64,000 nt of DNA from Pseudooceanicola atlanticus (GTDB lineage: Bacteria; Pseudomonadota; Alphaproteobacteria; Rhodobacterales; Rhodobacteraceae): assembly GCF_000768315.1 (NCBI RefSeq), contig NZ_AQQX01000013.1, forward strand, positions 1-64,000. The letters are read 5' to 3'. The position numbers and the translations under genes were made by a program. The notes beneath the pieces are model-generated. The model made no database searches. It saw nothing but the letters and a program-made list of their open reading frames with translations, and was not told the origin of the DNA. This document shows positions 1 through 64,000 of this stretch, in pieces; position 1 is the first letter of the stretch; each line of letters starts with the position of its first letter.

Positions 1-44
1 GCAGACTCTACATTAAGGTGAGGGATTTCGCGGGGGGCAGGTCA
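1..44 (-). mobile_element. Terminal end of an IS3-family insertion sequence (rest lies left of the window)
   Basis: Read on the minus strand, the sequence from 44 leftwards starts TGACCTGCCCCCCGCGAA. This matches, with one difference, the end of the IS3-type element at 13062-13546, which starts TGACCTTCCCCCCGCGAA. By analogy with that copy this is the end upstream of orfA, so the transposase genes would lie at coordinates below 1, reading leftwards. Only the terminus is visible, so completeness cannot be judged. Confidence 0.6.
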
Positions 45-471
45 GCAGCCATCTACACCACTTAGCAGCAAGGTCGGCTCTGGGCTGCAACTGCCTGAAC
101 TGATCGGTTACTGGGGGCGTCTTGGCGCTGGAGCTCCGCACGTCACAGAAAGTTGCTCCGATATCCGGACGTATGGAAAGGAGTGGTGCTTTGTTTGAAG
201 GCTGGGTGGTCGCACGGGCAGAAATCGGGCCGGATGTGCCTTGTAGGTGCTGTACCAAGGGCATCGCTCAGCGCTGAGCTCCCTTCGCCTCTTCGTTCGC
301 CGCTCGGCCACTTTCGACCGCGGTTCGCGGAGATGGAGAGCTAAGGGATCGACTGCCAGCCCCTGATCGAACAGGCCAAAGGCCCTATCGAGAAACGCAA
401 CGGATACCCAGAAATGCGTTTCGCGCCAATGCGCGGACAACCATCCGGCGCTCGGCCGCTCTGGCCGGCTG
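45..471. other. Non-coding stretch with IS scar and gene debris
   Basis: Apart from the DctP fragment at 312-404, no reading frame here has a plausible start, ribosome site or recognisable protein. It lies between an IS3 terminus and the 3' end of the Rieske gene, and is best read as rearrangement debris. Confidence 0.5.
312..404 (+). pseudogene. Decayed C-terminal fragment of a TRAP solute-binding protein (DctP)
   Basis: The plus-strand frame reads roughly EMES-stop-GIDCQPLIEQAKGPIEK. This aligns with the last residues of the intact DctP protein encoded at 36993-38027 (DMESKGIDGQALIEQAKGLIEK). The Lys codon is a TAA stop at 342-344, and upstream similarity fades within a few codons (only RxFAEMES survives). 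No start, ribosome site or remaining domain is present, so this is a dead fragment, probably left by duplication or by IS-driven rearrangement next to the IS end at 1-44. Confidence 0.6.
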
Positions 472-852
472 TCACCGTCTGAAGCCCGGGGCATAAATCC
501 CGTCGATCCAGAGCGCACCGTCCCGCTGGACGGTCGGAACAGGCGTTAACTGCTGGCCGATGCAGGGCCCGACCTCGCAAATCCCGTTTTCGATCCGGAA
601 CAGTGCGCCATGTGCGGCGCACATGATACGGCTGCGGTCACCGTTGAGGAATTCGTCCTTCTTCCAGGCCATGCGCGCCCGGTCGTAATGCGGGCAAAGA
701 TTGCGCCAGGCGTGAATGCTGTCGCCCTTTCGGATGACGAACATCGTGTCCCGGCCTTCGTTCAGGGGGTCGAAGCCGACAGACCGGCCTTCGGGCAGGT
801 CGGCAATCCTGCACAAGGGCTCTGTCACCTCGCGCGCGTCGAACCGGCGCAT
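472..852 (-). CDS. Small Rieske [2Fe-2S] protein
   Basis: A 126-residue single-domain Rieske protein. Cluster ligands are visible as C53-P-H55 and C78-A-A-H81. The 22-residue spacing between the two boxes is longer than in most Rieske ferredoxins. It lacks a Rieske-oxygenase catalytic domain, so it is more likely an electron carrier or a partner of the neighbouring dioxygenase than an oxygenase itself. The ATG at 852 lies just beyond the stop of the VOC gene at 861, which indicates translational coupling; a GTG at 864 overlapping that stop is an alternative start. It is cotranscribed with the VOC dioxygenase, divergently from the LysR gene at 1973. Its redox partner is not visible. Confidence 0.8.
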   Translation of the reverse strand: MRRFDAREVTEPLCRIADLPEGRSVGFDPLNEGRDTMFVIRKGDSIHAWRNLCPHYDRARMAWKKDEFLNGDRSRIMCAAHGALFRIENGICEVGPCIGQQLTPVPTVQRDGALWIDGIYAPGFRR

Positions 853-860
853 GGATGCGG

Positions 861-1802
861 TCACTCCGGCTTGGCTCCCTTGCCTGGCGGCGGACCGCCG
901 GGGGCCCATTTCTCGACATTCTCGAACAGGAACATCTGGGCCTGTTCCGGCCCCATCGGGCCTTCGCGATGGATCCAGTCACCGTCATGAAGATCCATGT
1001 CGGCATCGTATTCCACATGCGTGCCGAGCGGCGAATTGAAGTACCAGAACCAGTTCGATCCGAACTTGTGGCGCCCCGGTCCCCAGAAGCTTTCATAGCC
1101 CTTCTTGACCATCCGCGACCCGGCCAGCATTAGCTCGGTCGGGCCCTGCATATGGAAAGCCAGGTGTTCCAGCCCCTGCATGTAGGGAGGTGTCTGGATC
1201 ATGAAGAGGACGTGGTGATCGTGGTTGGCCTGCGGGCGAAGGAACGGTCCGGTATTGGTGAACTTGTCGGTGATCACGAAGTTCAGCCGGTCGATGTAGA
1301 AATTGGCCATCTTGTCCATGTCCGGGACGAAATAGACGATATGGCTCAGCGTGCGGGGCCTGGCCTCGGCGTATTCGTTCGCGCCAATTTCGTTCATCTC
1401 GCGACCGGGTTCGGCACCGGGTGAATTGATCATCTCGGCCGGGAGGGACAATGCACGGCGGCGCGTCAGCTGGAAGGCAATCTCGAAATCGCAATCGTCC
1501 TTGGTCAGAAGAACGCCGTCCTCTGTCCTGGTCACGCTACGGTCTTTCGACAGTTCGGCCTCGATCGCATCGAGCGTCGCCTGATCCTTCACGCCCCAGA
1601 CGGTCCGACGCAGCATGCTTGCCGTTGGCAGAGGCGGCGGGAGGCTTTCGTCATCGCGCGCCCGCAGGGTGATCGCGGTGCCGTCCAGCGCCTCGAACGT
1701 ATCACCTCCGATGTCGGTCAGCCCGTAATCGGCCAGGAAATCCCGGCTTGCTTCCAGGTTGTCGACGCCGAAGATCAATTCGTCGGGTCCGATTATTTGC
1801 AT
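861..1802 (-). CDS. VOC-superfamily extradiol dioxygenase-like protein
   Basis: 313 residues with two vicinal-oxygen-chelate (glyoxalase/extradiol dioxygenase) modules, at about 5-115 and 150-280. The C-terminal module carries a plausible metal triad H154, H213 and E264 (SHIVYF, LEHLAF, HVEYDAD), as in type I extradiol ring-cleavage dioxygenases. An Fe(II)-dependent ring-opening or C-C cleaving oxygenase in the cytoplasm is the most likely role, but the substrate cannot be read from sequence. The start at 1802 is fixed by GGAGGAGGG just upstream; longer in-frame extensions run through the regulatory region. First gene of the minus-strand pair with the Rieske protein. Glyoxalase-type isomerase activity remains an alternative. 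Confidence 0.8.
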   Translation of the reverse strand: MQIIGPDELIFGVDNLEASRDFLADYGLTDIGGDTFEALDGTAITLRARDDESLPPPLPTASMLRRTVWGVKDQATLDAIEAELSKDRSVTRTEDGVLLTKDDCDFEIAFQLTRRRALSLPAEMINSPGAEPGREMNEIGANEYAEARPRTLSHIVYFVPDMDKMANFYIDRLNFVITDKFTNTGPFLRPQANHDHHVLFMIQTPPYMQGLEHLAFHMQGPTELMLAGSRMVKKGYESFWGPGRHKFGSNWFWYFNSPLGTHVEYDADMDLHDGDWIHREGPMGPEQAQMFLFENVEKWAPGGPPPGKGAKPE

Positions 1803-1896
1803 GGGTGTGCCCTCCTCCTGGCCCCGCCCGAGCGGGGATCCGGATGGAGCATAGGCAGCGGCCACGTATTCCAAAAATGGGAAGTCTGGATGCTTT

Positions 1897-1915
1897 GCAT
1901 TCACATGGTGAATGC
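1897..1915. promoter_or_regulatory. Perfect palindrome, probable LysR operator
   Basis: GCATTCAC-ATG-GTGAATGC is an 8+3+8 perfect inverted repeat. Its core TTCACATGGTGAA has the T-N11-A form of LysR-family boxes. It sits between the divergent VOC/Rieske pair (start 1802) and the LysR gene (start 1973), where a LysR regulator would control both directions. Confidence 0.75.
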
Positions 1916-1972
1916 GCCAGACTGCCATGCAGCCCCTGTTGGCATCCGGGGGCGCCATTGGGAGGGGAAAGG

Positions 1973-2908
1973 ATGCGGTTCAAACAACTTGATCTGAATT
2001 TGCTGGTCGCGCTGGACAACCTGCTGGCCCTGCAATCGGTCAGCGCTGCCGCAGAGCGCATGAACATGAGCCAGTCGGCGATGAGCAACGCGCTGACCCG
2101 GCTGCGGACCTATTTCGACGATCAGCTTTTGGTACAGGTCGGCCGCCGGATGGAGCTGACGCCGCGCGCCGTGTCGATGCAGGCGCCGGTGCGGGACATC
2201 CTTGTCAGGATCGAGGCGACGATCGACACGGCGCCCGAGTTCGATCCGCTGGGCGCGGATCGCGAGTTCAGCATCCTGTTGTCGGATTATTCGCTGACTG
2301 TCCTGATGCCACGCGTCTTTGCGCTGGCGCATGAAATCGGAGCAAATGTCCGGTTCCGACTGGTGCCGCAAACGGCGCATCCCTACCAGCTGCTGGAAAA
2401 GGGGGAGGCGGACATCCTGATCGCGCCGGAATCTTACGTGTCTGAGGATCATCCCTACGAACGGCTGTATATCGACGAATATGTCTGCGTCGTCTGGTCG
2501 GAAAGCCCTCTGGCCGGACAGCCAATCACTCGCGACGCCTTTGCCAAGGCAGGCCACGCGATCATGGTGCCGCCGAATTCGGCCGGGTCGCTCGAGGCCG
2601 AGATGCTGGCGCGTCTGGGGTTCGAGAGGCGGGTCGAGGTGCGGTCCTTTTCCTTTTCGACGCTGCCGTTCCTTGTCGTCGGCACGAACCGGATCGCGAC
2701 AGTGCACCGGCAGGTCGCGGACATGGCGGCACAGCATCTACCGCTGGATATTCAGCCCTTGCCCTTCCCGGCAGACCCGCTGGTTCAGACGATGCAATGG
2801 CACAGCTACCGGGATGCAGACCCGGGCATCAGTTGGCTGCGGGAGCTGATCCTCGAGGCGGCCAAAGGGCTGAAACCTATTGATCCAGAGAATATACCGG
2901 ATCGGTAA
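1973..2908 (+). CDS. LysR-family transcriptional regulator, NodD-like subgroup
   Basis: 311 residues. The N-terminus (FKQLDLNLLVALDNLL, then a helix-turn-helix with ERMNMSQSAMSNALTRLR at about 29-46) is typical of the NodD/LinR/SyrM-like branch of LysR regulators, which usually respond to aromatic inducers. The effector-binding domain runs from about 90 to 300. The start at 1973 follows GGGAGGGGAAAGG; the frame is open further upstream but has no ribosome site there. It is divergent from the VOC-Rieske pair and upstream of, and codirectional with, the flavin monooxygenase at 2974, so it probably regulates the whole cluster through the palindrome at 1897-1915. Confidence 0.9.
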   Translation: MRFKQLDLNLLVALDNLLALQSVSAAAERMNMSQSAMSNALTRLRTYFDDQLLVQVGRRMELTPRAVSMQAPVRDILVRIEATIDTAPEFDPLGADREFSILLSDYSLTVLMPRVFALAHEIGANVRFRLVPQTAHPYQLLEKGEADILIAPESYVSEDHPYERLYIDEYVCVVWSESPLAGQPITRDAFAKAGHAIMVPPNSAGSLEAEMLARLGFERRVEVRSFSFSTLPFLVVGTNRIATVHRQVADMAAQHLPLDIQPLPFPADPLVQTMQWHSYRDADPGISWLRELILEAAKGLKPIDPENIPDR

Positions 2909-2973
2909 GTTCCATTTCTCAAATACCATAGGGCCTCGTAGGTTTTCCGAACCATCGGGAGGGGAGGCCTGCA

Positions 2974-4098
2974 ATGGATTTGAAGTCTGTACTCGTCATC
3001 GGCGGCGGAATCGGCGGGTTGACCGCCGCGATCGCACTGCGCCGCAAGGGCTATCCAGTCGAGATCGTCGAGAAGGACCCGGAATGGTCGGTCTACGGCG
3101 TCGGCATCATCCAGCAGTTCAACGTCATCCGTGCCATGGCCTCGCTGGAACTGATCGATGCCTACCTGGAAAAGGCATTCGGCTTTGACCGGACCGTCCT
3201 GCATGGAGGTCCGGGTGGCCAGCAAGTGGCCGACTTCAATACCCCGCGCCTCGCCGGCGACGCTTATCCCTCGAACGCCGGGATCCGGCGCACCGATCTG
3301 CAGCAGGTTCTGGCGGATCGCGCAAAACAGCTGGGCGTCACCCTGCGGCTTGGAACGACAGTGATCGGCCTTGAGGATGACGGGACAGGGGTCGACGTCA
3401 CCCTGTCCGACGGCACCACGGCCCGGCATGACATCGTGATCGGGGCTGACGGTGTGTTTTCCCGCACCCGCGGCCAGATCCTGCCCGAAGCGCCGCAGCC
3501 GCGTTATACGGGGCAATGGGTCTGGCGGTACAACCTTGTCCAGCCACCCGAGATGGAGGGGATCCAGATCTTCGCAGGTCCGGTCAATGCCGGTTTCGTG
3601 CCGCTGGGCCAGGACCTGATGTACATGTTCCTGCTGAGCCAGGAAGACGAGGGATTCAAGCTGGCCCAGGATGGTGCGGCAAAGGCGATGCGGAACCGGA
3701 TTGGTTCGCTCGCACCGCCGCAGGTCAAGGCCATCGCGGACCAGATCACCGACGATGCCGCCGTCATCGCCCGGCCACTTGAGGTGATCTTTCTCGACGG
3801 CGCCTGGCATCGCGGCCGTGTCGTCCTGATCGGCGATGCCATCCACGCGTCCACCCCACATCTTGCGCAGGGGGCCGGCATGGCAATCGAGGATGCGATC
3901 GTCCTGGCCGAAGAGCTATCCCGTCATACAACCCCCGAGGCCGCCTTTACCGCCTACCGCACCCGTCGGTTCGACCGTGCGAAGTTCATTGCCGACAACT
4001 CTGTCCTCATAGGGGACAGCCAGATGGGCAAGGCCGACCCCGTCGATGTCGGAGAGCTTAATCGCAAGACAATGGGGCTGATGGCGCAGCCCATCTGA
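2974..4098 (+). CDS. FAD-dependent aromatic monooxygenase (class A flavoprotein hydroxylase)
   Basis: 374 residues. It begins with an FAD-binding Rossmann motif GGGIGG (10-15), a DG-type motif (IGADGVFSRTR) in the middle, and the second FAD motif GDAIHASTPHLAQG near residue 290. This is the layout of p-hydroxybenzoate/salicylate hydroxylase-type enzymes, which use NAD(P)H and O2 to hydroxylate an activated ring. There is no signal peptide, so it is cytoplasmic. GGGAGGGGAGG precedes the ATG. It starts a plus-strand operon that continues with the hydrolases at 4129, 5367 and 6453 and the TRAP permease. Substrate unknown. Confidence 0.85.
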   Translation: MDLKSVLVIGGGIGGLTAAIALRRKGYPVEIVEKDPEWSVYGVGIIQQFNVIRAMASLELIDAYLEKAFGFDRTVLHGGPGGQQVADFNTPRLAGDAYPSNAGIRRTDLQQVLADRAKQLGVTLRLGTTVIGLEDDGTGVDVTLSDGTTARHDIVIGADGVFSRTRGQILPEAPQPRYTGQWVWRYNLVQPPEMEGIQIFAGPVNAGFVPLGQDLMYMFLLSQEDEGFKLAQDGAAKAMRNRIGSLAPPQVKAIADQITDDAAVIARPLEVIFLDGAWHRGRVVLIGDAIHASTPHLAQGAGMAIEDAIVLAEELSRHTTPEAAFTAYRTRRFDRAKFIADNSVLIGDSQMGKADPVDVGELNRKTMGLMAQPI

Positions 4099-4128
4099 CC
4101 CGACCACAAAGCAGGAGACGCCCCGCCC

Positions 4129-5289
4129 ATGGCGATGTTCGATTACTTCCCCAACTATGTCTGGAACCTGTCCGTGTCGATCGCCATGGCGAGCGGCGCC
4201 GAGCTGGGCGAGATCATGGACATGTGCCAGCCGCTGCTGGAAAAGGCTCAGAAGGGCGAGGATGCCGGCACGGGCGACTTCATGAAGGCCTGGCTGGCCG
4301 TCGCCGACAAGCTGGTGGACCTGGCCGCGGAGGATGCGGAACAGCAGCGGCTACTGTCCGCCGGACCCAAGCTGCAGCGCGCCGCTTTGTACTACCTGAC
4401 CGCGGAACGGATGCAGGGCCATGGTCATCCGGGCCGCGATGCGACCTATCAGAAGGGCCTCGATGCCTTCGCGCGCGGCACCCGCTATTCAAAGGACAAT
4501 GTCGCGCGGTTCGAAGTTCCCTACGGCGACAAGACGATTCCGGTTCTCTACACCCGCGCCGAAGGTGTAGACGGCCCCGCGCCCGCGGTGGTCTACCTGA
4601 ACGGTCTCGATAGCTGCAAGGAGCTTCTTTATTGGTCGCGTCTGCCGCAGGAGCTGGCCAAGCGGGGGATCTCGACCCTTTGCGTGGATCAGCCGGGCAC
4701 CGGGGAAAGCCTGCGTAAGCAAGGGATGCCGGCCACCTGGAAATCCGAGGACTGGGGCACGCCGGTTTTCGACTGGCTGGCCGCCCGCGACGATGTCGAT
4801 GGCGAAAGGATCGGGATCACCGGGATTTCTCTGGGTGGGTTCTATGCGCCCCGCGTCTGTGCCTTTGAACCGCGCTTTGCCTCCGGTGCCGTCTGGGGCG
4901 CCAACCACAACTGGGCCGAGGTTCAGCAGCGCCGTCTCAAGCGCGAGGGGGAAAACCCCGTGCCGCATTACTGGAACCACGTCCAGTGGGTTTTTGGCGC
5001 GACGGACATGGACGATTTCTTCGAGAAATCCGCTGGCATGCACCTCAACGGGGTGATGGATAAGATCAAGGTGCCGTTCCTCGTCACCCACGGCGCGAAT
5101 GACCGGCAGATCAGTGTCGATTACGCCCATCAGAGCTATGACCAGCTGACCAACGCGCCCCGGCGTGAACTGAAGATCTTTACCGAGCGCGAAGGCGGGG
5201 TCGAACATGTGGGCGCGGACAACATGTCCTTCGGTCGGTCCTACATCGCCGACTGGTTTGCTGAAACGCTTGGCGGGCGGCTGGCCTGA
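4129..5289 (+). CDS. Alpha/beta hydrolase, C-C hydrolase-like (2,6-dihydroxypseudooxynicotine hydrolase / FrsA-type)
   Basis: 386 residues with an N-terminal helical cap (about 1-120) followed by the alpha/beta core. The nucleophile elbow is G-I-S234-L-G; D325 (HGANDRQ) and H360 (GVEHVG) complete a catalytic triad. The long N-terminal helical region before the core is characteristic of the family that includes 2,6-dihydroxypseudooxynicotine hydrolase, which cleaves a C-C bond next to a ketone. Located between a ring hydroxylase and an FAH-family enzyme, it probably breaks a C-C or ester bond in a ring-derived intermediate. Esterase activity is an alternative. Confidence 0.8.
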   Translation: MAMFDYFPNYVWNLSVSIAMASGAELGEIMDMCQPLLEKAQKGEDAGTGDFMKAWLAVADKLVDLAAEDAEQQRLLSAGPKLQRAALYYLTAERMQGHGHPGRDATYQKGLDAFARGTRYSKDNVARFEVPYGDKTIPVLYTRAEGVDGPAPAVVYLNGLDSCKELLYWSRLPQELAKRGISTLCVDQPGTGESLRKQGMPATWKSEDWGTPVFDWLAARDDVDGERIGITGISLGGFYAPRVCAFEPRFASGAVWGANHNWAEVQQRRLKREGENPVPHYWNHVQWVFGATDMDDFFEKSAGMHLNGVMDKIKVPFLVTHGANDRQISVDYAHQSYDQLTNAPRRELKIFTEREGGVEHVGADNMSFGRSYIADWFAETLGGRLA

Positions 5290-5366
5290 TGCCCAAGGGG
5301 AGTACAGAGCCCGCGCGGCGCTGGTTCCTGGGACCGTACCAAGACTGAACCCGACGGAGGAGACGA

Positions 5367-6329
5367 ATGAAACTTGCCACCCTGGCTGATGGATCACCTG
5401 ACGGGCGCCTGCACGTCGTCTCGCGCGATCATGTACGTTGCGCGCCTGCGAAGGCCGCCGCGACCATGCAGGCCCTGTTGGATGACTGGGAGGCGCTGGC
5501 CCCCGCCCTCGCCGTCGAATACGAGGCCGTCAATGCCGGCGCTGGTGCGAGTTTCGATCCCGCACAAGCCCTGGCCCCGCTGCCGCGCGCGTGGCAGTGG
5601 CTGGACGGGTCGGCCTATGACAGCCATGGCGCGTTGATGGAAAAGGTCTTTGGCATCGACCCGCTGCCGACCTGGCCACCGCTGATCTACCAGGGACTCT
5701 CGGACCGGTTCCACGCGCCGATGGCGGATGTCCCGTTCCCCTCGGAAGAGGATTTCATCGACTTCGAAGGCGAGTTCGGGATCATCACCGACCGGGTGCC
5801 CATGGGAACGGGGGCCGAGGCCGCACGTGACCACATTCGCCTGCTGGTGCAGATCAACGACTGGTCGCTGCGCAAGCTTGCACCACGCGAGATGAAGACG
5901 GGCTTCGGCTGGTTGCAATGCAAGCCCGCCTGTTCCGCCGCGCCGGTCGCGGTGACGCCGGACGAGTTGGGCGAGGCATGGCGGGACGCGCGGATCGACC
6001 TTCCGCTGCAGGTCGATTGGAACGGCGACCGTTTCGGTGCGGCCAATGGCTACCAGATGTCGGCTGGTTTCGATCAGCTGATCGCCCATGCCGCCTATTC
6101 GCGAGACCTGGTTGCGGGCACGATCATCGGCTCCGGTACGGTGTCGAACGACACCTATCGCGCGGTCGGTTCGTCCTGCATTGCCGAGCGGCGCGGCATT
6201 GAGATCCTCGATCATGGCGAACCCCGTACCGGCTTCATGGCGTTCGGCGATACCGTCCGGATGGAAGCAAGGGCCGCCGACGGGACACCCCTTTTCGGTG
6301 CGATCGACCAGAAGGTGGTGAAGGGCTGA
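5367..6329 (+). CDS. Fumarylacetoacetate hydrolase (FAH)-family protein
   Basis: 320 residues. The FAH fold's metal site is visible as E134 and E136 (DFEGEFGII) and D165 (QINDWSLR). Family members hydrolyse acylpyruvates or isomerise/decarboxylate oxo-acids formed by ring cleavage. The length and N-terminal domain resemble full FAH rather than the short acylpyruvase form. GACGGAGGAGACGA precedes the ATG. Its place after a hydroxylase and C-C hydrolase suggests late processing of a ring-fission product. The exact reaction is not determinable. Confidence 0.85.
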   Translation: MKLATLADGSPDGRLHVVSRDHVRCAPAKAAATMQALLDDWEALAPALAVEYEAVNAGAGASFDPAQALAPLPRAWQWLDGSAYDSHGALMEKVFGIDPLPTWPPLIYQGLSDRFHAPMADVPFPSEEDFIDFEGEFGIITDRVPMGTGAEAARDHIRLLVQINDWSLRKLAPREMKTGFGWLQCKPACSAAPVAVTPDELGEAWRDARIDLPLQVDWNGDRFGAANGYQMSAGFDQLIAHAAYSRDLVAGTIIGSGTVSNDTYRAVGSSCIAERRGIEILDHGEPRTGFMAFGDTVRMEARAADGTPLFGAIDQKVVKG

Positions 6330-6452
6330 AAGTCTCCGCGGCAGACGGGAGTATTGACCCGATGAAGCCCAAACATTGCCCGCATTCATTCGACCCAAGA
6401 CGCGGCGGCCGGTAGCCTGCCGCCCAACAAATGCCGAAGGGAGGAGACCCTC

Positions 6453-7229
6453 GTGAGCAGACGTATCATCGACCTGTCCGTCGTCCTGACAGACCGGGTG
6501 GCCAGCGATCCGCCGGGCCTCGGCCCCCGCCTGACCTATGTCGGTCATGACGTGGGCGCGCAGGATTTCGAGAAGATCTTTGGCATGCCCGTCGACAAGC
6601 AGCTGGAGCAGAAGGGCGCGGCCATCGAGAAGGCCGAGATCACGACCCATAACGGCACCCACATGGACGCGCCCTGGCAATACCACCCGACCATGAATGG
6701 CGGCGAACGCGCGATGACAATCGACGAAGTGCCGTTGGAATGGTGCATGGGGCCGGGGGTGAAACTGGATTTCCGCGATGTCCCGGACGGGCACGTCGTG
6801 ACCCCCGGTGAGGTCGAGGCAGAGCTGGCCCGGATCGGCCATGACCTGGCCCCCGGCGATATCGTCCTTGTGAATACCCGGGCCGGGTCGCGCTATGGAG
6901 AGGACGATTACGTCGCCTCGGGCTGTGGTATGGGACGCGAGGCGACGCTGTGGCTGACAGACCGCGGCATGCGCGTCTGCGGCACCGATGCCTGGAGCTG
7001 GGATCCCCCGCTGGCCAGCCAGATGGAGAGAATCCGGGAAACCGGCAACTGGTCGCTCTTCTGGGAGGGCCACAAGGCCGGAGCCGAAACGATCTATTGT
7101 CACATGGAAAAGCTGGCGAACCTCGAGACGCTGCCTTCGACGGGGTTCGAAGTGATCTGCTTTCCGGTGAAGGTCGAAAAGGGGTCGGCCGGATGGTGCC
7201 GCCCGGTGGCCATCGTGAATGAACGATAG
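6453..7229 (+). CDS. Cyclase-family (kynurenine formamidase-like) metal hydrolase
   Basis: 258 residues with the cyclase-family metal motif H66-N-G-T-H70-M-D72 and H78 (WQYHP). Members include kynurenine formamidase and isatin hydrolase, which open amide or lactam bonds using Mn or Zn. In an aromatic cluster this could point to an N-containing substrate (formamide or lactam intermediate), but lactone hydrolysis is also possible. The start is GTG at 6453, preceded by GGGAGGAGACC. The 3' end overlaps the start of the TRAP permease by 11 bases, so the two are cotranslated. Confidence 0.85.
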   Translation: MSRRIIDLSVVLTDRVASDPPGLGPRLTYVGHDVGAQDFEKIFGMPVDKQLEQKGAAIEKAEITTHNGTHMDAPWQYHPTMNGGERAMTIDEVPLEWCMGPGVKLDFRDVPDGHVVTPGEVEAELARIGHDLAPGDIVLVNTRAGSRYGEDDYVASGCGMGREATLWLTDRGMRVCGTDAWSWDPPLASQMERIRETGNWSLFWEGHKAGAETIYCHMEKLANLETLPSTGFEVICFPVKVEKGSAGWCRPVAIVNER

Positions 7230-9156
7230 TCTGCACAAGGCACCTTCCGGTGCCGCTACGCCCCGCCGCCGCGACTCGGCAGAGGTGGCCAGCGCGTGGC
7301 TGTCCGCCCTGGCCGTTGCAGGAATGCTCTGCGGTGCCATGGTCATCGTTGTGGACGTTTTGCTGCGATGGCTTGCGGGCAGCGCGGTCGTCGCCCTGAA
7401 CGAAGTGATGGCGCAGGTCTTTGCCATGGCCGTGGCGCTGACCCTGCCGGCCGGCGCGGTTCGGCGCGTGAACCTGAAGGTCGACTTGCTTGCCGGGCAA
7501 TTCGGGCCGGGCCTGTCGCGTGTCCTGGCTGTGGCGGGATCGGGGCTGCTGGCGCTCTTCTTCGGGCTGCTTGCCTGGAAGACCTGGGGTCTGGCAATCA
7601 AGTACCATGCGCAGGGGCGGGAAACCCTGCTGCTGCAATGGCCGCTGGCCCCGACCTATTTCGTGATCGCCATCGCGGCGGCCGCGGCATCGTTGGCGCA
7701 GGTCCGGAACGTCGTGCAAGACATTGCCGCGGGACCACCAGAGAACGTCACGCCACGGACCACGTTCGCGGGATGGCTGATCGCCGGGGCCTTCACGGCC
7801 GTCCTGACCACGACCATGGTTTGGGCGACGATGGATTTCGCGGGCTTGGCGTCATTGGCGCAAACCCAACCCGGCGCGTTCGTCCTGATGGCGTTCGGCT
7901 TCCTGTGGCTCGGTGTGTTCCTGCAGATCCCGCTGGCGCCGGTTTCGGGGTTGATCGGGCTGGGTGGCACGGCGCTCTTCATCGGATGGAGGTCCTCGGG
8001 CAACGTGCTGGCCACCGACGCGGGCGAGTTCCTGACCAACGCCCAAGTCGCGACGCTGCCGCTGTTCCTGATGATGGGCAGCTTTGCGGTCGCGGCTGGC
8101 ATTTCGGACGACATCTACCGGCTGGCGCATGCACTGCTGGGGCGGGTGCGCGGCGGGCTGGCCTATGCCACGGTTGCGGGTTGTGCGGGGTTCGGCTCGG
8201 TCAGCGGGTCGTCCATCGCCACCGCCGCGACCTTTGGCCGGATAGCCCTGCCGCAGATGAAGGCTCGCGGTTATGCGCCCTCCTTCGCCAGCGGGACCGT
8301 CGCGGCAGGGGGCACCTTGGGAGCGCTGGTTCCACCGTCCGGCGCAATCATCCTCTTCGCCCTGCTCACCGAACAATCCATTGCCACGCTCTTCGTTGCG
8401 GCCATGGTGCCCGCCCTTTTGGCGCTGCTGCTCTATTTCGTCGTGATCTGGGTGGTCGTCCGGCGCAGCGACGTCCAGGACGCAGAGGCTGCATCCACGC
8501 CCCTTGGCCCGGCCCTGATCGGCGCCTTGCCGGTGGCCCTGTTGTTCGGCGCGGTCATCGGTGACCTCTACGGAGGTGTCTTTACCGCAACCGAAAGCGC
8601 GGCGGTCGGCGCGGTCGGGGCCTTTGTGCTTGCCGCGATGCGAGGCCGGTTGAACCGCCGAAGCTTCCTGTCTGTGATGTCGGAAACGACGCAGACCACG
8701 GCCCTGATCTATGGGCTGATCTTCGGCGCGCTGATCTTTTCCTTCTTCGTGAACATGGGGCAGGCACCGGACATGGTGGCCCGCTGGATCGCTGGGTTCG
8801 ACGCGCGACCGGTTGTCATCCTGGCGTCGCTGGTCGTGTTCTACCTGCTGCTTGGATCGGTGATGGACAGTTTCGCGGTCATGGTGATCACCGTGCCTGT
8901 CGTCACCCCGATCGTCACCGGGTTGGGCTATGACATCTATTATTGGGGGGTGCTGATGCTCGTGGTGGTCGAGATCGGCCTGATCACGCCGCCTTTCGGG
9001 ATCAACCTGTTCGTCTTGAAAAGCCTTCAGCCCGATGTCGGGCTGGGGCAGGTCATGCGGGGCGTGCTGCCCTTCGTGGCTGCAGACATCGTCAAGATCA
9101 TCCTGCTGATCGGGTTTCCCGCTATAGCGCTGTGGCTGCCATCCACAACGCAATAG
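7219..9156 (+). CDS. TRAP transporter fused permease (DctQ-DctM)
   Basis: 645 residues, fully hydrophobic in character. Residues about 25-190 form a small four-helix DctQ-like subunit and the rest a large DctM-like subunit; the latter shows the family segment GSVSGSSIATAATFGRIALP followed by a GTLGALVPPSG stretch. It is an inner-membrane secondary importer driven by an ion gradient and needs a periplasmic binding protein, here most likely the DctP encoded convergently at 10395-11408. Q-M fusions are known in the family. The start overlaps the cyclase gene. It imports the unknown substrate of this cluster. Confidence 0.9.
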   Translation: MNDSLHKAPSGAATPRRRDSAEVASAWLSALAVAGMLCGAMVIVVDVLLRWLAGSAVVALNEVMAQVFAMAVALTLPAGAVRRVNLKVDLLAGQFGPGLSRVLAVAGSGLLALFFGLLAWKTWGLAIKYHAQGRETLLLQWPLAPTYFVIAIAAAAASLAQVRNVVQDIAAGPPENVTPRTTFAGWLIAGAFTAVLTTTMVWATMDFAGLASLAQTQPGAFVLMAFGFLWLGVFLQIPLAPVSGLIGLGGTALFIGWRSSGNVLATDAGEFLTNAQVATLPLFLMMGSFAVAAGISDDIYRLAHALLGRVRGGLAYATVAGCAGFGSVSGSSIATAATFGRIALPQMKARGYAPSFASGTVAAGGTLGALVPPSGAIILFALLTEQSIATLFVAAMVPALLALLLYFVVIWVVVRRSDVQDAEAASTPLGPALIGALPVALLFGAVIGDLYGGVFTATESAAVGAVGAFVLAAMRGRLNRRSFLSVMSETTQTTALIYGLIFGALIFSFFVNMGQAPDMVARWIAGFDARPVVILASLVVFYLLLGSVMDSFAVMVITVPVVTPIVTGLGYDIYYWGVLMLVVVEIGLITPPFGINLFVLKSLQPDVGLGQVMRGVLPFVAADIVKIILLIGFPAIALWLPSTTQ

Positions 9157-9166
9157 AGTTCGCGGA

Positions 9167-9193
9167 CCTCAGGGCACGTGCAATTCCCTGAGG
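9167..9193. terminator. Hairpin between convergent genes
   Basis: CCTCAGGG (9167-9174) and CCCTGAGG (9186-9193) form a perfect 8-bp stem with an 11-base loop, at the junction of the convergent permease and monooxygenase genes. It overlaps the last codons of the monooxygenase and has no T tract, so a terminator role is uncertain. Confidence 0.35.
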
Positions 9194-10395
9194 CTGAGCG
9201 ACATCACCTCGGCATCCTTCAGGTAATCCTTGGTGATCAGCTTTTCCAAAAGCCTGGTGTTGTCGAAGATCTTGTCTCGCAGCCAGGCGACCGGTTTGGG
9301 CGCATTGTGGAACTGGTCACCCAGCTTGCGGGCAAATTCCACATGGTGGGTCACGTAGGCAACGCGTTCATCCTCGTATCGGGCGAAGGCCTGCGCAATG
9401 GCAGCCCGGTCCGACAGATCACGCCCGCCAAGTGCGCGGGCCAGGAAATACCCGTCTTCGATCGCCATACCCATACCGTAGGCGGCATAGGGAGAAACCG
9501 GATGCACCGCGTCGCCCAGACCGGCCATGCGCCCCTTGGTCCAATGGTCAAGCGAGGGGCGGTTGTAGATCTCCCAACGGAAGACTTGCGTGTCGAAATT
9601 CGTATGACCCGGGAAACGCGGCAATGGATCCGCGAAATGACTCAGCCGTTCGCGAAGGTGCGCTTCGGCATCGGCGGGCGGCACCGCATCGGGGCCGGAT
9701 TTCTCGACGATCCACCATTCCCAGCCGGGCTTGCCATTGTGAAGCATCGGAAAATAGCTGGCCTGAACGTCACGGGCGTGAGTGATCGCCCCGGTGCTGC
9801 GGTCAAGACCGCCGAAATCCCCGCACCAGGCCAGCCAGACGCGCAATCCGACATGAAACAGCTGGGGATCGCCAAAGGCCTGTTCGGTGACCCTGGAGCG
9901 GATACCGTCGGCGGCGACGAGGATGTCTGCCTCGACCGGCGCTGCACCATCGAAATTCACCCGGACACCATCATCGGTTTCATCGTATCCAGTGACAGAG
10001 TGGTTGGGGACGATCACGCCGTCAGGCAGCAGGTCAAGCATCTTGGCAAAGGCTGTCGAGCGCAGCACGCCGTAATGCCAGCCCGGAATGCCGAGCGCCT
10101 CTTCAACGGATGCATTGAAGGGAAGGCGCGCGCGCGTATGGCCGCGGTTGTTGCGGAATTCCACGATGGTCTTGCTGCCGAAACTGGGGCCGACGTCGAT
10201 GCCGTAGGACCGCATTACCGCCAGGACGGGGGTCGACAACAGCACGGCGCCGCCAAGTGGTTTCGGCTCGGGCGCGCGTTCATAGATGCGCACGTCGTAT
10301 CCCTGCCGGATCATGGCCAGAGCTGCCGAGACGCCCCCGGGACCCGCGCCGGAAATCGCGACGCGCCGTCCTTTTCTCCAGGTCGCTTCGCTCAT
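9169..10395 (-). CDS. FAD-dependent monooxygenase (class A)
   Basis: 408 residues. FAD motif GAGPGG at 16-21, central DG motif (VAADGIRSRV) and second FAD motif GLGDAVHPVSPYAAYG near 305 place it with aromatic flavin hydroxylases. It is cytoplasmic. The start ATG shares one base with the stop of dctP (TGATG), so the two form one minus-strand unit, convergent with the DctQM permease. It is the second ring hydroxylase of this cluster and differs clearly in sequence from that at 2974, suggesting two sequential hydroxylations or two substrates. Confidence 0.85.
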   Translation of the reverse strand: MSEATWRKGRRVAISGAGPGGVSAALAMIRQGYDVRIYERAPEPKPLGGAVLLSTPVLAVMRSYGIDVGPSFGSKTIVEFRNNRGHTRARLPFNASVEEALGIPGWHYGVLRSTAFAKMLDLLPDGVIVPNHSVTGYDETDDGVRVNFDGAAPVEADILVAADGIRSRVTEQAFGDPQLFHVGLRVWLAWCGDFGGLDRSTGAITHARDVQASYFPMLHNGKPGWEWWIVEKSGPDAVPPADAEAHLRERLSHFADPLPRFPGHTNFDTQVFRWEIYNRPSLDHWTKGRMAGLGDAVHPVSPYAAYGMGMAIEDGYFLARALGGRDLSDRAAIAQAFARYEDERVAYVTHHVEFARKLGDQFHNAPKPVAWLRDKIFDNTRLLEKLITKDYLKDAEVMSLSLRELHVP

Positions 10396-11408
10396 CAGGA
10401 TGCGTCCTCGGATGCCTTGTCGAGTTCGGCCTTGAACATCTCGATCAACTCCGCGCCGCCTGGCACGGCATGCGAGAACCCGGCCAGCAGACCCGGCCAA
10501 TGCCGCGCGGTCAACGTGTCGATCTGTTCGGGGGTCGCTTCGGTCAGGGTGTGGCCCTCTTGTGAGGTGACCATGGCCTTGGCTCCGGCTTCCCATTCGT
10601 CAATGAACTGGCCGAAGGCGCGTGTCCCCTCGCAGCCCGATTCCGCCTGGATCGCGGCTTGAGCGTCGTCCGACAGGCTGTTCCAGCGGTCCTTCGACAT
10701 GAAGACCATGCCCATGGCGCCCCCAAGCGGGGCAACGAAATGATCGGTCGTAACCTCGTTCAGGCGAAAGCCCGGAAACGCGGTGAAGTTGAGGATCGTG
10801 CCGTCGGCAGCGCCGCGCTGAAGCGCTTCGTATTGTTCGGTTATGTTGAAAGACAGCGGCGCGCCGCCATGTTCGCCGACAATCGCGGCGGCGGCGGGGC
10901 TGGAGGTGATGATCTTGCGGCCCGCAATGTCATTCATGTCTGTCAGGTCGCCGCCGTTGACGTGCAGAGATGCCTGCGGGAATTCCACCAGCAGCAACGG
11001 CACGACGTCCGAGAAATCCTTGTCGAAGGCGCCGGCCTTGTACATGGCGCAAAGCGCGACAGAACCCTGTTCGGCGCTGTCGACCATGAAGGGCAAGGTG
11101 GCCACGAGGGTCGAGGGGAAGCGCCCGGGGTTGAACACGGTCATGCCCCAGCCGATCTGGGTGACGTCGTCGGCCACGCGATCATAGAAATTGGCATGAT
11201 TGGCCAGCATCGGCCCGTGGCGGATGTCGATTTCGACGGCTCCGTTCGCCGCGGCATTGATCCGTTCGGCCCAGGGGACAAGGAAGCCCTGGTTGATCGG
11301 ATGCTGCTCCGGGTTGGTTGTTGCAAAGATCAGAGTTTCAGCTTGCGGCATGGTCGGCAGACCGGCAAGCGCCGCGACCACAGCCACGACGGACGAGCGT
11401 AATTTCAT
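10395..11408 (-). CDS. TRAP transporter solute-binding protein (DctP family)
   Basis: 337 residues with a signal peptide (MKLRSSVVAVVAALAGLP, then ending near PQAE), so it is exported to the periplasm. The DctP fold is indicated by the start of the mature protein (ETLIFATTNPEQHPINQGF) and the FNITEQYEALQRGAADG segment near the ligand pocket. GGAGGA precedes the ATG at 11408. It is cotranscribed with the monooxygenase at 9169 and probably serves the DctQM permease at 7219, which otherwise has no binding protein. Ligand unknown; organic acids are typical. Confidence 0.88.
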   Translation of the reverse strand: MKLRSSVVAVVAALAGLPTMPQAETLIFATTNPEQHPINQGFLVPWAERINAAANGAVEIDIRHGPMLANHANFYDRVADDVTQIGWGMTVFNPGRFPSTLVATLPFMVDSAEQGSVALCAMYKAGAFDKDFSDVVPLLLVEFPQASLHVNGGDLTDMNDIAGRKIITSSPAAAAIVGEHGGAPLSFNITEQYEALQRGAADGTILNFTAFPGFRLNEVTTDHFVAPLGGAMGMVFMSKDRWNSLSDDAQAAIQAESGCEGTRAFGQFIDEWEAGAKAMVTSQEGHTLTEATPEQIDTLTARHWPGLLAGFSHAVPGGAELIEMFKAELDKASEDAS

Positions 11409-11781
11409 TGTATCCTCCCTGGGTCTGGCAGCGTGACCGATGCCAGGTGACCCAAAGGCTATGAAACGCATAGGGCTGCGAAAAATTGAATGTCACCATG
11501 CAATGTATTTACGGGATGGATGCACCAAAACCCGATCGCAGCGTGTCAGATCAGATCCGAATACCACTGCTGTCGTCGAATTCGCCGCAAAATCAACACG
11601 CCTTGAGGCCAAAAAGCCATTCAATTACGGACAATTCTCCGCCCCCTTATCGATTGGCTTCGGGGGCTGACAATTCTGCCCAGTTTCAGCCCCAGAACCC
11701 AAAGAATTGGACCGTTTCGGGCATTTTGACGTAAGCAAGGTTGTCCCTGCGTCAAAGGTACGGCGCCGTAGGGAGGATTAG
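11409..11781. other. Intergenic region with one stem-loop
   Basis: No credible gene is seen. It should hold the dctP promoter. GGGGCTGA (11663-11670) and TCAGCCCC (11686-11693) form a perfect 8-bp stem with a 15-base loop, without a T tract. Base composition is lower in GC than the neighbouring genes. Confidence 0.4.
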
Positions 11782-13061
11782 ACAGACATTTCAGGCAGCG
11801 CCGCCCAGCCTTCTATACGGCGCGCGAATAGAAATTTCCGGAGGGCCGCGAATGACTTTCTTAGCTTTCTGTTTCCCCACCTTCATTTTGATTTCTGGGG
11901 TCGCAACAACGAAGCGAACCTCCAAGGCTGGCGGAAACACCCGGTATTTACGCAGCGGGGCGACGACTCAGTCTTTGACAGCGGCGGCCGGCACGATTTT
12001 GTCCAGCTGGGGAAGGCGACGACCGCATGGTCCTCGACGGGCTAACGGACAGGGCGCGGGCTCAAACCATATGACGGGGGACGCGGCCAAGACACATTCG
12101 AAATCCGCTTGTCCCTGGATGAGTGGCTGGCAATCCAGACCTCGCTGCGCGCCGACCTGAAAGCACTGTCACAACAGATCGATGCGGGGCGCGACCGAAG
12201 ATGGTTCGAGTTCGACTCCCTGAACGTAAAGGTTCGCGAGTTCGAAGCCCTCCGCCTGGTTGTCGATGGCAAGGAAATCTCGTGGGAGGACTCTCCTGTC
12301 TCCGCAGTCAATGACAGGATCCGAGTGAGCGAAGACCGTGTCGCAAGGGGATCAGTTCTCGACAATGACGATCTCGGCGATCCGCTGGATGCAGTCACAC
12401 TGATCTCTGGCCCATCACGCGGCGATCTGAAACTGCGGGACGACGGAACCTTCCGCTTCAAGGCGGCCGGTTCCTTCGACGAATTGGCCCTCGGCGAGGT
12501 CGCCAAAGAGGTCTTCAAGTACCGCGTGACCGATATCGACGGCGATAGCGACACGGCCAGGGGCAAAATCCGTATCGTCGGCAAGAACGACGCTCCTGTG
12601 ATGGCCGCCGGTGAAATGTCGGCGATCGTCGACGAAGGCGGTCAACCGCTGGACCTGACGGCCCTTGGCAGCGATGTGGACAGCGACGACGACGGCGCCA
12701 CGTTGATCTACACGATCACAGGCGCACCGGTCGAAGGTCAGGCCTGGCTGGACGGATCGAACCTGTATTTCGAGACCGAAGGCGATATGCAGGACCTTGC
12801 CCCGGGCGAAACGCGCGACGTTTTCGTGGAGGTCACGGCGACCGACCAGCATGGCGCAAGCGCGACCAGTACGATCACCGTCACAATCGAAGGGTCCGAC
12901 CAAGCTCCGGTCGCGTCCAACAACCGCTTCACAGTCGCAGAGGACGAGGTCGGTACCTTTGACGTTCTTTCCAACGATACGATCATTGATTTCGGCGACA
13001 CCTTCGAACTCGTCCGTGCTTGCGGTGCCCAGAATGGTAAGGTCGCCGTGGATATCGGTAC
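11782..13061 (+). pseudogene. Broken VCBS/cadherin-like repeat protein with RTX-like N-terminal motifs, cut by an IS
   Basis: One frame runs from 11782 to the IS junction at about 13061, interrupted by an in-frame TAA at 12043. Before the stop it shows RTX-like glycine/aspartate motifs (GDDSVFDSGG at 11959-11988); after it DGGRGQDTFEI (12073-12105). Then come about two and a half Ig/VCBS-type repeats (SVLDNDD, DGTFRF, YRVTDIDGDSDTA; then DVDSDDDGATLIYTI and EVTATDQHGASATSTITV). Such repeats occur in large secreted adhesins or type I-secreted proteins. No start, no C-terminal secretion signal and no continuation beyond the IS are seen, so it is a dead remnant. A TTG at 12109 could in theory start a fragment, but it would fuse into IS sequence. 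Confidence 0.7.
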
Positions 13062-13203
13062 AGTCCGGCGGGCGTTCGCGCCGGACTGTCTTGGGGGCGA
13101 CACCAACCAGCCTGCAGGCCCGGCGCTGCGGGATGTCATGATCCCGGAGCGCCGCTTCTCGCCGCTTGGTTCGCCAGTGGGCTCGAACCAGTGGCGCCTT
13201 CAT
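13062..13203 (-). pseudogene. IS3-family transposase OrfB, 5' fragment
   Basis: Begins MKAPLVRAHWRTKRREAAL 12 bases after the orfA stop and contains RRACRLVGVAPKTVRRERPPD, the usual N-terminal region of OrfB in this group. The catalytic DDE integrase core is absent because the reading frame leaves IS sequence at about 13062. Confidence 0.8.
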
Positions 13204-13215
13204 GGCTCACTGTCG

Positions 13216-13479
13216 TCAGTTCTTTCCCAGCAGGTCTTTCAGCACCACGTTGTACAGCATCGTGCCTGCCAGCGGCCGTTTGAGCTTGGCATTCTCATCC
13301 TCAGGCGCCTTCAGCCTGGACCCCTCGGACACTTCAATACCTCCATACTTGGCCCTCAATTTGTAGAACGTGGCGGTGCTCAGCCCGCGCCTGCGGTACA
13401 CCTCAGCCGTCGGAAGCCCGGCCTCCTGTTCCTTGATCATCCTGATTATCTGCGCCTCGGTGAAACGGCTCTTTCGCAT
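13216..13479 (-). CDS. IS3-family transposase OrfA
   Basis: 87 residues with the OrfA helix-turn-helix (MRKSRFTEAQIIRMIKEQEA, then TAEVYRRRGLSTATFYKLRAKYGG) and the downstream leucine-zipper-like stretch (EDENAKLKR). This is the DNA-binding half of an IS3-type transposase. Full length for the family, but the element is non-functional because orfB is truncated. Confidence 0.88.
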   Translation of the reverse strand: MRKSRFTEAQIIRMIKEQEAGLPTAEVYRRRGLSTATFYKLRAKYGGIEVSEGSRLKAPEDENAKLKRPLAGTMLYNVVLKDLLGKN

Positions 13480-13546
13480 GTGTCTGCTCCTTCAGAGTTG
13501 GCGCAAACTCAACATCACGGTGACGGATTTCGCGGGGGGAAGGTCA

Positions 13547-13799
13547 ACAGGTCCGTACTGGCAAGTTGGCGGCCAAAGCGGAGGCCGCGCATTGCGGTAT
13601 GGTGTTACTGTCCATCGGAGAGGTTACACCCATTCAATGTTGTCACTTCAACCTTCTGAAGGTGGTGGCGAAGGAGCCGGGTTTACCTGCGCATTATCAA
13701 TTCTTTAAGGCGCAAATCTTTGGAAACTTGTGCAGATTGAGGCCTTCGAGCGAAGAGTGCGAGAATTGGGCTCAACGCTCTCGACATAACCCGGGCATT
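13547..13799. other. Intergenic stretch beyond the IS end
   Basis: No recognisable gene or repeat. It does not continue the VCBS-protein reading frame that is cut at 13061, so the IS insertion was accompanied by loss or rearrangement of flanking DNA. Confidence 0.45.
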
Positions 13800-15560
13800 T
13801 CAGCTCCGGATGGCGGCAAGGATCCGGTTTACCGCGTCCTTGAGACCGCGTTGCGGTGACTTCCCGTTGAACACGATATCGTGGATTTCTTCGCCCAACG
13901 TTCGCTCGATCAGGTTGAACTGCGGCACGGGCGGGCGGGCCCAGGTGACCAATTCGTTCTTGCGCGCCATTCGGTCCACCATGCTGACGATCGGCGATGA
14001 TGCCAGGGCTTCGGGGTCGGCGCAGACGGAAAAACGCGGGGCAACGGGGAAGCCGTTCTTCACGTGTTCTTTCATGGCTTCTGGCGACACCATCCACGCG
14101 ATGGCGTTGATGATCTGCTTCTGGCGAACCGGGTCGACATAGGAGGGGATCGTCAGGAGGAAGCCGCCGATTGGCGCCGAGACGCGTCGCATCCGGCGTG
14201 ATGGCGGCGGCAGATAGGCGACGCGACGGGCCACGCGCGAGCTAAGTTCGTGTTCGAACCGCGCGGCTCGCATCGTCCAGCAATAGGCCAGGGCTGTCTG
14301 GCCGGACATGAAATGATGGATCCGCCGTTCCCAGTCCATTGTGGCAATATCGGGCGGCGACACCTCGGCCAGCTGCTTCATGTATTCGATCACCTCCAGC
14401 GCGTCCTCGGTGTCGATCTGGAGCTTCAACTCTTCGAACGTGTCGAAGCTCCAGCTCTCCTGATTGCGCAGCGGCATGTCGATGACAGTGGTGCGGCAGG
14501 CGGCGAGGAAGAACATGAACGAATTGGCGATCGGCATGCCGCGCTGTCCGTTCCAGGCGATGCCGTAGAATTCGTTTGCCGGATCGTGGAATTCCCGGGC
14601 GGCAGCGATTGTTTCGTCGAAGGTCTTGGGGAACGCGATCTCCCGTTGCTCGAACAGGTCCTTGCGGGCGGCGAGGATCTCGATCGTGCAATAGAGCGGG
14701 ATGCCGTATTGCTTGCCCTTCCAGTTTCCGGTGCCCCAGACGGAGGGGTGGAAATCCAGCGGGTTGATCGCCGCATCCGACAAAAGGTGGTCGAGCGGGG
14801 CCAGCTCTCCGCGCTCGGCGAATTCGCCGAGCCAGGGCATGTTCATCGCCACCACGTCATAGCGGGGTGACATTTCCGAGAACGTCCGGCGGGCGTTGGC
14901 GTAGAGATCGGGCAGACGCTGGAGGTCGAAGCTGCTCCGCTTGCCGAAGTCATTGCGGAAGTCCGACCACATGTTCCGCATCGCGATGAAATAGTTGTCA
15001 TCGTTCAGCAGGAACTTGATGTCGCTGAGGTTCAGGCCCGAAATGTCCTCGCCCCGCACCGGAGAAATGATCTGCGAAGCAAAATAGCTGCCGCCGAAAT
15101 AATACTCGCTGGTCTCGGACCCTTTGCGCAGGCCGAAGGTCTTGGCCATGTGGCCTTTGACGTGGCTGGCGTAGCTCATGAAGGAGTTCAGCAGCGTGTC
15201 CGACGGTTCAAGGAAGTGTGTCTTCAGGCCGTTGCCACGTGGGACCTGCCGGATCAGACCGTCCTCGATCATCTTCTGGATCATGCGGTTGCCGGTGCTG
15301 TAGGGCACGTCGGCCAGGCTGATAAGGCCCGACTTGTCGATCGGGCTGACACGTAGGTGGGCATCCACCAGTTCCAGCGTGATGTTCAGATAGACGTCCG
15401 GTTTCGCGCCCGGCATCTGCACGTCAAAGGGGGCACGGAGCCGACGAAGGAAGTCGACGATCCGGGATAATTCGTGGCTTGTCAGTTCCGCGTCCTGAGG
15501 CTGCATCGCATCATGATGCTGCCCGGCGTCACCTACCTTGTCGACAATTTTTCCTGCCAT
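13800..15560 (-). CDS. Winged-helix DNA-binding domain fused to an ABC-type solute-binding protein (candidate one-component sensor)
   Basis: 586 residues without signal peptide or membrane segment. Residues about 55-140 look like a MarR-type winged helix (LISLADVPYSTGNRMIQKMI, then a short wing DGLIRQVPRGNGLKTHFL). From about 185 to 560 it resembles a family 1 extracellular sugar-binding protein (YDVVAMNMPWLGEFAERGEL, YGIPLYCTIEILAARKDLF, PKTFDETIAAAREFHD, FMSGQTALAYCW, AIAWMVSPEAMKEHVKNG). The likely role is a cytoplasmic regulator sensing a sugar-like ligand. The start at 15560 overlaps the dehydrogenase gene by 28 bases; an ATG at 15506 is an alternative (568 residues). It is divergent from the operon at 16654-28902, its probable target. 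Confidence 0.75.
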   Translation of the reverse strand: MAGKIVDKVGDAGQHHDAMQPQDAELTSHELSRIVDFLRRLRAPFDVQMPGAKPDVYLNITLELVDAHLRVSPIDKSGLISLADVPYSTGNRMIQKMIEDGLIRQVPRGNGLKTHFLEPSDTLLNSFMSYASHVKGHMAKTFGLRKGSETSEYYFGGSYFASQIISPVRGEDISGLNLSDIKFLLNDDNYFIAMRNMWSDFRNDFGKRSSFDLQRLPDLYANARRTFSEMSPRYDVVAMNMPWLGEFAERGELAPLDHLLSDAAINPLDFHPSVWGTGNWKGKQYGIPLYCTIEILAARKDLFEQREIAFPKTFDETIAAAREFHDPANEFYGIAWNGQRGMPIANSFMFFLAACRTTVIDMPLRNQESWSFDTFEELKLQIDTEDALEVIEYMKQLAEVSPPDIATMDWERRIHHFMSGQTALAYCWTMRAARFEHELSSRVARRVAYLPPPSRRMRRVSAPIGGFLLTIPSYVDPVRQKQIINAIAWMVSPEAMKEHVKNGFPVAPRFSVCADPEALASSPIVSMVDRMARKNELVTWARPPVPQFNLIERTLGEEIHDIVFNGKSPQRGLKDAVNRILAAIRS

Positions 15561-16450
15561 TTCACCAATGCGAAGAAATCTTCGTCCTGCATACCTGCAT
15601 TCGATGCGCTTCTGTAGAGTTCGAGAATCAGCCCCGTGGTCATCAACGGCACATTGTTGCGCCTGGCCGCCTCACTGATCAGGGTGAAATCCTTGATCAT
15701 CTGCGACACCGTGAAGGCCGGCGTGTAGTCGCCGGATACCACAGTGTCCTGCTTGTACTTCAATAGCGGCGATGCGACGGCGCTTTCGCAGATCACCTCC
15801 ATCATGTCGGACCGGCTCAGACCGCCGCTCGCGCCGATCGACAGGGCTTCGGACAGGATTGCCGAGGAGGCGCCGACCAGTGTGTTGAGCACGAGCTTCA
15901 TGTAGCGCGCTTCCTCACCTTCGCCCAGGTAAAACTGGCGCGCGGAAAGCTTCTCGATGTAGGGCAGGGCTTCGTCCCAACCGGAGCGGTCACCCGAGGC
16001 CAGAACCGTCAGCGCGGCTTTCTCTGCAAGGTCCGTACTGCCCGACAAGGGCGCACGCACATACCGGATGCCGGCCCGGTTCAGCCTTTGCGCGACCAGT
16101 TCGGAGCATTCCGGTGAAACGGTGCTCATTTCGACAAGAACGGATCCGGTGGGCATCGTGTCAGCCAGGCCGGGCGCCTGCGGGTCGGATTGCCTGAGGA
16201 CGACGTCGACCAGTGCCTGGTCGTTCGGCAGTGTCGCAAAGACAACCGATGCCGCGGAAAAATCGAAAAGAGAGTCGGCGGCCTGCGCGCCGAGCGAGGT
16301 CAACCTGTCCCGGCTGGCGGAATCGGGCTCTGAAATCATGACGGGAATATCGGCCTGCAAAAGGTTCCGGGCCATCGGCCCCCCCATTTTTCCAGTGCCG
16401 ATCCAGCCGACATTGGGCTCTTCGGGCGATACTTTGTGTGTCTGGCTCAT
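15533..16450 (-). CDS. 3-hydroxyisobutyrate dehydrogenase-family NAD(P)-dependent oxidoreductase
   Basis: 305 residues. The Rossmann motif GWIGTGKMGGPMARNL lies at 15-30; the substrate motif reads RAPLSGST (usually DAPVSGG) and the catalytic lysine is K185 in MKLVLNTL, with N189 nearby. Family members oxidise beta-hydroxyacids or reduce the semialdehydes (HIBADH, tartronate semialdehyde reductase, GLYR). First gene of a minus-strand pair whose second gene is the winged-helix/binding-protein fusion. A role in hydroxyacid processing for the adjacent catabolic operon is inference. Confidence 0.85.
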   Translation of the reverse strand: MSQTHKVSPEEPNVGWIGTGKMGGPMARNLLQADIPVMISEPDSASRDRLTSLGAQAADSLFDFSAASVVFATLPNDQALVDVVLRQSDPQAPGLADTMPTGSVLVEMSTVSPECSELVAQRLNRAGIRYVRAPLSGSTDLAEKAALTVLASGDRSGWDEALPYIEKLSARQFYLGEGEEARYMKLVLNTLVGASSAILSEALSIGASGGLSRSDMMEVICESAVASPLLKYKQDTVVSGDYTPAFTVSQMIKDFTLISEAARRNNVPLMTTGLILELYRSASNAGMQDEDFFALVKWQEKLSTR

Positions 16451-16653
16451 CCGAGAAATCTCCGCCTGCGTTTAAAGGACAGCTTAGGGTGCCGATCTGG
16501 AGGAAGCTGGGCGAATTTTTCCGAAGTGGAGATTTTTGATCTGCGGCATCCGGATCGGTTTGTTACGAATCGTCCCAACCAGAGTGGTGATCCCGGGGCC
16601 GTGCCAAGGCCCGCCTGTCGAAGATCACCTGTTTTGGAAGGGAGGATATTGTT

Positions 16654-17721
16654 TTGAAAGCTGTTCGTTTTCACGGGGCCAAGGACATTCGCGTCGAGCA
16701 GGTCGAGGAGCCGTCGGACACCCTGGCGCCCGACGATGTGTTGATCGAGCCGATCATCACGGGGATATGCGGCACTGACCTGCACGAGTATATCGCTGGT
16801 CCGATCGTCACGCCCGCCGAGCCGCATGTCTATACCGGGGCGACCAACCCGCAGATCCTGGGCCACGAGTTTTCCGCGAAGGTGCTGAAGGTCGGCGATG
16901 CGGTATCGGATGTGGCGGCGGGCGATCGCATCTCGGTCCAGCCGCTGGTTGCGCCGCGCAACGACTATTACGGCAAGCGGGGCCTTTATCATCTGTCGCC
17001 GCAATTGGGCTGCATCGGGCTCAGCTGGGCCTGGGGCGGCATGGGCGAGAAGGCAGTCGTCAAGGACTACAATGCCCAGCCCGTGCCGGACGGGATCACG
17101 GATGAACAGGCCGCGATGATCGAGCCGGCCGCGGTGGCGCTTTATGGCGTGGATCGCGGTGGTGTCGAGGCCGGATCGACCGTACTGGTCTCCGGCGCAG
17201 GACCGATCGGAGCGCTGACGGTTCTATCGGCGCATGCCGCGGGGGCCAGCACCGTGATCGTGTCAGAGCCCAATCCGAACCGTCGTCGCATCATTCAGGA
17301 CATTGAGCCCTATGCCACGGTGGTCGATCCCAAAGCCGACGACCTGGCGCAGGTGATCGGCGATCTGACGGAAGAGGGCGTCGGCGTCGACGTCGCGCTG
17401 GAATGCGTCGGGCTGGAGGCGTCCTTGAATGCCTGCGCCGAAGCCGTGCGCCGTCAAGGCAAGGTGGTACAGGTCGGCCTGCACATGAAGCCCGCCGCGA
17501 TCGACGCAATGCTGTGGGCGCTCAAGGACATTACCGTCGAAGCGACCTGGTGCTACCCGACCCAGATCTGGCCGCGCATCGCCCGCATGGTCGCCGCCGG
17601 GAACTTCCCGATCGAAAAGGTTATCACCGCCCGCATCGCGGCCGAAGACGTCGTCGACAAGGGGTTCGAGGCGCTTCTCGACCCGGCCGGCGAGCATCTG
17701 AAAATCATGGTCACCACCTGA
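16654..17721 (+). CDS. Zinc-type medium-chain dehydrogenase, butanediol/sorbitol dehydrogenase-like
   Basis: 355 residues. Catalytic-zinc ligands C39 (GICGTDLHEY) and H71/E72 (GHEFS) and the nucleotide motif SGAGPIG are present. The closest recognisable group is 2,3-butanediol/polyol dehydrogenases (ICGTDLHEYIAGP, KRGLY, GCIGLSW). The structural-zinc cysteines normally found before KRGLY are missing (APRNDYYGKRGLY). TTG start at 16654 after GGAAGGGAGG. First gene of the long plus-strand operon to 28902. Likely oxidises a secondary alcohol of a polyol or cyclitol; substrate unknown. Confidence 0.82.
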   Translation: MKAVRFHGAKDIRVEQVEEPSDTLAPDDVLIEPIITGICGTDLHEYIAGPIVTPAEPHVYTGATNPQILGHEFSAKVLKVGDAVSDVAAGDRISVQPLVAPRNDYYGKRGLYHLSPQLGCIGLSWAWGGMGEKAVVKDYNAQPVPDGITDEQAAMIEPAAVALYGVDRGGVEAGSTVLVSGAGPIGALTVLSAHAAGASTVIVSEPNPNRRRIIQDIEPYATVVDPKADDLAQVIGDLTEEGVGVDVALECVGLEASLNACAEAVRRQGKVVQVGLHMKPAAIDAMLWALKDITVEATWCYPTQIWPRIARMVAAGNFPIEKVITARIAAEDVVDKGFEALLDPAGEHLKIMVTT

Positions 17722-17749
17722 CCGAACCAAGATACGAAAGCGAAAGCTT

Positions 17750-18820
17750 ATGGCTGAAAAGAATATTGCGCTGATCGTCGGGGCCACGGGCCTGTCTGGC
17801 AGCTACACGGCGCGGGAACTCAAGTCGCATGGATGGACGGTGGTGACCGTCTCGCGGTCCGACGTGGACCTGGAATGGTCCGATCGTCACATCGCGGCCG
17901 ACCTGACCGACGCGGAATCGAGCGCGGAGGCGCTGAAGGCCGCGCAGGATGTCACCCACGTCTTCTACTGCACCTGGTCCCGCCAGGCGAACGAGGAAGA
18001 GAACGTCCGGGTGAACGGCCTGATGGCCCGCAACCTGTTCGAGGGCATCGCAGGCGCGCCTGTCAAACATGCCGCGTTGGTGACGGGGCTGAAGCATTAC
18101 CTCGGGTCCTTCGACGATTATGCAAAGGTCACGCCCTACACGCCCTTCCTTGAAAGCAGCCCGCGCCTGCCGGGGCCGAATTTCTACTACGCGCAGGAAG
18201 ACGTCCTGTTCGAGATGGCCGAGAAATACGGGTTCAACTGGTCGGTGCACCGCCCGCACACGATGATCGGCTTCACTGTCGGCAATTACATGAACATGGC
18301 GGTGACGCTGGCCGTCTATGCCTCGATCTGCAAGCATACCGGGCAGAAGTTCCTCTACCCCGGCTCGCCCGAGCAGTACAACGCCGTCACTGACGTGACC
18401 GACGCACGGCTGCTGGCCAAGCAGTTCCACTGGGCCGCGACCACGCCCGAAGCCGCCAACATGCCGTTCAACACGGCAAACGGCGATGTCTTCCGCTGGA
18501 CCTGGCTGTGGCAGCAGATCGCGGATTATTTCGGCGTCGAGGTCGCGGAGTATCCCGGCCACCCAACCCCGCTCGAAGAGCAGATGAAGGATGCCGATGG
18601 CGTCTGGAAGGAAATCGTCGTCCAGCACGGGTTGCAGGACATCCCGGTGACCAAGCTGGCGTCGTGGTGGCACAGCGACGCCGATCTGGGGCGCGAACTG
18701 GAATGCTTCACCGACATGACGAACAGCCGGAAGCTGGGCTTCACGGCCTACCAGTCGACTCGCGACAGCTTCACCGACGTGTTCGACGAATTGCGCGCAC
18801 GCAAGATCATTCCGGCCTGA
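17750..18820 (+). CDS. PRISE-type SDR reductase (progesterone 5-beta-reductase/iridoid synthase-like)
   Basis: 356 residues. Extended SDR fold with a VGATGLSGSY nucleotide motif at 10-19, and the PRISE hallmarks LVTGLKHYLGSF (catalytic Lys) and NFYYAQED (catalytic Tyr). Known members reduce activated C=C bonds of enones with NADPH; bacterial members are poorly characterised. It lies in the operon between a polyol-type dehydrogenase and a YciI protein. Enone reduction or a related dehydrogenation on a cyclic ketone would fit the context. Confidence 0.8.
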   Translation: MAEKNIALIVGATGLSGSYTARELKSHGWTVVTVSRSDVDLEWSDRHIAADLTDAESSAEALKAAQDVTHVFYCTWSRQANEEENVRVNGLMARNLFEGIAGAPVKHAALVTGLKHYLGSFDDYAKVTPYTPFLESSPRLPGPNFYYAQEDVLFEMAEKYGFNWSVHRPHTMIGFTVGNYMNMAVTLAVYASICKHTGQKFLYPGSPEQYNAVTDVTDARLLAKQFHWAATTPEAANMPFNTANGDVFRWTWLWQQIADYFGVEVAEYPGHPTPLEEQMKDADGVWKEIVVQHGLQDIPVTKLASWWHSDADLGRELECFTDMTNSRKLGFTAYQSTRDSFTDVFDELRARKIIPA

Positions 18821-18830
18821 GGAGGACCAG

Positions 18831-19115
18831 ATGCATTACGTGATCCATTGCCTCGACCACGACGGCGCCGTCGACAAGCGACTGGCGAATTACGACGACC
18901 ACAAGGCGTACCTGGCGTCGGCCCCGGTCAAGACCGTCATTTCGGGCCCGCTTCTGGCGGATGACGAGGAAACGATGATCGGCAGCTGTTTCGTGCTGGA
19001 AGCCGATAGCATGGCCGAGGTCGAGGACTTCAACCGCAACGATCCCTTTGCCAAGGTCGGGCTGTGGAAGACCGTTTCGATCCGGCCGTTCTCCAAGCGC
19101 GTGGACAACCGCTGA
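18831..19115 (+). CDS. YciI-like protein
   Basis: 94 residues of the YCII/muconolactone-isomerase-like ferredoxin fold: an early HCLDHDG with conserved His, a central SGPLLADD and a DPFAKVGLW segment near the C-terminus. YciI-like domains act in some dechlorination and lactone pathways, but most members have no known function. Its stop shares one base with the start of the next gene (TGATG), so the two are tightly coupled. A second YciI protein occurs at 61680. Confidence 0.8.
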   Translation: MHYVIHCLDHDGAVDKRLANYDDHKAYLASAPVKTVISGPLLADDEETMIGSCFVLEADSMAEVEDFNRNDPFAKVGLWKTVSIRPFSKRVDNR

Positions 19116-20149
19116 TGTCGGGGCCGGTCAAAATCGCCCTCGTGGGGCTGGGCTGGTGGGGGCAGAAGATGCTCTCTGTCCTGGAGGCGGCACCGGAGGA
19201 CATCAAGGTTGTCCGCGCGGTGGAACCGAACGCGGATGGCGTGCGCGACCTGTGCGACGCCAAGGGGGTCACCCTGTCGACGGAGTATGCCGACGCGCTG
19301 AAGGATCCGGAGGTCGAGGCGGTCGTGCTGGCGACGCCGCATTCGATGCACACCGCCCAGATCGCCGCGGCGGTGAAAGCGGGAAAGCATATCTTCTGCG
19401 AAAAGCCGCTGGCGCTGACCGCCGAGGAGGCCGCACGTTCCGTCGCACTCTGCGCTGATGCCGGGCTGGTGCTGGGCATGGGTCATGAACGCCGGTTCGA
19501 ACCGCCGGTCGCGGACATGCTGGCCAAGGCCGACAGCGGCGCACTGGGCCGCATCCACCAGATTGAGGCCAACTTCAGCCATGACAAGTTCGTCACCATC
19601 GACCGCGACAACTGGCGCGTGAAGGCGACGGAGGCCCCGGCTGGCGGCATGACCGCGACCGGCATTCACCTTCTCGACCTGTCGGTCCGTCTGCTGGGGC
19701 GCGCGGAAAGCGTGCTCTGCATCTGTGAACAATTGTCGTCCGACCTCCCGCAGGGCGACACGGTCGCTGCCTACGTGAAATTCGCGGGCGGCGGCACGTC
19801 TTACGTCTCGGCCTCGCTGGCCAACCCGTTCATGTCCCGCTTCACGGTCTACGGATCGAAGGGATGGATCGATATCCGCGACAAGGCGCATGTCGAGGCG
19901 CCGGACGGTTGGGTTGTCACCAGCGCGATGGCCGGCGGCCCGATCGAAACGCTCGAAATCGGCAAGGCCGAGCCGGTCAAGGACAACCTTGTCGCATTTG
20001 CCCGCGCCGTGCGCGGAGCAGAGGCCTATCCGATCACCGGCGATCACCTGGTGAACAATATCGCGCTGCTCGAAGCGGTCTTCAAATCGTCGCGCAGTGG
20101 CCAGATCGAAACGGTGGCCCAGCCCGCCCTGGAAAAAGTGGAAGCCTGA
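19115..20149 (+). CDS. Gfo/Idh/MocA-family NAD(P)-dependent oxidoreductase
   Basis: 344 residues. N-terminal Rossmann motif GLGWWG (11-16) and the family signature EKPLALT with its catalytic lysine, followed by the C-terminal alpha/beta substrate domain. Members oxidise or epimerise sugars and inositols. Presence with a ribose-type ABC importer and two medium-chain dehydrogenases points to sugar, sugar-acid or cyclitol oxidation. The start overlaps the YciI stop; the next gene starts two bases after its own stop. Confidence 0.85.
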   Translation: MSGPVKIALVGLGWWGQKMLSVLEAAPEDIKVVRAVEPNADGVRDLCDAKGVTLSTEYADALKDPEVEAVVLATPHSMHTAQIAAAVKAGKHIFCEKPLALTAEEAARSVALCADAGLVLGMGHERRFEPPVADMLAKADSGALGRIHQIEANFSHDKFVTIDRDNWRVKATEAPAGGMTATGIHLLDLSVRLLGRAESVLCICEQLSSDLPQGDTVAAYVKFAGGGTSYVSASLANPFMSRFTVYGSKGWIDIRDKAHVEAPDGWVVTSAMAGGPIETLEIGKAEPVKDNLVAFARAVRGAEAYPITGDHLVNNIALLEAVFKSSRSGQIETVAQPALEKVEA

Positions 20150-20150
20150 C

Positions 20151-21131
20151 ATGAAAGCCCTGATCTTCGATGAACCGAACAAGCCTGTCGTCACGCAGGT
20201 CCAGACGCCCGGGATCACCGACAACGAAGTCCTGATCCAATCGCGGCGCGTGGGCATCTGCCATTCGGATTACGAGCTGCTGGCGGGCCAGTACATCATA
20301 CCGATCTCCTATCCGGTCACACCGGGCCATGAATGGGTGGGCGAGGTCGTCGAGGTCGGCAAGAACGTCAAGGGCCTCAAACGCGGCGACCGGGTGGTCG
20401 GCGAATGCGTCATCAACACGCCCGAACGGATCCATCACTTCGGGTTTTCGATGGATGGCGCGGATCGCGAGTTTTTTGCCGCCCGGCCTGAATGGCTGCA
20501 CAAGCTGCCCGATGCCGTGGACGACACCAAGGGCGCACTGATCGAACCCTTTACCTGTGGCTATTACGCCGTGCTGCGGAACGGCGGCGTCTGCGCCGCT
20601 GACACGGTCGTCGTGTCAGGTGGCGGGACCATCGGTCTGGTGTCGGCGGCGGCTGCGATCGGCATGGGCGCGCGGGTCATCGTGGTCGATCCGGTGCCGC
20701 TGCGCCGCGATATCGCGATGCAGCTGGGTGCGGATGCGACGGTCGATCCCATGGACGGCGACCCGGTCGAGGCGATCAAGGAAATGACCAAGGGCGGTGC
20801 CGACCTGGTCGTGGAATGCGCGGGGCATGCCTCTTCGCTGGCCAATGTCTTCGAATACGCCCGGGAAGAGGGGGACGTTTCCATGGTCGGCATCAATATC
20901 GGCCAGAAGATAAACGTCGACCTGGGCAAGATCCAGATCAAGAACCTCAACGTGAAGGGCTGTATCGGATCGCCCGGCGTCTGGCCGGCGGCGATCCGGT
21001 TCCTGGAACGCACGGGGCTCGATCTGTCGCCGATCCAGACCCACAGCTACGGCATCGACGAGGCCCTGACCGCGCTCGACCTCGGCAAGTCGCCGGACAA
21101 GGCCGTCAAGGTCACCCTGGAAATCAGCTGA
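20151..21131 (+). CDS. Medium-chain zinc-type alcohol dehydrogenase
   Basis: 326 residues. Catalytic zinc ligands C37 (GICHSDYE) and H60-E61 (PGHEWVGEV); nucleotide motif SGGGTIG. As with the dehydrogenase at 16654, the four-cysteine structural zinc loop is replaced, here by a segment without cysteines (NTPERIHHFGFSMDGADREF). It resembles the galactitol/threonine dehydrogenase side of the family. Part of the long operon; probably oxidises a polyol or cyclitol hydroxyl. Confidence 0.83.
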   Translation: MKALIFDEPNKPVVTQVQTPGITDNEVLIQSRRVGICHSDYELLAGQYIIPISYPVTPGHEWVGEVVEVGKNVKGLKRGDRVVGECVINTPERIHHFGFSMDGADREFFAARPEWLHKLPDAVDDTKGALIEPFTCGYYAVLRNGGVCAADTVVVSGGGTIGLVSAAAAIGMGARVIVVDPVPLRRDIAMQLGADATVDPMDGDPVEAIKEMTKGGADLVVECAGHASSLANVFEYAREEGDVSMVGINIGQKINVDLGKIQIKNLNVKGCIGSPGVWPAAIRFLERTGLDLSPIQTHSYGIDEALTALDLGKSPDKAVKVTLEIS

Positions 21132-21159
21132 GTTCATTGGGCAAGGGGAGGAGACGACG

Positions 21160-22194
21160 ATGGCCGATACAACACCGCAAAGCCTCGGGCGGCCAACTGG
21201 CATCGGCTCGATTCCCCTGGCCAAGGGGTTTGCGACCATCGTCGTTTCGACCCTGGCCCTGATCCTGCTTTGCGCCATCTTCGCGCCTTCCGCGGTCACC
21301 GCCGGGTCGTTGATGGGCAGCCTTCCCTTCGCAGCGGTTCTGGGGATCGTCGGGCTGGGCCAGATGCTGGTCGTTCAGCAGGGCGGCTTCGACCTGTCGG
21401 TGCCGGGTTCGGTGTCGCTGGCAGTCGTCATCGCGACCCACATGCCAAACGGAAACGACGCGATGCTGGTGCAGGCCATCTTGGTCGCGGTCGGCTTTGC
21501 CCTGGCGGCCGGTATCCTGAACGGCATCATGATCGCCTATTTCCGCCTGAACGCGATCGTGGCGACAATTGGCATGAATGCGTTGCTATATTCTGCCGTC
21601 TTCGCCATCTCGGGTGGCGTGCCGCGGATCACGACAAAGCTGCTGGCGTCGATTGCGGGCGGACAGACCATGGGCATTCCGCATTCGGTCTTCATCGCTG
21701 CCGGCATTCTTGCCATCGTATCCTTCGCGCTGAAGAAGACCGTCGCCGGGCGTCGCTTCGAGGCGATCGGCGCCAACCGTGTCGCCGCGCGTGCCGCCGG
21801 ACTTGGCGTCAAGCGCTATCAGGCCATGGCCTACGTCATGGCGCAGCTTCTGTACTGCACCGCGGGGGTGTTGATTGCCGGCATCACGCGCGAGCCGACC
21901 GCATTCCAGGGCAATTCCCTGCTCCTGCCTTCGGTCGCTGTGGTGGTGCTTGCCGGTACGTCCTTGCTGGGAGGACGCGGCTTTCCGATCTCGGTCGTGA
22001 TCGCGGCCTTCTTTCTAAACCAGCTCAGCCAGTTCGCCCTGTCGATCGGCGTGCCGTATTCGGCCCAGACCATCGTGCAGGCGCTCGCGCTCGTCTTCGG
22101 GATCGGGGTCTATTCGATCGACTGGACGAGCCGTTTCACAACCAAGACGAAAAGTCCAAAGGAGGAGGAAACCCATGAGACTTTCGATGCTTAA
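21160..22194 (+). CDS. Ribose/sugar-type ABC transporter permease
   Basis: 344 residues, multi-spanning. The BPD_transp_2 (RbsC-like) family is shown by QQGGFDLSVPG, NGIMIAYFRLNAIVATIGM, the EAIGANRVAARAAGL coupling loop and AGTSLLGGRGFP. Inner-membrane channel half for the importer made with the binding protein at 22175 and the ATPase-permease fusion at 23315. Its end overlaps the binding-protein gene by 20 bases. Confidence 0.9.
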   Translation: MADTTPQSLGRPTGIGSIPLAKGFATIVVSTLALILLCAIFAPSAVTAGSLMGSLPFAAVLGIVGLGQMLVVQQGGFDLSVPGSVSLAVVIATHMPNGNDAMLVQAILVAVGFALAAGILNGIMIAYFRLNAIVATIGMNALLYSAVFAISGGVPRITTKLLASIAGGQTMGIPHSVFIAAGILAIVSFALKKTVAGRRFEAIGANRVAARAAGLGVKRYQAMAYVMAQLLYCTAGVLIAGITREPTAFQGNSLLLPSVAVVVLAGTSLLGGRGFPISVVIAAFFLNQLSQFALSIGVPYSAQTIVQALALVFGIGVYSIDWTSRFTTKTKSPKEEETHETFDA

Positions 22195-23242
22195 AGGGGG
22201 CGGTGCCATCGCGGCGCTTGGCCTGGGGATGGTTCTGTCGGCAGGCGCCGCAACCGCGCAGGACACACCGTCCTGGTGTGGCCCGAACGAAGCGACGCTT
22301 GCGCTGCTCGACGGGTTTGGTGGCAACAGCTGGCGACTTGTGACCACGGCCTCGGGCAAGCAGGAGGCCGAGAAGTGCCCCTCGATCACCGAGTATTTCT
22401 ACGCCGACGGCCAGGGGGATACCCAGAAGGCGATTTCCGACATCAACTCCATGGCCGCGCGCGGCGTGGACGCGATGGTTGTCTTCGGTGACGCCGGCCC
22501 GGCCGTGCTTCCCGCGCTGACCAATGCCTTCCGTTCCGGCGCGGTGGTCGTGCCCTATCGGGTGAACGTCGGTGGGGAGGCAGGCCGGAACTACACCCGC
22601 TTCATCGGTGCGGATTTCGTCTATGATGGCGAAAGCTGGGGCACCTGGATCAAGGAGAACTTCCCCGACGGTGCCAACATCCTGTTCCTGTCCGGCCCTG
22701 CCGGCAACAGCCAGGGCCTGGACGAGCTGAAGGGGATGAAGAACATCCTCGACGACAGCTATACCTTCCTGAACCCCGACCCCTTTGCCGTCACCAACTG
22801 GGACCCGTCCCTGACGCAGCAAGTTCTGTCCGCGGCCATCGCGCAGCATGACGACATCGACGTGATCGTGTCGGACTTCGGTCCGTCCCTCGTGGGGGCC
22901 CTGCCGGTCTTCAAGAACTTCGACCGGTCGATCCCGGCGCTTGCCACTTCTGACGGCAACTCGCTCGGCTGCTTCTGGCACGAGAACCAGGCCGACAACC
23001 CGGACTTCAAGCTGTTCACCGTGGCGACGGGCAATGACAACGTGCGCCTCGCAGTGCAGTGGGCCATCGCCGAGGCGACGGGTGGCACCCCGCCCGAGGC
23101 CGAGATCTTCGAAGCACCGAACTTCGAGGACTCGACGGATGGCGACCCGAGCGAGGTGCAGTGCCGCGATGATCTGCCGGGGGCAATCTACCTGTCCTCG
23201 CAATTGTCCGGTGATGAACAGGCGAAAGCCGTCGGCCAGTAA
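22175..23242 (+). CDS. Ribose-type ABC transporter periplasmic binding protein
   Basis: 355 residues with a signal peptide (about 1-28, ending AATAQD), then a type I periplasmic-binding fold of the RbsB/LacI-like group (GDTQKAISDINSMAARGVDAMVV; VVVPYRVNVGG; FLSGPAGNSQGLDELKG). Three cysteines in the mature part are unusual for the family. It delivers ligand to the permeases at 21160 and 23315. RbsB-like proteins bind sugars, polyols, inositols and autoinducer-2. Followed by a stem-loop at 23254-23274. Confidence 0.88.
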   Translation: MRLSMLKGGGAIAALGLGMVLSAGAATAQDTPSWCGPNEATLALLDGFGGNSWRLVTTASGKQEAEKCPSITEYFYADGQGDTQKAISDINSMAARGVDAMVVFGDAGPAVLPALTNAFRSGAVVVPYRVNVGGEAGRNYTRFIGADFVYDGESWGTWIKENFPDGANILFLSGPAGNSQGLDELKGMKNILDDSYTFLNPDPFAVTNWDPSLTQQVLSAAIAQHDDIDVIVSDFGPSLVGALPVFKNFDRSIPALATSDGNSLGCFWHENQADNPDFKLFTVATGNDNVRLAVQWAIAEATGGTPPEAEIFEAPNFEDSTDGDPSEVQCRDDLPGAIYLSSQLSGDEQAKAVGQ

Positions 23243-23253
23243 TGGCCCTGTCC

Positions 23254-23274
23254 CTGGGCGGATGTGCCGCCCGG
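23254..23274 (+). terminator. Stem-loop after the binding-protein gene (possible attenuator)
   Basis: CTGGGCGG-ATGTG-CCGCCCGG forms an 8-bp stem with one T-G wobble. No T tract follows. Such hairpins after a binding-protein gene usually stabilise the upstream mRNA or reduce transcription into the ATPase gene. Confidence 0.45.
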
Positions 23275-23314
23275 GGTGCCGCACCCGAACCCCTGATCTG
23301 CGGAAAACGAACGG

Positions 23315-25846
23315 ATGATACCTTTGGCTGACATTGTACCCGACCAGACTGCCCGGGATATGCGTGAACCTGACGCCGGGACGCCTTTGGTTCGCTTGTC
23401 CAACGTGTCCAAATCCTTTGGAGCTGTCCGGGCATTGATCGACGTCAGCGTCGACATTCATGCCGGCGAAGTCCACGCGATCCTTGGGGAAAACGGGGCG
23501 GGAAAATCCACCCTGATGAATATCCTGACCGGCGTGCTGCAACCCAGCACCGGCACGATCGAGGTCGGTGAGCGCAACGTCATGCCGCTCACCCCCGAAA
23601 CGTCGTCTGCTCTTGGTATCGCGATATCGTATCAACACCCTGCCATCCTTCCGGACATGTCCGTGCTGGAAAACCTGCAGGTGGCCTTGCCGTCCAGGAT
23701 TTTCGAAGCGGAGCGGGACGATCATGTGGGGCGCCGATTGCTGGATGATGTCGGCCTGCACGTGCCACTGAATGCGCGCGTCGATGCCCTGACCATCGCG
23801 CAGAAGCACCTGTTGGAACTGGCCAAGGCACTTGCGGTGAACCCCAAGGTGCTGATCCTGGATGAGCCGACGGCAGCTCTGGACCAGGACGCGACAGACA
23901 TGCTGTTCGACCGCGTGCGCCAACTGAAGGCTGGAGGCACTGCGGTCATCTACATCACCCATCGTCTCGCCGAACTGCGTCAGATCGCAGATCGCGTTAC
24001 CGTTCTGCGTGACGGTCGCCATCGGGGCAGCGCGCTTGCCAGCGAAATCAGCAACAGCGAGCTTCTCGACCTGATCGTGGGGCGCACGCTGGCATCGGCT
24101 TTTCCGCCGAAATGCCCCCAGAGCGATCCCCAGATAAATTTCGAAGTGCGTGGCCTGAGTGGCCGCAAGTTCACCGACGTGTCATTCAACGTCGGGCGCG
24201 GCCAGATCATCGGCGTCGCCGGGGTTGAAGGGAACGGTCAATCCGACCTGATGCGCGCCCTCGTGGGGCTGCAGAGCTATTCCGGCGACATCAAGCTTGC
24301 CGACCGCACGCTGAAACCGGGAGAGCTCAAGGATATGGCGGCATTCATGCCGTCCGACCGACACGAAGAAGGGCTGGCCGCGGATCTGACCATCCGCGAG
24401 AACGCGACTTTCGCGTCGCTCGACAAATACGCCTCCGGTGGGGTGCTGAGCCGTCGGCGGGAGCATGAAAAGGTGCAGGACGTCTTTTCTTCGCTTGCCG
24501 TGAAGGCGTCCGGGCTGGAGGCCAAGGTGTCGTCGCTTTCGGGCGGCAACCAGCAGAAAATCGTGATGTCGCGGGCGCTGTTGTCCGAACCGGGTTATAT
24601 CATCGCGGACGAACCGACCCAGGGTGTCGATGTGGGCGCGCGTTTCGAAATCTACCGTATCCTGCGCGAGGTTTCGGATGCGGGAACGCCGGTGATCGTC
24701 AATTCCTCGGACGCGGCCGAACTGGAAGGGCTCTGCGATATCGTCATCGTCATGTCGCGGGGGCGCGTGGTCGAAACCCTGCGCGGCGACGAGATCACGG
24801 AGGCGCGTATCGTCGGCGCTGCGGTCGAGGCCGATACCCATGCGCATCACGCAGATGAGGCGCGGCGTTCGGAAGGTGGCTTCGCAGCAAAGTTCCGTCA
24901 TTTCGCCCAGACAGACAATGCCACCATCATTCCGCTCGCCATCGTGGCCGTGGCATTGGCGCTCTTCGTCAGCGGTCAGAATGAAAACTACCTTTCGGCC
25001 TTCAACCTGTCGAACATCCTGATCCTCGCCACGGCGCTCGGTTTCATCGCGCTCGGTCAAACCATCGCGCTCTTGATGGGGGGGATCGACCTGTCCGTCG
25101 GACCACTGGCCGGGTTCTGCGTGGTCATCGGCTCCTTCTTCATCAATGACGGCAACGCGGCGGCGACGATGGGCCTGGGCTTTGCACTGATGTTCGGGGC
25201 TGCGATGGTCGTCGGGCTGATCAACGGGATACTCATACGCTTCGCCAACTTCACCCCGATCGCCGCGACGCTTGCCATGTTCATAGGTCTTCAGGGTATG
25301 AGCTTTGTCCTGCGGGACGGGCCGGGCGGCTATATCTCCTTCGACGTGATCGACACGCTGACCTGGCGCTTCGGCGCGGTCCCGGTCGCCTTCATCGTCA
25401 TGGTGGCGCTGGCCATCGCCATGGAGATCGGCCTGCGCCGCGCGCGCCCTGGCTGGCAGCTGCGCGCCGTCGGATCGAACGAGGAATCCGCGCGTCGGAT
25501 CGGGGTGCGGACGGACCTGACATTCGTACTGGGTTACGTCGGGGTGTCGGTCCTGACCGCCCTGGGGGCGGTCATGCTGATGGCACAGATCGGTGTCGGC
25601 GATCCGGCGCAGGGGGTGAACTACACGCTTGGCAGTATCACCGCGGTCGTACTGGGCGGGACCAGCCTGTTGGGCGGGCGCGGCACCTTCATCGGTTCGG
25701 TTCTGGGGGCAATCCTGCTGACCGAAGTGCTGAACGCGGTGTCGTTCCTGGGCCTGTCGCAAAGCTACCAATATGGGTTTCAGGGCCTGCTGATCCTGGC
25801 GGCCGCGCTCATCTACACCACGGCTCGACGGCGACGCGAAGAATAA
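23315..25846 (+). CDS. Fused ABC transporter: RbsA-type double ATPase plus RbsC-type permease
   Basis: 843 residues. Residues about 25-270 form the first cassette (Walker A GENGAGKST at 58-66, Walker B LILDEPTAAL). About 275-500 form the second (degenerate Walker A GVEGNGQSD, signature LSGGNQQK, Walker B IIADEPTQGVD), as in RbsA/MglA. From about 525 to 843 is a full multi-spanning permease (MGGIDLSVGPLAGF, RRARPGWQLRAVGSNEESAR, GGTSLLGGRGTF). With the separate permease at 21160 the complex would have two different membrane halves. The fusion is in frame without any internal stop. It belongs to the hydroxyquinol operon. Confidence 0.9.
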   Translation: MIPLADIVPDQTARDMREPDAGTPLVRLSNVSKSFGAVRALIDVSVDIHAGEVHAILGENGAGKSTLMNILTGVLQPSTGTIEVGERNVMPLTPETSSALGIAISYQHPAILPDMSVLENLQVALPSRIFEAERDDHVGRRLLDDVGLHVPLNARVDALTIAQKHLLELAKALAVNPKVLILDEPTAALDQDATDMLFDRVRQLKAGGTAVIYITHRLAELRQIADRVTVLRDGRHRGSALASEISNSELLDLIVGRTLASAFPPKCPQSDPQINFEVRGLSGRKFTDVSFNVGRGQIIGVAGVEGNGQSDLMRALVGLQSYSGDIKLADRTLKPGELKDMAAFMPSDRHEEGLAADLTIRENATFASLDKYASGGVLSRRREHEKVQDVFSSLAVKASGLEAKVSSLSGGNQQKIVMSRALLSEPGYIIADEPTQGVDVGARFEIYRILREVSDAGTPVIVNSSDAAELEGLCDIVIVMSRGRVVETLRGDEITEARIVGAAVEADTHAHHADEARRSEGGFAAKFRHFAQTDNATIIPLAIVAVALALFVSGQNENYLSAFNLSNILILATALGFIALGQTIALLMGGIDLSVGPLAGFCVVIGSFFINDGNAAATMGLGFALMFGAAMVVGLINGILIRFANFTPIAATLAMFIGLQGMSFVLRDGPGGYISFDVIDTLTWRFGAVPVAFIVMVALAIAMEIGLRRARPGWQLRAVGSNEESARRIGVRTDLTFVLGYVGVSVLTALGAVMLMAQIGVGDPAQGVNYTLGSITAVVLGGTSLLGGRGTFIGSVLGAILLTEVLNAVSFLGLSQSYQYGFQGLLILAAALIYTTARRRREE

Positions 25847-25907
25847 CGGCGGAGCCACCGACTGCAATGCGACGACCGCCTCCGGAACGGAGGCGCAGGG
25901 AGGGATC

Positions 25908-26972
25908 ATGCCCGCACCATTCATCTACTCCGCCAGCCCGGGCCGCGTCGTGTTCGGCCCCGGAAAACTGGCCAGCGTCGGCACAGAGATCGAAGCGCTC
26001 GGATGCCGCCGGGCCCTGGTTCTGTCGACCGAGTTTCAAAGGCCTGACGCGGACGCGCTCGCGGCGTCACTTGGCGGCATGGCTGCCGGCACCTTCACCG
26101 AGGCGGCGATGCATACGCCGGTCAGCGTGACCGAAAAGGCGATGACGGTCTATAAGGAGAGCGGCGCCGACTGCGTCGTTGCGCTTGGCGGCGGATCCAC
26201 CATCGGGCTGGGTAAGGCCATTTCCTGGCGCAACAATGCGCCCCAGATCGTCGTGGCCACCACCTATGCCGGGTCCGAGGTGACAGATATCCTCGGCCAG
26301 ACGGAAAACGGTCGCAAGACCACGGTGCGGGACCCGAAGATCCGGCCCGAGACCGTGATTTACGATCCCGATCTGACCCTCGGCCTTCCGGTCGCGATGA
26401 GCGTATCGAGCGGGCTCAACGCCATGGCCCATGCCGTCGAGGGGCTCTATGCGCCAGACGCCAACCCGGTTACGTCGCTGATGGCGGTCGAAGGGCTGCG
26501 TGCGCTGAAATCGGCCCTGCCCAGGATCGTCGCCGCGCCGGAAGACCGCGATGCCCGGGCCGAGGCGCTCTATGGTTCCTGGCTCTGCGGTATTGTCCTT
26601 GGGTCGGTTGCCATGTCGCTTCACCACAAGCTTTGCCACACGCTCGGTGGCGGCTTTGACATGCCGCATGCCGAAACCCACGCGATCCTCATTCCGCACA
26701 CGGCCGCCTACAATGCCACCGCTGCCGCGGACCGGCTGTCGCGTGCCGCAGAGCTGTTCGGTGGTGACCTCGGCGGTGGCCTCTGGGACTTCGCCAGTTC
26801 GATCGGTGCGCCTCTGGCGCTCGCCGATCTCGGCCTGAAGGACAGCGATCTCGCCAAGGCCGCCGACATGGCGGTCGAGAACCCGTACCAGAACCCGCGC
26901 GAGGTCACTCGCGACGGCATACTTGACCTGCTGACCCGCGCCCACACCGGGCAGCGGCCTGTGACGAGCTGA
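25908..26972 (+). CDS. Maleylacetate reductase
   Basis: 354 residues of the iron-containing alcohol dehydrogenase superfamily, in the maleylacetate reductase branch. NAD-binding motif GGGSTIGLGKA, TTYAGSEVTD, and metal-region histidines in HHKLCHTLGGGFDMPHAETHA. It reduces maleylacetate to 3-oxoadipate with NAD(P)H. Directly followed by hydroxyquinol 1,2-dioxygenase, which makes maleylacetate, so the assignment is strong. GGGAGGGATC precedes the ATG. Confidence 0.92.
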   Translation: MPAPFIYSASPGRVVFGPGKLASVGTEIEALGCRRALVLSTEFQRPDADALAASLGGMAAGTFTEAAMHTPVSVTEKAMTVYKESGADCVVALGGGSTIGLGKAISWRNNAPQIVVATTYAGSEVTDILGQTENGRKTTVRDPKIRPETVIYDPDLTLGLPVAMSVSSGLNAMAHAVEGLYAPDANPVTSLMAVEGLRALKSALPRIVAAPEDRDARAEALYGSWLCGIVLGSVAMSLHHKLCHTLGGGFDMPHAETHAILIPHTAAYNATAAADRLSRAAELFGGDLGGGLWDFASSIGAPLALADLGLKDSDLAKAADMAVENPYQNPREVTRDGILDLLTRAHTGQRPVTS

Positions 26973-26986
26973 AGGGAAAGGCCGAC

Positions 26987-27859
26987 ATGAACACACATCC
27001 CGAGATCGCTTATTTCACCGAGGATGCCTCGGTCGAAACCGTAAACGCGCGGATTGCCGACAGCGCCGACCCGCGCCTCCGCCAGGTGATGGAAAGCCTG
27101 GTCCGCCATCTGCATGCCTTCGTTAAGGACGTGGAGTTGACCCAGGAGGAATGGGGCGTCGCCATCGATTTCCTGACCCGCACTGGCCAGATCTGCGACG
27201 AGAACCGGCAGGAGTTCATCCTGCTATCCGACGTGCTGGGCGTGTCGATGCTGGTGGACGCGATCAACAATCGCCGCCCCACCGGCGCCACGGAAAACAC
27301 CGTGCTGGGCCCGTTCCACGTCGACGGCGTGCCGGAATACGAGATGGGCGCGAACATCACCAAGCAGGGCGGACGCGAGACCTGCCGCTTCGAGGGCAGG
27401 GTCACCGATCTGGATGGCAACCCGGTCGAGGGTGCCCGCATCGACGTATGGAGCGACAGCGAAGACGGCTATTACGACGTGCAACAGCCGGACATCCAGC
27501 CGCGCCATAACAACCGGGGTGTCTTTACCACCGGACCGGACGGGCGCTACTGGTTCGACGGGATCAAGCCGGTGTCCTACCCGATCCCCGATGACGGGCC
27601 GGTCGGCCAGATGCTGGGGCATCTTGGACGCCACCCCTACCGCCCCGCGCACATGCATTTCATCGTCGGCGCCGAGGGATACGACCCGATCACCACGCAT
27701 ACTTTCGTCGCCGGGGATGACTACCTGACCTCCGACGCGGTCTTCGGTGTGAAAGGATCGCTGATCGCCGAGTTCGAACCTGTCACGGGCGGCGACACCA
27801 AATGGCGGTCACCCTATGATTTCGTTCTCCACAGGGTCGGTCAGGGGCAGGCGCGATGA
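26987..27859 (+). CDS. Hydroxyquinol 1,2-dioxygenase (intradiol)
   Basis: 290 residues. Non-haem Fe(III) ligands of intradiol dioxygenases are visible: Y163 (DGYYDVQ), Y198 (VSYPIP), H222 and H224 (RPAHMHF). The N-terminal helical dimerisation domain covers about 1-105. The length and the YYDVQQPDIQPRHNNRG region match hydroxyquinol rather than catechol dioxygenases. It opens 1,2,4-trihydroxybenzene to maleylacetate in the cytoplasm. Coupled with the maleylacetate reductase upstream; its end overlaps the PanE-like gene by four bases. Confidence 0.92.
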   Translation: MNTHPEIAYFTEDASVETVNARIADSADPRLRQVMESLVRHLHAFVKDVELTQEEWGVAIDFLTRTGQICDENRQEFILLSDVLGVSMLVDAINNRRPTGATENTVLGPFHVDGVPEYEMGANITKQGGRETCRFEGRVTDLDGNPVEGARIDVWSDSEDGYYDVQQPDIQPRHNNRGVFTTGPDGRYWFDGIKPVSYPIPDDGPVGQMLGHLGRHPYRPAHMHFIVGAEGYDPITTHTFVAGDDYLTSDAVFGVKGSLIAEFEPVTGGDTKWRSPYDFVLHRVGQGQAR

Positions 27860-28902
27860 CCAGATCCGACACGTCGCCCCGCATCGCCTTTATCGGGACC
27901 GGAGCGCAGGGCGCCTCCATCGCCGCCGATTTCACCCTCGCCGGCCTCGATGTGACGTTCATTGATCAGTGGCCCGCCCATGTGGACGCGATGCGGGAAC
28001 AGGGCATCACCGTGAACCTGCCCACCCGGCAGCTACATACGCCGGTCAAAGCGCTGCACCTCTGCGAGATCGCCGAGATCAAGGAACCGTTCGACGTCGT
28101 CTTCATGGTCGTCAAAGCCTATGACACGAGGTGGGCCGCCGAGATGATCAAGCCGGTCCTCGCCGAAGACGGCTTTGTCGTCGGCCTTCAGAACGGCATG
28201 ACACATGAAGATATTGCCGACATCGTCGGTCCGCATCGTACCATCGGGGCGGTCATCGAAATCGCCTCGAACATGTGGGAGCCGGGGATCACCACCCGCC
28301 AGAACGACACCGACGAAAGCTGGTTCGCCATGGGCGCGCTGGACCCCGCACAGCAGCCACGGGTGCACGCCGTTGCGGATCTTCTGCGGAACTCGGGTAC
28401 GGTCGAGGTAGTGGATGACATCCGGTCAGCCAAGTGGATGAAGCTTGTCGTCAATGCCGCCGAGCTCATTCCCTCGGCCATCATCGACACGGCCTTGAAC
28501 GACGCCGCCCGGGACCCGCAGTTCCTGGAGGTCATGCGCAAGGCCGGCTACGAGGCGATGGAGGCGGCACTTGCCGATGGCGCCACGATCATGCCGATCA
28601 TCGGGATGCCCCCGGTGATGAGCAACCACCCGGAACGCTACGTGGACCAGATCTTCGACAAGGTCCTGTCCACCTTTTCGCGTGAAGACACGCTCACGAC
28701 ATCTTTGCAGGACTGGCGCAAGGGGCGGCGGGCCGAGATCGACGAGGTCAACGGGCTGGTCGTGGATATTCTGGCCGCGCATGGCAGAGACGCACCCGTG
28801 AACCGGCTGGTCGTCGACATGGCGAAACAGATCGAAAAGGGAACGCGTTCGGCCGCACCCGAAAATGGCGCGGAACTGATTGCATCCTGCCAGGCGCCGT
28901 GA
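27856..28902 (+). CDS. Ketopantoate reductase-family (ApbA/PanE) oxidoreductase
   Basis: 348 residues. N-terminal NADP motif GTGAQG (14-19), a VKAYDTRW segment with the family lysine, GLQNGMTHE, and a C-terminal helical domain with KWMKLVVNAAELIP. Housekeeping panE is unlikely here, as it is the last gene of a catabolic operon and overlaps the dioxygenase start by ATGA. PanE-like enzymes in such settings reduce alpha- or beta-keto acids. Substrate unknown. Confidence 0.83.
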   Translation: MTRSDTSPRIAFIGTGAQGASIAADFTLAGLDVTFIDQWPAHVDAMREQGITVNLPTRQLHTPVKALHLCEIAEIKEPFDVVFMVVKAYDTRWAAEMIKPVLAEDGFVVGLQNGMTHEDIADIVGPHRTIGAVIEIASNMWEPGITTRQNDTDESWFAMGALDPAQQPRVHAVADLLRNSGTVEVVDDIRSAKWMKLVVNAAELIPSAIIDTALNDAARDPQFLEVMRKAGYEAMEAALADGATIMPIIGMPPVMSNHPERYVDQIFDKVLSTFSREDTLTTSLQDWRKGRRAEIDEVNGLVVDILAAHGRDAPVNRLVVDMAKQIEKGTRSAAPENGAELIASCQAP

Positions 28903-29202
28903 CCGGTAGAAGCGACGCATGCGCCACCGGCTTGCGGACTTGTGCACAAGCGGGGTCCTTCTGCGGCAAAGGCATCTTTTGCGCCGTTGCATCGACGGTG
29001 ACTAACAGAACACACCGGGTGCACAGTATGTCATGTATCAGGGGGCGGCGCATGATTGCCGGACTTCCCGGCGGTATCACCGCCACGACCGCGCTGCGGT
29101 AAGGGACGACCGACAATCTGTGTGGTTGGACTGAAGGGAACGGTCCTTTTACCGTACATGCCTGACTCCATCAGTTTTGAAACGGTCGCTAACTTTCGGT
29201 CG
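28903..29202. other. Intergenic region between convergent operons
   Basis: No supported gene. GGCGGT-ATC-ACCGCC (29070-29084) is a perfect 6-bp stem preceded by a GCCGG/CCGGC repeat; it could form part of a terminator, but no T tract is seen. Confidence 0.4.
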
Positions 29203-30279
29203 TCAACCTGTTGCCAGCACGAACACCTGCGCGTAGCCGCTTGCGTCGGATGTGTAGACGACCTGCTTCCCGTCTGGCGAAAAGCGCGGATGGGGATGCG
29301 TATGTTGCGGCGCGTGCACTTTGACCGGCCCGTTATTGTACGGGAAGGGATGCGCCCAATGCGCCCCTTGCGACGTCGCTTTAGGCTCCGTCAGGAAGCG
29401 CGGGGCGTCCGCGCCGGACAGATCCAGCACATGCAGGCCCCGGTCCGGAAAGTTGGTGTCGCAGACCAATTTGCTGCCGGTCGCGTCGGGCGCGCCATGC
29501 CAGACCGGGAAATCGGTGATCGGGGTCACGGCCCCGGTATCGGGGTCGATCTCTCCCATGCCGTTCGGCCAGTCCACGAACAGTACCGTGCGGTGACCGG
29601 GACGCCAGACCTCGTGGGTGATCCACTGCAGGTCGTGCTCCCGCTCGAAGATGCGGCGGTTGTTGCCGGCGCGATCCGTGATCCAGACCCGGTCGGTCAT
29701 CGGTCCGGCATAGAGGATCAGGTCCTCGTCATCTGGGCAGAACTGGGGATGGCCGATTGTCGGGGCCTCCAGGAAGACCTCCGCGCTTTGTGCTTCGGTG
29801 TCGATCATCCAGAACTGGCTGACCTTGCCCGCCTTGACCGGAACGGCCCAGTAGCGGCCACTGGCAGACAGGGCGGTGGTGCCCATGGCGGCCCCGACCA
29901 TGCCGGCCTCGCGCATCTCGGTGCTGTCGAAATGGGCCAGCGTTTCGACCGTGCCATCGCGGGTGGATACGCGTTTGCCTTCCTGTCCGGCCACATAGTA
30001 GATCCAGCGCCCGTCCTTCGAGGGGATCACGGACCATTCGGCCAGCGCCGGTTCCTCGGTCAGCTGGACAAGCTCCGCGCCCGGTTCCCGCTCGACATAG
30101 ATCTGCGGCTTGCCGGTCCGGTGCGAGATCAGCACGAGAAAGGACATCGCCGCATCCCAGGCATCCACGAAGAAGAACGGCTGGTGGTGGATCGACGGAT
30201 GGTCGGTCACCTGCCGGATCTGGACGCCATTGGATTGGTGCACGATGCGGCTCTCGGATTTCAGGGCAAGGTCGGTCAT
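29203..30279 (-). CDS. Oligogalacturonate lyase-like beta-propeller protein
   Basis: 358 residues of WD40/PD40-type blades (SFLVLISHRTGKPQIYVE, RFSPDGKQVVYTSDASGYAQ) and histidines clustered near the C-terminus (HAPQHTHPHPRF) and in ITHEVWRPGHRTVLF. These features resemble cytoplasmic oligogalacturonate lyases, where histidines and a glutamine bind Mn. No signal peptide is seen. Last gene of the minus-strand TAXI-TRAP cassette. Catalysis on an oligouronide is plausible but should be treated as family-level inference. Confidence 0.7.
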   Translation of the reverse strand: MTDLALKSESRIVHQSNGVQIRQVTDHPSIHHQPFFFVDAWDAAMSFLVLISHRTGKPQIYVEREPGAELVQLTEEPALAEWSVIPSKDGRWIYYVAGQEGKRVSTRDGTVETLAHFDSTEMREAGMVGAAMGTTALSASGRYWAVPVKAGKVSQFWMIDTEAQSAEVFLEAPTIGHPQFCPDDEDLILYAGPMTDRVWITDRAGNNRRIFEREHDLQWITHEVWRPGHRTVLFVDWPNGMGEIDPDTGAVTPITDFPVWHGAPDATGSKLVCDTNFPDRGLHVLDLSGADAPRFLTEPKATSQGAHWAHPFPYNNGPVKVHAPQHTHPHPRFSPDGKQVVYTSDASGYAQVFVLATG

Positions 30280-30281
30280 GA

Positions 30282-32177
30282 TTACTCCGCCGGGTTGGGA
30301 AGGCGTTCAGGGCTGCGTCGCGACAGGATCGCGACGCCGATGGTGATGGCCCAGCCTGCGATCAGCGCGACCAGCCAGAGGGTGGAGCCCGATGGCGCGA
30401 TGACCGCGACAAGCCCCGTCGCGCCGATCACGCAGCGCATCGGCCAGCCAAGCGGGCGACCGGCCCAGCCGCCGAAGGCCACGGCCCAGAGCGCGGTGGA
30501 TGCCAGCAGCGACAGGGCGCTGAAGCCGATTTGCGCGGCACTGCCCTGGGCCAGCACGCCGGGGTCGAAGACGAAGGCGAAAGGCACGAAGAAAGCCACC
30601 AGCGAAAGCCCGAAGGCCGACAGGCTGGTCTTCACGGTCGAGGCCTGCCCGACCGCCGCCGCCGCGAAGGAGGCCAGCGCCACGGGCGGGGTCACCATCG
30701 AGAGCACGCAGTAGTAGAAGATGAAGAAATGCGCCGCCAACGGTGCGATCCCGAGGTCCTGGATCGCCGGAACGAACAGGACGGCGCCGATGATGTAGGC
30801 GGCCACGGTCGGCAGGCCCATGCCCATCACGATGCACCCCACCATGGCCAGCATCAGCGACAGGTAGACCGACCCCTCGGACAGCGACAGCAGCGAGCTG
30901 GCGAACTTGAGCGCGAGGTTCGATTGCACGGCGACCGCGATGATCAGGCCGATGGCCGCGATCGGAACGGCAACTTCGGCGGCCTGTTTCGGCGCGTCGC
31001 GCAGCGCCTCGGCCACTTGTTTCGGTCCGATCCGGGTCGCGCGGCGCAGGAAGGGCACGACAAGGCAGGCGGCAGCGGCGATCACGGCCGAGTAGGAGGC
31101 AGAGAACCCGTTCACCAACAGCCCGATCAGAAGGATCGGCGGAATGATCAGGTGCAGCCGCGGGCCGATCGCGTCGGTTTCGGACACCTCCTCCGCAGTC
31201 AGGGCGCGCACGCCTTCCCGACGGGCCGATAGGTCGACCACCAGGATCAGGGCCAGGTAGAAGGCAACCGCCGGGATCAGGCCGGCAAGGGCGATCTGCG
31301 CGTAGGGCATGCCCAGCAGTTCTGCCATCACGAAGGCTGCGACCCCCATGATCGGCGGCATCAGCTGGCCCCCGGTCGAGGCGATGGCCTCGATCCCCGC
31401 GGCGCGGTGAGCGGACAGACCGGTGCGCTTCATCAACGGGATGGTGAACACCCCGGTCGAGACGACATTGGCCACCGCAGAACCCGAGATCGAGCCCATC
31501 AGCGACGACCCGATGATCGCCGCCTTGGCGGTGCCGCCGGTCGCGCGGCCCGCGGCACGGATCGCGAGGTCGATGAACAGCTGGCCACCGCCGACGGCCG
31601 AATAGAAGGCACCGAAGAGGATGAAGTAGAAGACGAAGCTGACCGAGGTCGAGGTCGTGATCCCCAGCACACCCGCGGTGGTCATGGTGGTGATCTCGGT
31701 CGCCGCTTCGACGTCGAAGCCCCGGAAGTTCAGCCAGCCGGGCAGGACGTTCCCCCAGAAAGCATAGGCGATGAAGGCCAGCAGAACCCAGACGAGGATC
31801 ATGCCGACCGCGCGACGCGACCCTTCGAGCAGCAGGAAGACGAGAAGCGCGCCGAAGAAGATGTCGGTGGCGAAGATGGGCGAGACGTTTTCCATCCGCG
31901 TGGTCAGGCGCTCGAACCCGGTGATGTAGTAGCCCAGGACCGCGATGGCCCCGAGGATCAGCAATGTGTCGATCGCGACGCGAAGGGCGCGGGGCAGGGC
32001 CTCTGCCTCCAGCGGCTTGTAAAGAAACAGCAGCACCAGCATCGCCGAAAGATGGACGGGGCGTTCGAACAGGGGCTGCTGCGGTTCAAAGAGCAGCCAG
32101 ACCTGGAACGCGATAAGGACGATACCGATCGCAAAGGCGATGGCCCGGACGGGGCTCTCGGTCAGCAAGGCGCGCAT
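30282..32177 (-). CDS. TRAP transporter fused permease, TAXI type
   Basis: 631 residues, highly hydrophobic, with small and large subunits fused as in the 4TM/12TM family. Typical segments: GSSLMGSISGSAVANVVSTG, GGQLMPPIMGVAAFVMAE and the MGLPTVAAYIIGAV motif. It forms the inner-membrane channel for the TAXI binding protein encoded just upstream. The start at 32177 is chosen because GGAGGAG lies six bases before it; an ATG at 32189 would overlap that ribosome site. Adjacent to the lyase-like gene, with only two bases between. Confidence 0.9.
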   Translation of the reverse strand: MRALLTESPVRAIAFAIGIVLIAFQVWLLFEPQQPLFERPVHLSAMLVLLFLYKPLEAEALPRALRVAIDTLLILGAIAVLGYYITGFERLTTRMENVSPIFATDIFFGALLVFLLLEGSRRAVGMILVWVLLAFIAYAFWGNVLPGWLNFRGFDVEAATEITTMTTAGVLGITTSTSVSFVFYFILFGAFYSAVGGGQLFIDLAIRAAGRATGGTAKAAIIGSSLMGSISGSAVANVVSTGVFTIPLMKRTGLSAHRAAGIEAIASTGGQLMPPIMGVAAFVMAELLGMPYAQIALAGLIPAVAFYLALILVVDLSARREGVRALTAEEVSETDAIGPRLHLIIPPILLIGLLVNGFSASYSAVIAAAACLVVPFLRRATRIGPKQVAEALRDAPKQAAEVAVPIAAIGLIIAVAVQSNLALKFASSLLSLSEGSVYLSLMLAMVGCIVMGMGLPTVAAYIIGAVLFVPAIQDLGIAPLAAHFFIFYYCVLSMVTPPVALASFAAAAVGQASTVKTSLSAFGLSLVAFFVPFAFVFDPGVLAQGSAAQIGFSALSLLASTALWAVAFGGWAGRPLGWPMRCVIGATGLVAVIAPSGSTLWLVALIAGWAITIGVAILSRRSPERLPNPAE

Positions 32178-32257
32178 GTTCTCCTCCATTCAGCACATCG
32201 CGTGGATCGGGACTTTCGGGAAAGGCACGGCCGGTCGGCCCGGCCGTGCAGAAGGCC

Positions 32258-33262
32258 TTACATCAGGCCGGCTTCGCGGTAATAGCGCAGCGCACCGGGG
32301 TGCAGTTCGATCCCGACATTTTCAGGCAGCATGGCCGCCTTCGGGTCGAACCGGGCCCAGGCCCCATGCGAGGATTTGAGCTGCTCCGCGTTTTCGATGA
32401 TCGCCTTGGTGATCTGGTAGGCGGTGTCTTCATCCAGCGAGGCATTCGCGATCAGCACGGTGCCGAGGTTCGCGCCAGTCGTCGCAGTGGACTGACCCTT
32501 GTACCAGTCCGGACCATAGCTGCCGGGCGTCAGGCCGTTCTTTTCAAGAACGTCCATGGCCGGCTGCGGCACGTCGAGGAACACGACATCGGCGGTCAGG
32601 GCGACCTCGGTGATCGTCGGGTGCCCCTTGATCATCGTGTCGATGTAGATGTCGGCATTGCCGTTGCGCATCTGGTCCGGGATCTGGCCGGTGCCGACCT
32701 GGATGATGTCGCCGCCATTCGCCTTGATCTCTTCAGCCGAGGTGCCGAGCCCCTCGAAGATCATGTTGGCGACCGGCACGGCAGAGGACCCGACAGGCTT
32801 CATCAGCACGCGGACCGGTTGGCCCGAGGACATGATCTCGGCCAGGTCGGTGGTGCCCATCTTGTCGGTAAAGGCCTTGCGGGCCATCGCGCCGACATAG
32901 ACGCTGTTCAGGCCGCCGACGAGGGCGCGAATGTCGGGGGCGCTCATGCCCTCGTAGACACCTTCGTTGCCTTCGCTGGCCCAGACAGCAGAGGCCTTGT
33001 TGGACAGGGCGATCTCTGCCTTGCCACCCTGGACGACCATCGGGTTTGCGATGCCGCCCCCACGGGCGATCACCTCGACCGAATTCTCGCCGAGGATCGG
33101 CTCGATGATCTGCTCGAGCGTCGCGGCGAAGACGTACCAGGACGACCCTTCGCGCATCGCGCCGATGCGAACATCCTGCGCGGCGACCGATGTGGTCAGG
33201 ACGGCGGTTGTGACGACAGCCGTCGCGACGTGGCGCAGGCCTTTGAAATTATAGTTGAACAT
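32258..33262 (-). CDS. TAXI-family TRAP solute-binding protein
   Basis: 334 residues with a signal peptide (about 1-28, ending SVAAQD). The TAXI fold is indicated by RIGAMREGSSWYVFAATLEQ, the VIARGGGIANPMVVQGGKAEIA segment and the LADIMSSG-like region (TTDLAEIMSSGQPVRVLMKP). It captures ligand in the periplasm for the fused permease. GGGAGGAAACC precedes the ATG. Ligands of TAXI proteins are mostly unknown; the neighbours suggest a sugar-acid type compound. Confidence 0.88.
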   Translation of the reverse strand: MFNYNFKGLRHVATAVVTTAVLTTSVAAQDVRIGAMREGSSWYVFAATLEQIIEPILGENSVEVIARGGGIANPMVVQGGKAEIALSNKASAVWASEGNEGVYEGMSAPDIRALVGGLNSVYVGAMARKAFTDKMGTTDLAEIMSSGQPVRVLMKPVGSSAVPVANMIFEGLGTSAEEIKANGGDIIQVGTGQIPDQMRNGNADIYIDTMIKGHPTITEVALTADVVFLDVPQPAMDVLEKNGLTPGSYGPDWYKGQSTATTGANLGTVLIANASLDEDTAYQITKAIIENAEQLKSSHGAWARFDPKAAMLPENVGIELHPGALRYYREAGLM

Positions 33263-33322
33263 GGTTTCCTCCCTTGTTGCAGAATGCCCCCGGAACGGGA
33301 CCGGGGGCAAACGGGTCGTGCG

Positions 33323-34264
33323 TTATTCGGCGGCCATTGCCAGATCGACACGGCCGATACCGGCTGCGTCGAAGGACGCTTCGATTTCACGTTCGGCCGC
33401 TTCACCGAGGTCCTTGAGGGGTTCGCGGATCGTGGCGTGATCCAGCAGGCCGCGATGACGCAGGCCGATCTTCAGGGCAACGGTGCCCTCCATGTGAGAC
33501 CCGCGATGGTACACCGTCTGGGTCACGGGCAGAAGCTGTTCGTGGATCTTGCGGGCCCGCGGATAGTCCTGCGCCTTGCCGGCGGCGATCAGGTCGATCA
33601 GCAGTTCCGGCGCGATGTTGCCATAGCCGACCAGAAGGCCATCCACGTCGAACATCGTCGGAAGCAGCCATTCGTCGTGGCAGGACAGGACCTGCAGGTC
33701 GGGCTGCGCTTTCTTCAATGCAGGGATCTCGGTATACCAGCGCTTCATGTTGCGCACGCCGTTCTTGGTGGCGACACAGCCGGGCTGCGCGGCGATCTCA
33801 AGCTGGGTGTCCAGGTCGTAGGTCGCCTTGGTCGCGTCGGGATACTGGAACAGGATGGTCTGCAGGCCGCCCTCTTCGTAGATCGCCTTGTAACGATCCT
33901 GCGGGGCACCTTTCTGGAACCCGAAGCGCAGCCAGCCATGGTTCGGGTAGACCAGCGCGCCGGTGGCCCCTGCATCGAGCGACCGCTTGGATTCTTCCGC
34001 GGCCACCTTGGTGCCTTCTCCGGTGATGCCCGCGATGATCGGGATATCGACCGCATCCTTGTAGGCGCGGATCAGTTCGAGCCGTTCATCGGTCGTCAGG
34101 AAGGTGCCTTCGCCCGCATGGCCGAGGATGACGAGCGATTTCACCTCGTCGAAGCTGGCCAGCCATTTGGCGATGCGCACGTTCGCTTCCATGTCGAGCG
34201 AACCGTCACGATTAAAGGCGGTGACGGGGGCCGGGTTCAGGCCACGTAGGTCCATGGGTTGCAT
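33323..34264 (-). CDS. DapA-family (dihydrodipicolinate synthase/KDG aldolase) lyase
   Basis: 313 residues of the TIM-barrel DHDPS/N-acetylneuraminate lyase family. The Schiff-base lysine is K167 (VATKNGV), the conserved tyrosine Y141 (LFQYPD) and the carboxylate loop GHAGEGTFL. In catabolic cassettes such enzymes dehydrate or cleave keto-deoxy sugar acids to pyruvate products. First gene of the minus operon, 157 bases from the divergent LacI regulator. GGAGGAG lies ahead of the ATG. A housekeeping role in lysine synthesis is unlikely given the context. Confidence 0.85.
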   Translation of the reverse strand: MQPMDLRGLNPAPVTAFNRDGSLDMEANVRIAKWLASFDEVKSLVILGHAGEGTFLTTDERLELIRAYKDAVDIPIIAGITGEGTKVAAEESKRSLDAGATGALVYPNHGWLRFGFQKGAPQDRYKAIYEEGGLQTILFQYPDATKATYDLDTQLEIAAQPGCVATKNGVRNMKRWYTEIPALKKAQPDLQVLSCHDEWLLPTMFDVDGLLVGYGNIAPELLIDLIAAGKAQDYPRARKIHEQLLPVTQTVYHRGSHMEGTVALKIGLRHRGLLDHATIREPLKDLGEAAEREIEASFDAAGIGRVDLAMAAE

Positions 34265-34322
34265 GTCGGAATCTCCTCCAGATGCGGTTTTTGTCCGTTC
34301 GACCCGCCTTGATTACCACGAA

Positions 34323-34348
34323 TGGGAACGTTTGCGGGAACGTTCCCA
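34323..34348. promoter_or_regulatory. LacI-type operator
   Basis: GGGAACGTTCCC (34336-34347) is a perfect 12-bp palindrome centred on CG, the classical LacI/GalR-family form. A direct half repeat, GGGAACGTT, lies just upstream at 34324-34332. It sits between the divergent aldolase (34264) and LacI (34422) genes, so it probably mediates repression of both. Confidence 0.78.
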
Positions 34349-34421
34349 AAAATGCATTGCCAGTGGGAGGTGTCAAGTGGTAGTTTTCGATCAAGCAAGT
34401 GCAGGCACCGGAGCGCGCAAT

Positions 34422-35444
34422 ATGTCGGACGAGGAAATTCCAGCGAGATCAAGGGCTCGGGTCACGCTCCACGACGTGGCACGCGAAGCCGGGGTTTCGA
34501 AGTCGACCGTCTCGCGGATGCTGGACGAAAGGCTGCCGAACAGCGACTCGCCAAGGGCCAGGCATGTGCGGGACGTGGCACGACGACTCGGCTATGTGCG
34601 CGATGTCTCGGCCGCCAGCCTGCGCCGTGGCTCTACCGGAACGATCGGCGTGATCGTCCCGCGTCTGACCGACACGGTGATGGCGATGTTCTACGAAGCC
34701 GTCAGTGCCGCCGCCGCGCAACAAGGTCGTTTTGCCATTGTTGCCACCACCGACGACAACCCCGATGCCAGCCGCAAGGCGGCGGACGCCCTGATCCGGC
34801 GCGGGGTCGACGGGCTGATCCTGACCACGGCCCGCGAAGGCGACGATCTTGCCGATGAACTGCGCGAACGCGGCGTGCCGTTTGTCTTTGCCCTGCGTCA
34901 CAACGGCAAGACCTCGGCGTCCGTAGGAGATGACCAGCTGGGTGGTTATCTCGCGACACGGCACCTGATCGACCTCGGTCACAAACGCATCGGTATCATC
35001 GCCGGACCCGACTATGCGACGAGCTCTCTCGGTCGTCTGGCCGGCTACAGGCAGGCGCTTGAAGAGGCCGGGATAGCGGGTGCGCCTGAGCTTATCGTGC
35101 CCTCGACCTTCAGTATCGAGTCGGGCGAAACCGCAGCGCGGTCGCTTCTTGCCCTTGCGGAGCCGCCGACCGCCATCTTCGCGATAAACGACAATACCGC
35201 GATCGGCAGCATGTCCGCGATAGCGCAGGCCGGGCTGTCCGTTCCCAGGGACATCTCTCTTGTCGGGTACAACGATATTCCGATTGTCAGTCGTCTGCCG
35301 GTTCCGATGACCTCGGTTCGCATGCCATTCGCACGCGTGGCAGAGGTTGCCCTGCAGCTCCTGTTCGATACCGAGAACGCTCCGGGCATCATCAAGATCA
35401 CGCCCAGCCTAATCCCGCGCAAGTCGACCGCAGCACTTGGGTAG
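34422..35444 (+). CDS. LacI-family transcriptional regulator
   Basis: 340 residues. N-terminal helix-turn-helix (VTLHDVAREAGVSKSTVSRM), hinge, and a type I periplasmic-binding-like effector domain (TGTIGVIVPRLTDTVMAMFY, HLIDLGHKRIGIIAGP, FAINDNTAIGSM, SLVGYNDIP). The start at 34422 is inferred from the position of the DNA-binding domain; the frame is open upstream across the operator. It is divergent from the TAXI-TRAP/aldolase operon, which it most likely represses. The C-terminus is closely similar to the fragment at 36427-36585. Confidence 0.9.
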   Translation: MSDEEIPARSRARVTLHDVAREAGVSKSTVSRMLDERLPNSDSPRARHVRDVARRLGYVRDVSAASLRRGSTGTIGVIVPRLTDTVMAMFYEAVSAAAAQQGRFAIVATTDDNPDASRKAADALIRRGVDGLILTTAREGDDLADELRERGVPFVFALRHNGKTSASVGDDQLGGYLATRHLIDLGHKRIGIIAGPDYATSSLGRLAGYRQALEEAGIAGAPELIVPSTFSIESGETAARSLLALAEPPTAIFAINDNTAIGSMSAIAQAGLSVPRDISLVGYNDIPIVSRLPVPMTSVRMPFARVAEVALQLLFDTENAPGIIKITPSLIPRKSTAALG

Positions 35445-35589
35445 GCCGGGGCGCAAGGCAACCGGCGCAGGGTGAGAACAGCTCTATCTCGGGTGCGATA
35501 CGCAATCGCTGATCCTGCGCTTGGATATTGCCCCGTCGCGCAATGCGGCGCAGTCTGGGGTCGATCGCCCATGAAGGAGCTTTCACACC

Positions 35590-36417
35590 ATGCAGGATAC
35601 GAACTCTGACGACAGGGTCTATGCCTTCGGATACAGCCCGGCTGCCGTCGGTTTGATGGAAAGTCGCAGCGCCGAGGTGAACGCGGCTTTCCTGTTGCCG
35701 AAGCTGGCCGACGACATGTCCGTCCTGGATATCGGCTGCGGGCCGGGTTCGATCACAACCGGTTTGGCTGACAAGGTTCGCTCGGGCAGGGCAGTCGGCC
35801 TGGACATCGAGGCCGGTCAGATCCAAATCGCCCGCGAACGTGCACGGAGCGCGGGCTTGCGGAACTGTGAATTCGATGTCGGCAGCGTATTGGACCTGCC
35901 ATATCCCGATTCCTCGTTCGATGTGGTTTTCGGTCATACGATCCTGATGCAATTCGCCGACCCGGACCCGGTCTTCAACGAGGTGAAACGCGTCCTGCGG
36001 CCAGGCGGGATCATCGCCTTTCGTGAACTCGACTTCGCGGCCAGCTTGTTCGGCCCGGCCGGAAGCGCGATCGAAGCGGTCTGGTCGACCTTGCGACGGT
36101 CGATCCTGGACAATGACGGTTTTCCCGACATCGGACGTCACCTTCCTCGTCTGGTCTCGGAGGCGGGGTTCCAGGTCGAATGGGCAAGGCCGGAATACGT
36201 CAATGCGTCCACCCCGGAAGCGCGAAAGGCGATGTACGGGGCGATGGCGGCGTTGTGGCAGCAGGCTGGGTTTGTAGGCGATGCCGTTGAGGCGGGGTGG
36301 CTGACCCAGGATGAACGCGCGCAAGTGCTGAGCAGGCTCGACGTCGAGGCGGGCGACATGCGGGTTCTCTCTTCGACCACCTATGTTGAGGTTCTGGCCA
36401 GATATTCCGCAGATTGA
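35590..36417 (+). CDS. SAM-dependent methyltransferase
   Basis: 275 residues of the class I methyltransferase fold: motif I VLDIGCGPG at 45-53, GLDIEAGQI with acidic residue, FDVVFGHTILMQF and a FNEVKRVLRPGG segment typical of UbiE/methyltransferase-11 enzymes. GAAGGAGC precedes the ATG. It is not clearly part of an operon, since it lies between the complete LacI gene and a LacI C-terminal remnant. Substrate unknown; small-molecule methylation is likeliest. Confidence 0.83.
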   Translation: MQDTNSDDRVYAFGYSPAAVGLMESRSAEVNAAFLLPKLADDMSVLDIGCGPGSITTGLADKVRSGRAVGLDIEAGQIQIARERARSAGLRNCEFDVGSVLDLPYPDSSFDVVFGHTILMQFADPDPVFNEVKRVLRPGGIIAFRELDFAASLFGPAGSAIEAVWSTLRRSILDNDGFPDIGRHLPRLVSEAGFQVEWARPEYVNASTPEARKAMYGAMAALWQQAGFVGDAVEAGWLTQDERAQVLSRLDVEAGDMRVLSSTTYVEVLARYSAD

Positions 36418-36426
36418 GAACCGGTC

Positions 36427-36585
36427 GTGATCCGTGTGTCCGTTACATTGACAACCGTTCGGATGTCATTTGATCGGGTTGCGGAGGTTGGCTCGCGGAT
36501 GTTGTTCGAAAACTCTATTTCACTAGAGGTCAGGAAGATTACACCAAGCCTGATCCCTCGGAAATCCACTGCAGTTCTGGTATGA
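36427..36585 (+). pseudogene. C-terminal remnant of a LacI-family regulator
   Basis: The frame reads RVSVTLTTVRMSFDRVAEVG, later LLFE/KITPSLIPRKSTAVL-type residues, and stops at 36583. It aligns without gaps to the C-terminus of the intact LacI protein encoded at 34422-35444 (RLPVPMTSVRMPFARVAEVA and KITPSLIPRKSTAAL). No N-terminal part exists, as the methyltransferase gene ends just upstream. It is a dead fragment of a paralogue, from duplication or from an insertion that removed the rest. Confidence 0.75.
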
Positions 36586-36992
36586 AATGGTGCGCGCGCA
36601 AATTGGATTTTCGGTACAGGTTGTTTGTTCAGAATTGGCTGCTCAAACTATGGACATGCAGGTCATTTGGGCTGAGGTGCAATAACTTCTCAGATTGGGG
36701 CGGTTTCGAAAATCCTGCACTGAACAATAGGTCTCTTTGCCATTCCGGGCGTATCTGGCAACTGATCCGCTGATCACTGAACGGTACCACGTCTTCGGCG
36801 CTTCTCAGATCATCCAATGCACGCCACATTCTTGAATACTCGCGACCAATTGGATCCATTTTTGAGAGCGAGGCCGACAGTATGACTCTGTTTCGGAGCG
36901 AGCATTCGCCGGTTATCGCACAATAACGGCCGGCCACAGGGGCCGACCGTCGGATTTTTTCGGCGCCGGGGCGCGCAACGCATGGCTGCGGA
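36586..36992. other. Intergenic region without supported gene
   Basis: About 400 bases of lower GC. A 102-codon minus-strand frame (36629-36937) has no ribosome site or recognisable domain and is not called. The only clear structure is the terminator-like hairpin at 36926-36960. Confidence 0.45.
36926..36960. terminator. Rho-independent terminator-like hairpin
   Basis: ACGGCCGGCC (36926-36935) pairs with GGCCGACCGT (36941-36950), a 10-bp stem with one wobble and a 5-base loop. On the plus strand it is followed by CGGA and six Ts. On the minus strand it lies downstream of the dctP stop at 36993, so it may act in both directions. Confidence 0.6.
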
Positions 36993-38027
36993 TCAGCCGC
37001 CGTGCTTCTCGATCAGGCCCTTGGCCTGTTCGATCAGGGCCTGGCCGTCGATCCCCTTGCTCTCCATGTCGGCGATCCAGCGCTCGGTGACCGGCTTGGC
37101 CTTGTCCTTGAACCGGCCAACTTCTTCTGCCGACAATTCGATGATGTTATTGCCGTTGCCGACCGCAATCTCGCGGGCGGGCGCATCGGCATCCCACATC
37201 ACCTGAGACGCGAATTCGGCCAGTTTCATGCCTGATTCCGCGTCGATCACCGCCTTCAGGTCATCCGGCAGGCTCTCGTACTTGGCCTTGTTCATCACCA
37301 TGATGATCGTCGCCGTGTAGATCGCCTCGTCACCCGAGAACTCGGTATGATTGCTGACCAGTTCCGACGCGCGAATGGCCGGGGTAACCTCCCACGGGAT
37401 CACCGTGCCGTTGACCACGCCCTTGGACAGCGCTTCGGGGATGGCGGGCAGGGGCATGCCCACGGGCACCGCGCCCAGTTCCTTCAGCATGTCGTTGATG
37501 ACGCGGGTCGGGCCGCGCATCTTGACGCCCGCCAGGTCATCGACCGAATTGACCGGCTTGTCGGTATGGATCACGCCCGGGCCGTGCACCCAGGCTCCCA
37601 GCACCTTGACGTCGCTGTATTCGCCGTCCTGCAGGTCGGTCTCCACCAGGTCCTGGAATGCCTTGGACGTGGCAACCGGGTTGGTCATCATGAAGGGCAG
37701 TTCGAACACTTCGGTCTTGGGATAGCGGCCCGGCGTATAGCCCACCACAGTCATGATGATGTCGGCGACACCGTCGATGGCCTGGTCGATCAGCTCAGGC
37801 GGCTTGCCACCCAGCGACATCGCGTCGAAATGGTCGATCTTGATGCGCCCATCCGAGGCCGCTTTGACCCGTTCGCCCCAGGGCTTCAGGATCTTGGCCG
37901 GAACGGTCGCCACCGGCGGCAGGAACTGGTGCAGCGTCAGCGTCACCTCCTGCGCGCTGGCCACGCCCGGCACACCGGCCATCAAGGCCGCAACGGCCAC
38001 GCTCTTGAGAAATCCGCGACGGATCAT
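36993..38027 (-). CDS. TRAP transporter solute-binding protein (DctP family), no permease adjacent
   Basis: 344 residues. It has a signal peptide (MIRRGFLKSVAVAALMAGVP, cleavage near VASAQE) with a twin-arginine-like start, and DctP hallmarks (PWGERVKAASDGRIKIDHF, VKMRGPTRVINDML, WIADMESKGIDGQ). GGGAGGAG precedes the ATG. It follows the P450 gene in the same direction. No dctQ or dctM lies nearby, so it must use a permease elsewhere (for example that at 7219) or act as a sensor/uptake partner. A decayed copy of its C-terminus lies at 312-404. Confidence 0.88.
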   Translation of the reverse strand: MIRRGFLKSVAVAALMAGVPGVASAQEVTLTLHQFLPPVATVPAKILKPWGERVKAASDGRIKIDHFDAMSLGGKPPELIDQAIDGVADIIMTVVGYTPGRYPKTEVFELPFMMTNPVATSKAFQDLVETDLQDGEYSDVKVLGAWVHGPGVIHTDKPVNSVDDLAGVKMRGPTRVINDMLKELGAVPVGMPLPAIPEALSKGVVNGTVIPWEVTPAIRASELVSNHTEFSGDEAIYTATIIMVMNKAKYESLPDDLKAVIDAESGMKLAEFASQVMWDADAPAREIAVGNGNNIIELSAEEVGRFKDKAKPVTERWIADMESKGIDGQALIEQAKGLIEKHGG

Positions 38028-38057
38028 GACATCTCCTCCCTTTGTCATTTGTCGGAA

Positions 38058-39248
38058 TCAGTTGAGGGTCATCGGCAGGCTCAGCGGCCCGCGAAAACCA
38101 AAGCCCCGGAACACGACCTTTTCGGGGTCGGGTAGGGACATGTTGGGGAACCGGTCGAACAACATGGGCAGCAGGATCTGCGCCAGCATCCGGCGGGCGA
38201 TATGCGTGCCCTGGCAGAAATGCGGGCCATTGCCGAAGGCCTGGTGCTGCGCCTTGGGCCGGAAGATGTCGTAATCCTCAGCCTCGCCATAGACCTCCTC
38301 GTCCCGGCAGGCTGACGCTTGCGACGTCATCACGACCTCGCCCTTTGCGATCGGATGGCCGCGGAGCTCGCAATCCTCCATCACGAGGCGCGAGCTGGCC
38401 TGGATCGGGGCGACCCATCGGACCCCTTCCTCGAATGCCTTGTCCCACATCGCGTCCGCAACGCAGGCCTCAAGTTGATCGGGATTGGTGAACAGACCGT
38501 AGAGGATCGTCAGGAAGGCATCGCGCGGTTCGTTGATACCGCCACCGATCGCGATCTTGATGTTGGAATAGATCTGGCTCTGTGGGATCGGGTCCTCCGC
38601 GTTCACCATGGCCGACAGGGCCGAGACGTCGGGCTCTGCCTTCACCCGTTCGACACAACGGTCGAACAGCGCATCCATTTCGACATTCGCGGCGTCCGAC
38701 CGCTCGTAAAGCTCCGGCACGTTGCCGAAATTGCCCGCCCCGTCGATCAGGATCTGGGACCAGCGGGTCATCTCCTCGTCCGTCGCTTCGGGAATGCCCA
38801 GGAGATGCGTCAGGCACCGCGCGGCGTAGGGCGCGGCCAGATCCGTGAACAGGTCGACGGTCTCACCGCGGGGCAGGCGTCCGATGTAATCCTCGGCCAC
38901 CTGGTTGTAGATGTCCTGCCAGCATCCCTTGATGTTGCGCGGCGAAAAGGCCGGCGCCATGGCATTGCGCTCCCTCAGGTGGGCCTCGCCATCCTTGCGC
39001 ATCAGCGTATGGGCCTGGAAGGCCCGTGCCATCGGCGTGCGCGGATCGTCAGAGCTGAACAGCTCCCAGTTCTCCTTGACGTATTTGGTATCCGCCGCCT
39101 TGGTCAGAAGGATCCTGTTGATGCTTGGCACGCGCAGGACCGGCGCTTCGGCCCGCAGGCGCTTGAAGATCGGGTAGGGGTCATCCGTCAGCTGCGCGAT
39201 GGTGATGGCGTCATCGACGGGCACGTCGGAACGTGTCAGCGTGGTCAT
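38058..39248 (-). CDS. Cytochrome P450
   Basis: 396 residues, soluble bacterial type. The haem-thiolate loop is FGNGPHFC345QG, the K-helix motif E274-G-V-R277, and the I-helix segment GGGINEPRD replaces the common AGxET. The GGINEPRD form occurs in several alphaproteobacterial P450s. It needs a ferredoxin and reductase, none of which are adjacent. GGGAGGAG lies before the ATG at 39248. It is divergent from a LysR regulator and followed by an orphan TRAP binding protein, which suggests oxidation of an imported compound. Confidence 0.92.
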   Translation of the reverse strand: MTTLTRSDVPVDDAITIAQLTDDPYPIFKRLRAEAPVLRVPSINRILLTKAADTKYVKENWELFSSDDPRTPMARAFQAHTLMRKDGEAHLRERNAMAPAFSPRNIKGCWQDIYNQVAEDYIGRLPRGETVDLFTDLAAPYAARCLTHLLGIPEATDEEMTRWSQILIDGAGNFGNVPELYERSDAANVEMDALFDRCVERVKAEPDVSALSAMVNAEDPIPQSQIYSNIKIAIGGGINEPRDAFLTILYGLFTNPDQLEACVADAMWDKAFEEGVRWVAPIQASSRLVMEDCELRGHPIAKGEVVMTSQASACRDEEVYGEAEDYDIFRPKAQHQAFGNGPHFCQGTHIARRMLAQILLPMLFDRFPNMSLPDPEKVVFRGFGFRGPLSLPMTLN

Positions 39249-39322
39249 CCTGCTCTCCTCCCAGAAGCAAAAGTCGGATGATCGTAGACAGAGGCTTGAT
39301 ATCGGGCAATTCAATCGCACTA

Positions 39323-39333
39323 ATAGTCACTAT
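39323..39333. promoter_or_regulatory. Short palindrome between divergent P450 and LysR genes
   Basis: ATAGT-C-ACTAT is a perfect 11-bp inverted repeat 11 bases before the LysR start, in an AT-rich promoter stretch. It may be the LysR binding site or part of it; the fit to T-N11-A is not clear. Confidence 0.4.
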
Positions 39334-39344
39334 CGAAATTCTCT

Positions 39345-40256
39345 ATGAAGTTGCTGATGAAGACCGCGCGGACAAACCTGGATATCGCTGCCATGCGGAC
39401 CCTGCGGGCGGTCTACGCAAATGCGAGCTTCTCCCGCGCGGCCGAGAAACTGGGCGTTGCGCAGCCGACGGTCAGTTACAACATCGCCCGATTGCGCGAG
39501 GTCTTTCAGGATCCGCTTTTCGTCCGGCAAGGCGGGCAGATGGTGCCCACCGATCGCTGCATCGAAATCGTCGAGGAAATCACCGACCTGACCGACAGGC
39601 TGGACGCCCTTGTCGCGCCGCGCCGTTTCGATCCGGCCGTCGCCGCCACCCGCGTCATCATCAGCTGCAATTATTACGAACGGATCGTGATCATGCCCAG
39701 GCTGATCAGGATGCTGCGGCGCGACGCGCCGGCCATGCGGCTCCACGTCATTCAATCCGCAGTGGAGGGCGGGCAACAGCTCAGCAGGGGGGAAAGCGAT
39801 ATCCTGATCGGCCCGATCGAGGTCGATACCGAAAGCCATTTTCGCAGAACCCTGCTACACGAAAGCTATACATGCGTGATGGACCCGGAAAACCCGCTGG
39901 CTGCCAGTCCGATGACTCTTGAGGCCTATGTCGAGGCTCCGCAGATCATCGTGAATTACGGCGGCACCTTCCGATCCCGCTTCCTTGTCGTGCTTGAAGC
40001 CATGGGGCTCAGCCCGAATACCGCGATGGAAATTCCCAGCCCCTCGGATATCCCGGACCTCTTGCGCGGCACCGACCTGATCGCGACCGTCCCCTCCCGC
40101 ATCGCCCGACACTTCGGCGCGACGGTCGCCAGCTGCCCTTGTCCCGTAGATGCCTGGATCGACATCAACATGTACTGGACCACGCGCACGCATCGCTCTG
40201 CCGCGCATAGCTGGATAAGGGATCGTGTTGCCCAGGTTGCAGGTGAGGTTGGTTAA
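39345..40256 (+). CDS. LysR-family transcriptional regulator
   Basis: 303 residues. N-terminal helix-turn-helix with AVYANASFSRAAEKLGVAQP followed by TVSYNIARLREVFQDPLF, and the effector domain from about 95. It resembles the NodD/PcaQ-like LysR group. Start 39345 is used; an in-frame ATG four codons later is equally possible and neither has a strong ribosome site. Divergent from the P450-dctP pair, its probable target. Confidence 0.88.
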   Translation: MKLLMKTARTNLDIAAMRTLRAVYANASFSRAAEKLGVAQPTVSYNIARLREVFQDPLFVRQGGQMVPTDRCIEIVEEITDLTDRLDALVAPRRFDPAVAATRVIISCNYYERIVIMPRLIRMLRRDAPAMRLHVIQSAVEGGQQLSRGESDILIGPIEVDTESHFRRTLLHESYTCVMDPENPLAASPMTLEAYVEAPQIIVNYGGTFRSRFLVVLEAMGLSPNTAMEIPSPSDIPDLLRGTDLIATVPSRIARHFGATVASCPCPVDAWIDINMYWTTRTHRSAAHSWIRDRVAQVAGEVG

Positions 40257-40491
40257 TAAAGTCAGCCCTCGCTCGGCTTCGGTTTGCCGGTTTTGCACGC
40301 TCTGCGGCTGTTTGCCATCTCAGGCTTGTATGGCTGGATGGTCACTTGATGTCAGTCACTTATGGCCTGCCGATGCAAGCTTCGCCAGCGGCAAAAGTTC
40401 CTGCAGCCAGTAGCGCTGCTTTTCGGATATTCGCTTGGCGCTCTCGGTCTGCTGAATAGGCTGGACCAGATCAATTTCCGTGCTGTGCGCC
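40257..40491. other. Intergenic region, possible transposase debris
   Basis: On the minus strand, 40356-40440 reads SAKRISEKQRYWLQELLPLA. This is reminiscent of the start of small accessory transposase proteins of IS66-type elements, but it is too short to assign. Nothing else is recognisable. Confidence 0.3.
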
Positions 40492-41024
40492 CTATGCAAT
40501 GGCAAGGCGATGTGCCTCGTGGTTGCGCCCGGTTGCCAGCAGCCCGATATAGCCGAGCGCCCGGATTCGCCGGGTGCCCGCATCGGATGTCGTGGTGACC
40601 CGACAGATAATCTGACCGTCAGACATTTCGGTTTCGGACGTCCAGCCCTTTTCCTGCTGCAGCACGGGGCATGCATATGGACCATGCTGGCTGCTGCCGC
40701 CCCGACCGGACCTGTGGTTGCAATCATCATTCCGAGACCGCCCGCGATTTCGTTCTGCTGCGGTGCCGGTCCCGTCGTCACAGCATTCATGCCGAGCAGA
40801 TGACGGCGAAGCGCCTCTTTCTCGACCTGGGACCAACCAGTCTTGTCATTGGCCTCGAAGATCGCAACGATCTATGCGATTGCGCCGAAAGTGTCGTCTC
40901 CGGCCAAGGTGGGCGGGGCGGTCCTCATCTGACCCGCATGACCGGCATGATCGTGCGTCATCTGGGCCCGCACCTGCGGCGCGTGGGCGGTTGCGGCTAC
41001 CGTCGGCGGAAAAGGTGAAAACAC
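40492..41024 (-). pseudogene. Broken gene for a copper-island associated secreted protein
   Basis: A continuous protein can be read if one amber codon and one single-base shift are bridged. It starts near GTG 41024 (VFSPFPPTVAATAHA), passes through MTHDHAGHAG and DDTFGAIA, then TAG at about 40869. It continues IVAIFEANDKTGWSQVEKEALRRHL and VHMHAP, shifts frame at about 40663, then reads VLQQEKGWTSE, RIRALGYIGLLATG and HRLAIA, stopping at 40492. The fit of three consecutive pieces indicates a recently inactivated gene. It is divergent from copA across a CueR-type promoter. The His/Met-rich head suggests a periplasmic metal-related role. Confidence 0.65.
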
Positions 41025-41028
41025 CCTA

Positions 41029-41059
41029 TTGACCCTCCAGCGACTGGAGGCCCTAGATC
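41029..41059 (+). promoter_or_regulatory. MerR/CueR-type promoter of copA
   Basis: TTGACC (41029-41034) and TAGATC (41054-41059) are separated by 19 bases, the stretched spacer typical of MerR-family targets. The dyad CCTCCAG-CGA-CTGGAGG (41034-41050) lies between them, as expected for a Cu(I)-responsive CueR operator. Confidence 0.85.
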
Positions 41060-41095
41060 GGCGATCCATACTCCTCGAGGAAGGAAGGATCCGTC

Positions 41096-43549
41096 ATGCC
41101 AGATGATCACAAACACCATCACCAGACCCAGGACATCATCCGCGACCCTGTCTGCGGCATGATTGTTGACCCGAACGCGGGCAAGCCGACGACAGATTAT
41201 CAGGGGCATACCTATCATTTCTGCTCGGACGGCTGCCGCAAGAAGTTCGACGGCGATCCCGAAGCCTATCGCACCTCCGAGGATCCGGTCTGCGGCATGA
41301 CGGTCGAGCGCGCGACGGCGGCTTATAAGAGCAAGCATGCGGGCGAGAGGTTCTACTTCTGCTCCTCTGGCTGCCAGACCAAGTTCGAAGGTGACCCCGA
41401 GACATACCTCGGCGACCGCCCGGAGCCAGAGCCGATGCCCGAGGGCACGATGTATACCTGCCCGATGGATCCGGAGATCGTGCAGGATCACCCCGGTGAT
41501 TGCCCGATCTGCGGCATGGCGCTGGAACCGATGACCCCGTCGCTAGATAGCGGCCCGCACCCGGAATATGTCGATTTCAAGCGGCGGCTCTGGATCACGG
41601 CACCGATGGCGGCGGGCGTCTTCCTGCTGGAGATGGGATCGCATGTCGGCATCCCATTCGCGGAATGGCTGGGCCATTCAGCCTTTGTCTGGCTCCAGTT
41701 CCTGCTGGCAACGGGGGTGGTCTGGTTCACCCGGATGTTCTTCAAACGTGCGTGGTCTTCGGTGAAGAACAAGAGCCCCAACATGTGGACGCTGATCGGG
41801 CTGGGCACGGCGGCCGCCTATCTGTTTTCCATCATCTCGATGCTGGCGCCGGGCGTGTTGCCCGCGCAGATGCAGGACGGCATGGGCATGACGCCGGTCT
41901 ATTTCGAGGCGACGGCAGTGATCCTGGTGCTGGTGCTGATCGGGCAGGTGATGGAACTGGCCGCCCGTGAACGCACCGGCGATGCGATCCGCGCGCTGAT
42001 GAACCTTGCCCCCAAGACCGCGCGGCGAGTGTCCGGTGATACCGAAGAGGACGTGCCGCTGGATGAGTTGAAGACCGGCGATATCCTTCGCGTCCGTCCG
42101 GGCGAGTCCGTGCCGGTGGACGGCGTGGTGACCGAGGGCCGGTCCTCCGTCGATGAAAGCATGATCACCGGGGAGCCTGTGCCCGTCGAGAAGGTCGAGG
42201 GCGAGCAGGTTACCGGCGGCACGCTGAACAAGTCGGGGTCCTTCCTGATGCAGGCGGAAAGCGTTGGCGACGACACGACGCTGAACCGGATCGTGCAGAT
42301 GGTCGCCTCGGCCCAACGATCGCGGGCCCCGATCCAGGCGGTCGCGGACAAGGTGGCTGGGTACTTCGTGCCCGCCGTGGTGGCCTGTGCGCTGCTGGCC
42401 TTCGTGGCATGGTGGGCGCTTGGCCCGTCGCCCGCGCTGTCCTATGCCTTCGTCGCGGCCGTATCGGTGCTGATCATCGCCTGTCCCTGTGCGCTTGGCC
42501 TGGCGACGCCGATGTCGATCATGGTCGCCTCGGGGCGCGGGGCCAATGCGGGGGTGCTGATCCGCGATGCGGAGGCGCTGGAACGGTTTGCCAAGGTCGA
42601 TGCGCTGATCGTCGACAAGACCGGCACGCTGACCGAGGGCAAGCCGACGCTGACGGATGTGGAGCCCAGGGACATCGAGGAGGCGGAGCTGATGACCCTC
42701 GTCGCGGCGCTGGAACGCGGGTCCGAACATCCGCTGGCCGAGGCGCTGGTCGCCGGTGCGGAAGACCGTGGCGCCACCCGCAAGGACAGCAGCGACTTCG
42801 ACGCGGTGACCGGCAAGGGCGTCACCGGCATGGTGGACGGGCGCAAGGTGGCGCTTGGCAATGCGGCACTCATGGCCGATCTGTCGGTTGAGACCGGGGA
42901 CTTGGCCAACCGTGCCAAGGCGCTTCAGGCCGAGGGCAAGACCGCGATGTTCGTCGCCGTCGAGGGCAAGGCCGCAGGGCTTGTCGCCGTCGCGGACCGG
43001 ATCAAGGAAACCACACCGGAGGCGATCCGCGCCCTGCACGGGCTGGGCTTGCGCATCGTCATGGCCACCGGCGACGCCGAGGCCACGGCACAGGCCGTCG
43101 CGAAGGAGCTGGGCATCGACGAGGTCCATGCCGAGGTCAGCCCCGAGGACAAGAACGCGCTGGTGAAGAAGCTGAAGGGCGAGGGCCTGTCGGTCGCGAT
43201 GGCGGGCGACGGTGTGAACGATGCCCCCGCGCTGGCCGAGGCCGATGTGGGGATCGCCATGGGCACGGGCGCGGATGTCGCGGTGGAAAGCGCCGGCATC
43301 ACACTGGTCAAGGGCGACTTGACCGGCATCGTCCGCGCCCGCCGCCTGGCCGAAGCAACGATGCGGAACATTCGCCAGAACTTGTTCTTCGCCTTCGTCT
43401 ACAACAGCGCAGGCGTGCCGATCGCGGCGGGGATACTCTATCCCTTCCTCGGTGTGCTGCTGTCACCGATCTTTGCCGCGGCCGCGATGAGCCTGTCTTC
43501 CGTGTCCGTCATCGGCAACGCGCTGCGGCTGCGGGCAAAGAAGCTTTAG
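41096..43549 (+). CDS. copA: Copper-exporting P1B-type ATPase
   Basis: 817 residues. In place of the usual ferredoxin-like metal domain the N-terminus has two YHS domains (DPVCGM to FCSDGC at 18-47; DPVCGM to FCSSGC at 63-93) and a heavy-metal-binding domain (YTCPMDPE to [10 protein letters not shown], 120-145). The membrane metal site is C463-P-C465, the phosphorylated aspartate D507 (DKTGT), the HP motif SEHPLAEAL and the hinge [10 protein letters not shown]. It pumps Cu(I)/Ag(I) out of the cytoplasm. It is driven by the CueR-type promoter at 41029. An AGGAGG-rich site precedes the ATG. Confidence 0.93.
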
Positions 43550-43556
43550 GACCGGG

Positions 43557-43580
43557 AGGAGGCCGTTCAGTCGGCCTCCT
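43557..43580. terminator. Bidirectional terminator between copA and the DUF305 gene
   Basis: AGGAGGCCG-TTCAGT-CGGCCTCCT is a perfect 9-bp stem with a 6-base loop between the 3' ends of two convergent genes. No strong T tract is present. Confidence 0.6.
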
Positions 43581-44022
43581 TCGCCTCCAAATCTGCGATC
43601 AGGGTCTTCATCTCGTCGATCTCCCGCACCTGGGCCTCGATGATCCCGTCAGCGAGGTCACGCACCCTGGGATCGTCGATATTGGCGCGGCGCGACGTCA
43701 TGATTGCGATGGAATGGTGCGGGATCATCGCCCGCATATAGCTGACATCGTCTACGGTCGTCTGCGACCGGACCAGCCAGAGCGACGTCGCGAAGACCGC
43801 GGCGGCGCCAACGAAAATGCCGATATTGACGGCGCGATTGCGATACATAGACAGCATGAACGCCAGCATGACGATGGCCATGACCGCGCCCATCAGAAGC
43901 GCCATGTAGACGCGCGTTTCAGAAAAAGTCGCGTGGTCGATGGCGTAGGTATTGAGATACATGAGCCCGAACATCACCACAGTTGAGGTGGCGATCATGG
44001 CGGCAAATCGTCCATAAGACAT
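43567..44022 (-). CDS. DUF305-type membrane protein
   Basis: 151 residues. Three predicted membrane helices cover about 5-28, 38-60 and 68-85. A C-terminal domain follows with the DUF305 signature MIPHHSIAIMTSRRA and a following charged helix. DUF305 proteins are ferritin-like and often found in copper loci; the paired histidines are likely metal ligands. Convergent with copA, sharing the hairpin at 43557-43580. The function is not established for the family. Confidence 0.82.
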   Translation of the reverse strand: MSYGRFAAMIATSTVVMFGLMYLNTYAIDHATFSETRVYMALLMGAVMAIVMLAFMLSMYRNRAVNIGIFVGAAAVFATSLWLVRSQTTVDDVSYMRAMIPHHSIAIMTSRRANIDDPRVRDLADGIIEAQVREIDEMKTLIADLEAKEAD

Positions 44023-44101
44023 TTCGAATCCCCCTTTGTGTGACAGCAGGTCAACGGCGCCGCCCGGCTTTGGGTTTCATGGGCGCTTGATGTGCAGGCT
44101 C

Positions 44102-44132
44102 TTGACCCTCCAGTCGGTGGAACCTTTATGTA
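44102..44132 (+). promoter_or_regulatory. MerR/CueR-type promoter of the cueR gene
   Basis: TTGACC (44102-44107), 19-base spacer and TATGTA (44127-44132). The spacer starts CTCCAGTCGGTGG and matches the left half of the copA operator (CCTCCAG). This suggests autoregulation of cueR and control of the genes behind it. Confidence 0.8.
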
Positions 44133-44153
44133 AGGCGGCAAAGGAGTCGCCTC

Positions 44154-44567
44154 ATGAACATTGGACGCGCCGCAGAGAAGACCGGGTTGTCGGTCAAGAC
44201 GATCCGCTATTACGAGGAAATCGGCCTGGTCGACGCAGATCGGGCAGAGAACGGCTACCGTGATTTCGGCGACCGGCAGATTACGCAACTCAGGATGCTG
44301 GCCCAGGCCCGGCACCTTGGGTTCGGGCTGGAGGAATGCCGCGAATTGCTGGACCTGAACGCCGACCCGGATCGGGCCAGCCGGGACGTGCAGGCGCTGG
44401 CCGTTCGCAACCTGAACGCGGTGCGGTCGAAGATCCGGCAATTGCAGGACCTGGAGGACGAGCTTGAGAGGCTGATCCAGGAGTGCCACGGCGACGATGC
44501 GCCGGATTGCGCGATCCTCGACGGGCTCAGCGGGTCGATTGACCATCTGGCGGGCCGCAAGGCATAA
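44154..44567 (+). CDS. cueR: Cu(I)-responsive MerR-family regulator
   Basis: 137 residues. MerR winged helix at the N-terminus (MNIGRAAEKTGLSVKTIRYY), dimerisation helix, and a metal loop with C111 and C119 (ECHGDDAPDCAIL), the same spacing as the Cu(I) ligands of E. coli CueR (C112, C120). It activates promoters with 19-base spacers, here those at 41029 and 44102. AAAGGAG precedes the ATG. Confidence 0.93.
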   Translation: MNIGRAAEKTGLSVKTIRYYEEIGLVDADRAENGYRDFGDRQITQLRMLAQARHLGFGLEECRELLDLNADPDRASRDVQALAVRNLNAVRSKIRQLQDLEDELERLIQECHGDDAPDCAILDGLSGSIDHLAGRKA

Positions 44568-44590
44568 TCGTTTCCAAGGTCGAAGGTCTC

Positions 44591-44920
44591 GTGCGGCATA
44601 TTCTTGTCATCATAGCGCTCACCCTTGCTGCCTGGGTCATTCTGCCCGGCACAGCGCAGGCGCACGACATGCCACACGGTGCAAATGCTGTGGCCCAGGA
44701 TGCCTGCCCGGATTGCCCGATGATGGACCATGCGAATGACTCGGTGTCGGCGCATGATTGCCATGAGGGGACCAGTTGCGCGCCGGCCGTTCATGCAATT
44801 GCCACTGGCCACTGCATCGCGCTGCGAGCCGAGATTGCGGTCCGGTCCATGCGCCCCGATGTGGGCGCCCGACTGCGATCGACCCTTATCGCCGAAGATT
44901 TGCCACCACCCAGAGCCTGA
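44591..44920 (+). CDS. Small secreted Cys/His/Met-rich protein
   Basis: 109 residues, GTG start. A signal peptide covers about 1-24 (ending GTAQAHD). The mature part is rich in candidate metal ligands: HDMPHG, CPDCPMMDH, HDCHEGTSC, HAIATGHC. No family is recognised. It lies directly behind cueR and ahead of a cytochrome c, so a periplasmic copper-binding or chaperone role is inferred from composition and location only. Confidence 0.65.
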   Translation: MRHILVIIALTLAAWVILPGTAQAHDMPHGANAVAQDACPDCPMMDHANDSVSAHDCHEGTSCAPAVHAIATGHCIALRAEIAVRSMRPDVGARLRSTLIAEDLPPPRA

Positions 44921-45003
44921 TTGCTTCTCGAACCAAGCGCTGTGGTCACAGCCGCAGCGGGGATGCATGCACGGTGACACCCGTGCCTTTCAGGACGATC
45001 AAG

Positions 45004-45432
45004 ATGAACAAGACCCTAATTGTCGGCGCTGCAGCCATCGCCATGGCCGGTGCGGCATTCTATTTCACGCGAGATGACACTCCGGCCGAAATCGCGCCGC
45101 CAGCCGAAGGCGAACCGCTCGTCTCGATCACGGTGCCCGAGACACTGTCCGCCGATGCCATGATGGGGCAGCGGGCGTTCGAGGCGACCTGCGCCGCCTG
45201 CCACGGGGCCAATGCGACCGGCAAGATGGGTTTCGGTCCGCCGCTGGTGCACAAGATTTACGAACCCGGCCATCACGCCGACATGTCTTTCGTGATGGCG
45301 GTGCAGAACGGTGTCCGGGCCCATCACTGGCCGTTCGGGGACATGCCCGCGCAAACGGGCCTGACACAGGCGGATGTCGGCAACGTCATCGCCTATGTTC
45401 GTGAACTGCAACGCGCCAACGGGATCGAGTGA
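45004..45432 (+). CDS. Membrane-anchored or periplasmic c-type cytochrome
   Basis: 142 residues. An N-terminal hydrophobic segment (about 4-21) lacks a clear cleavage site, so it may be an anchor. A single haem site C63-A-A-C66-H67 lies in the class I context, with a possible Met ligand in GDMPAQTG. The start at 45004 is the first ATG matching this signal. The next gene begins 2 bases after its stop. Together with the multicopper oxidase that follows, it may accept or pass electrons during periplasmic Cu(I) oxidation. Confidence 0.85.
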   Translation: MNKTLIVGAAAIAMAGAAFYFTRDDTPAEIAPPAEGEPLVSITVPETLSADAMMGQRAFEATCAACHGANATGKMGFGPPLVHKIYEPGHHADMSFVMAVQNGVRAHHWPFGDMPAQTGLTQADVGNVIAYVRELQRANGIE

Positions 45433-45433
45433 C

Positions 45434-46825
45434 ATGACCAATCGCATGACACGACGTGCCTTCTGCGGGTCAATGGCGGGGACGGTCGGGCTGGCCACCC
45501 TGCCGGTGCGGGCCGCCGGACCGCAGACGTTGACCGCCCGCGTCGCCACCGCCCAGATCGCGCCCCCGCAATATGCTGCGACCGAGGTCTGGACCTATGA
45601 CGGCGCGGTGCCGGGCCCTGTCCTGCGCGTGCCGCAGGGCGGACGGGTGAGCCGCCGCCTGGTGAACGAGTTGCCGGTCCCGACCTCGATCCACTGGCAC
45701 GGCATCCGCATCGACAACGCGATGGACGGCGTGGCCGGGCTGACGCAGGAGGCCGTGCCACCGGGCGGAACCTTCGACTATGACTTCGCCGTGCCAGACG
45801 CCGGGACATACTGGTATCATGCGCATTCAAACTCGTTCGAGCAGGTGGCGCGCGGGCTTTCCGGCGCGCTGATCGTCGAAGAGGCCGATGCGCCGGAGGT
45901 CGACCGGGACGAGGTTCTGGTCCTCGACGACTGGCTGCTGAACCCCGAGGACGCGCAGTTCATGACCCCCTTCGGTCATCCGATGAGCCTCAGCCATGGC
46001 GGCCGCACGGGCAACCTGCTGGGGACCAACGGGACCTACGACCTCGCCAGCGGGGTGAAAGCCAATGAACGCCTCCGCCTGCGCCTGATAAACGCGTCCA
46101 ACGCGCGGATCTTCGTGCTTCGACTGGCGGGCCTCGAAGGCTGGACTGTCGCGCTGGATGGTATGCCATTACCCGAGCCACAGCCGGTTGAGGCCGAGCT
46201 GATCCTCGCCCCTGCACAGCGTATCGACCTGATCGTAGATGTAACGGCGGAGGAGGGGGAGACCGCGGCTCTCCTCAGATTCGACGACGACGACCAGTGG
46301 CAGCCGCAGGCGCGGTTCCCGGTCGCGGGTCAGGCATCCGCGACCCGGCGCGACACGCCTGCCGCCCTTCCGCCGAACCCGCGTATGGAAGTGCCGGGGA
46401 TCGACAGCGCCCGGCGGCTCGACATGGTCATGGAGGGCGGGGCCATGGGCAGGATGTCCGGCGCCATGATGAACGGCCGCAACATGGGTTTTCGCGAGAT
46501 GGCGGGGCAGGGCCAGTTCTGGGCTCTGTCCGGGCAGGTCGGCATGACCGACACGCCTTTCGCCAGCCTCGACCGGGGCGAGACCGTCCGCTTGAGACTG
46601 ACCAACGATACCGCGTTTCCCCATGCCATGCACCTCCACGGGATGCATTTCCGGCAGGTGGCCGGGGACGGAACCCTTGGCCCGATGCGCGACACGATCC
46701 TCAGCTATCCCGACGAGCTGCTTGAAATCGCCTTCGTCGCAGACAATCCCGGCAAATGGCTGTTCCATTGCCATATGCTGGGCCATGCCGCGTCGGGCAT
46801 GACCACCTGGATCAATGTAAGCTAA
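45434..46825 (+). CDS. Multicopper oxidase (periplasmic, Tat-exported)
   Basis: 463 residues. Twin-arginine signal MTRRAFCGSMAGTVGLA at about 5-21. Copper ligands appear in four boxes: H87-W-H89 (SIHWHG), H129-A-H131 (YWYHAHS), HAMHLHGMHF and HCHMLGHAASGM. A Met-rich insert (MVMEGGAMGRMSGAMMNGRNM) before the last domain resembles the copper-handling Met regions of CueO/CopA oxidases. It probably oxidises Cu(I) in the periplasm. Located between two cytochrome c genes. Confidence 0.92.
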   Translation: MTNRMTRRAFCGSMAGTVGLATLPVRAAGPQTLTARVATAQIAPPQYAATEVWTYDGAVPGPVLRVPQGGRVSRRLVNELPVPTSIHWHGIRIDNAMDGVAGLTQEAVPPGGTFDYDFAVPDAGTYWYHAHSNSFEQVARGLSGALIVEEADAPEVDRDEVLVLDDWLLNPEDAQFMTPFGHPMSLSHGGRTGNLLGTNGTYDLASGVKANERLRLRLINASNARIFVLRLAGLEGWTVALDGMPLPEPQPVEAELILAPAQRIDLIVDVTAEEGETAALLRFDDDDQWQPQARFPVAGQASATRRDTPAALPPNPRMEVPGIDSARRLDMVMEGGAMGRMSGAMMNGRNMGFREMAGQGQFWALSGQVGMTDTPFASLDRGETVRLRLTNDTAFPHAMHLHGMHFRQVAGDGTLGPMRDTILSYPDELLEIAFVADNPGKWLFHCHMLGHAASGMTTWINVS

Positions 46826-46849
46826 TCCCCTCAACAGGAAGGAACTAAA

Positions 46850-47284
46850 ATGAAGAAATACATCGCCATCGCGCTAATCGCCACCGGCACCGCGGCCTTC
46901 GCCCACAGCGGCGTCAAGGATCCGGATGTCATGAACCGCATGATGGGCATGTCGGAACTGGCCAAGCAGATGAAGGTCATCGGCAGCATGCACATGGGGC
47001 AGGCGTCTTTCGATGCGGCGGCGGTCAATGCCGCGCTCGAGAAGATCGCAGAGGAAGCGTCCTATATTCCCTCGCTTTTCGAAACAAAGGCCCTCGATCC
47101 CAAATCCGAAGCCTTGCCGGTGATCTGGGACGACTTCGAGGCCTTCACGGCCCGCGCCGAAGCGCTCCAGTCAACTGCCGCAGGCTTGGCCGGTAGTGTC
47201 GAAAGCTCTGGCGACCTGATGCAGGTCATGCACGAGATCGGACAGTCGTGCAGTGCCTGCCATTCCGATTTCCGGTCCAAATGA
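46850..47284 (+). CDS. Cytochrome c' (class II)
   Basis: 144 residues. Signal peptide about 1-18 (ending AFAHS) and a four-helix domain with the haem site at the extreme C-terminus, C134-S-A-C137-H138, the arrangement of cytochromes c'. AGGAAGG precedes the ATG. It overlaps the next gene by ATGA. Role in this copper locus unknown; gas binding or electron transfer are typical of the family. Confidence 0.88.
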   Translation: MKKYIAIALIATGTAAFAHSGVKDPDVMNRMMGMSELAKQMKVIGSMHMGQASFDAAAVNAALEKIAEEASYIPSLFETKALDPKSEALPVIWDDFEAFTARAEALQSTAAGLAGSVESSGDLMQVMHEIGQSCSACHSDFRSK

Positions 47285-47709
47285 GACTGCTGGCTGTTCT
47301 TCTGGTCTGCGCGGGGACGACCGCGCAGGCCGACCACCGTTTCGAAGGCCGGGACCTCGAGGCCGGCGCCGCACTTTACGCCGAAACCTGCGCCTCCTGT
47401 CACGGCGCGCAGCTGGAAGGACAGCCGGACTGGAGAACGCCCGGTCCCGACGGGGTTCTGCCTGCGCCACCCCATGACGTGACCGGACACACCTGGCACC
47501 ACGACACGCCTCTGTTGCTGGAGTACACGCTGAAAGGCGGCCAGGCCGCGCTGGAGGCCCGGGGCGTGACCGGGTTCAAGAGCGGTATGCCCGGATTCGA
47601 GGAGATACTGACGGAGGATCAGGTACTCGACATCCTTGCCTTCATCCGGTCGACCTGGCCGGAACAGGCGCAGGAGGTTCAGAACCAGCGGACGCATGCC
47701 GCCGATTGA
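47281..47709 (+). CDS. Cytochrome c, class I
   Basis: 142 residues. Short signal peptide (MRLLAVLLVCAGTTAQAD), haem site C37-A-S-C40-H41 and a likely Met ligand in KSGMPGF. The start is coupled to the cytochrome c' stop (ATGA). Third cytochrome c of the copper cluster and last gene of this plus-strand run. Confidence 0.87.
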   Translation: MRLLAVLLVCAGTTAQADHRFEGRDLEAGAALYAETCASCHGAQLEGQPDWRTPGPDGVLPAPPHDVTGHTWHHDTPLLLEYTLKGGQAALEARGVTGFKSGMPGFEEILTEDQVLDILAFIRSTWPEQAQEVQNQRTHAAD

Positions 47710-47744
47710 GAGCGTGCCGACCCCGGGGGCGCTGTGATCCCGGC

Positions 47745-48047
47745 TCAACTGGTCAGCAGCTTCTTCCGGGCGGCGTAATCCTCCGCGTCGATCTCGCCGC
47801 GAGCCAGACGCATGTCGAGTTCTGCCAGCGCCCCGGACGCCTTGCCGTTCGGGGCCTGTCCGTCCATGCGGCGGACGAACCAGACGATCCCGGCCACGAT
47901 TAGGCCAAGAACGATGAGCCAGAGAACCGGTCCGAACATCATGCCGGGACCGTAGCCATAGCCCCAGTTCATCATGTGATCATAGCCCTCCGGATCGGCG
48001 AATGCCGGTTGCGCGAGCAGGACAAGTGGAAGTGCGAGACGTTTCAT
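47745..48047 (-). CDS. SHOCT-domain small membrane protein
   Basis: 100 residues. Signal peptide (about 1-17, ending PAFAD), a Met/Tyr-rich stretch (YDHMMNWGYGYGPGMM), one membrane helix (about 40-58) and a C-terminal SHOCT motif (LAELDMRLARGEIDAEDYAA). Such proteins are frequent in copper islands; function unknown. Last gene of the minus-strand copper operon. Confidence 0.83.
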   Translation of the reverse strand: MKRLALPLVLLAQPAFADPEGYDHMMNWGYGYGPGMMFGPVLWLIVLGLIVAGIVWFVRRMDGQAPNGKASGALAELDMRLARGEIDAEDYAARKKLLTS

Positions 48048-48146
48048 GTCACCCTCCGAGCTTGAGATTTTACGCCTTCATCGTCGGACAGATCGCCGCG
48101 AATTTCCTTGATCCACCGCAACCACACGAAGTCGTGACATAGGAAG

Positions 48147-48174
48147 GGGCGCCCCAGTTTCCCGGAACGCCCCG
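48147..48174 (-). terminator. Hairpin downstream of the CusF-like gene
   Basis: On the minus strand GGGGCGTTCC pairs with GGGGCGCCCC, a 10-bp stem including two wobbles with an 8-base loop, just after the CusF-like stop. It could end or partly attenuate transcription before the SHOCT gene. Confidence 0.45.
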
Positions 48175-48195
48175 CCGCATGTCTGGCCGGAGGAG

Positions 48196-48501
48196 TTACT
48201 CGGCCATGATTTCGGTCACGGTCAGCTTGCCCTTCACACGGTCGGCTGTGAAAGCGACTTCCTGACCTTCTTCAAGGCCTTCCAGCATTGCGGGATCGAC
48301 GACCTCGAAGACCATCGTCATCGCCTCCATCTCGAGGTTGGCCAGCGGGCCGTGGTCGATGGTCAGGCGGTTCCATTGGGTGTCGATCTTGGTGATCTTG
48401 CCCATGCTCATCTCCATGTCGCCGTGATCGCCGGAATGGGTGCCTTCGGCGATGGCGGTGGTGGCGAAGAGAGCGAAGGCAAGGGTCATCAGGGTTTTCA
48501 T
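48196..48501 (-). CDS. CusF-like periplasmic copper-binding protein
   Basis: 101 residues. Signal peptide (1-18, ending TAIAEG), His/Met-rich linker (HSGDHGDMEMSMG) and an OB-fold region similar to CusF (GKITKIDTQWNRLTIDHGPL, EAMTMVFEV). The Cu(I) site appears to use H50, M61 and M63. The tryptophan that caps Cu(I) in CusF is absent (NLEME). It probably binds or hands over periplasmic Cu(I). A good ribosome site (GGACACG) is not obvious. Confidence 0.8.
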   Translation of the reverse strand: MKTLMTLAFALFATTAIAEGTHSGDHGDMEMSMGKITKIDTQWNRLTIDHGPLANLEMEAMTMVFEVVDPAMLEGLEEGQEVAFTADRVKGKLTVTEIMAE

Positions 48502-48561
48502 TGCGCGTGTCCTTTCAAGACTTGAGGGGATGCGCCCGGACAGGCCGGACGCCGGGGGAAT

Positions 48562-49914
48562 TCACCCGCGACGCACATGATCGCGGGGAGAGATGATGGT
48601 TTCGGGGCTGGTATTGCGGGCCTCTTCGGGAAGCTCGCCGGTCCATTCCCAGGCTTCGGTGCCCGGCGGGTTTTCATACCAGCCGGGGTCTGAATAATCG
48701 CCCGGCGCGATGCCCTCGCGCACCTTCACGACGCTGAACATCCCGCCCATCTCCAGCGGGCCGTAGGGACCCCAGCCGGTCATCATCGGGATCGTGTTGT
48801 CGGGCAGCTCCATATACATCTCGCCCATGTCAGCCATGCCGGCAGTGCCCATGGGCATGTAGCCCTGCGTCTCACGACGGATCATGCCGGTTAGCTTGCG
48901 CTTGTCGGCCCCGATGAAGGTAGGCAGGTCATGGCCCATGGCGTTCATCGTGTGGTGCGACTTGTGGCAGTGGATCGCCCAGTCGCCTTCGTGGACGGCA
49001 TCGAACTCATAGGCGCGCATGGCCCCGACGGGAATGTCGATGCTGACCTCGGGCCAGCGGGCGCTCTCGGGCACCCAGCCGCCGTCGGTGCAGGTGACCT
49101 CGAAATCATAGCCGTGCATGTGGATCGGGTGGTTGGTCATCGTCAGGTTGCCGCAACGCACCCGGACACGATCCCCCTTGTTCACGACAAGCGGGTCGAT
49201 GTCCGGGAAGATCCGGCTGTTCCAGGTCCACATGTTGAAATCGGTCATCTCGGCAACGCGCGGGATGTAGGTGCCCGGGTCGATATCGTAGGCCGCCAGC
49301 AGGAAGGCGAAGTCCCGGTCCACCGGCATGAAGGCCGGATCGCGCGGATGCACGATGAAGAGGCCCATCATCCCCATGGCCATCTGCACCATCTCGTCCG
49401 CATGGGGGTGATACATGAACGTCCCAGACTTGGTCAGGTCGAACTCGTAGACGAAGGTCTTGCCCGGCGGGATCGCGGGGTGCGACAGGCCCCCGACACC
49501 GTCCATGCCCGAGGGCAGGATCAGCCCGTGCCAGTGGACCGAAGTGTGCTCGGGCAGGCGATTGGTAACGTAGATCCGCACCCGCTCGCCCTCGACCGCC
49601 TCGATGGTCGGGCCGGTGGACTGGCCGTTATAGCCCCAAAGTCGCGCCATCATGCCGTTGGCCATGATCCGCTCGACCGGCTCGGCAACGAGGTGGAACT
49701 CCTTCACATTGCCGTTCATGCGCCAAGGCAGCGACCAGCCGTTCAGCGTGACGACCGGGTTGTAGTCCGGGCCGTTGGACGGGCGCGGCGGGACCTGCGT
49801 GTTCGGGCTGTCATAGCTCGCCGCTTCGGGAAGGTCCCGGAACCGGGTCTGCGCCTGTGCGGCCGAGGCCATGGCGAGGCCGGCCCCTGCGGTCAGAAGT
49901 TGTCTGCGGTTCAT
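48562..49914 (-). CDS. Multicopper oxidase, CopA-like
   Basis: 450 residues. Tat-type signal MNRRQLLTAGAGLAMASAAQ. Ligand boxes H127-W-H129 (SVHWHG), H169-P-H171 (YHPH), HPIHMHG and HCHKSHH are all present; Met-rich stretches (MVQMAMGMMG and several near the C-terminus) fit copper handling. It differs clearly from the oxidase at 45434. The start is coupled to the TolC-family gene by overlap (ATGA-like at 49911-49914). Periplasmic Cu(I) oxidation is the likely role. Confidence 0.92.
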   Translation of the reverse strand: MNRRQLLTAGAGLAMASAAQAQTRFRDLPEAASYDSPNTQVPPRPSNGPDYNPVVTLNGWSLPWRMNGNVKEFHLVAEPVERIMANGMMARLWGYNGQSTGPTIEAVEGERVRIYVTNRLPEHTSVHWHGLILPSGMDGVGGLSHPAIPPGKTFVYEFDLTKSGTFMYHPHADEMVQMAMGMMGLFIVHPRDPAFMPVDRDFAFLLAAYDIDPGTYIPRVAEMTDFNMWTWNSRIFPDIDPLVVNKGDRVRVRCGNLTMTNHPIHMHGYDFEVTCTDGGWVPESARWPEVSIDIPVGAMRAYEFDAVHEGDWAIHCHKSHHTMNAMGHDLPTFIGADKRKLTGMIRRETQGYMPMGTAGMADMGEMYMELPDNTIPMMTGWGPYGPLEMGGMFSVVKVREGIAPGDYSDPGWYENPPGTEAWEWTGELPEEARNTSPETIISPRDHVRRG

Positions 49915-51323
49915 TCTGCACCTCCTGTCGCGCCACCCCAGATGGCGGCAGTCATGGCTGCTTCGGCGTGCCAGTAGTCGGCCTTTGCCTCGGCGTAGCT
50001 GAGTTCGGCTTCAAGGCCCTCGCGGGCGTCGGTGATCAGTTCGAAGGTCGAAGTGAGCATGCCGTTGTAGGACTTCAGCGCCTCCTCATCGATCGTGCGG
50101 CGCAGCGGCAGCACCTCGTCGCGCCAGTGCCGGGCGATATTGTATTTCCCGGTGACGGCGGCATGGGCCGACCGCGCCTCGGACCGGGCATTGACCGCCG
50201 CCTGCGCCAGTTCGTTCGCCGCGCGAATGTAGGCCAGTTCCCCCCGGCGGCTGGTCAGCTTTCCGGTGTCGTAAAGCGGGATCTCGAAGCTCGCTTCCAG
50301 CACGCGCGAGGTTTCCGTCTCCCGCCCCGTAGGCGTGTCAGACCGCTCGACCTCGGCCCCTGCGGTGATCTCGATATCCGAGAGCATCCGCGTCTGGCCT
50401 TCCAACCGGTATTCCTGGGCAATGGCCTCCAGCTCCAGCCGCCCGATGGCGAGGTCGGTGCGGTGCTCGAGCGCCAGCTTTTCGACATCCGACCGGCCCG
50501 GCCGACGACCGGGCAGTCCCGGCAGACGATCCGGAACATAGAAGTCGATATCCGCGCCCCAGAGCCCCATGAGCCGGGTCAGCTTCTCCTTCGCCAGTTG
50601 CGCTTCCAGCCGGGCATCGGCCCGTTCGGCGGCGAGATCGGCGGTGAACACATGCTCCCGCGCCTGATCGGCCCGGTTCATCGCCCCGGTGCGACCGAGT
50701 TCGGCGGCCAGTTCCGATGCCGCATCCGCCGTGCCCTGCGCCCGCCCGATCAGCGCGGCGGCCTCGAAGGCTGAAACCGCGTCGATCCAAGCCTGACGCG
50801 TCTCTGTCGCCAGCGCGATCGTCGCCCCAAGGGCGGCAAACTGCGCCTGCTGGAACTTTGTCTGCGCGATGGCACGGCGGGGTTTCACGGTTGCTGCGTC
50901 GAGGATCGCGCCCGTCACCACCGCTTCCAGCGAGCGGGCCAGCCCGACCTCGCCGATACCCGAGATCGTCACGCCGAAGGACGGAACCGGACCCATGGCC
51001 ACTTCCCACAGGTCCGCTGCCGAGAGCCCCAGATCGGCATAGGCCGCTTGAAGGCCACGATTATTCATCAGCGCCACCTGCACAGCCGTGTCGGGGCCGA
51101 TGGATTTGCGGTGGACCAGAGCGCGGGTCCGCGCCCCGTTCGCGGCCACCTCGGCGGCCGACTGCGCCCAGACGCCCGACGCGCCGGTGGCCTGTTTCGT
51201 CCCGCTCGACACCAGCGAAAAGCCCGCGCCAGGGGCCGAGGCCTGACCGACCAGCCCTGCATCCGCACAGGCCGCCAGGGAGAGAGGAAGAAGCGCGACA
51301 CCCATCTTGAAGGTCCTCCTCAT
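49911..51323 (-). CDS. TolC-family outer-membrane efflux protein (lipoprotein)
   Basis: 470 residues. Lipoprotein signal with lipobox LSLAAC. Two OEP-type repeats of coiled-coil helices follow (LMNNRGLQAAYADLGLSAAD, TLATETRQAWIDAV-type, EHRTDLAIGRLELEAIAQEY, EIPLYDTGKLTSRRGELAYI). It should form an outer-membrane channel. No RND or MFP partner is adjacent, so it may work with a pump encoded elsewhere. The start at 51323 follows GGGAGGG and overlaps the upstream lipoprotein gene by four bases. Confidence 0.85.
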   Translation of the reverse strand: MRRTFKMGVALLPLSLAACADAGLVGQASAPGAGFSLVSSGTKQATGASGVWAQSAAEVAANGARTRALVHRKSIGPDTAVQVALMNNRGLQAAYADLGLSAADLWEVAMGPVPSFGVTISGIGEVGLARSLEAVVTGAILDAATVKPRRAIAQTKFQQAQFAALGATIALATETRQAWIDAVSAFEAAALIGRAQGTADAASELAAELGRTGAMNRADQAREHVFTADLAAERADARLEAQLAKEKLTRLMGLWGADIDFYVPDRLPGLPGRRPGRSDVEKLALEHRTDLAIGRLELEAIAQEYRLEGQTRMLSDIEITAGAEVERSDTPTGRETETSRVLEASFEIPLYDTGKLTSRRGELAYIRAANELAQAAVNARSEARSAHAAVTGKYNIARHWRDEVLPLRRTIDEEALKSYNGMLTSTFELITDAREGLEAELSYAEAKADYWHAEAAMTAAIWGGATGGAE

Positions 51324-51538
51324 GACGACCCTCCCGGCGCCTGCGCGTCGTTCAATTGGCGCCAGTCGCCGGGCGCCTGAATTGGGCGTGAAGTATGGGA
51401 AACGGATGGCCCGGACCGGGCTGTGCGCGCGGTTGACGGATCGGCGGCCCGGGTGAGCGGGGCGGTCAAGGGGGGCTCGAACGGCTGTGAACAGCCCGCG
51501 AGCGCCAGCGGCACGGCGGCCGCCAAGAAAATCTTCAT
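51320..51538 (-). CDS. Small lipoprotein
   Basis: 72 residues. Lipoprotein signal MKIFLAAAVPLALAGC with the lipobox cysteine at 16; the rest is low-complexity, rich in Pro, Thr, Ser and Arg. GGAGACC precedes the ATG. Overlaps the TolC-family gene (ATGA). No function is recognised; its fixed place in the copper operon suggests an envelope role. Confidence 0.65.
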   Translation of the reverse strand: MKIFLAAAVPLALAGCSQPFEPPLTAPLTRAADPSTARTARSGPSVSHTSRPIQAPGDWRQLNDAQAPGGSS

Positions 51539-51598
51539 GATTGGTCTCCGGAAGGGATCGGCAGAACAGGCGCCGGATGGCACCCTACGACAGCTCGA

Positions 51599-52006
51599 TC
51601 ACGCTTTCGGAGGTCGTCGCAGCCCACTTGGCCGCGCCAGGTCGGTCAAGTCCTCGGATGACCCATTGTTCAAAGTGCCGGACGCAGCCAGCGCGATGCC
51701 GATCGAGACCGGCACGCCTGGCATTTCGAAAACGCAGGCGTGGTCGCAGCAGGCCGCAGCGACTTGCGCCTCTGCCTCTCCTCCCGACTGGGTCATCTTA
51801 TGGTCCGAATGATGATGCATCAGGCTCATGTGATCCGCCCCATGATCCTGCGCCACATCTGAATGGTGATTTGTTCTGTGCTGTCCGGAAACCTGCAGAC
51901 GTTGCGGGCAGGACATCGCATCGGACATGGCTATGGCCGTGACCGGGGCAGTCACGATCATAAGCCCGGTAATCACCAGAAAGAATGCGAACAAGTATCT
52001 CATCAT
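51599..52006 (-). CDS. Secreted His-rich protein of the copper operon
   Basis: 135 residues from ATG 52006. A hydrophobic signal (about 3-28, ending TAIAMSD) is followed by a histidine-rich stretch (HRTNHHSD, DHGADHMSLMHHHSDHKM) and Cys residues (ACCDHACVF). No family is recognised beyond small periplasmic metal-binding proteins. First gene of the minus-strand operon that runs to the SHOCT gene. No CueR-type box is seen before it, so its promoter is unclear. Start uncertain between 52006 and upstream in-frame codons. Confidence 0.65.
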   Translation of the reverse strand: MMRYLFAFFLVITGLMIVTAPVTAIAMSDAMSCPQRLQVSGQHRTNHHSDVAQDHGADHMSLMHHHSDHKMTQSGGEAEAQVAAACCDHACVFEMPGVPVSIGIALAASGTLNNGSSEDLTDLARPSGLRRPPKA

Positions 52007-52157
52007 CGTGAATGCATGATTGTGCGAAGCAGATGATCTGGCAAGTGACAAACGCGTCAGTCCCGCCCATGCCCGTGCGCGACACCCGCCGCTGGCTTTT
52101 AGCCGAGGTCAAAGTGCCCCAGAGCTGCAGCGACCATTCCGATCAAGTGGGGGCCCC

Positions 52158-52188
52158 ACGCCTGCCCCGTGATCCACGGATCAGGCGT
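52158..52188. terminator. Hairpin at the tetR 3' end
   Basis: ACGCCTG (52158-52164) pairs with CAGGCGT (52182-52188) and an inner CCGTG/CACGG stem, overlapping the tetR stop codon. It may terminate tetR transcription. No T tract. Confidence 0.45.
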
Positions 52189-52777
52189 CGGTAGCAGCGC
52201 GCCGACCGACGAGGGCAAGAACCATCTTTTCAAGAGCATCCACCGACGCGGCGGCGGTGATTTCGCCACGGCGGAGGTTCTGCCGCAGGGCGATCCCGTC
52301 GAAGGCCAGCATCAGCGAATGCGTCATCGCCTCACGTTCGGCCGCCGCCAGATCGGGCAGGGCGCGGCCGATCATGTGGTGGATGCGCGACATGGTCCAG
52401 ATCAGCAGTTCCGGATTGTAGTCGTCGCCGGGTTTGGCGGTGGCCAGGGCCTGCACGAGCGTGAGGGTCTGACCGGACCGGTCCGCCGCGATCCCGTGCA
52501 GCAGGCCATGGATCAGCGCGTGAAGGCTGTCTTCCGGAGTTTTCTGGGCGGATACGGTGGCCTCGAGTTCCGCGATCCTGGTCCGCAGCCACGGGTCGAA
52601 GACCGCAAATGCGATCTCGAATTTCGAATCGAAATAGACATAGACGTTGGATTGCGAGGTGCCTGCCGCCCGCGCGATGCTGCTGATCGTCGTCGCGATA
52701 TAGCCCTTCTCCATGAAGAGCCGTTCGGCGGCTCCCATGATAGCGACCCGGACTTGCTCACTTTTTTGGCGTGCCAT
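52181..52777 (-). CDS. TetR-family transcriptional regulator
   Basis: 198 residues. N-terminal helix-turn-helix (ERLFMEKGYIATTISSIARA, then SQSNVYVYFDSKFEI), C-terminal ligand domain typical of TetR. GGGAGGA precedes the ATG. Divergent from the Mo-hydroxylase operon that starts at 52975; the palindrome at 52805-52817 lies between. It probably represses this operon until the substrate or a product binds. Confidence 0.9.
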   Translation of the reverse strand: MARQKSEQVRVAIMGAAERLFMEKGYIATTISSIARAAGTSQSNVYVYFDSKFEIAFAVFDPWLRTRIAELEATVSAQKTPEDSLHALIHGLLHGIAADRSGQTLTLVQALATAKPGDDYNPELLIWTMSRIHHMIGRALPDLAAAEREAMTHSLMLAFDGIALRQNLRRGEITAAASVDALEKMVLALVGRRAATDA

Positions 52778-52804
52778 CGACGATCCTCCCGAAAGGTTTT
52801 TTAC

Positions 52805-52817
52805 CGAATGACATTCG
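52805..52817. promoter_or_regulatory. TetR operator candidate
   Basis: CGAATG-A-CATTCG is a perfect 13-bp palindrome. A second related site, AACGTCATTCGTT (52855-52867), sharing the CATTCG half-site, lies 40 bases downstream. Both are in the divergent region between tetR and the CoxG-like gene. Confidence 0.7.
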
Positions 52818-52974
52818 CTATTGACAGAAGCAAGCCCTTTGTCCCTGATTAAAGAACGTCATTCGTTAATACGCCGTTAGAGCGCGCCACCAACCGGGAG
52901 ATGACCGTGCCAGGACCAAGACTTTCGAACCGCCTTTGCCGGCCCGCCATGCGTCACGTCGCAGGAGGTAAGGC

Positions 52975-53427
52975 ATGAAAATCGAAGGAGATTTCGAGGT
53001 CGAAGCGCCGCGTGGCGAGGTCTGGGAAAAAATTCGCGACCCGCAGGTCATGGGCGCCAGCATCCCGGGCTGCGACACGGTGGAGCAGGTCGACGAGACC
53101 TCTTACCGGGCGCAGGTGGCGGTGAAGGTCGGACCTATCAAGGCCCGCTTCAACCTGCTGGTCGAGGTTCTCGAGGAACAGCCCGAACACACGATTCTGT
53201 CCCGCACCTCGGGCGAGGAGGGGACGCGGGCCAGCGTCGTGAACTCCGACAATGTCGTGCGACTGTCCGATACCGATAGTGGCGGCACCCGCGTGGATTA
53301 CGTGGCCAACGTGTCGGTCACGGGGCGGCTGGGCAAGTTCGGCCTGGGGATCTTCCGCAAGAAGGCCGACCAGCTGGCCGGGCAATTCGTCGTCAATTTC
53401 CGCGAAAAGCTGGGGGTGACGGCATGA
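52975..53427 (+). CDS. CoxG-like (SRPBCC fold) protein
   Basis: 150 residues beginning MKIEGDFEVEAPRGEVWEKI, the start typical of carbon-monoxide-dehydrogenase subunit G proteins of the START/SRPBCC superfamily. A matching IPGCDTVEQVDETSYRAQV segment follows. CoxG proteins assist maturation or membrane recruitment of Mo hydroxylases. GCAGGAGG precedes the ATG. Overlaps the FAD-subunit gene by four bases. Confidence 0.85.
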   Translation: MKIEGDFEVEAPRGEVWEKIRDPQVMGASIPGCDTVEQVDETSYRAQVAVKVGPIKARFNLLVEVLEEQPEHTILSRTSGEEGTRASVVNSDNVVRLSDTDSGGTRVDYVANVSVTGRLGKFGLGIFRKKADQLAGQFVVNFREKLGVTA

Positions 53428-54269
53428 CCGAGGTGCTGAGCCCCGAAACCGTCGAAGACGCCGTCGCCCTGCTGGCCGAGCATGAAGAGGCGATGCCGCT
53501 TTCGGGCGGTGCGACGCTGATCGCGATGCGCAACGCGTCGCTGGTCGAACCCACCCATCTGGTCAGCCTGGACCGCATTGCGGCGCTGCGCGGGATCACA
53601 CGAACCGAAGAGGGGGGCTTTCGCATCGGAGCCATGACGCGGCATTGCGAAACGGCCGCCTGCGCCGATCTGACCGGCAGCTTCTACGTGTTGCGCCGTG
53701 CGGCGGGCATGATCGCCAACCGCGTGGTACGCAACATGGGCACCATGGGGGGATCGGTCGCCAATGCCGATCCCGCCGCCGATTACCTGCCGGCGCTGGC
53801 GTGCTGCGACGCAGTGCTGGACATCGCCGGACCGGAAGGGCGGCGCCAACTGTCGATCCTCGATTACGTCGAGGATTGGTACGAAACCGCGCTCGAAGAG
53901 GGCGAGATCATCACCGCGATCACATTGCCGGCCCCGGTCGAGGCGTCGTCGACCTACCGCAAGATCGCGCGTGTGTCGGGCGATTATGCCACCGCCTCCT
54001 GTGCGATGTCGCTGGATGCGGACGGGCAGGGGCTGCGGGTGGCGATCGGAGCCTGCGGGCCCGGCCCCCTGCGGGACCGTGACGGCGAAGCGGCGCTGCG
54101 CGGCAAGCTTGATGACCCGGCGGCCGTTGCCGAATTCGCGGGCCGCCTGGTGGCCCTGGCGGACCCGGTCGACGACGTGAGGGGCAGCGCCGAATACCGC
54201 CTGCGCCTGATCCCGCGGCTCGTCACTTCGGTCCTGTCCGAACTCACCCAGCAGAAGGAGATGGCATGA
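53424..54269 (+). CDS. Mo-hydroxylase FAD-binding (medium) subunit
   Basis: 281 residues of the CoxM/XDH medium-subunit type: FAD motifs AMPLSGGATLIAMRN (about 30-44) and GTMGGSVANADPAADYLPAL. It transfers electrons from the iron-sulfur subunit to its acceptor. Overlaps both neighbours by four bases, forming a strict operon. Confidence 0.9.
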   Translation: MTEVLSPETVEDAVALLAEHEEAMPLSGGATLIAMRNASLVEPTHLVSLDRIAALRGITRTEEGGFRIGAMTRHCETAACADLTGSFYVLRRAAGMIANRVVRNMGTMGGSVANADPAADYLPALACCDAVLDIAGPEGRRQLSILDYVEDWYETALEEGEIITAITLPAPVEASSTYRKIARVSGDYATASCAMSLDADGQGLRVAIGACGPGPLRDRDGEAALRGKLDDPAAVAEFAGRLVALADPVDDVRGSAEYRLRLIPRLVTSVLSELTQQKEMA

Positions 54270-54745
54270 TGGCGAAGAAGGTGCTGCACAGCCTCACCCT
54301 GAACGGCGAACAGGTCGACGTGGCCACGCCCTCGGGTGCGACGCTTCTGGAAACCCTGCGCGAGGACCTGCGCGTGCTCAGCTCGAAACGGGGATGCAAC
54401 CAGGGGGTCTGCGGGGCCTGCACGTTGCTTGTCGACGGCAAGCCGGTCCGTGCCTGCCTGACCCTGACCGCGCGTTGCGAAGGTCACGAAATCCAGACGG
54501 TCGACGGCATGGGCGAAGATCACGTGATGGCCACGCTGCAACGCCACATGGTCGAAAGCGGGGGCGTTCAATGCGGCTTCTGCACCGGGGGTGTCCTGAT
54601 ATCGGCACGTGAACTGCTGGCCGAAGACCCGATGCCTAGCCGCGAGGCCGTCAAGACGGCGCTGTCGGGCAATGTCTGCCGCTGCACCGGCTATCGCACC
54701 ATCGTAGACGCCGTCGTTGGCGCGGCCGAGGAGTTGGCGCAATGA
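54266..54745 (+). CDS. Mo-hydroxylase [2Fe-2S] (small) subunit
   Basis: 159 residues. First cluster cysteines in CNQGVCGACTLLVDG with a later Cys in VRAC, second in CGFCTGG and CRCTGY, the standard two-cluster CoxS/XDH small-subunit pattern. No Tat signal is visible, so the enzyme is cytoplasmic. Start coupled to the FAD-subunit stop (two ATGs at 54266 and 54269). Confidence 0.93.
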   Translation: MMAKKVLHSLTLNGEQVDVATPSGATLLETLREDLRVLSSKRGCNQGVCGACTLLVDGKPVRACLTLTARCEGHEIQTVDGMGEDHVMATLQRHMVESGGVQCGFCTGGVLISARELLAEDPMPSREAVKTALSGNVCRCTGYRTIVDAVVGAAEELAQ

Positions 54746-57063
54746 GCCTCGATCAAGCAGACCCGATCTTCGTCGGCGGCACCGTCGGCAAATCCGTGGC
54801 CAAACCCGACAACCTGGAAAAGGTCCAGGGGCGCGCGGAATATATCGCGGATCTCTACCGTCCCGGCATGCTGCATGGCGCGATCCTGGCCAGCCCGCAC
54901 GCTCATGCCCGGATCAACGGCTATGACCTGACCGATGCGCTCGACGCGCCCGGCGTCGTGGCGATCATCACCGGTGACGACGTGGGCGATGGCCGCATGG
55001 GCGCCTTCATCAAGGACGAACACGCGATCGCCAAGGGCAAGGTCCTGTATGTCGGCGAACCCGTCGCCGCTGTCGCCGCCCGCACCGAGGAAGAGGCCCG
55101 CCAGGCCTGCCGACTGATCCGCGTGGAATACGAAGAGCTTCCCGCCGTGCTGTCGCCCGAGGCCGGGCTGGAGCCGGACGCGCCGATCCTCCACGAGAAG
55201 CTGTCCGAGTATATCAAGGTCTTCGACGCCGGATCCGAAGGCAACCTATGCAGCCGCACCGAGCTGAGCGAAGGTGATGTCGACGCCGCCTGGGCCGACT
55301 GCGATGTCATCGTCGAGGATGAATTCACCACGCAACCGCAAGCGCATGTGTCGATGGAGCCCTGCGGTGCGCTGGCCGAGGTGGACGCCACCGGTCGGGT
55401 CACCTTGTGGTCCGCCAACCAGTCGGTGTTCCGCGTGCAGGCAAATGTCTGCGAAAGCCTCGGCCTGCCGATGTCCAAGCTGCGCAGTCTGACCCCCCGC
55501 GTCGGCGCAGGGTTCGGCAACAAGATGGAACCGCATATCCAGCCGATCACCGTCGCGCTGGCGATGAAGGCCAAGCGGCCGGTCAAGCTGATCCTGTCGC
55601 GCGAGGAAGATTTCGAGATGGTGCGCGCACGCCATCCCTACCGCGTCCGAATGAAGACCGGCGCAAAGGCCGATGGCACGCTGGTGGCCCGCGATTGCGA
55701 AGTGCTGGTGGATTGCGGCGCCTTTGCCGACGACAGCCCCGGCGTGCTGGGCTACAGCCTGCTGATGTGCGGCGGCCCCTACCGTATTCCCAACCTCCGG
55801 GCCTCGGGGCGGCTGGTCTATACCAACAAGCTGCGGTTCGGTGCCTTCCGGGGCTTCGGCAACCCGCAGGTCCTGTTCGCCGGCGAACAGCAGATCGACC
55901 AGATCGGCGACAAGCTGGGCCTCGACCCGTTCGAGATCCGGCGCAGGAACATGCTGCAGGAAGGCGACCAGTGGTTCGTCGGCCCGCGCATCGGCTCCAA
56001 CGGTCTGGCCCGCTGCATGGACGCCGTGGAAGAGGCCGCCAAAGGGCCGCGCGCCGATGGCTCGCCGCGCAATTTCGGCCTGTCGGTGACCGCGCATATC
56101 TCGGGCCTGCTGGGCACCGGAGCCATCGTGCGGATGCTTGAGGACGGGACGATCTCGCTCAATACCGGGGCGACGGATATCGGGCAGGGGTCTGACACCG
56201 TGCTGGCGCAGATCTGCGCCGAAGAACTCAAGCTGCCCTTTGATCAGGTCGTCGTGGCCAGCCCCGATACCGATGGGTCGCCCTATAACTGGGGCACCAC
56301 CGCATCCCGCGTCACCTACACCACCGGCCGCGCCGTCAAGGCGGCCGCGGGCAAGGTTGTCGAACAGGCGATGGACCATGCGGCCGAGATGCTGGATTGC
56401 GATGTCGAGGACCTCGAACTGCGCGAAGGCGGTCGGATCGGACAACGCGGGTCAAACACGGACGTGACCTTTGCCGAGATTTCGGGCCGCGCCCATTGGG
56501 CCGTCGGTGGCCCCCTGGTCGGCAGTGAGACGCTCGTCTTCGACGAACCGACCCACGATCCCAAGCGGGCGATTGCCCTGGGCCTGCCGTTCCCGCGGAT
56601 CGGCGTGTTCAGCTTTGCCGCGCTCGGCGTGGATATCGATATCGACGACACCAGCGGTCAGGTCACGGTGCACGAGGCCTGGTCGGCGGCCGATGTCGGC
56701 CGCGCGATCAACCCGCGCCTTGTCGACGTGCAGCTGCATGGCGGTTTCGTCCAGGGCCTGGGCTATGCGCTTTACGAGGAAATGGTCTGGGACGGCGCGC
56801 GCCTCGCGAACCCGTCACTGATGGATTACAAGGTGCCGACCGCGCGCGACGTTCCCGACGCAATCCACACCTTCATCATCGAAGACCCGGACCCGACCGG
56901 GCCGTTCGGCGCCAAGGGCGCCGGCGAAATCGGCCTGAACACCGTTCCGGGCGCGATTGCCAACGCCGTGGCCAAGGCCACAAGCGCCCGGCACACAGAC
57001 CTGCCCCTCACCGGGGAACGCGTGCTTGACGGCATGCTCGGCCCCGACCCCTCGCAGGACTGA
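54742..57063 (+). CDS. Mo-hydroxylase molybdopterin (large) subunit
   Basis: 773 residues of the xanthine-dehydrogenase family. The substrate-side motif reads FGAFRGFGNPQ and the catalytic glutamate lies in GAKGAGEIGLN near the C-terminus; GQGSDTVLAQICAEEL fits cofactor binding. It lacks the AYxCSFR loop of form I CO dehydrogenase, so CO oxidation is not supported. Family members hydroxylate heteroaromatic rings or aldehydes with water as oxygen source, or act as 4-hydroxybenzoyl-CoA reductase. Located between the other subunits and a Liv-type importer, it probably acts on an imported ring compound. Confidence 0.9.
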   Translation: MSLDQADPIFVGGTVGKSVAKPDNLEKVQGRAEYIADLYRPGMLHGAILASPHAHARINGYDLTDALDAPGVVAIITGDDVGDGRMGAFIKDEHAIAKGKVLYVGEPVAAVAARTEEEARQACRLIRVEYEELPAVLSPEAGLEPDAPILHEKLSEYIKVFDAGSEGNLCSRTELSEGDVDAAWADCDVIVEDEFTTQPQAHVSMEPCGALAEVDATGRVTLWSANQSVFRVQANVCESLGLPMSKLRSLTPRVGAGFGNKMEPHIQPITVALAMKAKRPVKLILSREEDFEMVRARHPYRVRMKTGAKADGTLVARDCEVLVDCGAFADDSPGVLGYSLLMCGGPYRIPNLRASGRLVYTNKLRFGAFRGFGNPQVLFAGEQQIDQIGDKLGLDPFEIRRRNMLQEGDQWFVGPRIGSNGLARCMDAVEEAAKGPRADGSPRNFGLSVTAHISGLLGTGAIVRMLEDGTISLNTGATDIGQGSDTVLAQICAEELKLPFDQVVVASPDTDGSPYNWGTTASRVTYTTGRAVKAAAGKVVEQAMDHAAEMLDCDVEDLELREGGRIGQRGSNTDVTFAEISGRAHWAVGGPLVGSETLVFDEPTHDPKRAIALGLPFPRIGVFSFAALGVDIDIDDTSGQVTVHEAWSAADVGRAINPRLVDVQLHGGFVQGLGYALYEEMVWDGARLANPSLMDYKVPTARDVPDAIHTFIIEDPDPTGPFGAKGAGEIGLNTVPGAIANAVAKATSARHTDLPLTGERVLDGMLGPDPSQD

Positions 57064-57120
57064 TCCCCAACCAAGAAGAGATCGCAAAGATCGATAAAGC
57101 CCCCAACAGGAGAGAAGAAG

Positions 57121-58308
57121 ATGAAAGGACCAACAAGGCTGGTGAACGCCGCGCTCGGCGCGGTCATGGCCACGATGACAGCGGGTGCCGCTTTTGCGCA
57201 GGACCCGATCACGATCGGGTATTCCATCGCGCGGACCGGCATCTATGCCGCCGCCGCGCCGTCGCAGGAAAACCCTTACAAGCTGTGGCAGAAGCAGGTG
57301 AACGCAGAAGGCGGACTTGAGCTGCCCGACGGCGAACGGCGCCCGGTGGAATTCGTCAGCTACGACGACCAGTCCAACCCAGCCAACACCGTGCGGATCT
57401 ACGAAAAGCTGATCACGCAGGACGACGTCGATCTGCTTGCCGCCCCCTGGGGCACGCCGATGCACCTCGCGCTTGCCCCGGTGCTGCAGCGCTACAAGAT
57501 GCCGATGGTGGGCAACACCGCGGCCTCCGTCCAGCTGCGCAACGTGGCACCCGGCTACATCTGGTTCCCCACCTCGGCCATCCCCGATGCCATGGGGGCC
57601 GAACTGGCCAAGATGATGCAGGCCGAAGGTGTCGAAACCGCCGCCCTGCTGGCCAACGAACTGCCCTATTCGCAGGAATTCCGCAGCTTCCTGATCCCCG
57701 CGCTCGAAGAGGTCGGGATCGAGGTGACGGTCGACGAAAGCTATCCGCCGGACGTCAAGGACATGACCTCGATGCTGGTCGAGGTGCGAGAGGCCGCGCC
57801 TGATGCCGTCGTCGCGATGACCTATCCCGCCGATTCCTTCCTGTTCGCCGGTCAGGCGCGGGAACTGGGGATCGAGGCGCCCTTCGTGATGTCGCTGATC
57901 GGGCCGACCATCGACGCCTACCGCAAGGCCAACGGGGCCGGGGCCAATGGCATCGTGTCGTCGGCGCACTGGTCGTCCGAGGCAGACGCCTGGCCCAAGG
58001 GGCAGGCCTTCTTCGACGCCTATGTCGCTGAATTCGGGGAAGAACCCGACGCGCTCGACTCCGCCCTCGCCTACATGTCGATGGAAATCCTTCAGCAGGC
58101 CGTCGCCGAAGCCGGGCTCGACCCCGAGGTGCTGCGTGGGGCCATCGCGGAGGGAACCTTCGACACGATCAACGGCGAGGTGCGCTTTGACGGCGTGCAG
58201 AACGTGGTGACGCCCACGGGCTTCGTCCAGATTCAGGACGGCAAGATCGAACTGGTCTGGCCCGAGGCGGTGAAGACCGCCGATTTCGCCCCCAAGCAGG
58301 GCTGGTGA
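57121..58308 (+). CDS. Liv-type ABC transporter periplasmic binding protein
   Basis: 395 residues. Signal peptide about 1-27 (ending AAFAQD); the mature protein has a type I binding fold of the branched-chain amino acid/amide family (ITIGYSIARTGIYAAAAPSQ, RIYEKLITQDDVDLLAAPWG). Many members bind aromatic acids instead of amino acids. It serves the permeases and ATPases encoded at 58423-61641. Followed by a strong stem-loop at 58316-58344. Confidence 0.9.
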   Translation: MKGPTRLVNAALGAVMATMTAGAAFAQDPITIGYSIARTGIYAAAAPSQENPYKLWQKQVNAEGGLELPDGERRPVEFVSYDDQSNPANTVRIYEKLITQDDVDLLAAPWGTPMHLALAPVLQRYKMPMVGNTAASVQLRNVAPGYIWFPTSAIPDAMGAELAKMMQAEGVETAALLANELPYSQEFRSFLIPALEEVGIEVTVDESYPPDVKDMTSMLVEVREAAPDAVVAMTYPADSFLFAGQARELGIEAPFVMSLIGPTIDAYRKANGAGANGIVSSAHWSSEADAWPKGQAFFDAYVAEFGEEPDALDSALAYMSMEILQQAVAEAGLDPEVLRGAIAEGTFDTINGEVRFDGVQNVVTPTGFVQIQDGKIELVWPEAVKTADFAPKQGW

Positions 58309-58315
58309 AACCCGC

Positions 58316-58344
58316 GGGACCCCGCCCTCAAGGGACGGGGTCCC
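58316..58344 (+). terminator. Stem-loop between the binding-protein and permease genes
   Basis: GGGACCCCG (58316-58324) and CGGGGTCCC (58336-58344) form a perfect 9-bp stem with an 11-base loop, without T tract. Likely an mRNA-stabilising or attenuating hairpin giving higher binding-protein expression. Confidence 0.5.
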
Positions 58345-58422
58345 CGACCGCCCAGTCAGACCCGCGCGGGCCCGGTCCCGCGCCATACCCCCCAAGGGTT
58401 CAGCCAGGGGAAAAGGACCGTC

Positions 58423-59310
58423 GTGGATACGTTACTGTCAGGACAAATGCTGTTCGCCGCGCTCGTTTCGGGATCGCTCTACGCGCTTGTCGCGCTCGGG
58501 CTGAACCTGGTCTACGGGACGCTTCGACTGCTCAATATCGCTCATGGCGATCTGGTGATGATCGGGGCCTACACGGCCTTCTGGATGATCTCCCTTTTCG
58601 CCGTCCCGCCCATCATTTCGCTGGTCGTCGCGGCCGCGCTCTGCGCTCTTCTGGGCTGGGCGGTCTATGTGGGCCTCTTCCGCCGCATGCTGGCCAAGCC
58701 CGAGCTGGCCAAGCGGGTCGAGGCGAATTCGCTGATCCTCTTCTACGGCATCTCGGTCATCTTGCAGAACCTCGCCGCGCTGGCCTTCACGTCGACCTCC
58801 AGGGGGTATCAGTACCTTGATACCGTCATCACCTGGCAGGGCGTCAGCATGACCGGCAATCGCCTGCTGACCCTCGGCATCGCCGCCGCGATCTGCTTCG
58901 GCACGATCCTGTTCCTTCGGTTCCACCTGTTCGGCTGGGGCCTGCGCGCGGTGATCCAGCGGCGCGAGGCGGCGCAGGTCGTCGGCGTGAATCTCAACCG
59001 GGTGCAGCTGCTGACAATCTGCGGTGGCTTCGCGGTGGCGGGCGTCGCCGGCGTACTGGTCAGCATGACCGAGCAGATCACGCCCTTCATGGGCTTTCCC
59101 TTCACCATCGTGGCCTTCGTCGTGATCATCATCGGCGGGCTCGGCAATATCGGGGCCGGTGTGCTGGCCGGCTTCTGCCTGGGTCTCGTCGAAACCTACG
59201 GCATTGCGCTGACCTCGCCCGGCTACCGGTCGATCCTGATCTACGGGCTCTTTGTCGGCGTCCTTCTGATACGGCCCGAGGGCATCTTCACCAAGGCGGT
59301 GCGGTCATGA
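58423..59310 (+). CDS. Liv-type ABC permease, LivH-like
   Basis: 295 residues, about eight membrane helices. Family segments: ALVALGLNLVYGTLRLLNIA, LRAVIQRREAAQVVGVN (coupling loop) and IIGGLGNIGAGVLAGF. GTG start after AGGGGAAAAGGACC. Overlaps the LivM-like gene by four bases. Confidence 0.9.
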   Translation: MDTLLSGQMLFAALVSGSLYALVALGLNLVYGTLRLLNIAHGDLVMIGAYTAFWMISLFAVPPIISLVVAAALCALLGWAVYVGLFRRMLAKPELAKRVEANSLILFYGISVILQNLAALAFTSTSRGYQYLDTVITWQGVSMTGNRLLTLGIAAAICFGTILFLRFHLFGWGLRAVIQRREAAQVVGVNLNRVQLLTICGGFAVAGVAGVLVSMTEQITPFMGFPFTIVAFVVIIIGGLGNIGAGVLAGFCLGLVETYGIALTSPGYRSILIYGLFVGVLLIRPEGIFTKAVRS

Positions 59311-60209
59311 AGAACATCGGTCTGATCCTCGGGGTCGCGCTGGCCGTCGTCGCGGCCGCGGTCCCCGCCTTCGGCACCCCCTACATGATGGGTGTGGTCT
59401 TCCAGGTCGCAATGTGGATCGCCCTGGCACAAAGCTGGTCGATGCTGTCGGCAACCACCGGCTACCTGTCGCTGGGTCATGCGGTCTTCTACGGTGTCGG
59501 CGCCTATGTCTGCGTCCTGCTGACCGGCACGATCCCGTTCGAATGGGCGTTGCTGGCCGGGGCCGTGGCGGCCGCCGTCTTTGCGGCGATCGTCGGGCTG
59601 CCGGTCTTGCGGGTGCGCGGGCCCTATTTCGTCATCCTGACCTATGGGTTGTCCGAACTGGTCCGCCACGTGGTGATGCGCATAGAATCCGCGCTTGGCA
59701 GCTTCGGGCGGATGATCTTCGACGTACCCCGGACCGAGGTCCTGATGTGGTGGATGGTCGGGCTGGCCGTTCTGGCGACGCTGGGCGCCTATGCGATCCG
59801 GCATTCGCGGTTCGGCGCCGGGCTGGCCGCGATCCGTGAGGACGAGGTCGCCGCCGAAACCGTCGGTGTGCCCGTGACGCGGCTGAAGCTCTTCGCCTTC
59901 ATCGCCTCTGCCATCATTCCCGGCGCGGTCGGTGGCCTGGCCCTGCTGCGCACCAGCTATTTCGAACCGGCGCAGGCCTTCGACCCGGTGATATCCTTCA
60001 CCATCGTGACCATGGCCCTGGTCGGCGGTACCGAAACGGTGCGCGGCCCGATCCTTGGCGCGCTAGGCTTCGCGCTGCTGTCGGAACTGCTGTGGTCCAG
60101 CCTGCCGCAGCTTTACATGATCGTTCTGGGCCTGACGCTCATCATATTCATCCTGTTCGTGCCGCGGGGCCTGTCCGGCCTGTTCGGACGCCTGGGGAGG
60201 GCCGGCTGA
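59307..60209 (+). CDS. Liv-type ABC permease, LivM-like
   Basis: 300 residues, multi-spanning. LivM signatures: GYLSLGHAVFYGVGAYV, LAAIREDEVAAETVGVPVTR (coupling loop) and VGGTETVRGPILGAL. Pairs with the LivH-like protein. Its stop shares one base with the start of the ATPase gene (TGATG). Confidence 0.9.
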   Translation: MKNIGLILGVALAVVAAAVPAFGTPYMMGVVFQVAMWIALAQSWSMLSATTGYLSLGHAVFYGVGAYVCVLLTGTIPFEWALLAGAVAAAVFAAIVGLPVLRVRGPYFVILTYGLSELVRHVVMRIESALGSFGRMIFDVPRTEVLMWWMVGLAVLATLGAYAIRHSRFGAGLAAIREDEVAAETVGVPVTRLKLFAFIASAIIPGAVGGLALLRTSYFEPAQAFDPVISFTIVTMALVGGTETVRGPILGALGFALLSELLWSSLPQLYMIVLGLTLIIFILFVPRGLSGLFGRLGRAG

Positions 60210-60928
60210 TGGCGTTTCTCGATATCAAGGGCGTCAGCAAGCGCTTTGGTGGCCTGATGGCCCTGTCCGACGTCGACATGCAGGTCGAAAAGGGCGAGAT
60301 CTTCGGCCTCATGGGCGCCAACGGTGCCGGCAAGACGACGCTTTTCAGCGTGATCGCCGGGCATGTGGCGCCAACCACGGGCGAGGTCGTCTTTGACGGA
60401 CAACGCCTGACGGGGCTGTCGCCAAGCCGGGTCTGTCGTCTTGGCCTATGCCGGACCTTCCAGATCGTGCGTCCCTTCGCGGGGCTCAGCGTTGCAGAAA
60501 ACCTGCGTGTCGCGGCGCTTTACGGCAGCGGCCGCAAACTGACCTCGACCGAGGTGGCGGCCGTCGTGGACGATGCGCTCGAAGCCGTCGACCTGACCGA
60601 CCGGCGGGATCTGGATGGCGGGCAGTTGACCCTGTCGGGCCAGAAGCGGCTGGAGATCGCTCGGGCGCTCGCCACCGGGGCACGGCTTGTGATGCTGGAC
60701 GAGGTGATGGCGGGCCTCAACCCGACCGAAATCAGCGCAATGCTCACCACGCTGGAACGCCTTCGGACAGAACGCGGCCTGACCTTCGTGATCGTGGAAC
60801 ATGTGATCGGCGCGCTCATGACGCTGTCGGATCGCATCCTCGTTCTCGATCACGGAGAGCGGATCGCGTTCGGCACGCCCGAGGAAATCGGCAATCACGA
60901 CCGCGTTGCAGAGGTGTATTTCGGATGA
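60209..60928 (+). CDS. Liv-type ABC ATPase, LivG-like
   Basis: 239 residues. Walker A GANGAGKTT, signature LSGQKRLEIARAL, Walker B LVMLDEVMAGLNPTE and the switch histidine (IVEHVI). The LivG type is recognised by the LCRTFQIVRPF region. Provides ATP hydrolysis for the importer, together with the LivF-like protein. Overlaps the next gene by ATGA. Confidence 0.92.
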   Translation: MAFLDIKGVSKRFGGLMALSDVDMQVEKGEIFGLMGANGAGKTTLFSVIAGHVAPTTGEVVFDGQRLTGLSPSRVCRLGLCRTFQIVRPFAGLSVAENLRVAALYGSGRKLTSTEVAAVVDDALEAVDLTDRRDLDGGQLTLSGQKRLEIARALATGARLVMLDEVMAGLNPTEISAMLTTLERLRTERGLTFVIVEHVIGALMTLSDRILVLDHGERIAFGTPEEIGNHDRVAEVYFG

Positions 60929-61641
60929 CCACCCCATTGCTTTCCGTCTCCGGCCTGCGCGCCTCCTACGGTCCGGTCCAGGTGCTGTTCGACGTGGATT
61001 TCCAGGTTGCCAAGGGCAGCGTCACGACCCTGATCGGCGCGAATGGTGCAGGCAAGACGACGATCATGAAATCCCTTGCCGGGCTGGTCGCGCCCACGGA
61101 TGGCGAGATCCGGTTCGAAGGGCGCGATATCACCCAGGTGCCCAGCCATGACCGGGTGAATTCCGGGCTGTGCCTGATCCCCGAAGGCCGCCTTGTCTTT
61201 CCCGGCATGAGCGTGGAACAGAACCTGCGCCTTGGTGCCATCGCCCCCGCTGCGCGCGCGGGCCACAACCAGATGCTGGCCGAAGTCTTCGATCGGTTTC
61301 CCCGCCTCAGGGAACGGCGCAGCCAACTGGCCGGGCTGATGTCCGGCGGGGAACAGCAGATGCTGGCGCTCGGGCGGGGCCTGATGGCGCGGCCACACCT
61401 GATCCTGATGGACGAACCCACGCTCGGCCTGGCACCCGTCATGGTCAAGCAGGTCTTCGAAACCATCGTGGAACTGCGCGACGCGGGCTTCACGATCCTG
61501 CTGGCCGAACAGAATGCCAAGGTCGCGCTGGAACTCGCCGACCGCGCCTATCTGCTGGAAAACGGTCGCGTCGCGCTCTCCGGTCCGGGGGCAGAGCTTC
61601 TGGCCTCGCCCGACGTACGCCGCGCCTATCTCGGGATGTGA
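60925..61641 (+). CDS. Liv-type ABC ATPase, LivF-like
   Basis: 238 residues. Walker A GANGAGKTT, signature LMSGGEQQMLALGRGLM, Walker B LILMDEPTLGLAP and LLAEQNAKVAL, the usual LivF features; CLIPEGRLVFPGMSVEQNL is typical. Starts within the LivG-like stop codon region (ATGA). Confidence 0.92.
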   Translation: MTTPLLSVSGLRASYGPVQVLFDVDFQVAKGSVTTLIGANGAGKTTIMKSLAGLVAPTDGEIRFEGRDITQVPSHDRVNSGLCLIPEGRLVFPGMSVEQNLRLGAIAPAARAGHNQMLAEVFDRFPRLRERRSQLAGLMSGGEQQMLALGRGLMARPHLILMDEPTLGLAPVMVKQVFETIVELRDAGFTILLAEQNAKVALELADRAYLLENGRVALSGPGAELLASPDVRRAYLGM

Positions 61642-61679
61642 TCGCCATGCCGACCAATGCCCCCCACAAGGAGCCACCC

Positions 61680-61970
61680 ATGCGTTTCATCGCCCTCTTC
61701 TTCGACGACGTGCAGCCCTCGCAGATCGATGCCGATCTGACCCGCGCGCATTTCGACTATCTCGCCACCTGCGGCGACAGGATCACCGATGCCGGTGGGC
61801 TGCGCGAAGGGCCCGATGCCCCGTTCTGTGGATCGGTCTGGGTGATCGAGGCCGACACCCTGGCCGAGGCGCAGGCGCTCGCCGATGGCGACCCTTACTG
61901 CAAGGCGGGCCTCAGGCCCGATTACCGCGTGTTGCAATGGAACCGGGCGCCGCTGCCCAAGACCGACTGA
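61680..61970 (+). CDS. YciI-like protein
   Basis: 96 residues of the YCII fold (MRFIALFFDD, CGDRITDAGGLREG, GDPYCKAGLRPDYRV). AAGGAG precedes the ATG at 61680; an in-frame ATG at 61647 lacks such a site. It is a relative of the protein at 18831, also in a catabolic operon. Possible role in isomerisation or lactone handling; unproven. Confidence 0.8.
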   Translation: MRFIALFFDDVQPSQIDADLTRAHFDYLATCGDRITDAGGLREGPDAPFCGSVWVIEADTLAEAQALADGDPYCKAGLRPDYRVLQWNRAPLPKTD

Positions 61971-61993
61971 CCCGACGAGGAAAGGACCAAGCC

Positions 61994-62440
61994 ATGACCA
62001 CACCCGACGGCACCGAGGTGAAGATCTTCACCCCCGAAACCACCCAGGAAGCCAAGCAGGGGATGCCGCAATTCTTCGGCGTCTCGGAACGCAGCACGGG
62101 GGCCAAGCACCTGTCGCTGAACGTCACCGCCTTTGGCCCCGGCGGCCAGGCCAAGCCGCATCGCCACAAGGACTACGAAACCGCGATCTACACCATGGAT
62201 GGCAATATCATCCTCTACTATGGCGCCGAACTGGAAACCGAAGCCCTGATGGACCCGGGCAGTTTCTGCTTCATCCCGGCCGAGGTGCCGCATGTGGCGT
62301 TCAACCTGTCCGAAACGGAACCGGCAACCGCCCTGACCGCACGCAACGACCCGCGCGAACAGGAAAACGTCGTGCTCATGCCCGAGCTCGACACCGACGC
62401 GCTGGCGGACCGGATCGCCAAGCGCCGGGCGGAGGGCTGA
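61994..62440 (+). CDS. Cupin-domain protein
   Basis: 148 residues with a single cupin barrel: motif 1 KPHRHKDYETAIYTMDGN (metal ligands His, His, Glu) and motif 2 SFCFIPAEVPHVAFNL (His). Metal-dependent dioxygenase, isomerase or decarboxylase activity is possible. Its position before the flavin monooxygenase suggests a step in ring breakdown. AGGAAAGGACC precedes the ATG. Confidence 0.82.
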   Translation: MTTPDGTEVKIFTPETTQEAKQGMPQFFGVSERSTGAKHLSLNVTAFGPGGQAKPHRHKDYETAIYTMDGNIILYYGAELETEALMDPGSFCFIPAEVPHVAFNLSETEPATALTARNDPREQENVVLMPELDTDALADRIAKRRAEG

Positions 62441-62443
62441 ACG

Positions 62444-63688
62444 ATGAAGGTCATCATTGCCGGCGGCGGCATCGGCGGCCTGACGGCCGCACTCTACCTG
62501 CACAAACACGGCGTGCCCTGCCAGGTGTTCGAGAAAGTGCCGAAGATCCAGCACCTGGGCGTCGGCATCACCATGCTGCCCCACGCGATCAGCGCGATGA
62601 ACGAACTGGGCCTGATGGAGCCGCTGGACGCTCTGGGCGTGCGGACTGACCGGATGATCTTCCGCACAAGGGGCGGGCAGGAGGTCTGGAACGCGCCGCG
62701 CGGCCTTGCGGCGGGCTATGACGTGCCCCAGATCACGGCGCATCGTGCCGATATCCACCAGGTCCTCCTTGATGCTGTGGCCGAGCGGTTGCCCGATGGG
62801 ACGCTGACCCTCGATGCCGCCTTCGATGCGGTCGAGGAGACCGGCGACGGCGTCCGCGTCACCCTGCGCCGGGCCGATGGCAGCACCTTCACCGCCGAGG
62901 GCGACGTGCTGATCGGCGCAGATGGCATCCACTCGGCCGTCCGCCGGCACCTCAACCCCGACGAAGGGGCCCCGCGCTGGTCCGGCCTGATGCTGTGGCG
63001 CGGGTCGCTCGACTGGCCAAAGGTCCTGGACGGGCACACGATCATCAATTCGGGTGGCATCGACCGCAAGTTCATCTTCTACCCGATCGGTCCGGGCAAG
63101 ACGCCCGAGACGCAGTTGATGAACTGGGCCTGTGTCGTGCGCCAGGCCGAACCCGGCGCACCGACGCCCGGCCGCGAAAGCTGGAACAGCGAAGCCAAGG
63201 CCGAAGCGCTGCACCCGATCCTGAAGGATTTCACCGTCCCGGAAACCGATATCCGGGCCATGGTCGATGCGACGCCGGTCTTCTGGGATTTCCCGATGTG
63301 CGACCGTGATCCGCTGGACAGCTGGACCAGGGGGCGGATCACCCTTCTGGGCGACGCGGCGCACCCGATGTACCCGTTCGGGGCCAACGGCTCCGCGCAG
63401 GCCATCCTGGACGCCCGCGCGCTTGGCCGGCTCTGTGGCGCCGGGGGTGATCCTGCGGAGGTCCTCAAAGCCTACGAGGCTGAACGCCTCGGCCCGGTGA
63501 ACGAAGTCGTTGCGGGCAATCGCACCGGCGGGCCCGAGCGCGTGATCGACGAGGTGGAAACCCGCATCGCCGATCTGCCCGGCCAGCGCTTCGACGATCT
63601 GGAACAGATCCTGCCGTTTGAGGCGCGCGACGCGATCGTCAACGGCTACACGAAGATGGCTGGCTTCGCGACCGAGCAGGTCAGCTGA
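62444..63688 (+). CDS. FAD-dependent aromatic monooxygenase
   Basis: 414 residues. FAD motif GGGIGG at 7-12, DG motif (IGADGIHSAV) and GDAAHPMYPFGANGSAQAI as second FAD motif: a salicylate-hydroxylase/PhzS-like class A monooxygenase. Last gene of the operon that starts with coxG. In combination with the Mo hydroxylase it would add a second oxygen to the same ring. Followed by a hairpin at 63704-63726. Confidence 0.88.
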   Translation: MKVIIAGGGIGGLTAALYLHKHGVPCQVFEKVPKIQHLGVGITMLPHAISAMNELGLMEPLDALGVRTDRMIFRTRGGQEVWNAPRGLAAGYDVPQITAHRADIHQVLLDAVAERLPDGTLTLDAAFDAVEETGDGVRVTLRRADGSTFTAEGDVLIGADGIHSAVRRHLNPDEGAPRWSGLMLWRGSLDWPKVLDGHTIINSGGIDRKFIFYPIGPGKTPETQLMNWACVVRQAEPGAPTPGRESWNSEAKAEALHPILKDFTVPETDIRAMVDATPVFWDFPMCDRDPLDSWTRGRITLLGDAAHPMYPFGANGSAQAILDARALGRLCGAGGDPAEVLKAYEAERLGPVNEVVAGNRTGGPERVIDEVETRIADLPGQRFDDLEQILPFEARDAIVNGYTKMAGFATEQVS

Positions 63689-63703
63689 CGGGCGCGATCG
63701 ATT

Positions 63704-63726
63704 GGGGAGGGGTGCAAACCCTTCCC
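63704..63726 (+). terminator. Terminator-like hairpin after the Mo-hydroxylase operon
   Basis: GGGGAGGG (63704-63711) pairs with CCCTTCCC (63719-63726), an 8-bp stem with one wobble and a 7-base loop, 15 bases beyond the last stop. No long T tract. Confidence 0.5.
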
Positions 63727-63920
63727 TGACAGCCTCAAACAACCTTGAAAAACGCACCCCGCGCGAGCGCCGGTTTTTTGACGCAGAGGGGTGCTCGAAC
63801 AGGCCGTTGTTGGGGCTGTAAACGACGCTTTGCCTCGCATGGACGGTATTTGCGTCCAAGACCGTGCACAATGAGGCCGGGATATCAATTGGCTTGGTAT
63901 CGAGTTCCGTCTAATCTGCC

Positions 63921-63948
63921 GGCAAACGGCGCCGGGGCGCCGCTTGCC
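63921..63948 (-). terminator. Strong inverted repeat, probable terminator
   Basis: GGCAAACGGCGCC-GG-GGCGCCGCTTGCC: a 13-bp stem with a single wobble (plus-strand A63926 opposite C63943; G-U on the minus strand). It lies just after the stop of the partial minus-strand gene at 63955, so it probably terminates that gene. Confidence 0.6.
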
Positions 63949-63954
63949 GCGCCT

Positions 63955-64000
63955 TCAGATCGACGGCAACTGGTCGATGAACTTGTCCATTGTCAGGGGA
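63955..64000 (-). CDS. C-terminal end of a gene entering from the right edge
   Basis: Minus-strand frame ending LTMDKFIDQLPSI and TGA at 63955-63957, followed by the inverted repeat at 63921-63948. Only about 14 residues are visible, so the product cannot be named. The stop-then-hairpin arrangement supports a real gene end. Confidence 0.45.
   Translation of the reverse strand, partial: PLTMDKFIDQLPSI

Follow-up and report, generated by a model that had tools for sequence, protein, structure and literature searches.

In the catabolism of quinate and shikimate a dehydrogenase oxidizes an alicyclic polyol, dehydration gives an aromatic compound and ring cleavage follows, with the pathway ending in protocatechuate. 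The iol pathway for myo-inositol cleaves the ring hydrolytically without passing through an aromatic. In the gamma-resorcylate/resorcinol pathway (Rhizobium johnstonii 3841 pRL12, L137 in our set of loci) a maleylacetate reductase is paired with a hydroxyquinol 1,2-dioxygenase, and a YciI gene lies beside them. The same pair occurs in the operon analyzed here, which lies within a 64,000-nucleotide stretch of Pseudooceanicola atlanticus DNA (the window). Our best explanation, to which we give an even chance of being correct, is that the operon encodes a complete pathway that takes a small alicyclic polyol, most probably a cyclitol, from uptake to ring cleavage. We found no published description of such a module among the titles and abstract openings listed in searches of the open-licence literature.

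The operon and its enzymes

An earlier note on this DNA had described an operon at 16654-28902. Every gene that it named lies at its given position on the plus strand, and the operon coordinates hold, but the unit starts further out. Two divergent genes had been overlooked, encoding a 3-hydroxyisobutyrate-dehydrogenase-like protein (HIBDH, 15533-16450) and a regulator (13800-15560), and these travel with the operon in relatives. The final gene of the operon (27856-28902) was also absent from the earlier list. The features are:

13800..15560, minus strand: regulator, winged helix plus SBP_bac_1/8 solute-binding domain (Pfam, AlphaFold, Foldseek)
15533..16450, minus strand: HIBDH, 3-hydroxyisobutyrate-dehydrogenase-like oxidoreductase (NAD_binding_2 and NAD_binding_11)
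16518..16532, no strand: operator-like palindrome, 15 bp, TNTCCR-N3-YGGANA, in the divergent promoter
16654..17721, plus strand: MDR1, zinc-type medium-chain dehydrogenase (ADH_N, ADH_zinc_N)
17750..18820, plus strand: PRISE-family enone reductase homologue (PRISE Pfam; 272 bits to progesterone 5-beta-reductase, 5mlm)
18831..19115, plus strand: YciI-family protein (YCII Pfam; 10 orthologues aligned)
19115..20149, plus strand: Gfo/Idh/MocA oxidoreductase (family match; 66-sequence alignment)
about 20151..21131, plus strand: MDR2, zinc-type medium-chain dehydrogenase (closest NCBIfam, IolM)
21160..22194, plus strand: CUT2-type permease (BPD_transp_2)
22175..23242, plus strand: RbsB-type periplasmic binding protein (Peripla_BP_4; AlphaFold model)
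23315..25846, plus strand: fused CUT2 ATPase, with two ABC domains, and permease (ABC_tran in two stretches; BPD_transp_2 at 564-830)
25908..26972, plus strand: maleylacetate reductase (450 bits to the maleylacetate reductases 3w5s and 3hl0)
26987..27859, plus strand: hydroxyquinol 1,2-dioxygenase, intradiol type (430 bits to 6-chlorohydroxyquinol 1,2-dioxygenase, 8r2x; 267 to hydroxyquinol 1,2-dioxygenase, 1tmx)
27856..28902, plus strand: ApbA/PanE-type reductase (36 of the 62 core loci have an orthologue, if truncated copies are included)

The lower pathway had been called clear, and it is: homology is strong for both dioxygenase and maleylacetate reductase. The Tyr/Tyr/His/His iron ligands of a hydroxyquinol 1,2-dioxygenase are present as Y163, Y198, H222 and H224, and together with R219 they are near-invariant (at least 97%) across 74 aligned sequences. 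On another contig the genome encodes a 3-oxoadipyl-CoA thiolase (pcaF, 640 bits) and a 3-oxoadipate:acetyl-CoA transferase (485 bits), both above their cut-offs, so that genes for the conversion of 3-oxoadipate are to hand. CoA-transferase and/or thiolase genes lie near the module in six loci (L055, L064, L084, L085, L117 and L123), the CoA-transferase being confirmed by Pfam in L064, L084 and L085 and the remainder named from sequence starts; an acetyl-CoA transferase of the 3-oxoadipate type is also present in L128. The dioxygenase, the maleylacetate reductase, the thiolase and the class of the importer are assigned from homology.

All five upper enzymes that had been named gave family matches. 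MDR1 is annotated as 2,3-butanediol dehydrogenase in four relatives, and the closest NCBIfam to MDR2 is scyllo-inosose 3-dehydrogenase IolM (169 bits against a cut-off of 450); the upper dehydrogenases are nearest to vicinal-diol and inosose types, all below cut-offs. The catalytic motif of Gfo/Idh enzymes comprises the EKP lysine and Asp-x3-His. The window protein keeps EKP and H185, but the residue four ahead of the active-site histidine is Ala181 rather than Asp in at least 97% of the 66 sequences, leaving incomplete the signature of a sugar or cyclitol dehydrogenase. Weak matches to levoglucosan and glycoside 3-dehydrogenase were also seen among the operon proteins. PRISE-family enzymes act on enones. 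Their catalytic Lys/Tyr pair, which we take to be K147/Y179 in the reference numbering, is present here as K115 and Y147, 32 residues apart and near-invariant in 64 sequences. The window protein is an enone reductase homologue, for which 1,4-reduction of an enone is predicted. There is no recognizable dehydratase among the window operon genes.

The RbsB-type sugar importer proposed earlier is borne out, with a binding protein, a BPD_transp_2 permease and a tandem-domain ATPase fused to a second permease, the components that define the CUT2 class. The AlphaFold model of the binding protein (mean pLDDT 81.4) matches best to ribose-binding proteins, and the myo-inositol-binding protein 4irx appears only at rank 16. 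This ranking does not discriminate between ribose and myo-inositol binders, and it lends no support to a clear inositol binder.

Recurrence of the gene set in other genomes

We compared 89 loci, bounded by 10-kb flanks and contig ends. Eighty were baited by YciI and are the best 80 of 177, and the other nine, all with YciI, are plasmid loci fetched by the binding protein, PRISE or the regulator. A tenth plasmid locus (L048, Mesorhizobium ciceri) was excluded as it carries only the importer type, 41% identical to that of the window and lying amid other sugar-acid genes. The loci are not independent because some are near-identical or overlapping.

The earlier note had suggested looking for the same gene order in other genomes. 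The genes do recur together, but their order, the importer and the lineage of the dioxygenase shift around the upper genes. The module is scattered across Rhodobacterales, Rhizobiales and, mostly in reduced form, Burkholderiales. Both MDRs and the Gfo/Idh enzyme are found in 62 of the 89 loci (the core loci), and 56 of these have the dioxygenase too. HIBDH and the regulator are each present in 58 of the 62 (truncated copies included for the regulator), and PRISE is missing from seven, one of which (L078) ends at a contig boundary. Because the gene set is conserved and yet rearranged across orders, the operon is beyond a chance assembly. PRISE gave a match in 18 of 100 relatives, with the module only in the genome itself and two others (G006 and G026); 12 other PRISE loci inspected contained no module, and L023-L025 have PRISE relatives (about 52%) without it. 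The binding protein has matches at E 1e-20 or better in two of 385 genomes of the class, its own and one at 31% identity. Those importers that could be typed across the loci, by Pfam or by similarity to window genes, are of the sugar class; in the conventional hydroxyquinol loci that we read, the carriers are of the branched-chain-type ABC, MFS or tricarboxylate kinds.

In the dioxygenase tree the lineage switches while the upper genes stay constant. The clades were named after the first tree had been inspected, so that p values from the clade tests are indicative, and the test of 60 against 16 is inflated because 11 of the 16 belong to loci where at most two of the four upper genes are present. 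Six rows were omitted from these tests: three on long branches (L129, L108 and one of the pair from L116) and three duplicates (the window copy, L021 and L022).

The N-terminal winged helix of the regulator spans residues 28-141 approximately, with a helix-turn-helix and two-strand wing in the AlphaFold model (mean pLDDT 76.9), and Foldseek matches are to sugar-type binding proteins. The palindrome occurs in 46 of 61 divergent promoters, compared with 0.06 expected from a mononucleotide shuffle, a count made in the same regions from which it was derived. In six loci with a rearranged order it stands upstream of either PRISE or the importer; it was not found in the Shinella locus, in several loci of Burkholderiales or in four of the amidohydrolase type. 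The divergent regulator probably binds the palindrome, sensing the substrate or an early intermediate.

The operon had been said to lack a resorcinol hydroxylase or decarboxylase, and this is correct; it differs from the conventional loci L137, L138 and L139, where a flavin hydroxylase and/or decarboxylase is annotated (the five conventional loci used for comparison were hand-picked among 45 of 407 records). No aromatic hydroxylase or decarboxylase was found among the 25 families displayed, out of 34, for 43 of the 44 unassigned interior genes across the 89 loci, the search covering genes between the outermost module genes of each locus. The flanks in the window carry FAD monooxygenases and a P450, and L087 has an FMO-like gene near YciI, which a gene in L115 matches in length.

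The Shinella locus (L049) keeps the regulator, YciI, a short-chain dehydrogenase (SDR) and the dioxygenase, lacks orthologues of MDR1, Gfo/Idh, MDR2 and PRISE, and encodes a cytochrome P450 and a hydrolase immediately past the regulator. Its TIM barrel (8447-9286 of L049) has a single NCBIfam match at 1e-8, to the 3-dehydroshikimate dehydratase QuiC, at 54 bits against a cut-off of 1200. Quinate/shikimate genes adjoin the module in two of the 89 loci (L040 and L106), where a rough estimate gives about 0.4 expected, little above chance. A TRZ/ATZ-type amidohydrolase is encoded in some of the variant loci, so a plain cyclitol is not the substrate at every locus with YciI.

A proposed route and the alternatives

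In the pathway that we prefer, the CUT2 importer would take up an alicyclic polyol, and MDR1, MDR2 and the Gfo/Idh enzyme (with an SDR as well in many relatives) would convert ring hydroxyls into ketones. Beta-elimination would then remove water, with YciI the best candidate for an acid-base helper, and PRISE could reduce an enone intermediate where the substrate has one oxygen in excess. The product would be 1,2,4-trihydroxybenzene, which the dioxygenase would convert to maleylacetate and the reductase to 3-oxoadipate; the last steps would fall to the thiolase or the 3-oxoadipate:acetyl-CoA transferase, whose genes lie on another contig. The mass balances in the absence of an oxygenase, since quercitol minus 2H and two water molecules, or inositol minus three water molecules, is C6H6O3. 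We infer the substrate, the order of steps, the loss of water, the roles of YciI and PRISE and the target of the regulator. The dehydrogenases nearest to vicinal-diol and inosose types, the QuiC-like barrel in a relative and the sugar-type sensor domain point indirectly to a cyclitol-like substrate. Against the pathway count the lack of a recognizable dehydratase in the window operon, the missing catalytic Asp of Gfo/Idh, the binding protein being no closer to myo-inositol binders than to ribose binders, the importer type and PRISE relatives that occur without the module, and the oxygenase genes near some loci; HIBDH and the ApbA/PanE-type reductase have no obvious step in it.

Gfo/Idh enzymes are known in oxidative deglycosylation. 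With this precedent, the weak levoglucosan and glycoside 3-dehydrogenase matches and a sugar-class importer, the substrate might instead contain a ring that is aromatic from the start (hydroxyquinol, or a relative of resorcinol or hydroquinone) and bear it as a glycoside or polyol derivative. Gfo/Idh and the dehydrogenases would then oxidize and release the sugar part by 3-keto beta-elimination, and the aglycone would pass to the dioxygenase. By its Pfam and PDB matches the Shinella barrel could be a 3-keto lyase and not a dehydratase, but its one NCBIfam match is to QuiC. Two MDRs and an enone reductase would seem superfluous, and no glycosidase was seen among the displayed families or the recurrent gene clusters, many of which were assigned a type from an exemplar or from the start of a sequence. 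We judge this unlikely.

Rather more improbable is an unusual aromatic or enone monomer, such as a phenolic side-chain alcohol or ketone or a mycosporine-like cyclohexenone, that is imported and then trimmed to hydroxyquinol by the dehydrogenases and PRISE. The activity of PRISE on enones is consistent with it, several hosts are marine, oxygenase genes flank some loci, and the amidohydrolase variants hint at a C-N bond in some substrates. However, removal of a side chain usually requires an oxygenase, hydrolase or decarboxylase, none of which recurs within the main module, and an importer of the sugar class would be unusual for phenolics.

That two unrelated functions, one operon oxidizing a polyol or sugar and one pair of genes scavenging hydroxyquinol, simply share one promoter is very doubtful. 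In its favour, the dioxygenase and reductase vary in lineage and in where they lie among the other genes, the importer type exists without the pair in L048, and an intact dioxygenase gene is missing from the fetched DNA of six core loci. However, five of these six reach a contig end or flank limit (L063, L066, L071, L078 and L082), the gene is in two pieces in the sixth (L072), and all other core loci retain it. The repeated re-recruitment of a hydroxyquinol dioxygenase also argues that its link to the upper genes is required.

We offer tentatively, as less likely than not, that Alphaproteobacteria and some Burkholderiales aromatize imported cyclitols for degradation by a previously undescribed route that needs no oxygenase. 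YciI would be the dehydrating and aromatizing enzyme, and loci with an amidohydrolase would act on aminocyclitols or on rings that contain nitrogen in another form. If the cyclitol reading is right, cyclitols, which are common in plants and algae, would be degraded through prior aromatization, a logic for which quinate and shikimate are the only precedents we know. Such a pathway would account for the gene cluster across several bacterial orders, provide an enzymatic route from a polyol to 1,2,4-trihydroxybenzene, and give bacterial YciI-family and PRISE-family enzymes an assay.

Comparison with known systems

Unlike the window operon, the gamma-resorcylate/resorcinol locus encodes a decarboxylase, a flavin monooxygenase together with a reductase, and an MFS carrier, and its YciI is only 28% identical to that of the module over 79 residues. 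The quinate/shikimate pathway uses QuiC, a type II dehydroquinase and shikimate dehydrogenase; neither QuiC nor a dehydroquinase was found among the genes of the window operon. Since the QuiC-like gene of the genome (653 bits) is on a different contig (C20), we reject the operon as itself a quinate-type pathway. The Gfo/Idh enzyme is related to IolG (115 bits) and MDR2 to IolM, both below cut-off. Degradation of myo-inositol through iol genes is rejected for this genome, where the best IolE match is 66.5 bits against a cut-off of 290. The regulator resembles the SgrR type, which we take to combine a winged helix with a solute-binding domain, SBP_bac_5. It has the same fusion of winged helix to solute-binding domain, but in place of SBP_bac_5 the domain here is SBP_bac_1/8, nearest to the sugar-type binding proteins.

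The operon and the lower pathway

Within the host genome (4.94 Mb in 47 contigs) we find eleven genes that join an importer and dehydrogenases to hydroxyquinol cleavage, confirming an arrangement proposed earlier from the sequence, and two divergent genes are part of the unit by conservation.

16654-28902, + strand: in order, MDR1 (a zinc-type medium-chain dehydrogenase), PRISE (an enone reductase homologue), YciI, Gfo/Idh, MDR2 (a second zinc-type dehydrogenase), permease, RbsB-type binding protein, fused ATPase-permease, maleylacetate reductase, hydroxyquinol 1,2-dioxygenase and ApbA/PanE-type reductase
15533-16450, divergent from the operon: 3-hydroxyisobutyrate-dehydrogenase-like gene (HIBDH)
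13800-15560, divergent from the operon: regulator

The window lacks the extra dehydrogenase (SDR) that close relatives carry between the dioxygenase and ApbA, and the best match to it elsewhere in the genome is 42%. By sequence comparison the lower hydroxyquinol pathway is securely assigned, as the earlier note had it. Against 8r2x the dioxygenase reaches 430 bits, against 1tmx 267, and its iron ligands are kept; the maleylacetate reductase gene scores 450 bits against maleylacetate reductases. A 3-oxoadipyl-CoA thiolase and a 3-oxoadipate:acetyl-CoA transferase, both over cut-off, lie on another contig.

Other genes surround this unit. A probable second aromatic-catabolism cluster (472-11408) contains a Rieske-domain protein, a VOC-family protein, a LysR regulator, FAD monooxygenases, an alpha/beta hydrolase, a fumarylacetoacetase-like hydrolase, a cyclase-family protein and a fused TRAP transporter. 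A 516-residue protein with bacterial Ig/cadherin-like repeats (12109-13659) adjoins the regulator. On the other side, the stretch adjoining the operon (29206-35444) encodes a LacI regulator, a DHDPS-family enzyme, an oligogalacturonate-lyase-like beta-propeller protein and an NMT1-like binding protein with DctM permease.

Distribution, gene content and regulation of the module

The module is patchily distributed. Matches to the binding protein at E 1e-20 occur in two of 385 genomes of the class, one being the window's own, and of 15 PRISE loci read around relatives the module is present at the window and in two relatives (G006 and G026), and absent at the other 12. Searching plasmids by tblastn placed it in Loktanella salsilacus and Rhizobium/Sinorhizobium plasmids. 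A genome scan with a YciI alignment gave 177 confirmed places, and the best 80 of these, which include Rhodobacterales, Rhizobiales, Acidisoma, Paraburkholderia, Caballeronia and others, were combined with nine of ten plasmid loci to give a set of 89. The tenth plasmid locus, L048, has the importer type at 41% identity and no other module gene.

Genes were predicted with a simple codon-usage caller and then clustered. Gfo/Idh, MDR2 and MDR1 (truncated MDR1 included) occur together in 62 of the 89 loci. Because loci are cut, the counts for these 62 are lower bounds: called YciI 61, HIBDH 58, regulator 58 and ApbA 36 (truncated copies of the last two included), dioxygenase 56, PRISE 55, maleylacetate reductase 45, the RbsB-type importer 52, an alternative sugar-class importer 9 and the SDR 31. 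The search for the same gene order elsewhere was borne out for the gene set; the order itself is reshuffled from one bacterial order to another, and importers of several types replace one another. In most loci of Burkholderiales the upper genes are fewer; the reduced L104 retains the alternative importer, MDR1, HIBDH, YciI, dioxygenase, reductase and PRISE, and L099 has the full dehydrogenase set.

Some loci have further features. The dioxygenase gene of L072 (18116-18920, a MAG) was called in two pieces and is broken or misassembled there. Transketolase-like subunits lie beside the module in L071 (3774-8472) and L083 (1-2093), one L083 subunit being confirmed by Pfam and the rest assigned from the sequence start. 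In addition, L071 encodes a glycerol-kinase-like sugar kinase and a fucose-isomerase-domain protein. Variant YciI loci (L087, L090, L108, L113, L115 of cluster c18, L119 and L129) carry a TRZ/ATZ-type amidohydrolase, with a CobW-type protein beside it in L087, L090 and L108 (by Pfam) and L113 (by sequence start). This gene content is suggestive of a related pathway whose substrate contains nitrogen.

The regulator family joins a winged helix (about residues 28-141 in the structure model) to a sugar-type SBP_bac_1/8 binding domain, which among the matches listed is closest to 5iai, 1eu8 and 4rya; we take 5iai and 4rya to be ribitol- and mannitol-bound. At least 80% of the regulator is covered in 33 of the 550 plasmid records with a match, and its relatives are mostly annotated as extracellular solute-binding proteins. 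Of 61 divergent regions, 46 contain the palindrome TNTCCR-N3-YGGANA, where 0.06 would be expected, and in the other 15 it was not found; the 1.88 Mb of locus DNA has 84 occurrences in all. In rearranged loci it lies upstream of PRISE (L066, L067, L071, L074 and L080) or, in L127, of the importer; no copy was found in L049, L087, L099, L100, L113, L115 or L117. We infer that it is probably the regulator's site.

Chemistry of the upper pathway

The earlier note proposed that a cyclitol is oxidized and dehydrated to hydroxyquinol. We consider this the best single reading, with roughly an even chance of being correct, and its main rival is aryl glycoside processing. The nearest NCBIfam models, all far below cut-off, are scyllo-inosose 3-dehydrogenase for MDR2, inositol 2-dehydrogenase for Gfo/Idh and L-threonine 3-dehydrogenase for MDR1, which is annotated 2,3-butanediol dehydrogenase in relatives. 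The SDR resembles acetoin reductase (297 bits for the L075 copy, cut-off 304). PRISE retains K115 and Y147 at the spacing of the K147/Y179 pair of progesterone 5-beta-reductase. In Gfo/Idh the position expected to hold the catalytic Asp is Ala181, so this enzyme may not be an ordinary alcohol dehydrogenase.

The modeled binding protein is RbsB-like, its best structure matches being ribose-binding proteins, with the Caulobacter myo-inositol-binding 4irx only at rank 16. For the alternative importer, the binding protein most resembles those of the fructose, arabinose/galactofuranose and ribose types. These matches support a small, hydrophilic ligand, and do not name the compound.

Quinate/shikimate catabolic genes adjoin the module in two of the 89 loci (L040, 19498-22274, and L106, 3241-5613), on opposite sides in the former, a Loktanella plasmid, and the latter, a Rhizobium MAG. 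The Shinella sumterensis locus L049 shares regulator, YciI and dioxygenase with the module, and its SDR shares 54-61% identity with the SDRs of several loci. In the stretch read, orthologues of the MDRs, Gfo/Idh, PRISE, maleylacetate reductase and HIBDH are all absent. Its TIM barrel has a sole NCBIfam match at 1e-8, QuiC, at 54 bits and far below cut-off, and a different Gfo/Idh gene lies ~7 kb away.

Dioxygenase lineages and oxygenases

The module dioxygenases do not form a single clade separate from the five conventional dioxygenases (p 0.0002 in a test of a group named after the tree was seen). Nineteen rhizobial ones group with the R. johnstonii 3841 gamma-resorcylate enzyme (support 99/79), and other rhizobial ones and those of Burkholderiales are placed elsewhere. 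In our reading, hydroxyquinol dioxygenases were recruited repeatedly to an upper module that stayed constant, and this argues that hydroxyquinol is what the upper module makes.

The 89 loci contain 119 non-core genes within the bounds set by their outermost module genes; 44 of these are unassigned, and 43 of the 44 were scanned. These matched 34 Pfam families; the 25 displayed include importers, regulators, SDRs, CoA transferases, CobW, amidohydrolases, an integrase, a TIM barrel, a malonate decarboxylase set (L127) and the split dioxygenase. Among these there is no aromatic hydroxylase or aromatic decarboxylase, in keeping with what had been noted for the operon. Oxygenases do occur nearby: L049 has an alpha/beta hydrolase and a long cytochrome P450 gene just beyond the regulator (15959-20249), L087 carries an FMO-like gene close to YciI (L115 has a gene of the same length), and the flanks of the window carry FAD monooxygenases and a P450. 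The claim is therefore that the module itself contains none, and it does not extend to the whole cell. The counter-evidence, namely the Shinella P450, the flanking monooxygenases and L048, all lies outside the main module and leaves the estimate for the cyclitol reading as given above.

In three of the five conventional hydroxyquinol loci read for comparison (L137, L138 and L139), an annotated flavin monooxygenase lies in the same gene run. L140 differs in having an aminomethyltransferase-family gene with folate enzymes. L141 has neither type of gene beside its dioxygenase, and its edges carry phenylacetate epoxidase genes and a ring-hydroxylating oxygenase subunit.
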